Source of the DNA: Flammula alnicola
Taxonomy: Eukaryota > Basidiomycota > Agaricomycetes > Agaricales > Strophariaceae
Length of the DNA stretch: 64,000 nucleotides
Reading direction: 5' to 3'
Assembly: GCA_015499995.1 (NCBI GenBank)
Contig: JADNRV010000202.1
Coordinates: 1 to 64,000 of the forward strand
Each line of letters begins with the position of its first letter. Position 1 is the first letter of the stretch. A model generated the notes under the pieces. It had not been told where the DNA came from. It ran no database searches and was given only the letters and a program-made list of their open reading frames with translations. This document shows, piece by piece, positions 1-64,000 of the stretch. Made by a program: the position numbers and the translations under genes.

Positions 1-5
1 TCATC

Positions 6-119
6 GGCGCTATAGCCAAGTGGTTTACGGCGACAGATTCGAATTACGTAATCTTAGAATTACGTAATATAAGTATCTGTTCCTCTTTGAGGGCGCAGGT
101 TCAAATCCTGCTGGCGTCG
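6..119 (+). tRNA. tRNA-Ser (anticodon CGA) with a 31-nt intron
   Basis: The cloverleaf folds cleanly. A 7-bp acceptor stem (6-12 with 112-118, two wobble pairs) is followed by a D arm GCC/GGC (15-17 with 29-31), an anticodon stem ACAGA/TCTGT (33-37 with 76-80), a long variable arm CCTC-TTT-GAGG (82-92) and a T arm GCAGG/CCTGC (95-99 with 107-111) with loop TTCAAAT. The discriminator is G119. The long variable arm and G73 are serine hallmarks, and the anticodon at 40-42 is CGA, reading UCG. The intron occupies 44-74, one base 3' of the anticodon, which is the canonical nuclear position. Box A (TAGCCAAGTGG) and box B (GGTTCAAATCC) are intact. The mature length is 83 nt, normal for tRNA-Ser. The intron contains part of a 12-bp direct repeat (GAATTACGTAAT). 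Confidence 0.95.
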
Positions 120-125
120 CTTTGC

Positions 126-130
126 TTTTT
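126..130 (+). terminator. RNA polymerase III T-run terminator of the tRNA gene
   Basis: Five consecutive T residues begin six bases after the last mature base of the tRNA, the usual pol III stop signal. A second T4 run follows at 133-136. Confidence 0.7.
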
Positions 131-423
131 GTCTTTTCTCGGCGATACAATCTCCGGTCGTCGAGTGGACACTATAGCTGTCACTACCTCCGCGTGTCTA
201 AGAACTTTTGGTCGCTCAGGGACATGAGCTGTTTCCGCTCGACGTAGAGGTCCTGGAAAGCCGATACGGACAAGTTTTCATTCACAGGATATTCCACACC
301 TCATCTTCTTAAATTGTACATGCAGATGTCTTCAATTGATTGATATTCTGTTTCTTTTCGGAATTATTCAAAAGTAGAACGACAGACTGAATTCCCTTCC
401 TACGGCTTCTCTAACATCATATA

Positions 424-2582
424 GATGAGCTCGATGCACCTGATTTGAAAGACACACTGAAATCTCTATCTCTTTGCTGCAATACGTTGCTTCCTCTGGC
501 GCAAAGCATAAATTTTCAGACGATCCGACTGGACCTTGGCTATGGCAGTGCCTCCCCACCTCATGTCAGGTAGGGCTGGGTTATTTATTATTTTGGCCAT
601 GTTAGAAATGTGATAAATTTTCGGCATCTGGGCGGGTATTAAACACGTCTGTTATTAACGGTGTTTTATTATGTCATAAGGTTATGTAATCAAGAGAAAA
701 CGGCCCCTTTTGGAGACCTTTTGAGTACGCTTTCTGCGTTAAAGAATGGGAATTAAGCAATAAAATGTATTCCTACATCTAGAAGAAGCTGTCAATGCCC
801 CACTCTCCCGGATTTCCAACATCCTGAGCTTACGAGACACTGGAAGGTGCCCGGGTCACTCGTCACAGCTGTTACTCCCTTTTACTCGCTGCGCATTCTG
901 TACATGGTCCAATGCAATGCATTTTTACTGCATAATCTATCCAACAGCCATCCATGACAATTTATAATTTATCACAATAAATCACCGACCATTTTGACCC
1001 CCTCCGTGTTATAAATGTTATTAACCTGTTAATAACACGTGATAAATAGGTATGTTATTAACACCCAATAAAAAACCCAGCCCTAATGTCAGGACTCCCT
1101 GCCTTTCCAGCGTGTTCGCCCTATATTCCTCACTGCGTTCATTCCATCAGCCTCACAGTTCTATCTACCGATCTGGATTCCCCATTGGAGGGTGGAATGT
1201 TGTCCATGTTAGGCGGAATCATTGCTCCTTCGATCGCCAAGAGGAGTTGTACCTGGAATACTATCAGTATCTAAGCAAGAGGCCTTTCCTGTTGGAGTAG
1301 GCCAATCAGGCTTACCCTAGGAAGCCAGGGCTCGGATACGCGTCGAGCAAGCCGTTCGGTGTCGCGTCGAAGGCAAAGGCAAGGATCTTAGGATGCGCGA
1401 CCGCGAGCATCCCACATATAGACATGCACTGCCTCTGATGGCATCTAATCTTAGTCTATCTGTCTAATCTAGCCGAGTGCCCTGTCAGATCTCACTACAC
1501 CATTGCCCTTGGATTGGCCTATCGTGCGCCGACGCGAAACCTTTTTCTCTGCCATGGAGGCCACCTTGCGCCCTCCGGAGTTGCAGAGACTGAGGTTGTG
1601 TCATGTGGTCAACTTTCCTATTGAATTTGTGATGGATAGAAGCAAGACGGTGGCGTACGAGAAGATGAGTATTCCCACTACATCGGAGTTCGTGTCATTG
1701 AAAGTCTGGCTGATAATCCGATGATAACTACAATGACAGCAGATCCTCCTCCTCCAGCTCGACTGTATGAGTACACAAATATGGGCGATGTCCGTGAATT
1801 GTATCCACAACTGTCTGATATAGGGCGCCGTTCATGCACATGGACAAAAGTGTGTACACAGAGCCGATCTCGTCCTACCGTCTTTGGACTTTACGCGTCT
1901 CAGACAGCTTATGGTGCGGTGGAAGCGTGATGATGACATTGAACTTACGAAGAGGCTGATGAAAGTCGACCTTGACCTAAAGTTTAGCTGTACAAGTGAG
2001 CTGTGTTTCATTATTTCTCGGCATGCATCGAGGACACATACGGGTACCCATTTGACATCTAGGAAACTTTAACTCTCTGGACTGTCTAGGGTACTTCTGG
2101 CGGGCCCAATCAGAACCTCGACGCTCACTCTCGTGGTGTTACGCCATTGCTCCGGAATCGAAAATCGCATAAATGTAATAACCTCAAAACTGGAAGCATG
2201 GCGCGGGAACAACGTCCTGGAACACATCGTCGTCGCTCTCCATATCATTCAGTATGACCTTGCCCCCAATCTGAAGCACATTGACGATATCATTCATAAA
2301 ATTACGTCGGAGGCAAGTCGGAGGATGCCTGCGCTCGGTTTCGATTGAGGTTCATGTCTCGCCGATGGCGGGGCATATGGCGACTTATTGCTCCTCAACT
2401 GGAATGGAACTGCAGGTGATAGATCGAGACGTTTTGGAGAAGCGGTATGGAGAGGTGTTTGTGGGCTTGACAGCACTGCTTCGACTGCGTTGATGCAGAT
2501 AGAAATACCTGAAGTCATCAGCCGCCCTCTCAATCCTTCTATCGAACACTACAGCCGACTGACATCGTGCTCTCTTTCATAG
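424..2582 (+). pseudogene. F-box/leucine-rich-type protein gene, decayed and transposon-interrupted
   Basis: Before 571 one frame reads an F-box-like helical stretch with the motifs TLKSLSLCCNTLLP and INFQTIRLDL. After 1085 it resumes, shifted by one base, as ACSPYIPHCVHSISL, the usual opening of the first leucine-rich repeat in Agaricomycete F-box proteins. Further blocks continue in shifting frames: LQRLRLCHVVNFP near 1585, a stretch with NVLEHIVVALHI near 2200, and a C-terminal block with VIDRDVLEKRYGEVF near 2420. The order of blocks is that of a complete gene of this family, but there are several frameshifts and a 515-bp insertion, so no product is expected. Family assignment is inferred from motif style, not from a search. 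Confidence 0.6.
571..1085. mobile_element. hAT-like miniature inverted-repeat element (515 bp)
   Basis: The left end TAGGGCTGGGTTATTTATT and the reverse complement of the right end, TAGGGCTGGGTTTTTTATT, match at 18 of 19 positions. The element is flanked by a perfect 8-bp direct repeat ATGTCAGG at 563-570 and 1086-1093, the target duplication length of hAT transposons. The interior is AT-rich with repeated GTTATTAAC/ATAACAC palindromic pieces and has no transposase frame, so the element is non-autonomous. It lies inside the F-box pseudogene. Removing it together with one copy of the 8-bp repeat brings the two coding blocks next to each other, out of frame by one base. Confidence 0.85.
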
Positions 2583-2840
2583 AAAGGTCTTATTACAGGG
2601 TTGGCCTCGCCCAATCGCTTTCTTCTATTATCGATCCGATGAATCATCCATCCTTCTGATGGCATTACTCGAGTACATCTTTAATGGTCATGATTTTGTT
2701 CATTGTTCTGTGTACCAGCGCCAGTTGGGGTGACTGACGTAGACGTATTCTATTTTTTTCATGACTGAACAGCCTAAGTATATTACAATGAATGTTGGGC
2801 TGGTACTAAATCTCACGAGCCTGCTACGCAATCACAAGCC

Positions 2841-4042
2841 CTACCTGACTCTCCGGTTCATATCTTCAAAATCGGGATCACCATTGAGACGACGTAGCGT
2901 GCTCAAGTGAAAATTTGGCTGCATGGAAGGTTATTCACGAGAAAAATATGGATCGGAACATGATCAACTCACCTCATACGTCAAAATCCTCGATATCAAG
3001 TTGAAATTGAACCTCCTATTCAGCTCTTCCAGCGTTTTTGCTTTCCAGACCCAGGCCTTGCCAGCCATCTCCATCATCCCGGGGTGGCGCTGCTTGTTAG
3101 CGATGCGGAAGACGATGCCTTTGTTGATAAAGGTCTGGAATTCCTTAAGCCATTGCGCATGCGGCGCGTCTTTGTCCAGTTCGAAGTCCATAAGGGTAAC
3201 GCGGAGGATATATGGTGCGGTGTCGCAGCCTGAGGAAACTGGAAAGATATGTGTTCGTCATGAGTCTCGAGATGAATGAGGCCGTCGAAACGCGTAATAG
3301 AGAACTTACATATACTGGCCACAGTACCGACCAGTCCCGGACAATCTGAAGGGTTCGGCGACGCCTCGGTAATACTAGGACGGTAAAAAATCATCGTCTT
3401 CTCCTCAATCGTGAGCTCTTCAATAGGTCCTGTGGGGTCGTCACGGAATCCGGCCGATTGTACAGTGAAACGCGTCGCAGGGTTCACATCCTCCTGGCCC
3501 GGCCTTCTTTCTTGAAGCTTGACGTCCAAGTACCGGTTCTCGAAATCGAACGGTCCCTTCTTCAGCTCGAGATAGAGCGCAGACGATACGGCGGTCGTGA
3601 TGGTGTGTTTGTGCAGCATGCAGAAGTCTTCGAGGTTCCGGCTATGCCTCTGGTCTTTGATGCGTTGGGCAGTAATTTCTGGGGCTTCGTTTTTCATATC
3701 CTCTGCTGTCGCGCGGTATTTCTCCCGCAAGCTGCACATGGGTTTATGGGAGCGCCAGTCCCCGACTTGACATTCGCGGCTCTGTCAATGACCGACACGA
3801 GATTAAGAGAAGAAATAGGTATAAAATGGAAAAGAACTGAGCGCACGTAAGAATGGTCAGAATGCACCACTTACACAGTACCGAGCCGACTGGCATGACG
3901 CGCAGACCGAGAAAGGGGTTTGTCCTGGACGTCTCACGACATGACAGTACTCACAGGCGTGAGGACGGTTCTTGCTGAACGGCAACTTCTCGGACTGTTG
4001 CTTAAAGACGGTTTTCTTTTCAAAAGGGTTCCGCGGATTCAT
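2841..4042 (-). CDS. MYND-type zinc-finger protein (324 aa, four exons)
   Basis: Exons run 4042-3875, 3781-3310, 3229-2973 and 2918-2841; every junction has GT...AG and keeps frame. The MYND zinc-binding residues are all present: C30, C33, C47, C50, C56, C60, H68 and C72. The first intron falls inside the finger, directly after C56. The remaining 250 residues have no motif I recognise; similar proteins with an N-terminal MYND finger and a long uncharacterised C-terminal part are common in Agaricomycetes. MYND fingers usually mediate protein-protein contacts, so a regulatory or adaptor role is an inference only. The last exon (25 codons, ending MNRRVR) is supported by a consensus GTGAGT donor after TYE and by an in-frame stop. 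No signal peptide or membrane helix is seen. The gene looks intact. Confidence 0.85.
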
Positions 4043-4264
4043 AGTTTCGAGGTGACATCCAAGTTGAAATGTTTGGTACTAGGTAGAAGGAGACACCTAG
4101 TAAAGTTACGACTTATCTTTGTAAATTTAAGGGCCCAGGTCAGGGCCGTTGCCTGTTATGGTATGCCGTCAGGTCATGCCGTTGATCGCGTTGATCGGTG
4201 ATGGCCGTGCACGTGATGTGACCGACCCGCCACGCATTTGGCCTTTGCCCGGTGGAGAACGAGT

Positions 4265-5377
4265 CTGAAATGAATATTCCGGCTCACCGACTCATGAGCC
4301 GGACTCCGACTCACCCGTCACACGTCAAACTGCATTTTATAATATTGGCCTAAGTACCTCCTAAGGATGTCCTTGAGGTTCTCGGAGAGTATATAATAAG
4401 ATAGAGATCCTGAAAAACATACCTTGAGCCTCAGAGAGAAGTATACAGCATGTAAAGTCCTCTTGGCTACTGTTTCTGTGTCTGTACATCAAATGGAAAG
4501 AGACGCTTCCTCAAGGCCTCAAGTCTGCTTGTATTCACCAAAAATAACATTATGTTTATTACATATGCATGTAAGGTTTAACGACATATAGCGTTGTATC
4601 TACGTGCTATCATGACAGGTGTACAACGGAGGCGGAGGCAAAAGCAAAGGCGACAGCTCGCGCCGCGGGCGGGGAAATTACCTATCCTCATCTCCCGCTT
4701 GCAACGGCTTCATGGCCTCGCTCTGCCGCCGCTGGCTTACTCTCAACGACTCCCACCACCGCCGTTGCCCGCCTCTGGTTCTCTCCCCATCGCTCGTTCT
4801 TGTCTCTTGTTCTCATCGTTGTTCTCGGCATTGCAGGAGCACCATATTCATACCATCTCTTTGTATTCCTCCCCCTGCTTCTTAGCTCGTCGCCGTTGCT
4901 TTCACCTGCGTTCTTGGCCTGGTATTAGGTGTAGTCGATCCCGGCTCCACATCCCTTTTAGAGGGGAGGGGCTCGCAGGTTGCGAGATGGTAAACCGTAG
5001 GCTGGCAGAGATGGTTGATGGGCGGCGAGTCATGATGGCGAGGTGGGAGGACAAAGTGGGCAGCTGGTGCTGGAGCGTTGAAGACGTCGAAGGGGATGGT
5101 GGCGGGAGGAAACTCCGGTGACAGGAAAGGAAAGCGGCGGCAGTGTGATGATCATGTGACACGTTTTTGCCTTTTATGTTCACGTATGGCGGCAAATTTA
5201 CATTCGTGATAATTGTCACCAGACACTCGAAATTAGGGACAAGAAATGCACAAATATGTTCAGAGAAGCTCAGAGATAACTTATGAGGAGCAAGACTCCA
5301 GAAATACCAGATACAGGCTGTGCCGGAGGATGAGTCGGACTCCGGCTTGTGCCGGTGAGCCGGAATATTCGTTTCAG
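4265..5377. mobile_element. Putative inverted-repeat element (1.1 kb)
   Basis: The segment 4265-4313 (beginning CTGAAATGAATATTCCGG) reappears inverted at 5331-5377 with about 85-90% identity over 47-49 bases. AGTC stands at the outer edge of both copies and may be a short target duplication. The interior contains overlapping reading frames of up to about 175 codons on both strands, rich in Ser/Pro/Arg, with none recognisable. No transposase signature is visible. It could instead be a large palindromic remnant of an older element. Confidence 0.45.
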
Positions 5378-7227
5378 TCATTTTTTGGCCCGGTGGGTTT
5401 TCCCCCGTTCGAGGCCTGGGAACTCTCGTTCACGGCTCGGAAAACCCCGTTCGAGGAACGCGTGTTCGGTGGTTGCGTAACCCACGGGGGTGGGGGTTTT
5501 ACCGTTTTGGCAGGCACGCGCGCTGCGCAGTGCGCAGTGCGCGTGCGCGCGTGCTGCTCCTGCTCGGAGCTTGCTCTCGCTGTCTGCCCTCGAGGAGCTG
5601 AGCACCTGCCATCCCCTCCCCTCACGCAAAATAGTAGTAGTAGGTTAGACGTAATTCAAGCTTAAATTTTCGAATATGAAGCCTCCGAGGGCAAATTGTG
5701 AGCGCTACAAGGATTCCGAGCCCAAATTTAAGATTAAGTAGGAGTTAAGCTTAAATTTCTTAAATTCTTTAAATTGGGCTGGTTCAAATCTTAAATTGGG
5801 CTGGCGGAACACAGAATGGAGACTCGGAAAAGCCAGCTCGCTGCCTGCGGCGTCTGGATTTTGCGTTGTACGTACTGGATTGGTAAATTCGGACCCTGTT
5901 CGCGAACTGGCATGCCCCTCATTATGCAATCACCTTCTCCCGTTGCCGCTGGTTCAGCGGACGGCATTGCCCACCTGCTCAACTCCAGTGTTGCACTGTT
6001 TTTTCTCTCGCTGCGTGGCTACATTCCCTCCCTAATCCAATTTTGCTCCCTTCCACTTTTTTTTGTTAGCTTACTGTACAAAGCAATATATTTTCTAAAA
6101 TTTCTCAGCCTGCGGCCTCATTTCTATGTATTCTACAGAATTCACTGCATCCTATTGTGCATCCTATTGCATGTGATAACAATCCTGGGGGCACCCAGAC
6201 TTAGTGATGAAGCTGCCTGTACCTCTTTAGGTGCGTACGACCCTTGGTGCGACCCTTTGTCATGCTGTCAGATCGCGAATCTCAAATTTAGCGCGGCTGA
6301 CAGCCGTGTTAAATCCACGGTAAATTCAAGTGAATAAACAGACTTAATCATGACAATTGTCGAAAACACGTGACGCCTGAAATCGCACTGTGGCTCTCAT
6401 CGGTCCAAAACTATTACTCTACCTAACCATCTCTCTCATATTAACCCTCCTCCTCCCGTCTCCAAATCTCTTATGTTTGATTTATCTACCTTACTTACTA
6501 CGATGCGCTGGCGAGGTAGCATAGTTACCTGAATTACTTATGTAATGTAGTCAGCCAAAATTTATTCTAATTCTAACTCATCAGCATCTTCATAAACACC
6601 ACCCGGACGTTGATCTCAAGCGCATACCCAGCAATAATTTTGATCCGTCCTGTGCATGTGGAACGAACGATAATCGGTGACTAATCAGGGCAACAACTTA
6701 CAGCAGGAGCTGCAATATTTGCAGGACTGTAAGTTCAACCCCCCGACCTGCTAACCTCCATGTCGAAATCTCGTTTCGTCCTGTGTCCAGGTCCAGGAGG
6801 AATCACAAGGCTTAGGTAAGAATACCCACATGAAAACTTTCCCAGGACGCGCAGCCGTGCAGCCTTTGGTATGCTGTTCATCCCTGTTCATCCTCACTCC
6901 CCACATGTTACGGAGCATATTTTGGACCGTCAACGAGCGCACTTCATTATTCTCTGTCGAAAGGCAACCACATTCATGTTTTATACTAATAGGATAAGAT
7001 TTCAGGTTGATGGGCATAAATAAGGTGCAACAGCACAATTTATGATTGGCATGCTCTGGCCGTGGATGCTCCTCGCGCTCATTTTCTTACCTCCACGATT
7101 GATGAGTGGCACTTGTATTGGGCATACAGATCTGTGGGTGCCATTCTACCATTTCAAGGGCCAATACAGTCCAAACATTTCTAGCACAGCCAGCAGTATA
7201 TATACGCTTTGAAATTTCATCCTACTA
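5378..7227. other. Non-coding stretch with GC-rich and AT-rich patches
   Basis: A GC-rich patch at about 5390-5600 (GTTCG and GCGCAGTGCGC repeats) is followed by an AT-rich patch at about 5640-5790 in which AAGCTTAAATTT and TTAAATTGGGCTGG recur. I see no supported gene. The last 200 bases are probably the 3' flank of the minus-strand F-box gene half. Confidence 0.4.
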
Positions 7228-7968
7228 CTATTCCTGTGTCCCTCTACCAATCTTGAGCGGCAGAACATCCGTGAGTGCTATATAACAATCGACACCAATG
7301 GACCTGAGCCCTTCCAATTCTTTCTTGAAATCTTGTCCCTCCTCCAGTCCACAACTTGAACGAGGAATCACAAGGTAGAGAAAGGATAATGATGTGCATG
7401 GAGAAGAGTAGACACGTTCATGGTTCGTGTACAAGGTTCCAGGGACCGGCGAGGGACTCAGAACTCGCTCGTTCCTTCTTCTAACCATGGACAGGACATG
7501 CTTTCCGTTTATGGAGCTGCACTCGAGTGTTGTTAGCTGAGAAAGCAACTCCCCTGTGACGAGCTTCTCGATTGTTGGTGCTTGAATGTGAATACCCAGT
7601 GGTAAATGGAGGCTGTTTATGTTACGGATAATGCCGAAGAACTTCTCCAGCTCGCGAGAAGGTGCTTTGGGGCGTCGTCTGTTCGGGATGACCCATCTCG
7701 CATTTTCTGGCGACATGGCGAATATTGGCCCCGGAAAGTCAGACAACCATAGCCGTCGCAGAGACTTGGTCGAGCGGCGAAGAAGATTGGTATATATTCC
7801 CATGTCCCAGTCTTCAAAAGTACCCTGCATAAAGATCCATAGGTCTTTGAGCTTCGGGAAGCAAACGAGGAAGAAGAGTCGAGGGTCCTGGGTCGGATAG
7901 ACGAGCCTGAGCTGCAAACTTTCCAATTTCTTCACCGTAACTTCGCTAGGTGCAAGTCGAAGTTGACT
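7228..7968 (-). pseudogene. C-terminal half of an F-box/LRR-type gene, cut off by an insertion
   Basis: The open frame reads into leucine-rich segments typical of the second half of Agaricomycete F-box proteins: VKKLESLQLRL, CFPKLKDLWIFM, SLRRLWLSDFPG, then a charged region with LEKFFGIIRNINSLHLP, SQLTTLECSS and a C-terminal FKKELEGLRSIGVDCY block. The frame stays open upstream only through the end of the neighbouring transposable element, so any ATG there belongs to the element. The missing N-terminal part lies at 10996-11626 on the same strand, beyond the 3.0-kb element. Together they make a plausible single gene, with the natural junction near residues KPAYP/SQLRLAP. It is unlikely to be translated correctly now. 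Confidence 0.6.
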
Positions 7969-8719
7969 CATCAGGAAAACTCCATCCGTCTGGCTCGTCT
8001 GGCGCCAGACACCCCAGACGCTGCCAGACTGCCATAAATGGTATGGTGACATAATTGACGCTCCCGACGCCATAAATATTTTGCATCCAGAACTCATTTC
8101 TGATGCCCAACTGATGCCATATCTCTGTTCTGGCGGCACAATAATTTATGATGACATACTCCCAGTCTCTCTCAGTAATGTTTCATTTCAACAGAACAAA
8201 GATGATATCGTCGAATCCAATTGTATTTCAGATAAATAATCTACAAAATATTATACTACTCATTGAATCAGAGGCAGCCAGGCAGTCGGTATGCAGGAAA
8301 AACCCTCCAAACCTGCACTGAAGAAACGACCTGCATCAGTAAACTGCTAATCAACATGGTAAGACCACTGGGATGGCCCTAGCCCAGCGGGGCACCTCTC
8401 ATCCTTCTTTGCGGTCTTTTCTGTCTTCGTTGCAAGGATTCAGTACCAGTCTGCACAAAAGAGGGCATGCGAGTACGTGCGTCAAGAGTTGTTCATGGGT
8501 TGTCATGGTCATTCCTGCGACAGAACGACAGGGAGATGGGTGACGCGAAGGCCCCAAACAGCATGTTCTGCACAAAAAGGGGCAGTCAGTGGGCTAGCGG
8601 CGATGTGTGGGGTAACTTGCCACGTACCAATTCCCTCCTTATCCTCTCAATGCTGAATTTGGTGGTCAGCATCACTGTTGGCGTCGTCTGCACCTCTTCA
8701 TAATCTGTCTGAAAAGGAG

Positions 8720-9490
8720 GAGGGGGTTAGCAGCAGCGGAGGGGTGGCTTGCCACTTACATTGTCGCCATGTCTCGTCAGGCAGGCGTATCATCTTCTAT
8801 GTGTTGTCAGACAGAGGAGGTCTCCTATGCAATCCTACGTGTTGTCGGGCAGTGAGCGATGCTTATCTGTGAGATGGGATATGGCGGTACCGCGGCTTCG
8901 GCTGCTTCTCGGGCCTGCGCTTCTTGCATCGACATTTGTAGAGCCTATAAGAGAAAATCAGGAGGTCGGGTAGGTGAGAAACAGGGCAATGAAATCGAAT
9001 AGGGATACACACTGTCGCCAACTCGGGATCCAAGCTTGGATCCATGCCGAATTCGAAGTTGTTGGCTGCGCTGGGACCGCCAGCTGCGGGTGCTGCACCG
9101 GTGCCGCCGAGTTCTTCAGGGATGCTCGCGCTTCTGTCAGCGGACAGAATGGGTGAAGAGATCAGCATGTCTGAAAGGAGGTGGGGGCCAGGTGCGACGG
9201 TTAGTAGGTGTCTGCAAGATTGTCGCGGCGTCAGTCAAGGAAATATTTCAAAATAGGTTAACATACGAGTTATCGCCCCCATTTCAAGACCCTTTCACCC
9301 TCTCCTTCCTCGATACCATCGCTGAACGCTATGATGTCCACGGTGACATTGTTCTTCTTTAGCTTCTTCATGAGCTTGACCATTGCTTTCTCGTCGCTGT
9401 CCTCGTCCTCGCCCGGGGGGGATCCAACAAACACGATGATGCGCTGTCGGAGGTTCTTGTTCTCTCTGTGTTTGAGGGCCAGCTGTGCGA
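8720..9490 (-). pseudogene. Captured fragment of 26S proteasome subunit Rpn10 (ubiquitin receptor)
   Basis: Exon-like segments appear in order. About 9490-9280 reads QLALKHRENKNLRQRIIVFVG and EKAMVKLMKKLKKNNVTVDI, the second half of the von Willebrand A domain. About 9211-9015 reads HLLTVAPGPHLLSDMLIS and FEFGMDPSLDPELAT. About 8946-8873 reads ALQMSMQEAQAREAAEAA, the ubiquitin-interacting motif. A further exon-like piece with TDYEEVQTTPTVML lies near 8705. Introns between them have normal signals. The first half of the VWA domain, including the start codon, is absent upstream, and the linker after FSDGIEE runs into a stop. Rpn10 binds polyubiquitin at the proteasome; this copy lacks its proteasome-docking start and is a fragment. 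The intact gene must be elsewhere in the genome. Confidence 0.8.
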
Positions 9491-9602
9491 CTGCAAGTGA
9501 GGGATGAAGGAAAGGTTCAAGTTGTCATCGACCAAAGTTCAACCATATCAACAAAGTCACGTGCATCGGAGTTTGAACTGACTTGTCAAATTGATGAGTA
9601 CA

Positions 9603-10502
9603 CAGCTGCCACAAAGAATGATGTCACACGGCAACACCTGGCAATGGGAAATTAAAGTTCTTTGAAGAACCCATCGCTGACCCATCGATGATGCCCATCA
9701 ACTAGACAACACAAAAAGGAGCTTCGTGGCCATAGAAGTATCCGCGCTGGAGAATTTGACCCCAGGTACATACAGTTGAGAAATAAAAGATTTTAAATAT
9801 GTAAGACTGTCGCGAACATAGAGTATAAGTATTGCCGCCCCGTCTGAGTTGGAAACGGTTTGGATTTGTGAGATGCTCTCATGCATGTCTGTGCATCAAA
9901 TGAGTCGCTGTTGGACGACTTCTAAAGACAAACGAAAATCTTTTAAATCAATAAAATTCATTTCTGAGGCTTGATTTTTCACAGGAAAAAAAATGATTGC
10001 ATGCTCTCCACTTCAGGAAACACTCACTACACCTTACAACCAAACAACAAGCATCGATTCATGGAACATCATCACAAAATTTCGGAAAAACAAGAAAAAA
10101 TCACAATAGATAGGGATAAAAATACAAATTGGATATGAAAACTCTAGCATTCAAGGATTTTACTTATTTTCTACCAAGGAGATACTGACATGCATAGGAC
10201 TTCAAGCGAGGAAGCGGCCGAACCGGACAAAAATGGATAACAAGCATGCAAAAAAAATGCTCCAGATGAATTCGAACGAGTGACCGCAGATAGCATCAGA
10301 ATCATACACCAATTACCACTACACCATCGTTCCTTGCGTATCGCTTTGAAGCGAAGAACTATATTGCATCTGTGATTGCCCGCAGAAGAGAGAACTTTCA
10401 TTTCCTTTGACAGGGAAGGCCGAGAAGCCAGGGAAGCTGTCAAGTGGAGCTTCAGAGAGCTTCGGGCCTTCGGCCCTCATACGTCATTCTTTGTGGCAGC
10501 TG
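9603..10502. repeat. Nested 900-bp inverted-repeat unit inside the 3-kb element
   Basis: CAGCTGCCACAAAGAATGA at 9603-9621 recurs as its exact reverse complement at 10484-10502. The 19-bp perfect match suggests ends of a smaller element inserted in, or forming a module of, the larger one. The interior is AT-rich and contains a tRNA-like segment but no recognised protein. Confidence 0.4.
10250..10333 (-). repeat. tRNA-like (SINE-type) remnant
   Basis: Read on the minus strand, a box-A-like TGGTGTAGTGG is followed about 40 bases later by a box-B-like GTTCGAATTC and then by a run of eight T (10257-10250). The arms do not pair well enough for a functional tRNA: the T stem is broken. A degenerate tRNA-derived SINE or an old pol III pseudogene would fit. 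Confidence 0.3.
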
Positions 10503-10995
10503 CATTTTCCAAATTGTTTGAACACCTGAGCTGAACTCCCGACTCTCCTCAATCCTCATCACTGCGGTTCTTTGCACCTCCCTTGATTTTGCTGTTGCCC
10601 TTACCAGTATTCCCGGCACCATGTTGCTGATCACTAAGAATTCACCTTTACATTCCATACAGCATGATGACGAAGCTCAAACTGATTCAACTGACCAAGG
10701 CAACGCCAGCTACGGAAGGAATCATTGAATTGTATTCGTTGTGAGTAAATAAAATGTAACATAGTTTTTAGGTATCAAATAGTTGCTGTAATGGAATTGA
10801 AGTACTTAAAACAATCCCTGTATTCTGAGGAGTCTGGCAGTCTGGCACAAAGCTGGAAGAATTTTTTCTTCTGACAGATTTGTGGTGTGAATACAGATTT
10901 CTGATGATGTCTGGCACAACCGTGTTTCTGGTGTCAGACCTGCCAGACCTGTCAGACGTTCCAGACAGTGCCAGATGGATGGGGTTTTCCTGATG

Positions 10996-11626
10996 GAGGA
11001 TAGGCAGGTTTAGTGAATTTGATTTGAAAACTGGCATATTTGACGGACGACACTTCCTGTATAAGCTTGATAAAGACCTCGGGCATCATGGCGGTGGCTC
11101 CCATGTCAAGCTTGGTCAATTGTCCCCAAGGTGCATGAAGGTTGAAGGGGTGGAGGCCATTTAGGAGGCGCAAGGTGACTTGGCGGATATTTGGAAGGGA
11201 GCGGAATACAGTGAAGTTTAACCACTGTTCGATGGTGAACGAGGAATGGCGTACGTTCACGCTGTTCATGAAGCCAATATCGACCGTCTCCAGAGACCGG
11301 AAGCGTCCGCTTTCAATATTCAAGAAAGCCTCGATACTTTGTGGTCCGTATAGAGGACACGTTAGGGTTTTGATGCGTTCAGCGTCAGCAATAATGATTG
11401 AGTCGATCACTGTGAAACCCCATCCGCCATAGACCATCCTGAAATTGAGTGCCAGGCTGTTGTTTCCACTACGGTGGAGACATAGAATAAATTGACGAAG
11501 TAGTGTCAATATCTTTTCAGGAGGGACGGGCGTGAAATCCATGTGGTCCCAAAAGGATGGGGCTAGGATGACATTATGCCACTGCCTCGAAACGGGGGTG
11601 AAGACTCGAGGATCTTCAGATTGCAG
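10996..11626 (-). pseudogene. N-terminal half of the split F-box/LRR-type gene
   Basis: The frame contains VSRQWHNVILAPSFWDHM, the end of an F-box domain, followed by leucine-rich segments LKTLTCPLYG-like (read here as IKTLTCPLYGPQ), FRSLETVDIGFM, FRSLPNIRQVTLRLL and WGQLTKLDMGATAMM. It runs out into the terminal repeat of the 3.0-kb element at KPAYP. The continuation is the leucine-rich block at 7228-7968. A short upstream exon around 11830-11640 (with FPAVILQTLMRSSLYLSAF) may be the start of the F-box, but I could not find a clean splice to it. F-box proteins recruit substrates to SCF ubiquitin ligases; this copy is broken. Confidence 0.6.
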
Positions 11627-13482
11627 TGGCAGTCACACTGGCTCGTTTATCCCACAGAATACAAGAATGCGCCGGAGTACGGTGTCTGGGAAAATGTAGG
11701 AGCGTTGCGGAGCTGGCATCGGCCTCGCTGAACTTTCTATTATTGGCATGGATGACGAATGCGCTGAGGTACAATGAGCTTCTCATAAGTGTTTGGAGAA
11801 TCACAGCTGGAAACAAATTCCCTGCTGGGTAGTCCTATAGGCAAAAAAAATGGTCAGTATGATTCCAGAAGGGCGGCTCAGAATCCATCTAACCTGCTGG
11901 GCAATAACTTGACCAGCGATTACACGACCTGAATCGCCACGGCCCACGAAAAGCCTGGCGGGACGGGGGAGGGGGTTTAGGGAAGGGAATTGGGGGTTAT
12001 TTTGAAGCATGGCAACTGGGTGTTTATTTGAGAAAGGCTAAACTGAGGAAGGCAGGAGGAAAGACCCCCAAATGAATTCGCGCAGCCTGTCCCTGTTCAA
12101 CATGGCAGACAATCACCCTAAACAATCAGTATTCCCACAATGCAACACTGTCGACTGACCAATAACATTTCTTCCCGATGGATTACCTTGAACCATGGGC
12201 CTGGTATTTATTCACATCGCCGAGCCTGTTGCAGGGAAACTAAAATTTAGGACTTGAGGTAAGTAAACGTTGCACCTCATGGCACGAAAACGCGAGAGGT
12301 AAATGTCTTCCCCTGCGACGCAGACACTAATCGGCTCGTTCATCGAGTCAGGGAGAAAAATGGAGTCGGAGGACAATGTAGAAAACTGATTGCAATTGGG
12401 AAAGGCTTGTTTGAGGGTCTATTGTACTGCGATACCTGACCAGTTTTACGAAAGTTTCTATAATATTTTTGCGAATGTCATGTGTACTAATAAATAGAAA
12501 TCTTCCTTCGAAGCGGAACCACGACACCTGGAATTTTACCTCCCAAGAAGCCCGAAATGTGAGTTGGCTCCCAAATAACCATAACCATAATGCTGAACAC
12601 TTGTAACTCAGAAGGTATAAATAATATATCCATATGGCTAATAGTACTGAGTGCAACTTGAACCTGCGCATGATTCGCGATATGGCCGACTGAACAGATG
12701 TTCGCACCAGCACATACCGTACGCTAAAAGCTCGCGGCAGCTTGCTATGCTCGACTAATGTATCTAGATAATTGTGTTCAACTATATAATATGGTTTCAT
12801 GCACACGAGCGTCAGTGAGAATGCCTTAGTTTTGGGCCTGTTGCCACTTCTCGTCACCATCGAGTTACATGGTGCAGGGATGTGAGTGGCGTTGTGATTC
12901 CTCCAAAAAAGAAGTTCGACCAATGCCACGCACGCTTTTTATCTGCTAGATCAAGAAGTGTGTTGTGTTCCAGATTGTGCAGTGCGTCGGTACGCACGAT
13001 GTTGTTTCCCGCCGCCTATAGTTAGGAATTATGACGCCCTCACTGCGTGCTGTTTGCTTGACGTTGGTCTCATTCCATTGATTTTGGCCAGATTTTAAAC
13101 AGTAACAGAGAGAGATAGTCTGTTCTTAATGGGTACTTAACGTAATCCTTAATCTGCATTAAAATGTCAACGGAAAAACATGAGGTTCAAGGGCAGAAAT
13201 CCGGATTAAAACTCGCCTTGCGACGCCGAAAAACACGGAAATAAAGACCTCAATCCATGGTGAGTGTCAATTCGGTATACATCTGCGTCAGCACAATCAT
13301 GTATGGGGAATAATCCACCTACTTATTTTGAACTGTTCATGCTGGCTGGCCATTCCATAGGTCTAAATGTAGCATACCTGAAAGCTAGATGTATGGATTG
13401 CCCGAGAAATTTATCGACGAATGAGAGCAAAATAAAGACCTGCTTTTGAGCCAATTTTGAGCCGCACTGGAAGACTGTCAAT
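11627..13482. other. No supported gene
   Basis: The region contains possible upstream exons of the split F-box gene (to about 12010) and a 193-codon open frame on the minus strand (12929-12348) without recognisable motifs or family-like composition. I see no promoter, repeat or RNA gene. Confidence 0.3.
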
Positions 13483-14522
13483 AAAGTTACTTTTCCGGGT
13501 CAACTTGCTAACTTGCGGCCTGCAGAGGCCGAGATGCCGGTGCAGGGGATGAATATTCAACTTATTCCCACGCCGACGACAATCTAACTTGCAACTTGCC
13601 CCTCACTTAGAGTCTTAGACTAACTTCTACTAACTCATGCAACACGGTGGCTCAAGTTGGCTTGTGCAAATCACAACCAAGTGGTATGTGTGCGTTCAAG
13701 TGTGTGCAAGTCAGGGCAAGTGCGTCCATGTTAGGGCGAGTGCGTACAAGTGTGTGTGTGAGTGCGTACAAATACATGCAAGTGCGTGCGAGTGAGTGAA
13801 GGTCGGTGAGGGTGAATGAGAGTGAGTGGCTCAGGTTATTGTGAAGTGAGTACAGACGTAAGTTGTCGCATGCTGTGTGAGTGCTCGTGCAAGCGCCCGT
13901 TAAGCGCCCATGGATCACGCGTAAGTGCGCACGACTTGTGTGACATTTGGTACGGCTGCTAATTCATGTCATAACTTCGGACGAATTTTGTTTTTTCCTG
14001 GCATAATAATCCTTTTAAGACATGATCTATCTAGTTTTTCATGCTATTGGTGGACGTGGAAGAGTGTAATTATTATACAAAGATGGTCATTTCCACGGGA
14101 ATGCACCTGATACAAATGCAGGTTAGCCTTTTTAAGTCGAGCGCACCATCGCGCTGCTGCTCAAGCTGTAAGTTAGTTCTACAGAATGCACCAGCTAACT
14201 GGTCAGCTTTGCAACTTAAAATCCTAGCTTGAGATGTAATTTTGTATATTTATGGTCTATATAATGGTAGCTACTAACTTAATACAAGGTAAGTAAAGGT
14301 ACGCAGACGGCAACAAGATCGGCAGTCAGGCGGGGGCAACATGTAGCCGGCCGCCGGTGGGCCAAGCCAACTTACTGCGCAAGCGAGCTGTGCCAAGTTA
14401 ACTTGTTGCGGGCATGATCACTGTGCCAAGTTAACTTGTAACTTGCGACAAATCAACTTGCCTGCCAAAAGTTAGCACAAGCTAACTTGTTGCAGGCATA
14501 AGTTAGTTGCACAAGTAACTTT
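13483..14522. repeat. AACTTG-rich element with short inverted ends
   Basis: The left end AAAGTTACTTTTCCGG and the inverted right end AAAGTTACTTGTGCAA share their first 11 bases. Both subterminal parts are packed with AACTTGC, GTTAACTTG and GTTAGCTTG variants, at about 13500-13640 and 14350-14520. Between them is a GTGCGTACAAGTGTG-type degenerate microsatellite (13690-13900). No protein-coding frame or target duplication is evident. It is most likely a non-autonomous DNA element. Confidence 0.45.
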
Positions 14523-15759
14523 CTTAACCACCTGCAAGACCGCACTGCAATACGCGATAGGTGAAGATGTGCGGGTCTTTAGTACATTTGTTGGCGGGGG
14601 CAAGCCCTCGATATTGATTGGCTCTGGGGAGCTCAGAAGTCAACTCGATTATATCTGCCGTGGCGGTAGGCATATCTTTTACGACCTTGTGGTTGCCGGC
14701 TGCGTTGACTAGTGTTTTAGCAGATTTGCGTTTCCCGAGAAATTTCCACCTACGCTTGTGCCTGTTGCAGCAGCCGAATAACCATTACCGTATCTTCCTT
14801 TGACTCTCGCCGACGGCTTCCTCCCTTCACTGTGCAGAATGACATGATCTCAATTTAAAGACCAGTGGTGATCATCGCTATCTCCATCGGGCTCGACATG
14901 TGCGCCTTGCTCCTCCGCACCCTGGTCGACCAGATAAGGGCGATGAAGAGGCAAAACGCACGTTCGAATCACTTCGCGCCAAAAGTATATCGGAAGCAGA
15001 GCAAACGGCTTGGACAAGGTACTCGCATAAGTGGTGTGGCGACCATAAGTGGTGTGACGACCAGAATCGCAAAAGTCCACCTTGATCGAAACCAGCGTTT
15101 GATATATGTCTTTCTGTGTCATATAATCAGATGACTGGTTGTTTATTGTTCAGAGGAAAGCTTGAAAACCGAGGTTAGAACTTGCACAGAAGATGATTTG
15201 AGGATGAAAAGAAATAGGAAGAAATCAATGTTACTAGCGTCCCATCATACACAGATATACAGAATAAATAGACCGTTGATTCTGCGATTCATGATATATA
15301 GCAACGCCAACATTATAATTGTAATCCGGCTGCAGGATATTTCATATTTTCGTTGCCGATGAACTCACTATATCAAACCGGAAGGGAATTCGTAAAACGC
15401 TTGCGAGGTCCGGATTGGTTGACAGAAATGCGTCTTTCGTACAGGCTCGTTCCATGGAGATATGAAATCTCAATGAATGTCTTTCATATGCCGTGAGGGG
15501 TATTTGTAGTAGGTGTATCACGCATATGCTATTGTGTGCATGTGAACACTGAAAGAAACGTAATTCAGAATATTTTTCTAAGCTCGTCAGGCCGGACTTA
15601 CAATAGAAGGTTAGTTTGTGCGCATAACTGACAATTTTACTGTCCTACTGGGCAGGCACGGAGTTTCGTATTGCGTTGCGAATTCGAAGTTTCTGTCTGA
15701 GCCTGACCTGGATCCAAAAAATTTACGTCCGTTGTAAAAGAACTCCGTCAATGTCAAAT
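14523..15759. other. No supported gene
   Basis: Short overlapping frames occur on both strands around 14870-15130 (one with a charged stretch AKRTFESLRAKSISEAEQ), but there is no convincing exon structure. The rest is AT-rich non-coding sequence. Confidence 0.3.
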
Positions 15760-16249
15760 TCAGACGAGATATTTGCTCACCAAGTTCTTCTCTACTACCC
15801 GGGCGATAGCCAGGGCCTCTTTTATGAAGGATTCAAATGCGTCCGCGCATGAGTGTGAATAAGATCCACCAATGGGTCGCCATCTTAAACCTCGAAAGCG
15901 CTGGCAGTGTTCCCTGATGTGGGTAAATGATGAGCGCGTGAGATTAAAAGCGCCCAGACGCACAATAAGGGACAAGAAAGCAAGATACTTACATTGAGAA
16001 GTTATGTACTTTGCGATAAAACCGAACTCCTTCCACAAAGTATTCTCGAAACATTTCTATAATATGGACGATGTTGCAGGCATCAGCGGTGGCAAGAGCC
16101 ATGCCATTTGGGTAAGGTAAGTCGTATGCCATCTCTAAGTAGAGTATAATTGTCGTAGTTTGTTGCAAAGCATCTTCTACGAAGTCGAGGTCCAGTTCCA
16201 TCGCCATGAGAATGGTTGAGCTCGAGAATAGTGAGAGTATGAATGCCAC
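15760..16249 (-). CDS. Small two-exon hypothetical protein (136 aa)
   Basis: Exon 1 is 16249-15993 and exon 2 is 15913-15760. The intron (15992-15914) has GTAAGT and CATCAG signals, and joining keeps the frame through a split ATG codon. Without splicing the first frame stops immediately after the donor, which supports the intron. The N-terminus has a short hydrophobic stretch (FILSLFSSSTILMAM) that could be a signal or weak membrane segment, followed by an acidic helical region and a C-terminal helix (FIKEALAIARVVEKNLV). I do not recognise the family. Additional 5' exons cannot be excluded. Confidence 0.45.
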
Positions 16250-16551
16250 AACGATCCAGTGGCCAAGTTGCGAGAAGGGCTACGTTATATGCAGCATGAC
16301 CGTATTCAATGGCCCAACTCTTTGCTAAATGTGGAGGGTGTAGTAGAAAGTTGGCAGGACGTGTCAGGACAAGGATTCTTTATTTCGACTATACCGGGTC
16401 ATGGACCATGGCAAATTGTTGCAGAGCGTTATACAGGCTGCGAGGGTTACTCAGATAGTCAACACTTGTGCGCTCCACTAGCATGTTCTTGGCGGACGTT
16501 CACTTAACTGTTGCAGGACGGGTCAAGAGTTTTCGTTATGTTACTGTACTT

Positions 16552-17003
16552 TAGGGTTGCGGAAAAAACTCCGAATAAGTTCCCAAGTGTAAGTTACAAT
16601 GTAATTTACATGTAAATTACCTATTTTATGCAAGTCCAGAAATCGGCCTTGCATTTTATGCATAAAATTCTCACGTGATTTATTTTGTGGCAAAGGCCTA
16701 TGTTGGTCTGTTACGCGTTACATCAACGTTACATCTATACAGGATGAGGCTGAGCACTGGGAGGTACTTTCGAGCTCGGTGAGTGGGTCTAGGGACGCTG
16801 GGAGGTCGTTCGAGCGCGGTTGGAGCACGGTAATCTTATCAGATTACGATTTCTGCAGCCAGCAGGCGGAGTCACGTTTTGTAGCGTGGGAAAATACAGG
16901 GTTTGTAAATTACGATGTAAATTACATTACATGCCACCGAAAATTGCGGACTTTGTAAATTACATAGTTACATGTAGGCCAAGGAATAAGTTCCGCAACC
17001 CTA
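16552..17003. mobile_element. hAT-like miniature inverted-repeat element (452 bp)
   Basis: The element has perfect terminal inverted repeats TAGGGTTGCGGAA and a perfect 8-bp direct repeat CTGTACTT at 16544-16551 and 17004-17011. The interior carries several TGTAATTTACAT/TAAATTAC palindromic units and no coding frame. The TAGGG start and 8-bp duplication match the element at 571-1085, but the interior and the inner part of the repeat differ, so they are different families of the same type. Confidence 0.85.
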
Positions 17004-17011
17004 CTGTACTT

Positions 17012-17944
17012 AAAGTTAACGTGTCGAATCCAGATGTTCGTGGGAATAGTCCACGTGATCCATAATATCCCTTACCTCAGATTCCAGAGTCAGACGGTAC
17101 TTTCTTTTCTTAAAGCCATCCACACAATTAGCCAATCAAGTATCCGCAGAAATAGCTGTAATCTTGCCCCACGTCAAGTGGTATGAAATCGAACCTGAAA
17201 GCGTTTCGGATTATCCTGATGGTCTCCGTCAACAGTCAGACGACAATCGGACCACGGCTCACGAAGCAACAATAATAGTTGGCATGGAGGCTCCTGGAGG
17301 CTTGTTTGCTCTATTGTCCCGACTTCGAACTCAAAAACCTCAGCGCGTGGCAGTACTGGCGTAACACGAACAGCCGCCAGTTTGTAGGTATTTGTTAACC
17401 TACAGCTCTTGTATTTTTGATGTTAACTCATCTATTTGTAGCGTCAGGCCTGGGAGCTTTCAGGACCACCGATTTCAGATAGACCGCTAGAATATAATCC
17501 ACCTACCCAAGACATCCCACTACGCACCGAGGATTCCCTCTATGTCTGATTCTTTTACAGACCTGTCGTCATCATCAGCGTCTCTCGCACGCGCATTGTG
17601 ACATTATTCACCAACAACGCCAGGCTGCCAATTTGACCTGAATCGCCATGTCCAGTCTTCACTTAGAACCTAAAGGCTACTTTTGAAACGGCACCGCCCG
17701 GGTGGAACCGCCAGTGCACCCCGGAGAGCGCGGCGTTCGTCGCCTTGTTCGAGAAAAATGCGGTCATCACCCGAACATGTTAGCGGCATCCCTAACCCAT
17801 GCTGAAGGACCGGATTAGAAGAGGGGCGCTGCTAGTTCTGGGTTGTGGTCGAGCGCATATAGTATCTTCAGGATCAGGAGAACATCGAGGTGCATTTTCT
17901 TATCTTTGTTATTTTCTTTGTTCTAACGATGTCAGTCGAATAGG
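17012..17944. other. Mostly non-coding; a short coding-like patch near 17670-17790
   Basis: Around 17670-17790 (+) one frame reads ATFETAPPGWNRQCTPES and ALFEKNAVITRTC, which looks like an exon of a conserved protein, but I cannot name it or extend it. The rest shows no gene. Confidence 0.3.
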
Positions 17945-19190
17945 TTCCACATGCTGCACTTCTACCCTCCGTGGCTTTCCTCTCCGTCGCTGATGGACTC
18001 CACTCGGCCAATCGATTCGTTAATGTCTCCCATGCTCGACACCCTACCCGCAATCGCCAACTCTCTATCCCAACCCCCATTCGCCTCATCATCCTCATCA
18101 AAACTGAGACCGTTGAATTATCATTACCTAACCCCCTTCTTTTCCGCCTTGACGCCACTCACCACCACCCATTTGATCCTCTTCGCTCCGCATCTCCAAA
18201 ACCTTCTCATCTTCCCCCCTTCGTTCATCTTACCTCCCCGTCGATTGTGGCCCCACACCGACTGTCGGCCGTCCATTTCACAGCCGGAGGCAGGCTTTGA
18301 AGGCGCATTCGTCTTCCCATCCCCGGGTGGTGTTCGATGAATGATGAGCTCAATTCTGAAGAAGATGCTGCAGAGCAGGCGGAGGATGACGAGGAGAGGG
18401 ACGAGAGATCGATACTCCGGCTGAGTGCATTGGAGTTTATGATTAGCTTGTCAGAGGCGAGGCCTAATATGGCGAGGAAGGTGCCTGGTTGGACGAAGAT
18501 TATCGTTGGGGCTTGTTTGGAAGGGATGGGTGAGTTGGATTAGGATGAGACGACAGGGCTGGATGCTTGATTACGGGGATATGTACGTTATCGTTTTCCA
18601 TTTTCGTTTTAGTTTTAAATTGGTCATTCGTTTTCATAATACTACTACTTAGCCCTCGACAAGCTTGAGCTCAGCAGAGACAGACGCTCCTCCTGCTCTA
18701 GATGTACGAGCAATCGCTAGATCGACTCGCTTGTGTTATGGGCGATCAATCGATCCTCCCTCCCGCATTCCGGGTATTCAAGTGGTTTCTCCATCCTGCC
18801 GAGCATCTCTTAACCTTGCATCTCATTTCCCTTTAGTTCATCCCCTCTATAAAGGCCAGCTACGACTGACGAGTCCTAAACGCCGGGATCGGCGCCATTG
18901 GGGAGGGCACGGGGAAGCTTCGTCCCTTTTTCCTTCTTCCACGTCTTTTTTCTTTCATGGATCCGCATTGTATCGCTGGCTGACATCTCTTACAATCATG
19001 TTCCTCAACATACGTTAGGTCGTGCAGAACGAACTCGAGAAGACCATCGAGTAAGTTCTTTTCGCTTCTATTTTCCGCGTTATTGACTGATTTTTGACTC
19101 ATTGCGCAATTTTCTTTCGTTCTGTAATAGGCTGGTAGCACCGACTTTCAGCGATTCGTATCGGTATGCTGCATTCTGGTGTGTGTAAGT
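17945..19190 (+). pseudogene. Importin-beta (karyopherin, Kap121/Kap123-type) gene remnant
   Basis: In changing frames the plus strand reads pieces of a HEAT-repeat importin in the correct order. ETVELSLPNPLLFRL is near 18110 and HLQNLLIFPPSFILPP near 18200. ERSILRLSALEFMISLSEAR through GWTKIIVGACLEGMGELD is at 18397-18540. MYEQSLDRLACVMG and QSILPPAFR are near 18700, GAIGEGTGK near 18890 (with an internal stop just before it), VVQNELEKTIE near 19025, and a PTFSDSYRYAAF piece near 19150. Importins carry nuclear proteins across the pore. Here at least four frameshifts or stops are visible and both ends are missing, so this is a dead partial copy. Confidence 0.75.
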
Positions 19191-19722
19191 TCTTTTATAT
19201 CGTCTTCCTCATAATGGTTTATTGCTCTGATTTGTTTTGGCGCGCGAGAGGACAACTATGTATCTTGGGTTTAACACTTACGATAATGATGAGGAGGGTG
19301 CCGAGGAGGGCTGAACGTTGAATGCTCAGAACAAAGCTGATGTATGAACGATCTCCTCGGTTTCTTTAGAGACCTTTTTTCATCTTTATATTTCTTAGGT
19401 CGCATAGAATGATATGGCTCTGTTTATTTCCTCTTCTTCATTCTTTCTCGTTATTCCGTTCATTTTTTTTGTTCTACATACATTCGTGCAATAAGATTTC
19501 AAGTATGGATAATACTGTATATCTAAGTGGTTGCCATTGCCATCACAAACGAAGGCCACGTCAGCACCTTTGTGTCAATCAGCACATGCATGACTATCCG
19601 CAGCACAGCACTAATAATAACCTAATCAGCACTCGCAGAAAACACACGATCACCAATTCGACGGCACGCATTTCCACTGTGTTCTTATTCAACAAAATAC
19701 CACGTCAAGCTCCCGACAAATA

Positions 19723-20268
19723 ATGTCCCTCACGAACCCGCCCAATGATGGCCCTTACTATCTCCTCAAATCCACCTCCGCTACATCGAACTACAATGTC
19801 CTTTACCTCCGCTATACTGGGAGCGGACACTGCGAAACAGTGCTTACTCCCTCTCCGCCTGTGTTCCTTCGCTTCTACGACGGCCCAGATGGGCGAGTGA
19901 TGGCCAGATCGTGGAAACATCTGGAGAGAGTGTGGGGTTTTGTCGCTGCTGACGAGACTGAGCAAGGAGGGGATATTGCATTAAGAATGAGAGAAGGGGA
20001 TGGAGATGGAGGATTTAGTTGGGTTGCTGACGAGCAGGGAAGGGAGGTGTTGCACTGGAATAATGTGTCCTCTGGTGGCAAACAGTATACTGGTTGGATG
20101 GCTAGGGATAGCCCGCCGGAGAGATTCAATGGCTTTCCGCAGGTCCATTGGAAGAAGGATAAAGATGAAGGAGACCTAGACAAAATGATCGGGTTTGTGA
20201 GGGAGTGGGTGGATTTTGAGTCTGGTAAACCCCTTGCGGCCGGAAGTGGCGAGGGAGATGTCGCATAA
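19723..20268 (+). CDS. Hypothetical protein, single exon (181 aa)
   Basis: This is an uninterrupted frame starting MSLTNPPNDGPYYLLKS and ending at TAA. The composition is protein-like (aromatic-rich and hydrophilic), with a beta-rich first half (YLRYTG, PPVFLRFYDG, WGFVAAD) and an acidic C-terminus (GDLDKMIGFVREWVDFE). There is no signal peptide, membrane helix or recognised motif. The start is chosen as the first ATG of the frame. Unlike the broken genes on both sides it has no internal stop, so it may be a genuine lineage-specific gene, but I cannot assign a function. Confidence 0.5.
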   Translation: MSLTNPPNDGPYYLLKSTSATSNYNVLYLRYTGSGHCETVLTPSPPVFLRFYDGPDGRVMARSWKHLERVWGFVAADETEQGGDIALRMREGDGDGGFSWVADEQGREVLHWNNVSSGGKQYTGWMARDSPPERFNGFPQVHWKKDKDEGDLDKMIGFVREWVDFESGKPLAAGSGEGDVA

Positions 20269-21149
20269 AGGTCCGCGCGCAATGCCACTCACGGTAAGTC
20301 ATCTACAGAATGTCAACAACTTGCTGCTTTATTCATGCAGAAAAAAACTCTCAATAGAGCTACGAGAATTTGTACACCACAGAAAAGACCTTCTCCTCGA
20401 TCTGTGACTACAGCGACGTGCGCTCGCCTGATTTGTGTATATACGTGAGATTTAAATAATTTATTGCTTCGATTTTCTCAGAGATCGTACATGCCGTTGG
20501 AGCAGTCCAATCTGGCTCAGGCGGATGCACGCGCTGGCAGGGAAGCACGAGTCGTGTCGATTCTGAACGTTGAACGTGGACGCGTCGCGCTGTGCGTCTG
20601 TGCGTCTGCTGCATACGAGGTCTCTCTAATTCCAGTGCGATCTAATCTAGCCGAGGTGCCTGCCCGAGCTCACTATCAGCGGTCATGTTTGCCAACTGCC
20701 GGTGAACCAAATAATGAGTATGTACTATGTAACATCGACATCGCGGTTGGAATTTGCGTACGCCAAATTGGTGGCGCTGAAGCTCTGAGTCATATCCCCC
20801 TCGCACGCGTTGTGTCACCAGCATCAACATCAGCCACAATTACGCCTCCACTATCACACCAAAGCTATGGAAGCGGCAGAAATCTCAATGGACCTCCACC
20901 CCTCCACCCCTCCACCCCCTCATCAAAAACTCTTCGCCCCCATCACATACCACATCGGCCTCCTCCTTCCCGTTCCAGCGCATCGCGGATCTGAATGCGG
21001 TGCTGCAGATGTAGTATGAACGACGCGGAAGACACAACGGACTATTACGGTTATGGATACGGTTACATACGGACATGGACAACGACAGTCCCTTCCTCCT
21101 CGCCAGCCTCAACCGACACAGCCCCTGATGAACGTGGAGCGTTTTTCGC

Positions 21150-24020
21150 GTGGGTAGCACGTTTCATCCCCACCACCTTCGAGGATGTTTCCGGGCTCGG
21201 GACTGGCGCAAGCTATACGTCGGGGTGCTGCTGCTGGTTCAGTGGGCGCTACGCATGGCCAAGTCCAGCAAGGCGCGAAAGCTGGCGGAACGGCGACTTA
21301 TCCGAGGAGCGTCTCGTCTGGCGGATCTCGGCCTCGTGAATTACCAGCGCAAGCAGACACCATTACTCGGGCAAGATGGGATACTTTGAATGAAGCGGTA
21401 CGTCTTTCTACCTTTGAGATTTCGTTCAGTTGCTAATTTGCGTGCGTGATATCCTGAAGACGCGTTCTTGTGCTTGCCTATGCAGCTGGACTCCAACTGT
21501 GGGATTGCGCTGATTTGAGCGCGATCTCCGAGGTATTTAACCTCAATTTCGATTCGGCGGAGTGGGCGTTGATGGTGGTGGATCGACGAGATGGAAGTGA
21601 GGGCGTTCGTGTCGTCCATGCGGCGGTATTGCCCCCTCCAAGTTCTCGATCGGTCCCACAGGGCGGTAAGGATCCATTTGCGGAAATGAGGCCGCTTCTT
21701 GGTATCTTGTGCGTATTTCACCCATTCGTTACTACTTAAAGAGTTCTGATAACTTTCGTTATATAGAATGGAATCTGTGGATGAAGACGAACGTGAACAT
21801 GAACCACGATCTACATTTGTGTTATATTCTCTCCGGAAGCATCAAGTCGTCAAGTTGCTCTCACTGTCTGGCCTTGCATCGACCTTTATCCCGAATGAGC
21901 TGTTTGTTGTAATTGCGAGTATCCCGTATTTGTTCGTTTTCTCTTCCCATCCAGCTAACTTCGGAATCTTCAGAGTACGACTACCCCTCCGACCTTGCAT
22001 ATACTTTCTTCGACATCCTTCCATACACTTCATACCATTTGTTCGACTGCTCTTGAGGCTTTTGCGTCTCCTCTTGCACAACAGCAGCAACACCGGCCGT
22101 GCGGGGAACGCGACTTCAGCACAGCGGCAGCTGGAGCCTCACCCAGTCTTTGCGCTATCGCGTCGGTTGCTGGCGTACGCCTCTCCGTCTCCGTCGTTGC
22201 TCGCCGTGTCGAGCAAGGCTTCTCGTCGATTATCATCATCATCGACGGCTTCTGGACCTTCCAACGCCGCCTCGAGTCTCTCCTCCTCACCGTTCGGACT
22301 CGGGATCGGTTTAGGGAAGTTCATACACATGCGCAGGCCGACGTGGGACATGCCGCGCTGAAAGTTTGGAAAGCATGTTCAGCGGGATGAAGTTCCTCGG
22401 GGGCACGGCTCTGGAGGCTGCCAAGAGCCGCGTGGGACCTGGGCCGGAGGGTAGAGTCAGAGTTTTCGTGGGATCTGCGTGGGGGTCCTAGTAGCAGCGG
22501 CATGGACTCTCATAACAGTCCGAACCCGCATCTGACGACTGTCAGTTCATATACGAAGTCCATCGCGAAGAATAGGCACTACATCACAATCATCGACCTC
22601 TCGCCTCTACTCTCAGGAACGCAAGGCGCGCCACTAACGAAGATTGATGAGTTTAATACTATCACGAATTCGCCGACGTTCTCGCCACCGAAGCTCAAAC
22701 GCAGAACAGATTACCAGGATGTTCTGGTGTTTTGACCCCCAGGATGGGATCTTGTCTCTCCGTCGTTTGACAGTCGAGAAGCATTTGGTCAAGGAACAAG
22801 GTGTTAGCGGAGGAGTAGCTGCATCTGTCCAAGCTCTCGGCGTTGCCAGTATCTCGTTGCCCGGCATGGGTGGTACTGGGCGGCTCAATTCATCTCCATC
22901 GAACAAGGCAAACGCTACGTCAAGTAAATCACCTACCTCTGCTGGAGTTGCCAACCCGCCAATGGAGCTCGCTGATGAGGAGAGTCTCGAGGCCTGAAAC
23001 GTGGTCGTGATTGGGTGGAGACGAAGAAACCGGTTCAGCCACATCAGATCCCTGCTACTGATTCAAGGAGAGGCGGAGAGTGCGTTCGTTTTCCTTTCAC
23101 GTGATACTTTTTAATTGACAACCATCCCTCTTTTCAAGCTGGCTCGCTGAAGGCAAAGTCTCCATTTGTTCTACTTCTACGTGTGTCCTTCCTCGGTCCA
23201 TCTGCCTTTCTCATCAATTCTCCTTCCACACCCTTGGAGAAGATTATCATGTCCTCATACGTCGCTATCAGTTTGATATATGTGGCGTCAAGGTCGAAGT
23301 TCGTAAGGCGGTAGAAATCAGCGCCTACTCTTCAGGTGGAGGCGAGTCGGCATTCGTCGAAGGTTTCTCCTCTCCTAGAGATATCCGCCGCGTGTCGTCT
23401 TCTTTTGATGAACCCATCGCCTCAGCTATCTCTGGTAGTTTCGATAACTCCAACTTGCCGGCCGTTCTGCCTATGTACCCCAACGGCGTTCCTGGTTCAA
23501 AATCCTTCCGTAATTCTATTCCCATCCGAACGATGGCTGGGATTGGAAACGGCGTCAGCGAGGGTATTGGTCGACTTCGAAGGGAGATGCATAAAGCTCG
23601 TTCGCCGACACTCGTTGGTCGCTCAGATATGAGTCCGTCGGGCCCTGTTCCGCTTGAGTTTGACGAGGAAGATGAAGATTTCATCGACCGCGATGCAGTT
23701 GGAAGTTCCGACGGTCAGCCATGGAGCGCGTGGAGACGGTTCTACTTCACGCAATACGTCTCGGATGGCGCTAGGGCTGAATCGGCAGCTTCCCTGGTAA
23801 CGCCCTCTCACTCGAGCACGCATCATCTCATGGACGCAGACGTAGTGGGGTCTATGGAAGAAGACATTTGGAATGGGTAGGATCCGCAGTACAAGTTCGA
23901 TATGGAGGAAGCGGAAAAATTCCGCGCCCTCGCCGCTGTTGGGTATCTCGACGAGGACCGTGAACAGCAGCCTGTACTTAATCGTTCCTCCAAATGTGGC
24001 CAAGAGAAAGGTCAGGCCGA
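21150..24020 (+). pseudogene. BCAS3-domain / beta-propeller protein gene, decayed
   Basis: Ordered blocks resemble fungal BCAS3-type WD-like proteins. ARWDTLNEAV and LVLAYAAGLQLWDC with ISEVFNLN lie near 21380-21550, DPFAEMRPLLGIL near 21680 and STFVLYSLRKHQVVKLL near 21820. HYITIIDLSPLLSG is near 22580, and RRTDYQDVLVF followed one base out of frame by DPQDGILSLRRLTVEKHL is near 22700-22780. LPGMGGTGRLNSSPS is near 22865, LGEDYHALIRRYQFDICG near 23240, and a long open block at 23392-23880 contains SFRNSIPIRTMAGIGNG, VPLEFDEEDEDF and a C-terminal EEAEKF. BCAS3-type proteins associate with phosphoinositides and autophagy sites in other organisms. Here the middle propeller part is absent and frameshifts separate the blocks. 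Confidence 0.6.
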
Positions 24021-24280
24021 TGCAGCGGAGTTGAAATATAATCTACAAATCGTGTCTTGTCCTATTATTACGCTGTTGACAATTCATGGCAGTCTTTGAT
24101 GCCCTCCTTCTACACACCTCCTCGACATTGAACATATTACTCTGGCATTCGATACACACTGGCTGGCATTGCAATTCTCAGCAACAGGCGAAACATGGTA
24201 CGACATTCCTTCCTACACCTTGCGACAAACTGCGAAATCGATCCAAGTTCAGTGAGTCCCCGCCCCACCTTGCACCTTCA

Positions 24281-25016
24281 CGATGAAATGCCACTGACCT
24301 TGACTTCCATAGCCAGCTGCTTCAAACCCTAAACATCGCCGCTGCCGCCTCTGAAGAGCCCCGTGAGTACCCCATCTAGGATTATTTCACGGAGAAATGC
24401 TGACTTGAATCGCTTGATCGCCCGTTGCTCTTGTATTCACTGTAGCATTCTGATTGCATAGTGGGCTTGGAGGTATGGGTCTCGCTTGAACGCGTTTTGA
24501 GCTGCCTGCGATTTGACGGAATGTCTGTGAGTACTGCACCTCAAACCTTCCCGGCGAAATGCTCACCTTGATCTACCGTAGCCAGACGCTTTGAACCCTA
24601 AACATTTCCGCCACCACCTCTGAAGATCCCTGTGAGTACCATATATAGGATTATTTTATGGAGAAAAGCTGACTTTAATCGCTTGATCACCCGCCGCACT
24701 TGTCTTCGCCATAGCACTCTGATTGTATAGTGGGCTCGGAGGTATGGCTCACGCTTGAACGCAATTTGGGCTGTCTGCGCTTTGAAGCAATATCTGTGAG
24801 TACCCCACCGCAGAGCTTCACGGCGAAACACTGACCTTTATTTTCAGTAGCCAACTGCTTTGAACCCTAACCGTTGTCGCCGTCACTCCATGTGAGTGCC
24901 CCACGTATGATTATTTCACGGAGAAGTGCTGACTGTGACTTGATAGCCCGCCGCTTTTGTATTCACCGTAGCATTATTCTGATGTGCATAGTCGGCTCGG
25001 AGTGATGGGTCAGAAA
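24281..25016 (+). repeat. 270-bp tandem repeat with exon-like segments (about 2.7 copies)
   Basis: Units begin near 24281, 24555 and 24824 with CGAAATGCTSACC-like sequence; the third ends near 25016. Each unit contains, in order, an AG followed by CCAGCTGCTTCAAACCCTAA-like sequence, a GTGAGTACC donor-like site, a GCTGACTT branch-like site, a TAGCATTCTGATTG segment, TGGGCTCGGAGGTATGG and a second GTGAGT. In the first unit the segments translate as QLLQTLNIAAAASEEP and GLEVWVSLERVLSCLRFDG. Just upstream, 24125-24250 reads DIEHITLAFDTHWLALQ and YDIPSYTLRQTAKSIQV. It looks like tandem duplication of an exon pair of an unknown, now decayed gene. Confidence 0.55.
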
Positions 25017-25413
25017 TCCACATGGCTGATAATACATTCACTTGTACTGTTTCGAATACAGATCCTGAACTTGTAGACTGAGCATCCGGGTTATCGATGA
25101 TGAAGATGAGTTTGATAAAATAAGCTTGCGGGCAGAGTGGAATCGATCCAAATCTGGACGCGCCATTCTCTCCGCTGCTAAACTTACTACGTCGTTGATT
25201 CGCAACTGTTTCTCTCCGCTATCTCACTATCTAGTACATCAGTCTAATTGTTAAGCGAACATATATTCGACGACGTAGATTGTTCATCAGTCTGACCTGA
25301 TCCATCAGCTCCGTCACCCCCAATGTTTCTACCTCATCTTTTCTAGGAGTTTCAATATATAGAGGAATCTTTGGTAAGTAATTGTTTGTACCTGTCTACT
25401 GCAATTACCTTAA

Positions 25414-28400
25414 CTATAGCACAACGCTCATGTCCAAAATAACCACACGGCCGGACTTATACCCAAAACATGCTCTGTCCCTAAAAAATGAAGACGATTC
25501 GAAGTCGCAATAATGAGAGGGTATCCAGCAGTCGCGGAGTGCACCGATTATCCAACGACCATCATCAGATATCGAAAGCGTGGGATGTATCCTGAGCATA
25601 GGTTGTACTGGATAGACAATGCAGAAATTTTCGGCTCCTACACGGTGAACCTCGCTAGAGTCGGGCAGTTTGACGTGGAGAGTAGTCATTACATGCACCT
25701 CGCCCGTCGTTACGTTCCAGATCCGGACCGTCTCGTCATATGATCCAGAGACGACTCGGCTGCCGTCCTGGGAGAACGCAACGGACTTCACCTGACCCGT
25801 GTGGCCCTTCAGCTCAGCCTGTACCTCGCCCGTCGTCGCATTCCAAATCCGGACCGTCTTGTCGTATGATCCAGAGACGACTCGGCTGCCGTCCTGGGAG
25901 AACGCGACGGACCTCACCACACCCATGTGGCCCTTCAGTTCAGCCTGTACCTCGCTCGTCGTCGCGTTCCAGATCCGCACCGTCTTGTCGTCCGATCCAG
26001 AGACGACTCGGCTGCCATCCTGGGAGAACGCGACAGACATCACCCAATTCGTGTGGCCCTTCAGCTCAGCCTGTACCTCGCCCGTCGTCGCGTTCCAGAT
26101 CCGCACCGTCTTGTCGTGCGATCCAGAGACGACTCGGCTGCCGTCCTGGGAGAACGCGACAGACCTCACCACACCCATGTGGCCCTTCAGCTCAGCCTGT
26201 ACTTCGCTTGTCGTCGCGTTCCAGATCCGCACCGTCTTGTCGTGCGATCCAGAGACGAATCGGCTGCCATCCTGGGAGAACGCGACAGACATCACCGAAG
26301 CCGTGTGGCCCTTCAGCTCAGCCTGTACCTCGCCCGTCGTCACGTTCCAGATCCGCACCGTCCTGTCGTATGATCCAGAGACGACTCGGCTGCCATTCTG
26401 GGAGAACGCGACGGACATCACCCTCTGCGTGTGGCCCTTCAGCTTAGCCTGTACCTCGCTCGTCGTCGCGTTCCAGATCCAGACCGTCCCGTCGTCCGAT
26501 CCAGAGACGACTCGGCTGCCATCCTGGGAGAACACAACCGACGTCACCCAAGCCGTGTGGCCCTTCAGCTCAGCCTGTACCTTGCCCATTGTCGCGTTCC
26601 AGATCCGGACCGTCTTGTCATATGATCCAGAGACGACTCGGCTGCCGTCCTGGGAGAATGCGACGGACGTCACCCTATGCGTGTGGCCCTCCAGCTCAGC
26701 CTGTACCTCGCCCGTTGTCGCGTTCCAGATCCGCACCGTCTTGTCGTCCGATCCAGAGACGACTCGGCTGCCATCCTGGGAGAATACGACCGACGTCACC
26801 CAAGCCGTGTGGCCCTTCAGCTCAGCCTGTACCTCGCCCATCGTCGCGTTCCAGATCCGGACCGTCTTGTCATATGATCCAGAGACGACTCGGCTGCCGT
26901 CCTGGGAGAACGCGACGGACGTCACCCTATGCGTGTGGCCCTTTAGCTCAGCCTGTACCTCGCCCGTCATCGCGTTCCAGATCTGGACCGTCTTGTCGTC
27001 CAATCCAGAGACGACTCGGCTGCCGTCCTGGGAGAACGCGACGGAATTCACTCCAGAGCTGTTTTGCATGACAATCTCTGTTGGATCCCACGAGTTGGAT
27101 AGTCCTAATGTGAGTTTAGGCACTCGGCTGACGTCAGTAGCATACACCTCGCGTATTAATGATTTCTTTGGAATCCAAGCGAGTGCCGACTGATAGATCT
27201 CGAAACAATGTTTCTGAATGGATTCAAAGGTCATTTGCAGACATCGACGGGCGTCATCAACGAGTAACTGAAGGTCGTGGCACCGAATATCTGTCATTTG
27301 GAAGTGCTGACAGTTGGACAAATTTTTAGCTCGAGAGTTCACTTCATTCTGGCAAACCACTTACTGATAGAAAAGTTGTCGCACTTTCGAGAGATGTGAT
27401 TCCTGTCTGGAGCTCACCCAACACACTTAGACACTCTATCCAGTGCAGAAAGTGTTGATGGAGAAAAACATGAAGAGCGGTGATGAGGTCAGTGCCGGAT
27501 ACCTGTATGGGCTGTACCTCTCCTAAATGAGAAGCCCAATAGAGGCATGAGTATTTGAGCGCTTCGGAGATTTTGCCGACGTTGTCTGGAGAGTTGGTTG
27601 CTTCTCTGCGTGACAGAGTCAACTCTTCGGGAATATTGCATATGTTATACTTTAGCGAGCGATTCATGTGCTCCAAACATTTGAGAGCCAGTATTTCATG
27701 ACCCTTCGGAGAATCCAGTGCAGGGAACGAGGGATAACTCTCGGCTGAACAACGGTGGGGGTCGGTTACGAAGTCAGGGAACGAGGCGTGGAATGGAGCG
27801 ACTGGGGCGTGATCCTGCGTAGGAATGTGAATTACAGATGAGAGGGGTGACAGATACAGATGTGCGTCATCTATTTCTGATAACGACGTGATCGCTTGAA
27901 TCGGCAATGGATTTCGGAGGAATACGATGATGGAGACGAGTCGCCTCATGGGAATAACTTCAGAGTCCTCCTTCGATGCACATGCTTGTTCCAAAATATG
28001 TCCATAGAGGTCATCGATGGTCGCAGTCTGCAATTTGCTCCCCGTCTTTAAATCTCGGTTTGCTATGAGAGAGAGACGAGACTTGTAGAGGTTACCACCA
28101 TCGCGAATATAACGAATAGTGGTTGCCGCATAAATGAACAAGCGGCCGGAATGATTGATTAATTTGGACAACTCGGATGGCGATGGCCAGGCATCCGGAG
28201 TACGGTCAAGACCAAGACTCTTGACGTCGGATAATGACCTCTCTATATACTTTCGAATGTCGTCCTCCACCAGATGCTTCTCGACTTCGTGTAGCTTAAA
28301 AGTGGTTGACAGTTTGGGGAGATCATAGAAGGCGCTGCGGATCTGATCTTCGTCTCGGCTGGCGATGAAAAATTTGAGAGGAATGTCAAAGGTTGATTGA

Positions 28401-30089
28401 AGAATGAGTTTAATCAACGAAGAGACGACTCCAAGGTTGATGCATTCATCTACGGCATCGATAACGATGATTTTGTAGGTCCTGGCCACCTTGCCAGCGG
28501 TCGTTCGGATAGGATTATAAATGAGCTTCGTGAACTGCTCAGCCAAGTTACTATAGGTCGGTTCCGCCAGAGCAGGGTCATCCTCGATGGCCTTGACGAT
28601 CTCGATTTTAATGGGAGGTGAAGCTCTGGCGAGCGCGTGCGCAATAACGGGGACGATGAGGCGTGCATTACTGGTCTTCTCGGATGCTCGAGAACCAAAG
28701 AAACTGGCGCCAAGCATGTTTTTCCCGTCGAGGATCTCACACAACGTGTGCGAGATGGTCGATTTTCCGGTTCCAGCCATTCCTACCATCCAGTATACTT
28801 TGCGGTTATCATTGCCCGAGGCCCAAGCATCCAAATCTGCGAGGATGTTGACACGTGTCCCCAGCATGCAGCCGACGGGATCGCCGTAAGACGAATGGCG
28901 AGTTTTATAGGATGTCATTTCGTGGTTGAGCTTGTCGATAGAACCTATGGTTACGTGAGCACCGCGAAGTCTAATGCTGATCGGACAGTGTATCTCACCA
29001 GACTACGGATGCGTGATATTAGCCTCAGTCATGTTTCTCGAAGGAGCGACAGTACCTGTAAGATCCTCTTAACAGTATCATCGATATCCCCTACTGTTTC
29101 CTCAATATTCAGCTGAGTGTCGATCTTTAAGAGGTGATCAATGTACACGTGTAGCTTTCGTCAATAATTTGAGAAACTGACCTGAAAGACATCGCACAGA
29201 ATGCTGATGTTCCGAAAGGCTTTCAGTATCGTACCGGCATCCTTTGTACTCTCGGCAACGCGGGTCAACAATGAACTATCATCCAACTTCTCGACCGCCT
29301 TCACTTGAACGGTGATGGCCCTGGAAAGCATTGACGAATGTAAAACATTGACCGAAAAACATAATGAATCGACGCACTGGCAGAAATCTTCAATTCGGTG
29401 ATCTAGCGCGCGTAAGCCGTTGTGTTTCTGATACTTCTTGATGATCGAGATGATGGCCTCTAGCTTTGCTTTGAGGTCTTCGAGTTCCTCCTTATTCGCC
29501 GACACCGCCTGGTCCGCAAGAATAAACGATGAATAATTCATGAACACATCTTGTACATCGAGCCACGTACATCGGCGATCCTGATAATTGTCAGAAGCCC
29601 TCCGACGGCTGTCTTCAGAGGTGGGAACATGCCAGAGCAGTCAGAAAGCCCCTGCAACGCCAACTTCGATCCTTCATAGGCAACGCTTCCCACTGCTTTC
29701 GCCCGCTGAACCCTTGTTTCAGGAATGACCACGGTAGTAGGAAGCCCGCCAATTGCTGCATAAGCGTTATATTGCGGGTTAAAATTCTCAGAAGGTTCAC
29801 GGCTCGTAGGTGATTTGGTTGTGGGAGTTATAGATGTAGAACAGTTCGCCTGCGAGACAGGTAGCGGAGTGTTCGTGTTGGCGACCTCATCTCCAGACAT
29901 CTTTGGGGGCGCTATGAAACCATTCTGAACTGTCTGGCGTGTGAAGGATTTTGTCGCCAATTCAGTACCCGTAACGAGTTGCGGCGGTTGAGGAGACGGT
30001 GAGCGATTGCGGATCCTGTTGTATATGTCCTGGATGGGATCTAGCAGTGCCGATCTCTTGGATTGCTTTCCCCGTCCCGAATGTGACAT
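25414..30089 (-). CDS. NLR / STAND protein: N-terminal helical domain, NACHT, 11 WD40 repeats (1481 aa)
   Basis: Five exons: 30089-29571, 29508-29182, 29124-29056, 29002-27365 and 27306-25414. All four introns (52-62 nt) have GT-AG ends and preserve phase 0. Residues about 120-300 form an alpha-helical region (GSKLALQGLSDCSGMFPPL, AVGGLLTIIRIAD, KEELEDLKAKLEAIISII) of the HeLo/MLKL-like kind common at the N-terminus of basidiomycete NLRs; this is an inference. The NACHT domain has Walker A GMAGTGKST (379-387) and Walker B IIVIDAVDEC (483-492). From about residue 936 there are eleven 42-residue WD40 repeats, nearly identical in sequence, followed by a divergent C-terminus. Such proteins act as non-self sensors triggering heterokaryon incompatibility or cell death in fungi. 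The gene appears intact. Confidence 0.9.
25669..27054 (-). repeat. 126-bp tandem array encoding 11 WD40 repeats
   Basis: The unit is 126 bp, 42 codons, with core SVAFSQDGSRVVSGS and DKTVRIWNATTGEVQAELKG. Most differences fall in a few codons: the two residues after the GHT/GHM boundary (HR, AW, QR, AS, GV, NW, GQ), the Y/D/H before D-K-T, and TMGEV/TTGEV/TTSEV. An HR-type unit and an AW-type unit alternate twice, so part of the array is a duplicated 252-bp dimer. The low divergence indicates recent repeat shuffling or conversion. Confidence 0.9.
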
Positions 30090-30627
30090 GTAAGTTTTCC
30101 GATGGTATGCAGATAGAGGTCTAGATGAGTTTGGATGCGTGAGTCGCTTGTTGGGAGTGGATTAAGAAGCAATGAGCGCTGAGCGCTGAGCGCGCATGCT
30201 TCTGACGTAGGCATCAATATGATTTCAAAAGACAGACTGGCCCGGGGATGGTGTTTTCTTTGGGACATCTCACCGCCGATACGTTCAAGTCCTGATGCAA
30301 AGAATATTAACCAATCGTAAGCATCGTGGAGCTCGGTCTCTTTTGCTCTGTTCCAATCGCGTCAATCAGGTCATTTTTCATTTTTTCTGCACAGATTTAC
30401 CAGCTGTTGTGGCAAGTTGTCCGAACAATTTTTGTTCTTTATGTTAGGCCTTTTTTATTTCATTGTATTCTTATAGTCTACTAACCGAAATCATGGAGTT
30501 CTTGGAAGTCTCGAAACGGCGTCAGTAGCAACATCGAAACTAAGGGAATCGAAAGATTAGGCAAAGAGGTCTTTAAAAATACAGCCTACTTGCAACCCCC
30601 GACCCATCCTCAATCGCCACAGGCTCC

Positions 30628-31452
30628 ATGGCCCCTCCAGCGATGCCCCCTCCGCGGCGGAGCGCAGCCGCGCAAGCGACACAGAGACTCCACGAGACGA
30701 TCATGCCCGACGTGATCCAGTTTGAGGCGCAGATGCGGAAGGCGCACTCCAAGGCGCGCAGGGGGTCGGGTACTCGGGGCGGAGTGGAGGCGTTCGTCGT
30801 GGGTGGTGAGGAGGAAGAGATGAGTGGGTCGACTGTGAGGAAGAGGGGGAATGTGGAGGAGGAAGAGGGGGATGGGATGGCGAAGAAGAAGCGGAGGGTT
30901 AGTGCTGTTGCTGGTGGGGGCGAGGATGGGGCGGACTCGGAGGACGCGAAAGGGAAGGGAAAGCAGAAGGCTGTTCCTATGGACGTTGATGAGGATGATG
31001 GGTATGCATATGCATCTCTCATTCTCATTCTCTCCTTCCTTGTATTCTTGTGTTCTTGCGTTCTTCCAAGGGCGCTCCAACGGCCTTTTACTCGTTGCGT
31101 CCTTATCAAACCTTGTTTTCCTTGGTTTTCTATGCTGATGCTTCAATTTCTTCTCTCTCTCAGGTCGACTGGTATAATGATTACGACGACGCAAATTACG
31201 CTTGGAGATGATACGATCAACGCTCGTCTCATACTCTTGCGTTGCCGTGAATATCATCAGCTCTATCTCTAATACAGGCTCTAACGAAGCTCGGCGTAAA
31301 AATGACTAGTACCCGAGCGAACGAATGCACGCATCTCCTAGCGCGGCAAGTAGTGCGCACCGAGAAATTCCTCTGCGCGCTCGCTTCTGCACCCTGGATC
31401 CACTCAGAAAAGTGGGCTCTGCTAGTGCGGAAGCCAAAAGGATTTTACGTGC
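30628..31452 (+). pseudogene. BRCT-domain DNA-damage protein fragment (Brc1/Rtt107-like)
   Basis: A first exon starts MAPPAMPPPRRSAAAQATQR, has an acidic Lys/Arg-rich linker (AKKKRRVSAV, PMDVDEDDG) and ends at a GTATGC donor near 31000. The next exon-like piece reads MITTTQITLGDDTIN, then ALTKLGVKMTSTRANECTHL and VVRTEKFLCALASAPWIHSE, the body of a BRCT repeat. After EKW the frame must shift by one base to continue ASAEAKRIL. The donor after DDTIN is not a GT. A single broken BRCT repeat and no further domains means this is a truncated, inactive copy. BRCT proteins of this type bind phosphorylated histone H2A at damaged DNA. The exact family member is inferred. Confidence 0.6.
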
Positions 31453-31626
31453 GTTTTCTCTTTTTTATTTATGTACTGACCTGCACCTGACAAGCTTATA
31501 TGCAACCAACGCACTTTGCTAGCCGTCTCGCACCACGTGGTGTGTTCGGGGGTGTACATGGTTCCTTCTGCCGTCGTCGCCCTCGTCATGTATGTGCCAT
31601 GTCTGAGTCCCATTCTCCTCCCACAG

Positions 31627-31756
31627 CCCAAAGCAGCAGAAAAGGCTGCGCGCAAGGCCAAGGAAGACCCCAACATTCCCAAGTCTGCGCTCTCGGCGTA
31701 TTTCAGCCAGGATTGGCGCGAGAGGATCATGAGCGACAATCCCGATGCAGGATTCG
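31627..31756 (+). pseudogene. NHP6-type HMG-box gene fragment (single exon)
   Basis: A 130-bp exon bounded by a CACAG acceptor and a GTGCGT donor reads [40 protein letters not shown]. This is the first half of the HMG box of small chromatin proteins of the NHP6 family, which bend DNA. The usual two residues between SAY and FSQDW are missing, a 6-bp in-frame deletion. The helix-2/3 part (normally beginning EVGKLLG) is not found downstream. It sits 170 bp after the BRCT fragment on the same strand. Confidence 0.7.
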
Positions 31757-32076
31757 GTGCGTCGTCCTTCATTCTTATACTACTTCCTGCCCCGGGCGCT
31801 GTTGGAGGATTTGGTTAGGATGTACAGCGTGAGGGAAGGGGTTGTTTGCGTCCTGTTGAACGGAACTGACGTCTTGCCGAACCGTTCAATCACAAGAGCT
31901 GTTTGGAAGATTCCAAGTACCGTATATATCCGATTTTCCCTGTCAAAGAAACAATATTAATAAGCGGTTACATCCAGAATGTCGAAAGTGGCGCTACCAG
32001 TTTGAAGCACTCGCTTCGTGTTTGAAAATTATGTCCATAAATATCAGCAGGCGTCGTGACGCACATAAATTGCCAG

Positions 32077-32769
32077 CTAGAACCCGGTTGGAGGTTTTCG
32101 AGACGTGATTCGACGCGCTGGCACAAAGTAATATTTGTTTAAACATCTGGACGACAAGAATTTTCGGATTAAGGAAAGTACGTACTCTGACTGATGGTGG
32201 TATTGCATCCAAACACCCCTGGGTTCCATCAGGATTACTAGATGAGAAGTATATTCACGGTAAACTTGCGGTTGACGTACCACATCAGTGAATTCTCCCC
32301 ATCTTGTCTCGCAGTCGGGCTCATCGAAATCGACTATCCAGAATCCCCAGACGCCTCTACCGAAGCCCTTACTGACGTCAGCACCAAATAACGGGGAGAA
32401 TGAGTAATTTGCAGAATAAAGGCTCACCAAGTCTTGACAGAAATCAGTGAAGAGGACGCGATCATGAATCTCGACTGGGGTATCTTTACAGATCCTCATA
32501 GAATCCTGACCAGGCGGCACATCTGCGAGCTTTGCCGTATATTCTCGGGTGGCATACCGAAGGCAGTGCTCTCCGCCTTTCAGTCCTTCCCATGATGGTT
32601 CCGTGATCGACAGGTCCGCTCGACATTTGAGAAACATCGGAGTGGAGACCCAACACCGGAACAAGTAAGACCATACTTCAGGAATCGAAAGTGCGATGGC
32701 CAGCTGGACTGTCGAAATTAGAAAGACGGCTATACAGAGCACAGCCACAATGTCCATTCGCTGTCGCAT
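32077..32769 (-). CDS. Hypothetical protein with one N-terminal membrane helix (up to 230 aa)
   Basis: The open frame begins MRQRMDIVAVLCIAVFLIST; residues about 7-29 are strongly hydrophobic and would act as a signal anchor or uncleaved membrane helix. The remainder is soluble-looking with conserved-looking aromatic clusters (GVWGFWIVDFDEPD, RGVWMQYHHQSEYV). Internal GTGAGC and GTACGT sites with matching AGs (near 32428 and 32280) suggest that introns may be removed and that the true C-terminus differs; I could not find an unambiguous spliced model. I do not recognise the family. It could be a decayed gene. Confidence 0.4.
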   Translation of the reverse strand: MRQRMDIVAVLCIAVFLISTVQLAIALSIPEVWSYLFRCWVSTPMFLKCRADLSITEPSWEGLKGGEHCLRYATREYTAKLADVPPGQDSMRICKDTPVEIHDRVLFTDFCQDLVSLYSANYSFSPLFGADVSKGFGRGVWGFWIVDFDEPDCETRWGEFTDVVRQPQVYREYTSHLVILMEPRGVWMQYHHQSEYVLSLIRKFLSSRCLNKYYFVPARRITSRKPPTGF

Positions 32770-34022
32770 GATGGTACGATTGAGGTTATGCCCTGTTGCC
32801 TTTCTCCATCTCGATTGGCCACGTTCGGATCGGGAATCATATCTAGAGTGGAGAAAATAACGTCAAAGACCAGAAAGTAGTAAAGGATACCAGGGAGCGT
32901 TTTCGTACAAAGGCAAATTCTCCATAAATGACTATGCTATCTGAGTTGCTCTTGTCGTCTGCTATGCGTGGCTGAGTCGAGCTTTCTGACTGAATACTGG
33001 AATGAGGGGGCCTCCAACCCCTAGTGCGAAGACTTCAAGTATTATATGAGGTCAGAGAACGTCGATAGATCACAGTTGTGTAATAGAAAGTCCAATCAGC
33101 ATTAAGCGGCCAAGCCAAGGTTATGATCTTCGCCGTTAATAGGGCCAGTAAGGGAGGTCAGAGGGGTGCCGCTGCCAGAGGAAGGCATCCGACTACCTGA
33201 TAATATGAGGAGAAGCGATCGGCACATACTTACTGCCTAGATGGATAGACGTTTTGCCGCTCAAGATGAACTTTAGGATGTGGGTGGGTAGTGGACCCGA
33301 GGCTTTTACGCCATTGCTTGCTTGCACGTGGGGGTTATGGTTATAAGAAGATTGCAAACAGCAAGAGGTATTCCTGCTGCAGTCGAGCACACGACACATT
33401 GAGTAACTGCGTTGCGGAGCTCCGTAGGCCTTCAAAGCTTCAAGCTCGGGTTCGAGACCCAAAGAAAGCAACCTTGCTAGCCAGCAAAGAAACTACAGGC
33501 TTCAGGTCGGCAAGCCGCACAAATCGCGAGGTTTTCATATGACTGCAACGAGTGTTGTTGCAATTGATAGAGCCCAGAATCAAAGTGGTATACCAGGCAG
33601 CACGCAAATAGACCTAGCTGTGAGGGTGGGGATTATGAACTTCGAATGATTGCATTTTGAATGAAAGAATGCCCCAGTAACGAGACAGGCGTAGCGTGCT
33701 TGTTGTGGCGTATTGGCCTAAGCCTTTCCGGACGTATCCGCAAATACAAGGATGCCGAGCCTTCCCGTAAGGCTATACTTAGCTTCTCATGCTCCCACAA
33801 GATCCATGACGGTAACGACTCCTCAGCACCAGTGGTATGATCATCGGCAACCTTTCTATACCGAATCTTGCGCTCATATTTTTTCTCTGGTAGATTCAAA
33901 ACAACCAAATGCTCCGAAATTTTGCCTGAGTACTCGCATTTTTCTAGCAGATGGCGTCGGAACCTTAAACAGGTGCGCTATTCTACCTCGAAGTCTAATG
34001 ACTCAACTGATCTTGGCTCCCA

Positions 34023-34936
34023 TGGCAGACAGCCACAAGAAGCGCCGGTGATATACACCTTCTCGGACTGGGCTCAGAACACCATGCTTTTAATGCCGCC
34101 TCGAGATGCACCGAATCAGCGACCTTTGTATTATCACCGTCGAGCTTGATTTGAATCCACTCTTACCGGTTTCGTATGTTACGAAGGTTGTGAGATGCGG
34201 AGGAGATGATAATAATTTAGTTGAAGAATTCGCGTGAGTCTTTCTCGTTCGAAATTACTTACTTGAACTCTATTTTTCTTGTTGCATCCTGGATTATGAC
34301 GTTATGTGGGCGGTACTATCACGAATCACAGAATCAACATTCTCCCTATCCAGTATCAATAACGCCATTCATCCTTCTGTTCTTTTATTTCATCGTCGGT
34401 ACAAATCCTAAACTTAGTTTTCCAGGTTCGCTTTGAACAATAAACGAGCAGTCATCCGATTAGGCGACACAGCAACGCGTCTGTCAAATGCCGTTTTTAG
34501 TGTCAATTCTTCACCGGTAAGGATGCGCATCCGAACCTCTACTTCCATGTTTACGACGATATGACTGTAGAAACACTTCAACTGGATCCTCGGAATCCGG
34601 CTGCACTGGGACTGCCGCACATCGCTTGACGACGGATCGCCAATGTGCATCGTACGTTGCCTTTCCCCAAGACGAACAACCCAATGCTGTTTGAGGCGTT
34701 TTATAACTGATACTTTTCCCTTGGAATTACAGTGCTACCTCCCATCTCCGTCTTCTCAAAGAGGTCAGAGTTCGCGTCCTCAGGAAACTATCCAGATCGC
34801 ATCCTTCGTGCCTCCGCCTCTAGACGCATCGCCTCCCTTACCAGAAGCCACTCTTACCATATTTCCATGTGGGCATAAATTGATAGACGAGATCGTAGTA
34901 TCAGCGCTCGTCGTCGAGAGAATGCTGACGCGATGA
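34023..34936 (+). pseudogene. DUF6593-type gene, frameshifted in its first exon
   Basis: Exon-like segments are about 34023-34234, 34426-34516, 34571-34651 and 34733-34936, joined by introns with GT...AG. The first carries WAQNTMLLMPPRDAP and VELDLNPLLPVSYVTKVV, the second LNNKRAVIRLGD, the third WDCRTSLDDGSPMCI and the fourth IASFVPPPLDASPPLPEATL, ending with a GHKLIDEIVVSALVVERM helix. This is the layout of the Agaricomycete DUF6593 family of unknown function. The last three junctions are clean. In the first exon one extra base separates the two halves, and the start ATG at 34023 is in another frame than the next block. It is therefore probably inactive, unless a non-obvious intron restores it. 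Confidence 0.6.
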
Positions 34937-35219
34937 TTGGAATTTGAAAAACAATTCCGTGAGCTGATGTACTTTATTTATAAGTTGATTATCTTGCAGC
35001 GCACAGGATGCTGGTTGAAGGCTGACATTTGGACTTAGAACGATGTACTTTACAGTGTAACATATCAAGTTGTCCTATGTAGAATATCGTATCGTTAGAT
35101 CCTCCTCGACCTAGGTACCCGAAGCAACCTAGGCTAACCCCTCCCGTCAACAGACCCCAAGAAACACCAAAGGAGAATATGATATCTCCAGCTTTGTAAT
35201 CAAGAAAACAGACTCGACC

Positions 35220-37328
35220 TCAGGCACCTCGACTCGTCAATCTCGACTGCAAGGCAATACCAACCTTCTTATTAACATGACTAACGAAGCTCTCAAACAG
35301 AGCCCGATCTTTTCCGAATATCCACTGAAACTCGACTGCGCAGATTCCCGTAGTGGCAGCGGTGCCGGCACCGGGCGCAATATCAATCTGGTTCGACATG
35401 ATGGCCACCCGAGCACTGCAAGTGAGTGCAGGATTAGGGGAGGAAGGAAATTTTGAGGGCGCGGCTGTGGACGGAAGGCTGAGAGACGGGTCTCGCGATG
35501 CTGCGATGATACCTTCTTGAGGCTGGGGCCGATGTTGACGCTTTCGTCGGGCACTTCGTGACCAGGTATTCTGCTGGGCCTCTATGAAGAAAAGATCTGC
35601 AGAGCGTGAATTCGTTGGATCCCGTGCTGAATGGGAGGAGACAATGGCAGAATCGACGGGTTCGGGCGGGTGATTGACTTCAGTGGCGGAGACACCCTCG
35701 ATGGATTGAAGAATCTCCGAAAGTGCGTCGCGTACCGTCTTGAAAGTAAAATCTGGGAAGGTTTGCACGAGAGTGTTTTTAGGAGGGAGGACTGGGTACA
35801 GGGTATGTGTAGGAGCGATGAAAGGTATTCGAGCTATTGACTGGATCGAAGTGTCAGTGAATTCATTCCTGTCAAACTCGAGGGTGAAAACGCACGTCTG
35901 GTAGGTGCAGATCAGTGAAGGACCACCCGATTGCCCAGCGACGCGTCTGTCCTTGGACAAATTCGGTGATGGCATAATTAGTTATCTATTTTCAAGAGAG
36001 CAAGTCAGTGGAGGATAAGGCGCAAGGATGATAGACGACTTGCCGATCGTTGACGCAGTACTTCCACAATCGAAACAACGGAAAACATCTTTCCCAGCAT
36101 CGAGGTGTACCATCTGAGGACGCTTCAATGACCAAGACAGAAGACATACGTGAAATAACGTACTTGCATCGAGTTTGTAATCTCTCGCTTTCGTCGACCA
36201 TCCGACCAACGAAACCAGCTTCACCTCCATCGGGGTAAATCATCTCGATATCGGTGCCCGTGCAAACCTACGAAACTGAGTCAACCCGAGCGTTCCCTCT
36301 AGGAGCCGAGATGCATACTGCACTAGGAGGGAGCTCTTTCGCTTGAGCAGATTCCGCGACCTCCTGGGTGCTGCCATAGAATGGGGGATTGCACATGGAA
36401 AATTCGAAACTAAGAACATGAGTTGGCATATTCAAAGACGGAATCAAATGGGCTAACGTACAACGTCTGAACATTCTCCCCTAAAGGAAAGAATATATCG
36501 CCCTTAGCCGAAGCCTTCCGCACGTCGATGCGAGAGTCCATGCCATTTGTGGATACATTTGCTCGGGCGGATTGAAAAGACTCGTCGTCCAGTTCTACGA
36601 CAATTCCATCAGGATTTTTATCCAGTATAATGAGAAGATTCGTACGATACCTGTCGCGACGAATTGCCAGTCCTGTTCCAGCTTACACGCGAGAAAAGGG
36701 TAGATCGCCGTAGCTCCGGTCCCGCTGCAGAGAAAGTCTTTTAGGGTGGGCAAGAACTGACACATAGGAATAAACGTACATATCTATGCCACGTATACTC
36801 CGCGGACGACGCTCCAACACTTCACGATGGGCATGGACGATGTCTTGGATCCACAAGACGTAGTTCATTCTACAAATGATATCGGCGGAGGTTCGAGGAG
36901 GTCACACAGAGGCTGAAAGATACCTGTTGGGCACCTATCATCAATTTAGAGCCTATAAGGACCAGGAATCGCAGTGTGAGCTCACGGGAGGGCATAGTCG
37001 GTTTGACGGGATATGGAGTTTGACGCCGAAGTCGCGAAACATTATGGCTTCGGTCAGCCGTCTATCCTAAATTCCAACAATATGACGCGTTCAGACACAT
37101 CCGTGGACAAGGGTTTTGGAAAAATAGAGCAGACCTCTGACCCTCGGCATCCGTGAAGTCGATGGTCTTTCGGTGGGACCTAGGATCAAAAATTAAGCTA
37201 TGCGCGGCCGAAAGGTGAGCACTAAGTGGAACAATCGATGAGGGTTCTTACTATTGTTGTAGAGCCTCATACGCATCCGCAAGAGAGATAAAGTCTGGAG
37301 GCTCGCGATATGGGTTGCGTGGATGCAT
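35220..37328 (-). CDS. METTL16-type U6/mRNA N6-adenosine methyltransferase (499 aa, 12 exons)
   Basis: Exons: 37328-37252, 37197-37135, 37061-36986, 36934-36924, 36869-36780, 36724-36651, 36594-36462, 36409-36319, 36267-36164, 36113-36044, 35985-35896 and 35840-35220. All junctions keep frame. Family marks: the N-terminal [45 protein letters not shown]; the SAM-binding [13 protein letters not shown] (GTGA 107-110); the catalytic NPPF at 182-185 in [11 protein letters not shown]; then [28 protein letters not shown] and [23 protein letters not shown]16 methylates U6 snRNA and some mRNA hairpins using SAM. Exon 4 is only 11 nt (GTGCCCAACAG) and intron 10 is GC-AG. The C-terminal 200 residues are fungal-specific. 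The start is the MHPRNPY methionine that aligns with the family start. Confidence 0.92.
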
Positions 37329-37601
37329 GACAGGGCAAGACGCGAAACTATTGCAGAATATTGTAAGCGATGTTTGGCAGAGATGGCCAAAACAAATAAA
37401 CAAGGATCGGACCCAAGAGCCAGACCGAGAGTCTGGCATTGCTCCTCCAACTCGACTGAGCTGCTCAGCATCCACAAATCGAACTACCATCTAACTATAA
37501 CGTTCTGCGACACCAAATTTAACTCTTTAATGTCAGAAAGGCAGAACTTAATCAACACAGAGTCACCACAAATGCTTGTTGTATTCTGGCCACCTGTTCA
37601 C

Positions 37602-40170
37602 CTTCATCTGCCTATCACGTTTCTTGACAGTTCTCGAGGCTTCTCTCACTCAGTTCCATCTACAAAATAGAACAATGGTTCCAAGAATATTCAGAGGTTA
37701 CGGTCCAGATGACCCCTACTCCTAGTGTAGGATTATTCTCTTCCTGGGCTTTTGGCTTCGACAAAGATCGGCGTTGGAGTTGGTCCTCGTGCAGGCCTGT
37801 CATGGCTCTATGACCATAGGATTTTCTGGTTTGAAGTAGAGTCAATGCTTCTAATCATCCTCAGGTTGATATCGCCGACTTCTGATAACATGTCGAAACT
37901 TACTACTGTGGCCAAAGTTAGTCATGGCTATGTGTCTAGTGTATTATCGATCTCATCCGAATCGGTTCTGGCGCAATGGACCGTATAAACAGCGGTGTCC
38001 CAAAGAGGTGCTTGTTCGCTGAAGGCAGAAGTTTCTTTCTGCCCTTGACGAGAAGCATTCGTCCGTGGGCGTTACCCTTTCTTTGCGCCCTGTCTGTCAG
38101 CACCGATGCGCTGTGCTTATTCGCTAGAGCGGGAGAAGATGCAGCAAGATGACTCCGCAGCACGATAACAACCTGACATATGTCATTCCGGGATAGTCAA
38201 TCCTCATTTGTGCAGGGAATAAACTGACAACCCTGTGACCTTTGTCTGGAGGCCTGCAGCGCGTCGCTGATAAAACGATTCCCGTTAGCTTCTTACGACT
38301 CTAAAACGACAAAACGGTCTTTGAGGACCCTCAACTATTTTCATTGCCAAAGGGATTCAATTCAGCCTCGCTCAGGTAGCCTTCGCGATAACGATGATCA
38401 CGTACATTAACCCAGATCAGTTCGTGGTCGAATCGAATGGAAACCTGGGCGCAGTGGAAATTACCACATTTCTCAGTCTTATCCTATATGGCGTGTCACT
38501 GTCTCAGGGATACACATATTTTCGGCGAAGTGCCTCAGATGATAGACTGGCACTGAAATTACTAGTACGTTGCCTATCATCATTTGCCTTCGAGTATTCT
38601 AACGAGATAGTCTAGGTTTCCGTCCTTCTGTATGCAGATCACCAGCGTATATTTGTGCCGTTTGCCTGATCGCTCTTTACCAGGCTTTTAGAAACGTTCC
38701 ATTCGTTTACAGCGGCGACGGCAATTTACTACGACACAATAACAAGATGGAAAACTGCAGAAGCCAATTCATATCCGATAGCGATCAACATCTTGATTGA
38801 AACTCTCATTACTCTCTTGGTCCAGGTACTTATTATTTCCTTTCATACTTCCATTTCGATGCATGACGTCTTATGCAAATACCTCAGTGTTTCTTCTCTT
38901 TTCGTATCTACAGACTTTCCGGGCGACTCTCTATCTGTGCCGTATGCTGTTCTTTGGCGCTTTTACGATTCATCGGTGGCATTGCTACATGTGTGGAGGA
39001 TTTTCTGGACGTTCCCAACAAACCGTTCAATGGAATTGTTTACGTGATTCGCTTCAGGTGGCTAATAACATCTACGTTCGCTATCGGTGGGGCTACCGAC
39101 ATTTTGATAGCTATCTTCATGTCATACTATTTGCGCAAACTTACGTCTCCTTGGAACCTGAAATCGTAGGTCCAATTGACCATCGGAATCTGAAGAAGTA
39201 CTAATATTTCCTGCAGAACTACAGATATTCTCAATCGTTTGATTCGCTGGTCATTGCGTCAGTATATTTCTTGAGATCCCTTCTACCTCGCTCATCTCTA
39301 TTCATATATAGAGACGGGGATGATAACAAGGTAAGTCGGTTTTCAGGTTACCTTCCCGCCTTCTGAAGATAATCGCATTACAGCATGACATCGGTGGCAG
39401 TCATAATTTGCTTACGTCCTTTGATATGTCTCCGAAGCATTACTTGTCCTCATCCGTTGTAGTTTCAAACGATGTCAAATAGTATTTAATTTCCCGTGGA
39501 AATCATGTCTTCATTCTTACCTCGACTTAACAGTGGTTTGGTTCAGTCTCTACATAATTCTGGCCAAGGGTGAGCAGCATCCCGCATTTACATATTGCCA
39601 ACACTTTTCACCCATAAAAATCTCAGTCTATTCGAATTCTCTTCTTGTCTCGTGAGTTATCATGGTCCCTATATCCCAAATCACCATAGAATCTCTTTTC
39701 TTTAGGCTCAACGCACGTCCCCGGGAGTCCAGCCCGATTAATACGGAGAAACCTGTAGCCACAGCCCTTCGATTTGAAAGATTTCAAGGCCCACACTCCG
39801 TTCGTTTTCCGTCTGTAGTCATTATGCGTATTAAGTCTTACATGAATCTCTCTAGGTCTCATTTCAGCCCACCAACGCGGGCGATACATTTGATAAGACC
39901 CTTGCTCTCCTGCCAAAGGTATGGTCGTCGATTAATTCAGAGAGTTCCTTTCAGTAGCCAATTTCACTTGTTTCCGCAGGTCGAGGACGTATAACACGAT
40001 GAGTTATGTCAGTTATCAACGAGTATTATACTGTACGTAAAACCTCGACACTAAACCCAACCTGATTTTCAGCGACAATGTAGACTCCGCTGTGGCTCGC
40101 TGCGGGTAAGATATCTGGACATCGGGACATTTTAATCTTCTAGAAGCGTACTTTGGCGCCTCAAAGTCCC
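37602..40170. repeat. Tandem duplication, copy A (contains the DUF6534 gene)
   Basis: Sequence resembling this segment recurs in the same order and orientation at 40908-43830. Anchors: TATCACGTTTCTTGACAGTT at about 37613 and its counterpart near 40919; CGATATCGCCGACTTCTGAT-like blocks near 37870 and 41140; the gene itself; and a GACATCGGGACATTTTAATC-like block near 40120 against one near 43800. The copies are clearly diverged. Confidence 0.7.
38394..39994 (+). CDS. DUF6534-family seven-helix membrane protein
   Basis: Exon models: 38394-38564, 38616-38629 (14 nt), 38684-38825, 38888-39165, 39217-39257, 39312-39330, one starting at 39384, 39534-39569, 39627-39651 and 39706-39994. The product has hydrophobic helices such as VEITTFLSLILYGVSL, SICAVCCSLALLRFIGGIA and WLITSTFAIGGATDILIAIF. 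Loops with YFRRSASDDRLALKLL, VEDFLDVPN and STTDILNRLIRW are typical of this Agaricomycete family, and it ends with YSNSLLVSLNARPR and a cytoplasmic tail. Function is unknown. The 39384-39533 segment is uncertain: the exon starting HMTSVAVIICL needs either a weak GTCCTT donor or contains a small disruption, so the gene may be damaged. Confidence 0.65.
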
Positions 40171-41358
40171 AGCTTGTTGCAAAATGGTGGATATAAAAGT
40201 GGTGTTAGGACACTCTTCGAGCAACCTGCCTGGTTATCGTTGGTAGACAAGAATTTTCGTTTTGTATTCCTACTTCTGTTACAGGGGCATGGTGTGCAAT
40301 GAAATGTTCAACTTTTAATCCAAGCTATCATCGAGGTGAATTTCAGTTCCGAGTCATCATACCGAATCTCCTGACGTGGGCGGAGCAGATCAACTGTCAG
40401 GGTAGTAAGGTTATTCATTTAAACCAGGATAAATCGCACACGAATGTTGCACGACTGAAGAACAGTGGCGGGAAGCGGATCCGTGCGACAGTGATTCCAG
40501 CGTGGTTTTGAGCCACATTTGGGGAAGACGTTTGAAACGAACAAGACGTGTGCGTGAACGTTTGAACGTTTGAACTTGGTAGTCGGAGTCCGCCGGTTTG
40601 CTTCTAAACATTGAACTCGCCCAGCTTGCCTCTCCTCGAGCCCTCGACAGCGTGTTGCGCAAACGTTCAATGACACAGGTAGTTGAACAACTTGGTTGAG
40701 AGCACTTGAATTTTAATCCTCAAAAATTCTTCATTGCGTACATTATTCTGAATGCTGTTGACGACATGGACAGCGCAAACCTCGCTCAGCCTCGCTCTCC
40801 AAACAGTTTGGGGCACGTTGAAGCCGCGCTTGTGAGTCTAAAACTGTTCAACGCATCACATAATCACCCCATAATCCCCCGAAATTTCGTTGTTTCTAGC
40901 TAATGATCTTCATCTTCCTATCACATTTCTTGACAGTTCTTGAAGCTTCTCTACTCAGCCCCGTTCCACTCTAAGTATGTTCAGAGGATACATATGCTCT
41001 AGGAAGCTCTTCTTCTTCTTGCTAATGGGAGAGCCTGACCCCTTTCCTTTGATGTCGCGCTGTGCTTGAGGTAATGCTGATGGTGACTACCGTCGACGTG
41101 TCGATGGAAAGTAGAGCAAGTAATTGTCAATCCTCAGGCCGATATCACCGACTTCTGATAGGGACTCGAAACGTACCGGCACATATGCTGGTGAGTCATG
41201 TATATCTGTTTATCATTGCTCTTGTCAATCCTCGCAGGAGAAGTGCCATCTAAATGAGCACTGCATTGCGGTGCATTGAAGAGGTGCTACTCATTCCAGA
41301 TTGTCTTTCTTCCCACGACGGCAAGTACGCGTAACTGGGCGCTGACGCTTCTTTGGGC

Positions 41359-42087
41359 CAGTGTTGTGCCAGTTCCAGAACAGTTCTCACAGTTAGGAAC
41401 AGTTCTGTTTCGGTTAGGAACGGTTATGGATTGATAGGAACTGTAACCGAGCCTTGCCAAATATAGATATTGAGTGTCGGCCAGATCAATGAGAACGTCG
41501 AAAAGCCTCAATCTGCGCGATTACATGAAATGAGAAGGAGATTTGATATTGAAAACATAATACGTGTTAGCCAAGTAGTATATCTTGCATAGTATCATCA
41601 AGTCCGGCATCTGGATCTTCGTCACCTCAGGCTTCAAAGCTTCAACATCCATCTCCAGTAAATCATACAATTCCAGCCTGAGTTCCACTTCAAATGTGAG
41701 TGCGGCAAGGCGAGCATAGTGAGAAGACCAGGAATCAAACGTAAAATCGGATATTCCTATCCTTGTCCAATTCTCAGAGATGAAAACCGGTTCACTGTCT
41801 TCATTATCCTCGTGGACAAGTTGGGTGTGTTGTGCTGGAAATTAATTGCGTGACTCGGATGTTAGAGGTGCGACATCAGCCCGAGTGTATTTCAGTAAAA
41901 TTGAAGGCGGCGGTGGGAGGGCGCGCTTCACTGATGTCGAGCGCGCGACTTTCTCACAATGTCAAGTGCCTTACATGACCCTCACTGCTTGCCGTGGGAC
42001 AGTTATTTGATGGATAACTGTTACGAACTGTAACCGTAGCCGTAACTGTAACCAGTAACTCTAGTCACTAACCGCACAACACTGCAA
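41359..42087. mobile_element. hAT-like insertion in duplication copy B
   Basis: The left end CAGTGTTGTGC is matched by the inverted right end near 42074-42084. Flanks show a near-perfect 8-bp direct repeat, CTTTGGGC at 41351-41358 and GTTTGGGC at 42088-42095. The corresponding place in copy A (about 38085) has a single uninterrupted CTTTGCGC-like site followed by the same downstream sequence, consistent with an empty site. Both ends are rich in AACTGTTCC/GTAACTGTAAC repeats. The minus strand at about 41840-41580 keeps an open coding-like frame. Confidence 0.6.
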
Positions 42088-42189
42088 GTTTGGGCCATCT
42101 CTGTTGTTTCTGATGTACAGTCGTCGCTTATTAATGTAAAAATTGCTTGACGATGGCGCCGCAGCATGGTGACAACCTGACATGTGTCA

Positions 42190-43520
42190 TTCTATATTCA
42201 ATCGGCGTAGTGGAGATAGCCCTGTTTCTCAGTTTTATACTCTATGATGTGTCACTGTTGCAGGAATACACATATTTTGGATGAAGTGCGTCGGAAGATA
42301 GACTTAGTTGAAGTTACTGGTGCGCGTTTTCTATCAGATGCGCAGCGTTTGGCGGTACTCTAATGAGACATACCAGGTTTCCATTCTTTTGTATGTAGCT
42401 CCCTAGCGGGTATTGTACCGATTGCCTGATTATTCTTTACCAGAATTTTAGTGACATTCCATTCATTTACTACGGCGATGGCTGTTTACTGCGACATAGC
42501 CACCAGATGGAAAACCGCTGAAGTCAACACATATCCGATAGCAATGCACATATTGATAGACTCTCGTTGCTCCCTTGGTTCAGATACTTGATATTCCGGC
42601 TTCGCTTTTTCTCACGACGTATAATAGCTTATGAAAACGCCCCAGTTTTTCTTCTCTTTTCGCAACTACGACATTGTATGCTGTTCTTTGTCACTCTTAT
42701 GTTTCAGTAGTGGTATGGCTACGTGCATGGAGGATTTTCTAGACTTTCCTAATAGGCATACAAACGGCATTGCTTACGTGGTTTGCCTTCGCTGGCTGAT
42801 AACGTCGACTTTCGCGGTCGGTGGTGGCGTCGACGTTTGATACTGTAGCTATTATCTGCGCAAGCTTGGTTCGCCTAGGCCTGAAGTCGTAGGTGAATTT
42901 CTATTTCTGCCAATCTCCTGAAGTATTGACAGCCCTGTAGAACAACGAAAATCGTCTCGTTCACTGATCGCTTCGTCAGTGGACTGCTTATTGTTATTAC
43001 AATTCCGTAACAATAGTATGAAGTCGGTGACCTTCCTTCGCAAGGGTCACCTGAGCTTATAGCGCTTACTTTTCAAATGATGCCCAACAGTACATTCATT
43101 TTCGGTCTATACCATGTCTCTTGCTTACATCGACTTAATAGTGTTTGCCAGTGGTCCAGTCTCTATATCATTTCGGTCAAAGGTAACACTGCCTTCATTT
43201 TCTATATTGCTCGGTCCTTACGCACGATGTACTCAGCCTATTCCAACTCCCTTCTTGTCTCGTGAATGCTCGTTGACCTCTATCTTCCCATTAAATAATC
43301 ATGAAAGAACCCTTTTCTGTTCAGACTGAAGGCGCGTCACAGGAAATCCGGAGGATACAGTACGGAGAAACCTATCATAGACTACAGCGCCAATGACCAC
43401 AGCGCCAATGACCACAGCTCTGCGATTTAGATCATTCCACGGACCGATCTCGGTTTGTCATTCGCCTCCGTTCACATGAACGTTTGGCTTGGCGTGAATC
43501 TCGTTAAAAGATTTCTTTTC
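42190..43520 (+). pseudogene. Degenerate DUF6534 paralogue
   Basis: It aligns by eye with the gene at 38394-39994. Counterparts are SFILYDVSLLQEYTYF near 42230, ATRWKTAEVNTYPIA near 42505 and FFSFRNYDIVCCSLSLLCFS near 42650. ATCMEDFLDFPN, ITSTFAVGGGVDV and YYLRKLGSP (out of frame, after a stop) follow, and YSNSLLVS lies near 43240. Stops and frameshifts interrupt every block. Confidence 0.8.
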
Positions 43521-43839
43521 AGCTCACATATCCTGACGATATAATCGAGAAGGCTTTTCTCGTGAAGCCACAGATATGGATTTCCTCTCAGTCAATGCGT
43601 TCGCACGATAGCTATGTAATTTCCTTTTTTTCCTTTTTTTTTTTTGGCAGTTTGGAGTATGAAGCCATAGCGTAGGAATTGTAGATTGCCAATGAGCGTT
43701 ATATGTCCAAATATGAAGCATACATAATCCTACGCTGACACCTTACTCAGGTACAACGTAGATGCTTCTGTCGCTCGCTACAACTTGAATCGCGATTTCT
43801 TGACATTGGAACAATTTAGGACATTTAATCCTCTATACA

Positions 43840-45249
43840 TATGAATACCGGGCTATCCCAGTCGCTCATTCATCCAAAATGCGTCTAGATGTAGCGTAGT
43901 CAGCTGTCATACAGAATTTGGTCATCCAAAGACATGGATTTGGTCTGTATTGCTGCTCCCGTCGTTTTACAGGGATATGATACATTGTCGGCTTGAGGGC
44001 CAATCTCAATGCGGCAGCGCACTAATGAAATGGATGAGGATGATAATATATTTGTGCCAGTAAGTAGATACCGGAATATATCGTTTATGGGAAAATAGCA
44101 CTGAATTTCGGGATGCTCGCTGCTCGAGACGATGATTGGCTCTCCGCGCGTTGCACGGTGTTTAAGCATGAGCAAGGGTATTTACACTTTGCACCTGGTG
44201 GCGTTGGAAATCGAAGTGAGATACCCATCGATCGATCGATCGACTCAGAAAATGTCTTGTTCCAATGGGCGCTTAATGCAAAAACCAATCTCTAAAGGAG
44301 TGGCTTGGAAGGGAATCCTCATTCCGTCAGGATGGATAAACCTATTTTACGAACCGGAGCGTACGCGACGCGCCAGGAGGCAACACCAGCCGAATAGAAA
44401 CTCGAAAGGACGCAGCAGGGAAGATCGTTTCATAAGTGTTGTGCGATGGTTTAAACGTTTACCCATAGGTCAATAATCCATGCTATCTAGCCAGAGGTTT
44501 CTTCATCAGAGACTAGAAAATATCTGGAGGCATCGACAACTTGGTGCACGAGAAAGAAGGCTTTACGATAGAGAACGAAGCTGGCGTACATAAAGGGAAG
44601 ATGCGATGAAGGTCGTTCAACGACATTTCCAGAATGGATAGAAGGAGAAAGCAAAGCTCCATTCTCTTGATCGAACGAAAGTGGTGGAATGAATGAATAG
44701 AGGCGTCATTGGGCTCGATCGTGGTTCTCGCACGAAGGGACTCAACAGTACGATGGTCGGTTATATAGGTACCAATCGCAGAGCCCTTGAGTTGAGGAGG
44801 GCATCACAAAAACGTTCACAATTTTATCCACGGAGTGCGTCCGACGTCTGATTCTCCTGCTGGCGACTGAAATGCGCTTGTCCATAGAGATGAAATTGAT
44901 GCCCGATTCAGGAATTAGTGCTGCCACGGATGGATAACTGAATCAGTTAATATAAAGTTGGGATAATGCGAAACCCACCCAGATTCATTGCGTACTAGGT
45001 TGAGGGGAGGATGTTCATTGAGGTTTTCCATGCTCGCAACGCAATCGGGATGATAGACATTATGCACACAAGACATGCAGAGGGGATGCAAGACGACAGA
45101 CTAAGGTCACATATAGAGGCCTGCTAAGAACAGAGAGGTGGTATTGTCTAAACTGTGCAGAAAGCTCTGTGAGTATCTCCGTGTAAGGAATGATATCACC
45201 TGAACCACACCTATGCTACAGGAGGTCGATTTTCTAGAGGTTCAGAGTA
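43840..45249. other. No supported gene
   Basis: Only short frames occur here. A poly-T/C tract at 43622-43648 lies just before the stretch, and a short ATCGATCGATCG run is at about 44227-44242. I see no RNA gene or inverted-repeat element. Confidence 0.3.
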
Positions 45250-45611
45250 TCATTTTGTTGGTTGGGCTGGAGGCGGAGGTATAGGGTCGATGAGAGGGTT
45301 TTCTTCTCTCGCTTGTTGGAGTAGCTTGTCTAGACCCTTGTCCTTTACAGATTTCTTTGGATGCTTCAAAATGTCATTCTAGTAGAGAATGAACATGTGA
45401 TACGCACCTGGACACAAGTCTTATACTGCTCCCATATCTTGCCGCATTTCTGATTAAATTCGTCAGCTTTCTTCTTCGAGTACGCTGCCCGGGCCTCTGT
45501 AGAAGTAGATGCGGCTACCGCGGGCTCTAGGTAGCCTTCAAACCAAGAATTGAAGCAAGAGTCGTATTCTTGCTTGAGTGGGGTGCATTCTGGGGACAAA
45601 CTTTGGGACAT
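45250..45611 (-). CDS. mdm35: Mdm35/TRIAP1-type twin CX9C protein (102 aa)
   Basis: Exon 1 is 45611-45408 and exon 2 is 45354-45250; the 53-nt intron starts GTGCGT and ends AAAG. The product starts MSQSLSPECTPLKQEYDSCF and has the twin cysteine pairs C9-x9-C19 and C56-x9-C66, with FEGYLEP between them and a C-terminal VKDKGLDKLLQQAREENPL. Mdm35 sits in the mitochondrial intermembrane space, is oxidised by the Mia40 pathway and carries Ups-family lipid-transfer proteins for phosphatidic acid and phosphatidylserine transport. The length is normal for the family. The start is the methionine just before the conserved S-L-S-P-E-C, and the acceptor was chosen because it restores the conserved CVQKxVKxKGL. 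Confidence 0.9.
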
Positions 45612-47098
45612 TTGGCGATGCAACGGTGGGCAAAGATGACGACAGTTTCTGCCGACGTCGTTTGTCACTATTTGGTATTGACATGTGTGCCAACGTCTGT
45701 CAAACAACCAATTTCAGACCCCCCATCGCGAACCTTCGTCATATTACCATTTGCCATTTGCTTGCCATGGCGCCTGCAACATGGATTTGACTTCGACGAA
45801 GACGATCATTGTATGTACACATGCCGTGCATTGAAACTTGTTTTCTACTAAAAGTTACTCCATGATGCCACCCCGTCAGCACTACGTTTCTATTTGGTTT
45901 CTATTCTCATTTTTTGGAAACCCTGTATCGTGGAAACTCGAGGTCTCCACGTTGAATGGGGAGAATCCGGACCTTCCCAATTTTGCTTTATACTATACGC
46001 TCATTCAGTTCTATGCGAGTACAATATTTTCTTGATGATTCAAATCAGGGTACATCCGACAAGATGGTCGCAATGACCTCTTTCTACTCACTCAAGTGAC
46101 AACGCCATTTTCAACATTGGTGAGTTTGAGATCTCTTATTTAGAACTGCGTCTCTTAGATAAGAAATCCTTTGGATTCGTTGCAGCAAACTAGATATTTT
46201 TATGACCGATGTGGAATATATGTAGGAGAGTGTGAGTGCAAAGTCCTTAAACACCGATGTATCAGTCGTGCGTGATGGAAGATTTCAAGTTGGTGCTTTG
46301 ATAGCTTACTATATTACCCTCTACGTGACATGGACAAACGGACGATATAAGACGATATACATACTTATTGGTGTGTTCAGTGAGGCTTTGATATTACGCT
46401 TATGGATTCACGAGGATGCTTTTCGCTCCATTCCCGATCAATATCCACACTGTACGTTTTTAATAGCGCTGCCTAGACAGCTTTGACAAAAGAATATAAT
46501 CACCTCAAGCAGTTCAAGCTTGGTTCAAGCACCTGCGCTGCGACCTCAGCCCTTTTCCCTAACACTGCGGTTTCAGCTAGTACAGTATGTGCCATATGCA
46601 TTGTAGTACTAGGTGGATGATAGATCATCAATGCAGATCTCTGATCGTCACTATCCGCCCCAATAATAGTTCGCAATATTCCACGGCCGATCCTTTTGTC
46701 AGTTTTCAACCCAGAGATACCGAATGATCCGGAATAATTTCTTCCTGTACAAGGGGGTTACATACAGTCAACCTCGGAGCACTAAGTTGCGGTTATCCGA
46801 GGCGCATAGGAGAGCATCTGAAAGATCAGCTCAGTCCGAACCCTACAGCGTAAATTCTATGGCTGCCTGGGGTCGTTATTCCAGAAAGCCGCGATCCCGC
46901 AGTTCCGTCAAAGTTCCGTCTACTTGGAGGATTCACCAAATCAGGGGGCACGACGGATTTCTCCATATACTGACGAAATCGTCAAATCTTGATCCTGAGA
47001 GATTTGCAGGCATGACACACATTGTATCCACGATCGGAACGCACATTAATTGTCGAGAAATGTTTCTAAAAGGAGGTAAGCATATCGTGAATCTCGCT
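45612..47098. other. No supported gene
   Basis: Hydrophobic short frames occur around 46230-46480 (one with YILIGVFSEALILRLW) but no exon chain could be built. The first 150 bases are probably the 5' region of the MDM35 gene. Confidence 0.3.
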
Positions 47099-47269
47099 CT
47101 AGCTGATGTTTATAGTCACTGTCCAACTCCGCCTATGTTTTTGCACCTGAGCAGTGAGAAGGGGCCACCAGCGATATCGATGCGCCGAGTTGGCGCCGAG
47201 TCTGACGCCACCCTGCGGCAAACTTCCTCCTCTGTCTCCGAGGCAAGAGCTTTTCGCCGAAGTGCGCGG

Positions 47270-48505
47270 TGAAAGAATATATTTCCTTCTCGCCAACTTA
47301 CCGCCTTGAGCCGTGTCTCCGAGGCGGAATATTTCGTTTGATGGATTTAACCACCAAACCTGTTGTATTGACTTCGGGCTGCTCGTCGAGGCTACATCAA
47401 TAAGTTGGGTAATTTGCGGTTCCGAAAGTTGAACTAGATCAGAAAATACTGTATTATGTAGCAACTCTGATGCGCTCGTATTTCCTCCCAGCCCAATTTC
47501 ATCAGTGATGGAAGAGTAGAAAAGGTTTGAGAGACTATTACGGAAGCTCTGGGAAACAGTGTCGAGTGAGCCACATGCTACATGAAGCGAGAAGAATTTT
47601 CCCGGAAGGTGAAAGACAGAAAACAGTGTGTTTGGACTCTGAAGTGGGGCTATCGTCATATCCGAGGTTTATTCGTGATTGTCGCTGACCTGCAGACCCT
47701 GAAGGCCGCTTACTCGGCCTTTGGTTCCATCCATGTTGGTTGCGGGCGTACGCCTTGTTCGAAAGACGAGACGGTTCGAGATAAATCACTTGAAGATGAG
47801 ACAAACATCAGCTGCGAATCCGCGAGAAAATTCCATTGTGTCAGTTCCATCTGTCAGATTTAGGGTGGATGAGACCGGTAGTTGGTAGAGAAAAATAATT
47901 ACTGATGAGGGTAGTGGTGATTGAGGAGAGAATAGCATGTATATGCGCATTAATCCTTCATTTCGGCACCGTACATATGGCGTATCATTATGCAGACGGA
48001 TGATACTCAATTTCATGTCATTGTGATGAGAGGCTTTCTATTCCCAGTTACTTACCTAAACGATTTCCGGGAAATTAAGAGGGTACCTTTCCTCGCAAAT
48101 CCGCCGTTTCTAGCGTAGCATTGGCAATGGATCCAATTAAAGATCGTGGCGTGACGAGCGTCCTATTCATAGTTCTACCCCTTGGTGGGAGCACCTGAGC
48201 GCCAAGTATTTTAAGAACATGGGCTTCACGGTTTGATGTCCCAAAAAAGGAGCCTCTCATGCCACTTGCGAATTGACAGATTCGAGAAGGATTTGACAGA
48301 AACAGTGCATTGTGACCACTCCTCCTCCACGCGCAGGTATTGAGATGAATCAAGCTGGAAGCTTGAAGGACGGTGTGGATCCGGGCTGCCCGTTATGACA
48401 TGAAATCCAAGTTTCATCTTTGTCATGCTCACCGCGACCTGGAGTTCACCTCCGATCGCCCTGATCAATGCAACTTCGATGTTCAACGTCCAGTGCCAAT
48501 TCAAG
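47270..48505 (-). CDS. Probable multi-exon gene of unknown function (boundaries uncertain)
   Basis: Three protein-like stretches lie in order on the minus strand. About 48505-48240 contains LNIEVALIRAIGGELQVAVS and VKSFSNLSIRKWHERLLFWD. About 48225-48085 contains HVLKILGAQVLPPRG and LIGSIANATLETADLRG and ends at a GTACCC site. About 47620-47285 contains SLDTVSQSFRNSLSNLFYSS, ASELLHNTVFSDLVQLSEPQ and PKSIQQVWWLNPSNEIFRLG and ends in a GTAAGT donor. The composition and donor sites suggest real exons, but I could not join them into one frame and do not recognise the family. A partly decayed gene is equally possible. Confidence 0.35.
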
Positions 48506-48620
48506 CATTGCCTGAGATACTACTAATGTCGATGGGATTGATTTTCGCCCAATTTTCGACTAACGAACGGTGAATGAGTGTCAACGCAGGTCTGTGAAAT
48601 TTGATAGGGAAGGGATGCAC

Positions 48621-48702
48621 ATTTCATGGTAAAAACGATCCTGAGCTTTTGAAGTTGTACAGTTTCCAAGCTTTTGCGGCTAGACGGTTAGACGGCTAGA
48701 AC
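48621..48702 (+). repeat. Left member of an inverted repeat pair flanking the HAD gene
   Basis: ATTTCATGGTAAAAACGATC followed by CTGA, then after a 30-bp insertion GGCTAGACGGTTAGACGGCT-AGAACG. The same sequence without the insertion is present inverted at 51557-51610. Confidence 0.6.
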
Positions 48703-48896
48703 GACCCTGAGCCGGGTGAGGCCGGGTGATGGGTGATGAAGATGACTGATGAGCATCATTGTTTGGCTTTAGAATTCGGGACAAATAAATCTTATCTGTC
48801 CTGGTCATCGTCGTCGGCATGAGCATCTTCCGATTCGTACGATTTTCTCTAAGTCTTGCATGCCAAAACATGTCACTATTTCTCGCTTAAACAAGA

Positions 48897-50336
48897 TTGA
48901 AGGCCATGCTTCATTTCCAACAATTCAGGAATTCAGTTCGCAACTTCAAGTCCTCATTGGCGCCATCCTCTGGCATTCATACAATGTCAAATCCACTTGT
49001 TGGAACAAGACCTCCGCTTGCGGCATTGCTCATCGACATCTCTGGAAACCTCCATGTTGGATCGACCCCAACGCCGAATGCGGTAGAGGCTTTCCACAGA
49101 CTTCGCGGGTCATCAATCCCGTTCCGCTTATGCAGCAATACCAGCAAAGAGTCCACGGCATCCCTTGTGAAACGCTTAGATAAAATGGGTTTTGAAGTGT
49201 CGCGATCAACGGTGGAAAAAGATGCGAACGTCGCCAATAAGGTTTTGTCGCGACGTTTGGTGTGGACGAGCATTGGAGCTGTTGCGCAGGTTATCAAGGA
49301 CATGGGTCTCAAGGAGTAAGTTTCAGGATCCTCTCTTGTTCTGGGACTCCGAATCGGAGAGAAGGATGCGCTTACCCACATTTTGTACTATTTAGGCCTC
49401 TGCTTCTTCTTTCTGATTCTTCTCGCGAGGAAGTCGTTACAGGTATTGGCAAGGACAGTGTGTCCGAACGGGACCAAAATCCTCTAACATCCAGATACGA
49501 CTCGGTGGTAATTGGGTTGGCGCCGTCTTCTTTCGACTACGCCAATCTCAACACCGCTTTTAGAATTTTGAAAGGCGAGATACCAGCGACATCTTCGCAG
49601 GAAACGCTAATCCCACGGAGCTGCGCCGATCCTCGCATGCCGAAAGGCAGCAGCGCCAATACTTCCAATAATGGTAACACCCAGGTTCCGCTTATCGCCA
49701 CGCACAAGGCGAAATACATACAAACTGAGTCAGGGCTATCCTTGGGGCCCGGACCATTCGTGACCGCGCTCGAGAGCGCGGCCGGTGTAAAAGCGTATGT
49801 GGTGGGCAAGCCCACCAAGGCTTTTTTCCAAATGGTCATCCAGGATTTCGGGGAGGACGAAATGCCTGTGGGCGTTGGACCTGACGCCACAAATCGAGGG
49901 CAGAAGGTCAGGGGGAGGATCGCCGTGATTGGCGACGATGTAGAGGCCGATCTTGGCGAAGGTGCGATTCAGTTGGGGTTATGGAGAATACTCGGTGAGT
50001 AAATCTTATCCAGTTTCAGGGGATTCCGACTTGAATCCATGCGTGCCTACGGGCTCGTACGGTGACGGCGACAGAGACCCTTGCGCATGATAGATCATAT
50101 GTTTCGTATGGCCTCTTTCTTGCTCTTTTACTGATTAGGCTATATATTTTATTTCTTTTTCTATAGTGAAAACTGGAAAATATCGTAAGGGCGACGAAAG
50201 ACGGCCGGGGGTCGTCCCACCAGACGAAGTGTTTGATTCATTTGCCGCTTTCATTGACAGTCTTCTATCTGGATCAGAAAAAGAAGGCGATGATGATGGA
50301 TTCAGAACCGGGCTCGACGGTTGGGATTGCATATGA
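48897..50336 (+). CDS. HAD-superfamily hydrolase, HDHD2-like (395 aa, three exons)
   Basis: Exons 48897-49315, 49396-49994 and 50167-50336, all GT-AG with frame kept. HAD class IIA signature: motif I LLIDISGNLHVGSTPTPNA (the second catalytic Asp of DxD is replaced by Ser, as is usual in HDHD2 proteins), motif II LCSNTSKES, motif III lysine in VVGKPTKAFF, and motif IV IGDDVEADLGEGAIQLGL. The cap domain contains a long insertion of low complexity (PKGSSANTSNNGNTQ) not usual in animal homologues. Family members are small-molecule or phospholysine phosphatases; the substrate here is unknown. An alternative start at 48984 (MSNPLVG) would remove a 29-residue basic, serine-rich leader that could be a mitochondrial presequence. 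Confidence 0.88.
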
Positions 50337-51556
50337 ATATTATTAACCATCACGCAGATGATTGATTTGCTCTTACTTAGAAACACCAGCATTCGGTGCG
50401 TATTCAAGTGAGTTCCTTCTCAGTCTAATATGAGTTTACGACCAAAGGGTGATGAATTTATGTGCCGTGCCTTCTCAGCTTTAAAGTATTTTTTATTGGG
50501 AAAAAATGGACAGCACGCTCTTCAACTTTTCGAGGGTGCATTTCTTGATTTCAGAACCCTCGGTGCATTTCTTGATTCTACTCGAGAGGGTCCTAACACC
50601 TCCCGACCGACCGAATAACAATGATGCCTTTATTGTTCACCTCCTCTTCTGCGGGGGCGTGGTTGAGGCGTGTTCAGGCATGTCTGACTTCACGATTGCA
50701 AACGCAAGCGGTGAAAGTTGGCCTAACCCCTCTCGAATTCAATTTTGTCTGGGAAAAACCTGAGCAGCATTCATATTTTTTTTTTGGAAAGCTGGGAACT
50801 TGAGGACGAAAGTTTGAACGGAGTTAGAGTGGAAGCCGCTGTGGCAATATGATTCCTTTGGACATAAAACTTTTTTCTACATTTATTCATCGCAACCAGA
50901 ATCTGTTTCCCGCTCATGTCAGTGGTACATCTTCAACTTTGGAACTATTTTTTCGCACCCTAGGCATAAGAGCGCCACTTGGGAGTCGGAAAAAGACCAT
51001 TTCATTGATTTGTTTATGCATGATGCTTTATTCTTCTACAAGAAATCGTACATGTATATATCTGCATGTTAAACAATTCATCCTTATTGCTCGATCTTCG
51101 TATCGCATGCGGCTGTTTCGATCACTCATAAGTGCTCAGCTCTGCCAATATTCCTTTGTCCTCGCGTCAGCTGATCAGGGACATGTGTTAAACTCTGTTG
51201 AACTGTCGAACGGGGTCGGGCTGGTTTCGGGGAGCGTAAATTTGTGGCGTTTCAAGCCCCTTTCTCAACAATTATTTCAGGTACCCCAGCATGGATGCTT
51301 TCAAGATGCTTTACAACTGCATGACTATGTCGCACGAAACCATCTCAGTTGGCGCTTCCTCGCAACGATGGTCCGGACCAGGTCCTAATAAATATTCCCT
51401 AAGCACCACCGTATTTTAATATCTATGAAAAATATTCATATCTTCCAAATGCGTTCAAGCGGTTGGACTCGCACACATCGCAGGACGTCGACATCTTATC
51501 AGACCATGCGATATGATGGCACCACACAGATTATCATATCTGCCACTGTCATATCA
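50337..51556. other. No supported gene
   Basis: A local duplication of GGTGCATTTCTTGATT (about 50535 and 50562) is visible. A 179-codon frame at 50849-51388 has no family features and contains no splice support. Confidence 0.3.
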
Positions 51557-51610
51557 CGTTCTAGCCGTCTAACCGTGTAGCCAAGGTCAGGATCGTTTTT
51601 ACCATGAAAT
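51557..51610 (-). repeat. Right member of the inverted repeat pair flanking the HAD gene
   Basis: CGTTCTAGCCGTCTAACCGT followed by GTAGCCAAGGTCAGGATCGT and TTTTACCATGAAAT. It is the inverted counterpart of 48621-48702 and lacks that copy's 30-bp insertion. Confidence 0.6.
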
Positions 51611-53547
51611 AGTATTATCAGTGCTCAATGCGGTCGAATTGATCCAGATATATCAAATATCGATGCCCATGAGCTGCTCAAGCTCTTTCACGTCCAACTC
51701 AAACTCAGAAAAGGCTATGAGGAATCCATCTCCTACCGTCCATACCTAGCAGCCGTGTGGAGTAAGTATCCCAAGGGTCAGTTATATCTAACTATGCCAG
51801 AAAGATGGGATTGGGTTTGCGATCGGGATTAGATCCAATACAATGGCGCTACAGGGAGTTCCGACGTTAAGCTCGGACTCTCACGAAAGTCGTAGCGGTG
51901 ACAGGCGATGTCTGTGTAGCATGGTATTAAGTACATGTACTTGTGTGTATCTACCGACTTCTGTCTAATGCTGCCTCGCAACTTTTCCCATCCCGGACCC
52001 TTCCCGGACCGTTTTCAGTTCATTTTAATTATGACACGGTGGGCACAATTGGGACCCAAGCCACGGTTCTCTGGGAAGCGATGTATCGTGATCACAATCT
52101 TCATGCCTTTCTTCTTGGATTCACCAAATTACAAAAATGGAGGACCGAAGTATAGAATTCACCAGAGTAGTAATGCCCTCGGACGTGCGCTGCGAACCAA
52201 ATGTGATTATCGTACTGCGATATTTGACACGGACTGTGGACTCCAGGACAATGTCATCGTTGCATCAGTGACAATAATAGGGCGACAGGTTCTTTTCTTG
52301 GGCGCTACGTACCTACTTCCTTGGCTCCCGGAAATGTGTATCACCTGCCGCTGTGCTGAGCAGCCCACACCATGGCTCTCCCCATAGAAAGAACGCGGCA
52401 ACCTCCGCCGCAGGATTTAACACAGCGAAGGGTAATGAGCGTTCTGTGAGTTTAAATATGCTGTGGGTCTGACTATGTCGATCTGACTACTTAGTGTTAA
52501 TACTGCCCCTATCCTGCGCTAAAAATGTATCATGGGGAGATACGACCTACGCGCGTCGGTTGAGATAGTACCGCAGCGCCGCTGCATGCGTTCCTGCCAG
52601 TCGATGTACAATTCGTGGTAAAATCCTCCAACCCTCGTTCTCTTCTCCCAGAAACATTGGAATTGACAACGGGGGTGTTTTATCAATTTTTATAATACAA
52701 CTCACACTCACGCTGACGCTGATCAGGAGCGGACCTGAGTGACGTCCTCGGTAAGGCGGCGCGTTGGTGGGATGATCTGTTGCTTGGGACTGGGACGTCC
52801 GGATAGATTTTGCCATGCTATGTTTAACACCGGAGGTGTGATCACCGTCAGACTCTGATGAACGATGCCGGCCCAATTCGTGGCCAGCTCTATCTATGTA
52901 CGGAATACTGAAGTTCTATGGACTCCGCCCGATATGCGAGGCCTATCTCATAAGCCGGGATTGTCGTAGGTGAACGCAAGAGAGCTATTCTCGTTCTGGT
53001 TCGCATGCATTGCCCGCGATTCTGGATGCTTCGCCATCTCTGGTGTGAGAGAATGTAAACGGATGGGTACAAATTTGCTTCAAGTTACGTCGTGTGGACA
53101 TCGCGCTACATGGAAGTTCGAAGGTAGTGTAATTTTATACACCTGAAGGCACCACCCGGTGAATTTTCTGGATTGCCGTCTGTCATCATGCTGATCAGCG
53201 ATAGTTGTACGTAGCTATCTCTGGCTAACTAGGGGCTTCGCGAAGACCTTCTACGGTCTCATGAACAGAGGGTTGTGTGATACTTGCTTAGGGTAAATTT
53301 GCGTGGCTACAGTAAGGTCAAACTCAAAGCTCTTACCTTCCAACTAAATCCCATCTTCTGTTGATTAATCATACCCATGCCTGAAAGACTCAGGATACTC
53401 GTGCACGCACACCTTTACCCCAGATCTCTCAAGTCGTCCCCTAAGCAGCCTTGAGCAGAAGTGGACATGTACCCCCCCCCGCATATGGACATATAGCCGG
53501 TAAGCAAAGCCCCAGTTCGTGCCGTTTCAGAGTTCACGTTTCGAACT
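51611..53547. other. No supported gene
   Basis: Fragments of up to 110-150 codons occur on both strands (for example 52876-52547 minus) without recognisable domains or a splice model. Confidence 0.3.
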
Positions 53548-53915
53548 TTGCTAGAGAGTCGGAAGCCCAAGCCCATCAAATTCTCGGTTCCCGATGTACA
53601 AGGCCAAAGAGAAAGAGTTAACGAATCAGACCAAACCTCGAACCTGAAATTTCTGTCGAAAACTGCAATTGAAGTATGTCTAGCACAGCCATATGTCTTA
53701 TTTCGCATTTTTGGGTCCCAAACATCTCTTAACAGGGATATCTCAATCTTTTCGGTGTCTATAGCGCGTGAGGAAACGAAAATCCGTGAAGTTGCGTGCC
53801 GTGCGGTCAGGGTCCAAGCCATTGTTCGTTGCGTTACAAACCCCATTTGGCATCGCTCTATTTCCGGCAAGTCGTCAGCGCAAATCACGTACACATGGAT
53901 GACTATGACGTCCAT
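53548..53915 (-). pseudogene. Possible C2-domain gene remnant
   Basis: The minus strand reads VIVIHVYVICADDLPEIE, resembling the first strand of a C2 domain, and later, after an AATTGCAG acceptor-like site, VFDRNFRFEVWSDSLTLSLW, resembling later C2 strands. Further upstream on the same strand are KQSTVNPEFAE (about 54215) and FFFEVLSDSILI (about 54640), which fit C2 signatures too. Together they suggest one or two decayed C2-domain genes between 53.5 and 54.7 kb. Evidence is by motif resemblance only. Confidence 0.25.
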
Positions 53916-54719
53916 ATAAGTAGGTGCACTGTGAGCAAGGTACAGGCATGCTCACGTATGTAACTCATTCCATATCGACGTGTACGGTGTTCCAGAGACC
54001 ATTAATTAATCTCTTATGTATCCGTATTCATCTTGATCGACTCCGTATCCTACGGCCGTGGCTGTTAATTCCGCTGCAGGATCCTTATCCGAGTCGCATG
54101 TGCTAGACGGGCACACATCCCCAACTCCACCTCCATGTCCTAAGATAAAGATCAAGTAAAGTATATAATCACTACTACCACCGTACGCAGTTCTGCGAAC
54201 TCTGGGTTGACAGTACTTTGTTTTAAACATTCTGCAGACCAGATGATGCCTACCGGCAGGATACTTTGTATTACACGCGGCATGTCAGAGTTCGGATTTC
54301 GGATGTCGATGCGGTGAGCCGGTGCGTCGGTAAGTATCGCCACTGTTGCTAATACTAGTATTGTATGGGCAGGGGCGAAGGAATGCAGGATACGCGATGT
54401 GTATCATTCAGGATGGACAAACGAATAAACGAAGAATGTGGGATTGAATTCTTTGTTCTCCGTGATTAGAAAAAGAATTCGAAGGTGTCATTGAGCTGCC
54501 ACGCCGATAGTAGCCACATCTCTCCACTTTAAAGTTCCACATTGAAAACTGCGCGGAGGGCCAGGCCCGGTATATATCTGTAATCAGATAAGCCAGGTAT
54601 GGCTCACCATGGTTTATCAAGATAGAATCCGAGAGAACCTCAAAAAAAAAACGGCAAAAGACGGTGAATGTGAGCGTGAGGTGATGGGCTGAGGGTGCGA
54701 AGGTGAAGTTACACATTGA

Positions 54720-57700
54720 ACGTTGAACCCCAATCTCCCGTGCGCATGCACGGCCCCGGAGCTGTAATCAGATAAGAAATTGGTAAGTGATTCCTGCAGC
54801 TATAGAACCCGAGAAACGGAAAGAGGGGTGAGATAAACGGAAAAGAGGGTGAGAGCAAGAATAGCGACACCACCGGGACCCAAGAATATCTCATAAGTAC
54901 CGTTACTTGCAGTGTAAAACGAGGACGGTGGTGGCAATCGTAGACCAACTGACAGAAGTGCTTGGACTCTCTCAGCTTTCCGTCAAAAAGTGCAAAGTCC
55001 AACATGGGCGTTGAGGTCAAGTCACGGCTTCTATACCATGCCATCCTTGACCGTCGCAGGCTTAGCCCACCCCCGCGTGGAAAAATTCCACTCCAAGCCA
55101 CTGGGCCATGCCCTCCAAGTTTGCAAATAGAAGTTGGAACACAAACGATTCAACTCACCGTGACATCTCCCATTTCGCGCAACGCTCAAAGAATAGCCGG
55201 ACCCATCGGGACATACGTAGGTGCCAGACCCAGAGTATAATCGAAGAGTGACAATTTAAAACCTTGAACTTGGCTTGAATACCTGAACGCTTGAACTTGC
55301 TTAGATTACCGTCCACATACACACGTCAACTTTTCACGGGTCAGCTTCCGTGACTGGCAGCAGCACACGAAGAATCGCCGTCCACCTCGGGACATCGGCG
55401 ACCTAGAAGATGAAGATTAAAATTAAAATTAAGTAAACTACAGTATGTAAGCCGCAGGTTGATTGAGAACCCCCGTCGCGAGTTCGTTAGGACGCCGAAC
55501 TTCATCTCACAGGTAAGTAAGTAATAAGTATTCGTGTTCGAAGTGTCAATGCGCAGGCAGGCCTAGGCATGCACGCAGGCATCTGTTTTTTTGAGGACTG
55601 GATGTTGCCAATTGGGTGCCCTACCCACGGCCACGGCCACGGCTAGCCGCGTTCAAACGAAGCAGGGAGGCGTTTGGTTTAGGTTACTTACACGTAGAGT
55701 AATAGGGAGCTACGCCGGCCCAACTCTATAATACTCCCAACCTTACTCACTCAGACTATTCGCTCGCTCACTGTCAGCACAAGGTTACTTAATAATTTAA
55801 GTAGCCGTAGACGCCGTACGTAGCCGCAGCGGCACTCACTCAAGCTTATGTATGTACTTACATAGCAGGACGTGAAATCGACCATGGAAGCTGGTGCTAG
55901 TGCGAATTCTAAGTGACGCAGTCGATCATGAGCGCGAGTCCACGTCCGCGTTGTCCAAGGAGCGAAGGAAGTATTAGTAGTAACTCGGTGACTCGGTGAT
56001 CAATGTACGTTCTTGAAGCTCGAGCTCGAGGCGAGGAGGAGGAAGGAAGCTGTATTTGTGGCTGTAGTGTAGCTGTAGTGTAGCTGGCGTCTAGTCTACG
56101 TAAATAGTCATGCACACTCAGCCGTGCTCTAGTCGTGTATGGACTCGGAGGGAGACTTGCCTTTCTCCTTCTCTGTCTCTTTGTGCGCATGCCTTTGTAA
56201 CTTACATAGGATTGCTTTTTCCTTTCCTGTCCAGTGCGAATCCCTGGAATCGGCATATAAGTACACGTATCGTGCGACCGTTTAAATAATATTATCATCG
56301 TACAAGGCAAACGGTCCGCTTTAGGCTCTGCGATCCTCCCCCCAAGGGCCAACGCGAACTGCAAATTATCAGTGCGAACTACTGCGAACTGGATCCCGGC
56401 CTGCCAGTGCCTGCCTTCTTCGCATTTACATTTCAATCGAAGCTCGAAGGTTGAAACTTGAAACTTGAAACTTGAAACTTGCAGTTTGAAGAATGACCCC
56501 AACTTGAATGCTGAACGGGTATTGTATCCTTGCGTCCTGCATCCTGCCGACACACTTATTTATCATCATGGATATAGGTGGAACAAGGGGAGGGCTGGGA
56601 GGTGAATCCAAAAATTAACGCACTGCGCGAGTGACAGAACCGGATAGGGACGGAAGAGGGATCCTCGTCCTATGTACTTGCAGAGTATGCACGGCCTTAG
56701 GTCTAGCCTATGTAGGAAATGGGCTCACCACAAACGCAATGAATGATCTTATGCATGTAAGTATATACGTATATACCACAAAGTTAATGGTGGTGATAAA
56801 TCGTACATACCAGGCTAGGTAAGCGTCTGTTTTTAGCTCTGCGATCCTCGCCTGGCAAGCTCCACGTAACGCATAACGCACATGTACAACTGCAATTGAC
56901 TTCGAACGGCGAACTAATGTTAATGTAATGTGAACTATGGACTGGGTCAGTATGCCTGGAAATGAAGAAAGAAAAGCCGGTTCAGGCTGATTTAGACTTA
57001 TAAACGGGTCCTTGGAACTTGCGTCCTGCCGGCCCACTCGTGAATGCGACTATTTAGGGAACAAAGGAATTCGATGATCAAACAAACACTTGCATTGAAG
57101 TCAAATGTGCTGTACCGGCAACATAAACATGGACATCAACGCGAACGCGGATAAAGGAAAGCGCGTACCCTAGGCAGGTAAGTACTAGTATAGACCGGTG
57201 TGTGGAGGGGGTGGGGGAAGATCCTCGTCCTACGGTCTCCTGCGGCATTGGCGTTACCTTACCACAAAGGCAGTGCGATATCTGCGATATGACGCTAGGA
57301 TGAACGCCGGCCGGGTTTTATGAATATTTATCGGCATCCCTTGGCTCTGGCAGCAAAGAAGGCAACGAAGTACCCCCCTCCCGAGCGGATTCGGATTCGG
57401 ATATGTGAAGGCTTGAAGGAGGCGACTTGATCGGCGTGCGTTTGCGTAATACGGTATGATTGAGTCACGGCGAACTAGTGAGTAGCCGAAATTGTGCGGT
57501 GAGTGGTGGGAGAAGGTTGCCTTTTTGGATGCTCATTTATGCTTTAGGTTGTTGACGTAGACAAAGGAGCTGGGGGTGGGTCGTTCGTTACATAGGCGCT
57601 AGTGTTTATTTTAGGGGCCTGGGTGTGGATTTGGGGGTATGAGCAGGAGTGGTACTTGGAAATGGGATGGGATGAGAGAAAGAGCGAGGCGACCATGAGG

Positions 57701-58217
57701 TGATTCGGATGAAGAATTCGCGCCGAATTGAGGAAGCGATGTTGCAGATCTTGGGGTCAGAGACACGTGGGAATGAAGTGCGAGATACGAGATATCCGAT
57801 ATGGAAGGGGGCCTATTACGATTCACGATTACGATGCACGATTGATTTTAATCATTTTTTATAAGTAGACGCTTTGCAACGCGACAATCGGTGTGTGATG
57901 CTGATATGGATTGGATTGCAGGATTCATCAGGGGAGAGGTGACTGATTTCCATGTAGGCCGACGATTTTGTTGTTTCTGTTTCGCGATAGCTTTAGTGTT
58001 CCAGGAACTGCGGAGATGTGAATTGACGGACACACCGATCGTCGATTCTTTTTTGTAATTGTATTGGTTGTGGGATAAACCGCGGTTTGAGGATAAAGAG
58101 ATTTCCTCGGATTTTGTGACGAAAGCGGAAGGGTAGACGCCAATCCCGGTACCTCTAAATCCTCGGCGTGCTATGATGACTATATAAACCGTGAATCGCC
58201 TCTGCGCTCGTCACAAA
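54720..58217. other. Long intergenic stretch upstream of the C2H2 gene
   Basis: A simple repeat of GAAACTT occurs at about 56453-56484, and short (GGCCAC) and TAAAATT repeats near 55625 and 55415. A pair of similar segments near 56230-56420 and 56770-56900 shares TTTTAGGCTCTGCGATCCTC-like sequence and TGCGAACT/GGCGAACT. I find no supported gene. The last few hundred bases probably contain the C2H2 promoter and 5' untranslated region. Confidence 0.35.
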
Positions 58218-60722
58218 ATGGCTGCATCCCCAATATCCCTGCCCAGCATCCATGAGATGTTTCCCGGTATGTCTTTCTCCTCTATCATCCCTCCTCACCT
58301 AACCCCCTTTGTTCTAGACCATCTCATGACGCGAGTATGTCTTTTTCATCCTCTTGTCTATGCCTTCACTCACCTTTTCTCAGTCCTCAGGGCCTCTTCA
58401 CCACCATGCACCCCACTCACGGTCGCACGACTCGTCCTACCCGAAGCCTAACACAGAGTCCGCACGGAAACGCCCCTCTCTCTCCTCCGTCTCGCCTTCT
58501 TCCTCGCACCCGCACGTGTATGCCTACAACGTCCTGCGCTCCGACCCCGCCAGCGCTTCCTTGCAACACATCACCTCCAGCGCGACCCTCCCCAACCGCC
58601 CCGCCAACCCCCAGCAGCTGGGCACCAACTCGGTCGTTGCCAGTGGCTCGTCCCCTGCCTTTCGCGTCTCTGTCTCTGCGTCAGGGTCCGCGACTGCCGC
58701 GGCCGAGGTGAAGCTCACAACGTCATTGCCACTGCGCAGTGATACTACTACTATTCATCGGGATATGCGGCTCCGAGATGCCGCGCAGCATCACCACCAA
58801 CAGTACCCTATAACGCCAACGACGCCCTCCTCCGCCAACAGCAGCATCCCACACGCTCGGTACCCCCCTTCGCGCCGCGCCTCGTTCGGTGACAACCATA
58901 TCACCGTCGACCCGCGCAACCCGTCCATCATATCTTTCCCCGTCGCCCGCCCCTCCACATCCGCGTCCCTGTCCAGGAAGCTCTCTGCCGGCCTGGACTT
59001 GAACGCCGCTAACGATCGGGGGCGGGCAAGCGATGACGATGAGGATCAAGACCAGGAGGAGGACGGGGACGAAGAGGGCCACAGCCACGGCGAGGGCAAT
59101 AACGGGAAGAAACACGTCTGCCCGACGTGCGCCAAGAGGTTTAATCGGCCGAGCAGTTTGAGGATCCATGTTAATACGCATACGGGTGCTACGCGTGAGT
59201 GTTCTTTTCTTTTCTGCCTTTCTTTTCTGTCTTTCTTTTCTGTCTTTCTTTTATGTGTTTTCACCCTTTTTTCTCCGAGCCCAAATTTTCATTCATCCAA
59301 ACCTATCTTTTTCCATCCTCTCGCTCCCGCTAACGCATACACTAACTACCCACTTCCCCTCTTCCCTTCCACAAAATAATAGCATTCCGCTGCCCATGGC
59401 CGAACTGCGGCCGCGAATTCAACGTCAACTCGAACATGCGGCGGCACTACAGGAACCACACCACCCCGGGGCTCTCGCGCTCGCACTCGTCTTCTACCAC
59501 CAATGCCCATGCCAGTGCCAGTGCCACCCATGTTCCGGGCCAGCACCAGCAGCCGCGCGGGCAGCAGAGAGTCCAGGGACAGCACGGGCAGATGGCGTCG
59601 GGCGGCGATGGGCGAAGGAAGAGGCGCAGGCTCAGCGCGCCGGCGGGGTATGAGTATGCGCATGAGTATGAGCATGGGCTTGGGTATGCGGTGGGGTCGT
59701 TCCAGCACCAGCAACACCAGCAACACCACACTCAACAACACCATGGGTACCAGCAGCAGCAGCAGCGCACGACGCTCCGTGCGGACCAGGTACCTGCCTC
59801 GTCCGTGCGCCATGCGCCTCCTCCGCCTCTACCTCCACCTGCGCCTCCACAGCACCCGTCTTTGTCTGCAGCGGCGCATCACCACCATGCGCATCCCAAT
59901 TCGTCTTCGATGTATCTTCAGCAGCATCAGCAGAGTTCGCGTCCCTATTATCCTCACCCCCACCCCCACCCCCACCCGCACCACTACCAGTCGAGCCAGA
60001 GCCAGAACCAGCGCCAGGCGAGCCCGTACCGCCGCCCGCACGCACACACCGTCGTCGGCGCGATGATGCCGTCCCCGCCGATCACGAGCGTGTCTGTGAC
60101 GAGCGCCAGTGGGTCGTCGTCCGAGGGCGAGGGCGAGGGTGAGGGCGAGGAGGGGGATGGGGGTGGGATGATTTCGGAGGAGGACGAGGAGGAGGCGTGT
60201 TATAGACGTCCTCGTCCTCATCGAGCAAACGCAAAGGAGCGAGAGTACGATGATGATGATGAATACGAATACGACGCATACCCCCACCCCCACCGCCCCG
60301 CGCGGCGGCGCGAGTACGGCTCGCTGCCGCTGCCGGAGGGGGAGGGGGAGGAGGGGGGGTATCGTCCATACGCGCCGAGCGTGCGGTCCCGCCAACAACA
60401 ACAACAACACGAGGAGAAGTACAAGAAGAAGTACACCGCGCACCGCCCGCTCACGCCCGGCTCGAGCTTCCACTCGTCGTCGCCGTCGCCGTCGATGTCG
60501 CCCCCGCCTTTGCCTTTGCCGGTGGCGGTGGCGGTGGGGGGGCTGAGTCCGAGTCCGAGGAGTCCGGCGAGTCCGGCTGCGCCTGCCAACACCAGCGCGA
60601 AGTACAGCGCGTCGACGCCGTACGTGCATAGTTTGGCGGACGCACGGGTGTCGACGACGCTCCGGCCTGCGTTCCACGGCGCAAGCGCGAGGGAGAGAGA
60701 GGCGGATGGGCGGCGGTGGTAG
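58218..60722 (+). CDS. C2H2 zinc-finger transcription factor (738 aa, four exons)
   Basis: Exons 58218-58266, 58318-58334 (17 nt), 58384-59194 and 59383-60722; phases agree at all three GT-AG introns. The protein starts MAASPISLPSIHEMFPDHLM. Two tandem C2H2 fingers stand near residues 275-325: CPTCAKRFNRPSSLRIHVNTH and CPWPNCGREFNVNSNMRRHY-RNH, separated by the TGATPF linker. The third intron lies in that linker. An acidic stretch (DDDEDQDQEEDGDEEGH) precedes the fingers, and a basic nuclear-localisation-like GRRKRRRLS follows. The long C-terminal part is low in complexity (poly-Gln, poly-His, HPHPHP, EGEGEGE, poly-Pro). It is most likely a nuclear DNA-binding regulator; the targets are unknown. 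Confidence 0.88.
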
Positions 60723-61157
60723 AGTCGGTTTGGTTGGTTGAGTTTTGGACGAGTTTTTTGGTTGAGAGAGTGTTTTCTTGGGCTGTTGCCTCTTTTTTTG
60801 GCTGCTTTTTCTTGTCGTGATAATGATGACCCGACATTGTCGGCCGTGAGGAGGAGAGGAGAGGAGAGGATGTTTCTTGCTGTTGTTCTTGTTTCCTGCT
60901 CTTGCTCTTGCTGTCGTCGTCGTCGTGTTTTCTTGCACCACTACCACCACTACCACTATGTTACGCCACTACCACCCTACACCCCATACCACCACCACTG
61001 CATACACGCACGCAATGTTAATTTATTAACCAATCCTACCCAACCTTACATGTCCTTTTTATTATTCGTACGTACGTACGACAAAATGTCTTTATAAATT
61101 TTTTGTATTCTTGGAACACGAGTTCTCATTTGTAGCTTTATTCGTATGTTCGTCGTT
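60723..61157. other. 3' flank of the C2H2 gene
   Basis: T-rich and CCACCA-rich sequence without a coding frame of interest; it probably contains the 3' untranslated region. A GTACGTACGTACG run is at about 61070-61080. Confidence 0.3.
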
Positions 61158-61499
61158 GGCTTGTTGCAATTCATTGATTTTGATTTGCTTTCGGTAATCG
61201 TATGTATTTGAAGAAGGACTGTTATGTTATACTTGAAGCGCTCGAAGCTTGAAGCTTGAAGATGCATATGTTTTCTGGACGTTTGCTTTCGATTCTACAT
61301 AGCTGTGCTATGCGTATATCGATCGACATAACACGGCTTGTTGCAATTCGGCTTATTGATTTGCTTTTCGTTAATCGTATGTACTCGAAGGCAGATTGTT
61401 AGACTTGGAGCGCCCAAAGTTTGAAGCTTGAAGCTTGAAGATGTGTGCTGGGTGTTTTCTTTTCGAGTCTACGCGGCTGTGCTATGCGTATATCGATAA
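61158..61499 (+). repeat. 177-bp tandem duplication
   Basis: GGCTTGTTGCAATTC begins both copies (61158 and 61335). Both contain TTAATCGTATGTA/GTAATCGTATGTA, an (AAGCTTG)n run and TGTGCTATGCGTATATCGAT at the end. The copies differ by scattered substitutions. Confidence 0.7.
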
Positions 61500-64000
61500 A
61501 CTGTAACCTCTTCGTTACACGTTCTCATACACCTATGGTACCCTCGGTTTTCCTTTGGAAAGATTTGGGCTTGGTGCTTTGCGAAAGCTTCAAGTTGATA
61601 TGTACGTACTTGGGACGTGTGTACCTCGCATGTATGTAATTCCCGTGAAATACCAAATAATTGGGCGTTCATGCAGAGGTTTGAAATCTGAAATGCGCAC
61701 ACGGCTAAGTCTCTTAAGTGGAGTACTTACTGAAAGGAGGCGAGTTGACTCTGCGTGGACATGTAGAATTAGAGTACTGTATACGCAGTGTACTTTGTTT
61801 GTTTGATTGAGGATTGGGTAATCGCGGACTGGAAGGTAAAACGGTAACCTTTCGAGCGTTGCAATGCCATTAATATTAATATCAAGGTCGTGTACCATTA
61901 TCATTAACCTCCACCGTGCGGGCGATTTCTATGTCGACTCAATTGCAACCCCCTTCCGCAATCACATCCAATAAACTCCTCAAGGGAGCAGGCTGCATCA
62001 TGGCCTCTGAATCCAACGCGGCGGCGCATTTACGGGGAACAGATCCCTGCTTAATAAATTTACCCATCCTTGAAGTTCCTTATAATTGCTACTTCGAACC
62101 TCGGCTCATGGGCATGCTTATTTACTCGTACAATTACTCCAAGAGAAGTGGTCGAAACACTAGCTCAAGGGTACTCACTTCATGCAATGGCGTCCAACCA
62201 ACCAAGTGCCTGTGCATGAATGCAACTCAACTCTCTACCGCGATCATCTCCAAGTGAGAGACTAGGGATATGGCTATAGAAATGAAATACATAGCCTAGA
62301 TTAGCTTGTCTCGCTCTCGAGTCGACTCAGGTTAATGATGCCAACCTTGATGCTAGATTTTGCACGAAAATTAAAGCAGCTTGATCTCCTATTTCTCTAC
62401 TAGAAATAACTGGGCTAACCGTGATGCCCTAGGGACGTCGCTACGCACTCGCCATCACTCCATGGCGCTGAATCACCCCGTACAATGCCAGCGGACTCGG
62501 GTGTTTTGTTGACTGTTGCGCCACATGTTTGGCTTCGCGTAGCCCCTCTCTCCGTGAACCTGTTAAGAACACACACAGCATCTGCCATTTGAACACGATC
62601 TGAACAATCAAAAGCTGTCGATACGTGGCTGAAAAGGAGCTACGCTACCAAGCAGACCCTATCGTAGTTGATATCTTGGAAGGGGCCTTTCTCCTGGTGA
62701 GGCCGGGGTAATTATAAAAAGATGCGCCTTGTGGACGCGCGGGACACTTGCGGGTATGAAGGCGATCCCTTGCATCATGATTTCTTGAAGGAGATAATGT
62801 CGTAGATCTATCTAGTCTGGGGCAAACCCTTTCGGTATAAACGCTGACTACAGTCTAATCTCATAAAAACACGGAAGTTGTACCCGGATTATTAAGCTCG
62901 GTCGTGATTATCATCAGTGCCGGCATGAAGGGGAAAACATGAGAGCTTTGTGCAATATGGAAAAAAGAATGAACAATGGGTTTGACAGATACCATTGGTG
63001 TTGGCGTGAATCGCGGGATTCCGTCTACTCCTTCCATATCCATCATGACAGCTCGGCGCCGCCAATATTATTGAGCCATGGCCACTGGAGCTTGGCCACG
63101 GGACACATGGAAGTTGTGTCTGTGGGCGCTGTGTTCGACTGATAGAATGAAAGAAGGTTTCATGTTTGTAAAAGTCGTCCACTGGCTATTTTCAGGTTTC
63201 TTCTCGACTCTCACGTCGACGCTGTTAGTCCTCCGCCGGATGTGTCACGCCGCGGACCTTGCTGAGTATCAACGAAATCCAAATTGGGGAACGCGCCACA
63301 TCCACAGCGCTCGTCGATCGTGACTGTAGACTACGAAAAATGGAGGTAGAATGGTTTTCGGACGTGTGAGAAGCCAAGTTATCCAAGTAGACTCTTCCCA
63401 TTCGTTTTGTATCCGCATGTGAACGTGGAGAGGACGTGTATTCCCAAACGAGGGTCGGTTTCTTAACCGTGGGCCGATCGGTAATTATATCGGACGATCC
63501 GTCTTTGGCGCCTTACATTGGTGAGCGATATTTATAGTCAAGCTTAACGCGAAATGTGACTTGTGAGAGGATACGTGCATGCTGAAGTAACGCGAGAAGT
63601 CTGCATTTCTCTTTGTGCATTATTTAGGAGTTGTGTCTCCCAGACTTGCTTACACCCGCAGAGAGCGGAGTAGACTTTCTCGAAAATTCATAGGACCTGG
63701 TTAATCCATCACCTTCCACGTACAAGTTAAAGTTAAACTTCAGAATCCAGGTGGAAAGCACTACTCGTACTTAGACACCGACGTGGTCCAGAAGCCCGCC
63801 ATCCAGAGCATCAATCAGCAGAAGGCCCAAGTGGCGATCTGACGCACGGCGCCACAACGTAGCTTTAAGTCGCCGTATCGTTGGATACAAGCTTCGATCG
63901 GCGTTATAGACGGTAACGTGAAGCGGTTATGCTGCTTAAGTGACTTGATTTATACACGTTTATTTACTTTGTTCTTGCTGATAATAATCGAAAGTAGAAA
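61500..64000. other. No supported gene to the end of the window
   Basis: Only frames below 115 codons occur, none recognisable. Overlapping frames at 62860-63180 on both strands include no domain. There is no tRNA, inverted-repeat element or telomeric repeat. Confidence 0.3.

Follow-up and report, generated by a model that had tools for sequence, protein, structure and literature searches.

How did a piece of RPN10, the gene for a proteasome ubiquitin receptor, come to lie within another gene of the mushroom Flammula alnicola, and does it have any role there? We analyzed a window of 64,000 nucleotides (positions 1 to 64,000 of contig JADNRV010000202.1, forward strand), a preliminary description of which had proposed that a gene-capturing DNA element carrying part of Rpn10 had split an F-box/LRR-type gene. 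The account that we hold to be very probably correct is that a PlavakaB-type element captured part of RPN10 and transposed as a unit into an F-box-like gene, with a later, one-sided loss of CpG.

The inserted segment and its host gene

The proposed 3,027-bp segment with terminal inverted repeats (TIRs) of about 26 bp was confirmed at positions 7969 to 10995, with no strand assigned. The left TIR, CATCAGGAAAACTCCATCCGTCTGGC, occupies 7969 to 7994 on the forward strand and the right TIR 10970 to 10995 on the reverse strand, both arms having 26 nt and being 92% complementary. The TCTGG-rich subterminal repeats were also found, since TCTGG/CCAGA occurs 6 times in the first 150 bp and 7 times in the last 200 bp, versus 2 in the 2,677 bp between. 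The terminal repeat does recur elsewhere: with up to 2 mismatches, the terminal motif of the preliminary description has 31 sites in the 74.4-Mb genome, versus 1 for the reversed control, and 47 sites were counted for a longer, TCTGG-ending motif, versus 0 for its control. Within the segment lies a nested insertion of an unrelated repeat (9592 to 10509, 918 bp, no strand assigned), with the inverted repeat CAGCTGCCACAAAGAATGA near its ends. Copies of this repeat elsewhere in the genome are ca. 84 to 86% identical, and without it the element measures ca. 2.1 kb.

On either side are the two halves of the host gene, both on the reverse strand, the N-terminal half at 10997 to 11683 (aligned part) and the C-terminal half at 7228 to 7965, up to the stop codon. 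An uninterrupted version was found within the same assembly, on contig C445. Given that this counterpart is continuous across the insertion site and that the joined window flanks match it with 98.2% identity over 2,575 bp, both halves belong to one gene, as had been proposed; an origin from different genes was rejected, since the single C445 counterpart covers both. The inserted and empty versions look like two haplotypes, although C445 might instead have arisen by a recent segmental duplication.

Comparison with the empty site (GTTGAGG in C445, GTTGA-CT-[element]-GAGG in the window) identified a GA target-site duplication (TSD), with copies at 7965 to 7966 and 10996 to 10997, and two extra bases, CT, at 7967 to 7968, between the left GA and the TIR, which are missing at the empty site. 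The insertion is thus not quite an exact cut, and the statement that the element separates the gene halves exactly stands for the 2-bp duplication but not for the added CT, which counts against a simple insertion of the PlavakaB type.

The F-box/LRR-type label held less well than the single split gene. The F-box domain PF12937 was detected in four of five family proteins (E values of 0.0043 to 0.13), always under the gathering score; P0003 had an additional PF00646 match (E, 0.82) and P0001 no F-box match, so that none of the five carries an F-box above the Pfam cut-off. The two window gene halves gave no Pfam domain at an E value of 0.001, and the search for PDB relatives of the family returned none that was convincing (one chain at an E value of 0.43). 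The gene is part of a multicopy unit of ca. 3.8 kb (about 6602 to 13465 in the window). Its N-terminal part has an in-frame TGA stop in the window allele (11633 to 11635, reverse strand) and in the C445 allele alike, and the host frame read into the element reaches a stop after ca. 14 codons.

Mobility and classification of the element

At least four copies of the element, sharing ends and interior, are present in the assembly. The three sister copies (contigs C24, C46, and C283) lie at unrelated sites, in one case within another transposon; they are 94 to 97% identical over both parts of the element, and all three lack the nested repeat. The TSD is directly adjacent to the ends in three of the four copies, the window copy having GA plus the added CT. 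Of the 20 elements for which the two flanks were read, 18 had matching dinucleotides directly adjacent, the exceptions being the window copy and L024. Matching empty sites were found for two of the four copies (C445 for the window, C377 for C283). The window element is therefore mobile, and its description as a Pack-type DNA element, a TIR element with a captured gene piece, is borne out by the three other copies and the 2-bp TSDs. Partial copies of genes can also arise by segmental duplication, here one carrying RPN10 between unrelated repeats with no transposon involved, but four unrelated sites with sharp, identical ends, 2-bp duplications, and two empty sites leave this origin a negligible probability.

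Canonical CACTA/EnSpm elements have CACTA or CACTG termini, MULEs produce target duplications of ca. 9 bp, and Helitrons are not known to have TIRs or to make target duplications. As the criterion for CACTA/EnSpm membership we used characteristic termini plus a 3-bp duplication; these termini have also been given as CAC..GTG, and hAT duplications as usually 8 bp (PMC12730594). With ends in CATCA and 2-bp duplications, a canonical CACTA/EnSpm element was rejected, as were MULE and hAT elements (Pack-MULE and Pack-hAT) by the length of the duplication and Helitrons by the ends and TSD length.

PlavakaB DNA transposons of the CMCT group are described as having the termini 5'-CATCA..TGATG-3' and a 2- or 3-bp TSD (PMC12730594). 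All four copies end in CATCA..TGATG and the duplications are 2 bp. In addition, a 10.7-kb span (C77:70604-81347) shares these ends and the TIR, resembles the element in its subterminal layout, is flanked by an AG/AG duplication, and contains matches to the Plavaka transposase domain PF18759 at 78632 to 79614, one with an internal stop; no PF18759 match was found within the window element. Since the termini and TSD fit PlavakaB and the C77 span has the Plavaka domain, the window element is best classified as a probable non-autonomous, Pack-type, PlavakaB-like element, placed by its ends, its TSD, and the domain of its partner. It resembles the PlavakaB elements of PMC12730594 in termini, 2-bp duplications, and a related full-size span with the Plavaka domain, but differs in carrying an RPN10 fragment, the passenger described there being a TET/JBP gene, and in the lack of a detected transposase domain. 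Among the matches listed in the open-access literature, TET/JBP genes were the only host gene cargo that we found in a Plavaka element.

In eight stop-free stretches scanned from four element types, no Pfam domain was found at an E value of 0.001. The C101, C246, and 1.41-kb elements, of related families, share ends and short dispersed pieces, and a genome search gave no recognized host donor for them; the C101 element additionally matches C114 and C185 at 65%. No Rfam family reached its gathering score within 7000 to 12300, and the sole match with an E value of up to 1 (sR17, 19.7 bits versus 36 required; E, 0.29) was taken as chance.

The captured RPN10 piece

The captured fragment (8892 to 9508, reverse strand) takes in the latter half of the vWA domain and continues to the first UIM. 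It has 617 bp with two introns and is 90% identical to RPN10 at C256:14157-14794 and C767:150420-151058. The intact, full-length genes, proposed as something to look for, are thus on two other contigs, and the possibility that the window holds the only RPN10 gene was rejected. Both introns (the first at 9212 to 9266 and the second at 8945 to 9012, reverse strand) retain GT..AG, and the splice sites are kept in all four copies. Of the intron-bearing, 5'-truncated Rpn10 with its ubiquitin-interacting motif that had been described, the introns and the first UIM hold; the piece is nevertheless cut at both ends, and its frame is lost through a 20-bp deletion located at approximately 9277 to 9287 (reverse strand).

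Could this piece work, expressed alone or spliced to upstream F-box-like exons, giving a ubiquitin-binding or regulatory RNA product? It lies on the same strand as the host gene, its splice sites persist, and NCBI holds a partial 138-amino-acid model, P0126, apparently from C283. The RPN10 model P0022, apparently from C767, omits 11 nt matching an 11-bp deletion in the C24 and C46 pieces and ends beside the capture breakpoint, which may mean that the annotation drew on Pack-derived evidence. However, every one of the four copies has lost the open frame that would link the vWA part to the UIM, owing to a frameshift in the window copy, a common frameshift in C24 and C46, and a stop within the UIM in C283; the host gene has its own in-frame stop upstream, and, relative to the donor, the window piece has 16 nonsynonymous and 12 synonymous changes, with no clear constraint. 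A working product is thus very improbable; the element carries the RPN10 piece as a passenger, in a broken state in each of the four copies found. With an F-box below the cut-off and a stop in the host gene as well, a functional transfer of a ubiquitin-receptor piece into a ubiquitin-ligase adaptor was not supported, and joining of the two is of little importance because the RPN10 piece is broken. Given that the same element is present at three other sites, one inside a transposon, its pairing with the F-box-like gene is most simply a coincidence.

Under the PlavakaB-type account, a non-autonomous transposon would have taken up a stretch of genomic RPN10, introns included, between its ends, possibly by template switching or gap repair, and then been mobilized whole, perhaps by the transposase of a related full-size element acting in trans, each transposition making a 2-bp target duplication. 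One copy would have entered the F-box-like gene on one apparent haplotype, cutting its reading frame while C445 stayed uninterrupted; the second repeat would have landed later inside the window copy, and the inserted allele and its element would then have lost CpGs.

Similar cases are known in other systems. Pack-TIR and Pack-TYPE elements (PMC8277862, PMC8903248) likewise enclose part of a host gene between TIRs, occur in several copies, and leave the donor in place, the equivalents here being the 617-bp RPN10 piece, the TSDs and multiple copies that indicate movement as a unit, and the intact genes on C256 and C767; those described are from animals and plants, whereas this one is from a mushroom and has PlavakaB-like ends. 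In the ascomycete Pyrenophora tritici-repentis (PMC3538342), TIR DNA transposons also carry host genes, but these are hAT and Tc1/Mariner elements whose cargo, a histone-H3-like gene together with further coding regions, is present in near-identical copies. Soybean Tgm-Express (PMC1947982), a CACTA-group element, mobilizes gene fragments; it is a plant element, and the likeness is in the carriage of gene fragments. Pleurotus Helitrons (PMC4289320) are mushroom transposons carrying genes, but the window element has TIRs and target duplications. The present case adds a mushroom element with PlavakaB-like features to the TIR transposons known to capture genes, and a single genome holds its donor, its sister copies, empty sites, and a candidate source of transposase.

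CpG loss around the insertion

The flanks of the insertion (6342 to 13461, element excluded) have an excess of CpG to TpG/CpA changes on the inserted haplotype. Up to ca. 2.5 kb from the insertion, 40 such changes were found on the inserted haplotype versus 2 on the empty one (C445), and beyond that distance 24 versus 21. The observed/expected CpG ratio of the window unit was 0.82, versus 0.95 to 1.00 in the C445 copy and four paralogs (the latter over whole loci), and the window element had the lowest ratio of the four copies (0.70, versus 0.81 to 0.85). The C283 insertion, examined as a possible second case, has a flanking repeat with 100% identity to the counterpart on C377 and is too young for such a comparison.

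The loss most likely arose from cytosine methylation plus deamination or from a RIP-like process. The insertion may have triggered a local domain of methylation (or of a RIP-like process) in a single nucleus of a dikaryon, the inserted allele then losing CpGs far faster than its uninterrupted partner, a proposal to which we give slightly less than an even chance. The loss did not fall significantly with distance from the element (21% versus 14% of CpGs; P = 0.17). Work on Rhizoctonia solani AG8, an Agaricomycete, describes a CpG-biased, RIP-like mutation commoner near repeats and contrasts it with plain 5-methylcytosine deamination, which is stated there not to leak out of repeats as RIP does (PMC4014442); this counts against the methylation-decay part of the PlavakaB-type account.

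A tentative, somewhat less probable alternative is that the loss was independent of the element, a RIP-like process having hit this copy because the F-box-like unit is multicopy. The depleted stretch coincides with that unit, ending at another insertion, and the Rhizoctonia process (PMC4014442) would be a precedent, but the C445 copy and the four paralogs kept their higher ratios and the window element copy is itself the most CpG poor of its kind. If an insertion-seeded domain is indeed the cause, the locus provides a natural matched pair in which transposon-seeded mutational decay of adjacent host DNA can be measured. As in R. solani, where CpG to TpG differences between nuclei are commoner near repeats (PMC4014442), the changes are found next to a repeat; there, the trend is genome-wide, while here a single locus with its inserted and empty versions makes the one-sided decay of CpGs near a transposon directly visible at the local level.

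An RPN10-carrying element and its copies

The element at window 7969 to 10995 (3,027 bp) is bounded by two 26-nt terminal inverted repeats that are 92% complementary, and TCTGG/CCAGA motifs are clustered in its ends (six in the first 150 bp and seven in the last 200, versus two in the intervening 2,677). This agrees with the preliminary description, which had given the element repeats of about 26 bp and TCTGG-rich subterminal regions. Searching the Flammula alnicola assembly (74.4 Mb in 861 contigs, the window being C116:1-64000) with the whole element yielded three sister copies, on contigs C24, C46, and C283; copy counts from this search are lower bounds. The sister copies matched element positions 1 to 1623 at 94% identity and positions 2542 to 3027 at 96 to 97%. 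Since positions 1624 to 2541 were missing from all three, the basic element measures ca. 2.1 kb, and the window copy additionally carries a nested repeat (window 9592 to 10509, ca. 0.9 kb). This repeat has dispersed matches elsewhere at about 84 to 86% (copies on C107, C590, C42, C168, and C9) and the inverted repeat CAGCTGCCACAAAGAATGA near its ends, and from its sequence it was probably inserted with a CAAAT target duplication.

Within the element, an RPN10 fragment on the minus strand (window 8892 to 9508) takes in the latter half of the vWA domain and extends as far as the first UIM. It is 90% identical to the two RPN10 genes of the assembly (C256 and C767) and keeps two introns with GT..AG ends, so that the capture was made from genomic DNA. 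Both genes span start to stop, as had been anticipated for a full-length RPN10 elsewhere; they include the segment that was captured, and their last exon bears three UIM-like motifs, identified by reading. The fragment had been described as 5' truncated, intron bearing, and still holding its UIM; it indeed lacks the gene start, but it is also cut after the first UIM, and it is broken in all four copies: by a 20-bp deletion in the window copy, by a common 11-bp deletion in C24 and C46, and by a stop inside the UIM in C283. The synonymous/nonsynonymous differences from the donor on C256 (12/16 in the window copy, 10/6 in C24, 10/9 in C46, and 10/10 in C283) provide no clear test of constraint, as some of them may be donor-side changes.

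The database annotation offers some hints on expression. The C283 fragment has a partial NCBI model of 138 amino acids (P0126), and the RPN10 model attributed to C767 (P0022) skips 11 nt where C24 and C46 have their deletion and ends beside the capture breakpoint. These features hint weakly that Pack-derived evidence may have entered the RPN10 annotation. When the RPN10 region was used as a protein query, the best 120 of 3,518 matches included a single F. alnicola protein, P0022.

Insertion into an F-box-like gene

C116 and C445 are collinear between roughly window 188 and 21982; the seven matching blocks have 91 to 99.6% identity and are separated by insertions on both sides. Together with the occurrence of RPN10 on both C256 and C767, this leads us to read the contigs as the two haplotypes of a dikaryon; the C445 counterpart may alternatively stem from a recent segmental duplication. 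Extra stretches of the window haplotype, absent from C445, lie at window 4110 to 6341 and about 13461 to 14539, the latter with matches on several further contigs at 86 to 98%.

Comparison with C445, whose gene spans both halves, upholds the claim that the element separates two parts of one gene. The gene had been described as an F-box gene; its F-box-like matches all lie below the Pfam cut-off, and a PDB sequence search for relatives of the family returned nothing convincing. Five database relatives were found at an E value of ≤0.001 among 3,087 candidates, all of them from F. alnicola. Of seven loci examined, six that are close copies of this locus were uninterrupted at the insertion site (C445, C203, C100, C857, C83, and C4), the seventh (C357) having diverged beyond the reach of the seed used. 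When the N-terminal part was translated, the window and C445 alleles each showed one in-frame stop, not the same one in the two. NCBI's model for the C445 protein omits this stretch, whereas P0002 and P0003, from the same family, are translated across it. With a stop in each allele, the target gene, one of a multi-copy family, may have been impaired before the insertion. Reading on the sense strand from the window gene into the element meets a stop ca. 14 codons in.

The gene had been said to be split exactly. The site is indeed uninterrupted on C445, but the junction consists of GA on both sides plus an extra CT at the left (window 7967 to 7968), which was not seen beside the sister copies. 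Two bases brought along from an earlier site may account for it. The sister copies are flanked by direct repeats of AT, CA, and TG. The C283 copy (in the locus C283:9574-13117) is nested in a second CATCA..TGATG element, here called X, which is uninterrupted at that site on C377, revealing the TG duplication; X itself starts CATCAGCAAAAAG; its target duplication is AA, and C16 provides its empty site. Three sister copies, short target duplications, and empty sites on C445 and C377 thus bear out the claim of a mobile element.

One-sided CpG loss around the insertion

At aligned element positions, 62 changes were private to the window copy (43 C-to-T or G-to-A, 27 at CpG), compared with 22 for C283, 10 for C46, and 8 for C24. 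The flanks (window 6500 to 13470) were similarly skewed, with the T-type base of C/T-type differences found 43 times on C116 versus 6 on C445. Polarization by paralogs assigned 38 flank changes to C116 (32 of C-to-T type) and 7 to C445, and polarization by two outgroups assigned 33 and 3. Between window 6342 and 13461, 40 CpGs were lost on C116 by changes to TpG or CpA versus 2 on C445, with 181 kept in both, while outside (aligned parts of window 1 to 4110 and 14533 to 21000) the losses were 24 versus 21, with 504 kept (Fisher P = 6e-6).

This loss may stem from methylation that spread out of the element; CpG loss was 21% up to about 1 kb from the element versus 14% farther away, a difference that was not significant (P = 0.17). 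RIP-like targeting of a multi-copy unit may also be responsible. Since the depleted stretch coincides with such a unit (about 6602 to 13465) and stops near 13461, where a further insertion lies, both causes remain candidates. Published work reports CpG methylation of basidiomycete repeats, linked to silencing of genes flanking transposable elements (PMC13297926 and PMC9674265), and, between nuclei, hypermutation at CpGs close to repeats (PMC4014442). The last source describes 5mC deamination as, unlike RIP, not leaking from repeats, which favors a RIP-like process over plain deamination. With methylation, silencing, and hypermutation near repeats already published, the decay seen here is a clear local case and no new principle.

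PlavakaB-type relatives

PlavakaB elements have CATCA..TGATG termini and 2- or 3-bp duplications, according to PMC12730594, and our element agrees in both. The span C77:70604-81347 has identical ends, resembles it in subterminal layout, and shows AG/AG as its duplication; Plavaka (PF18759) matches lie inside it between 78632 and 79614, one with an internal stop. A 1.41-kb element with at least 12 full copies has in common with the Pack element only the first ca. 113 to 124 bp and ca. 35 bp of terminal repeat, and the single elements on C101 and C246 agree with it in their ends and in one short motif that is dispersed. Identical adjacent dinucleotides were found in 18 of the 20 elements with both flanks read (16 plus C77, C246, X, and the window copy), the exceptions being locus L024 and the window copy; this count leaves out the one-end loci L017 to L019, L028, and L047 and the no-end locus L048, though L017, where the C77 span has its right end, is included as C77.

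Of four interior types, that of the RPN10-carrying element alone matched a recognized host gene in the genome search. Gene capture by fungal transposons with terminal inverted repeats (PMC3538342) and TET/JBP genes in PlavakaB elements (PMC12730594) are already reported. Among the matches listed in the open-access literature, we found no Plavaka element with a piece of a host gene besides TET/JBP.

Some minor features were also noted. Window 9535 to 9587 holds a motif of ca. 53 bp that includes CACGTG and AGTTCAA in inverted form, with ca. 30 matches elsewhere in the genome, including within the C101 and C246 elements. In the C101 element, 387 bp of the interior match C114:1541-1978 and C185:56424-56860 at 65%, a similarity that possibly points to another old capture. 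PlavakaB-type end motifs with Plavaka domain matches between them also delimit C111:17190-71820 (ca. 55 kb) and C176:25790-60259 (ca. 34 kb); these may be elements of very large size or insertions nested in one another. The C77 and C111 spans have one flank in common.
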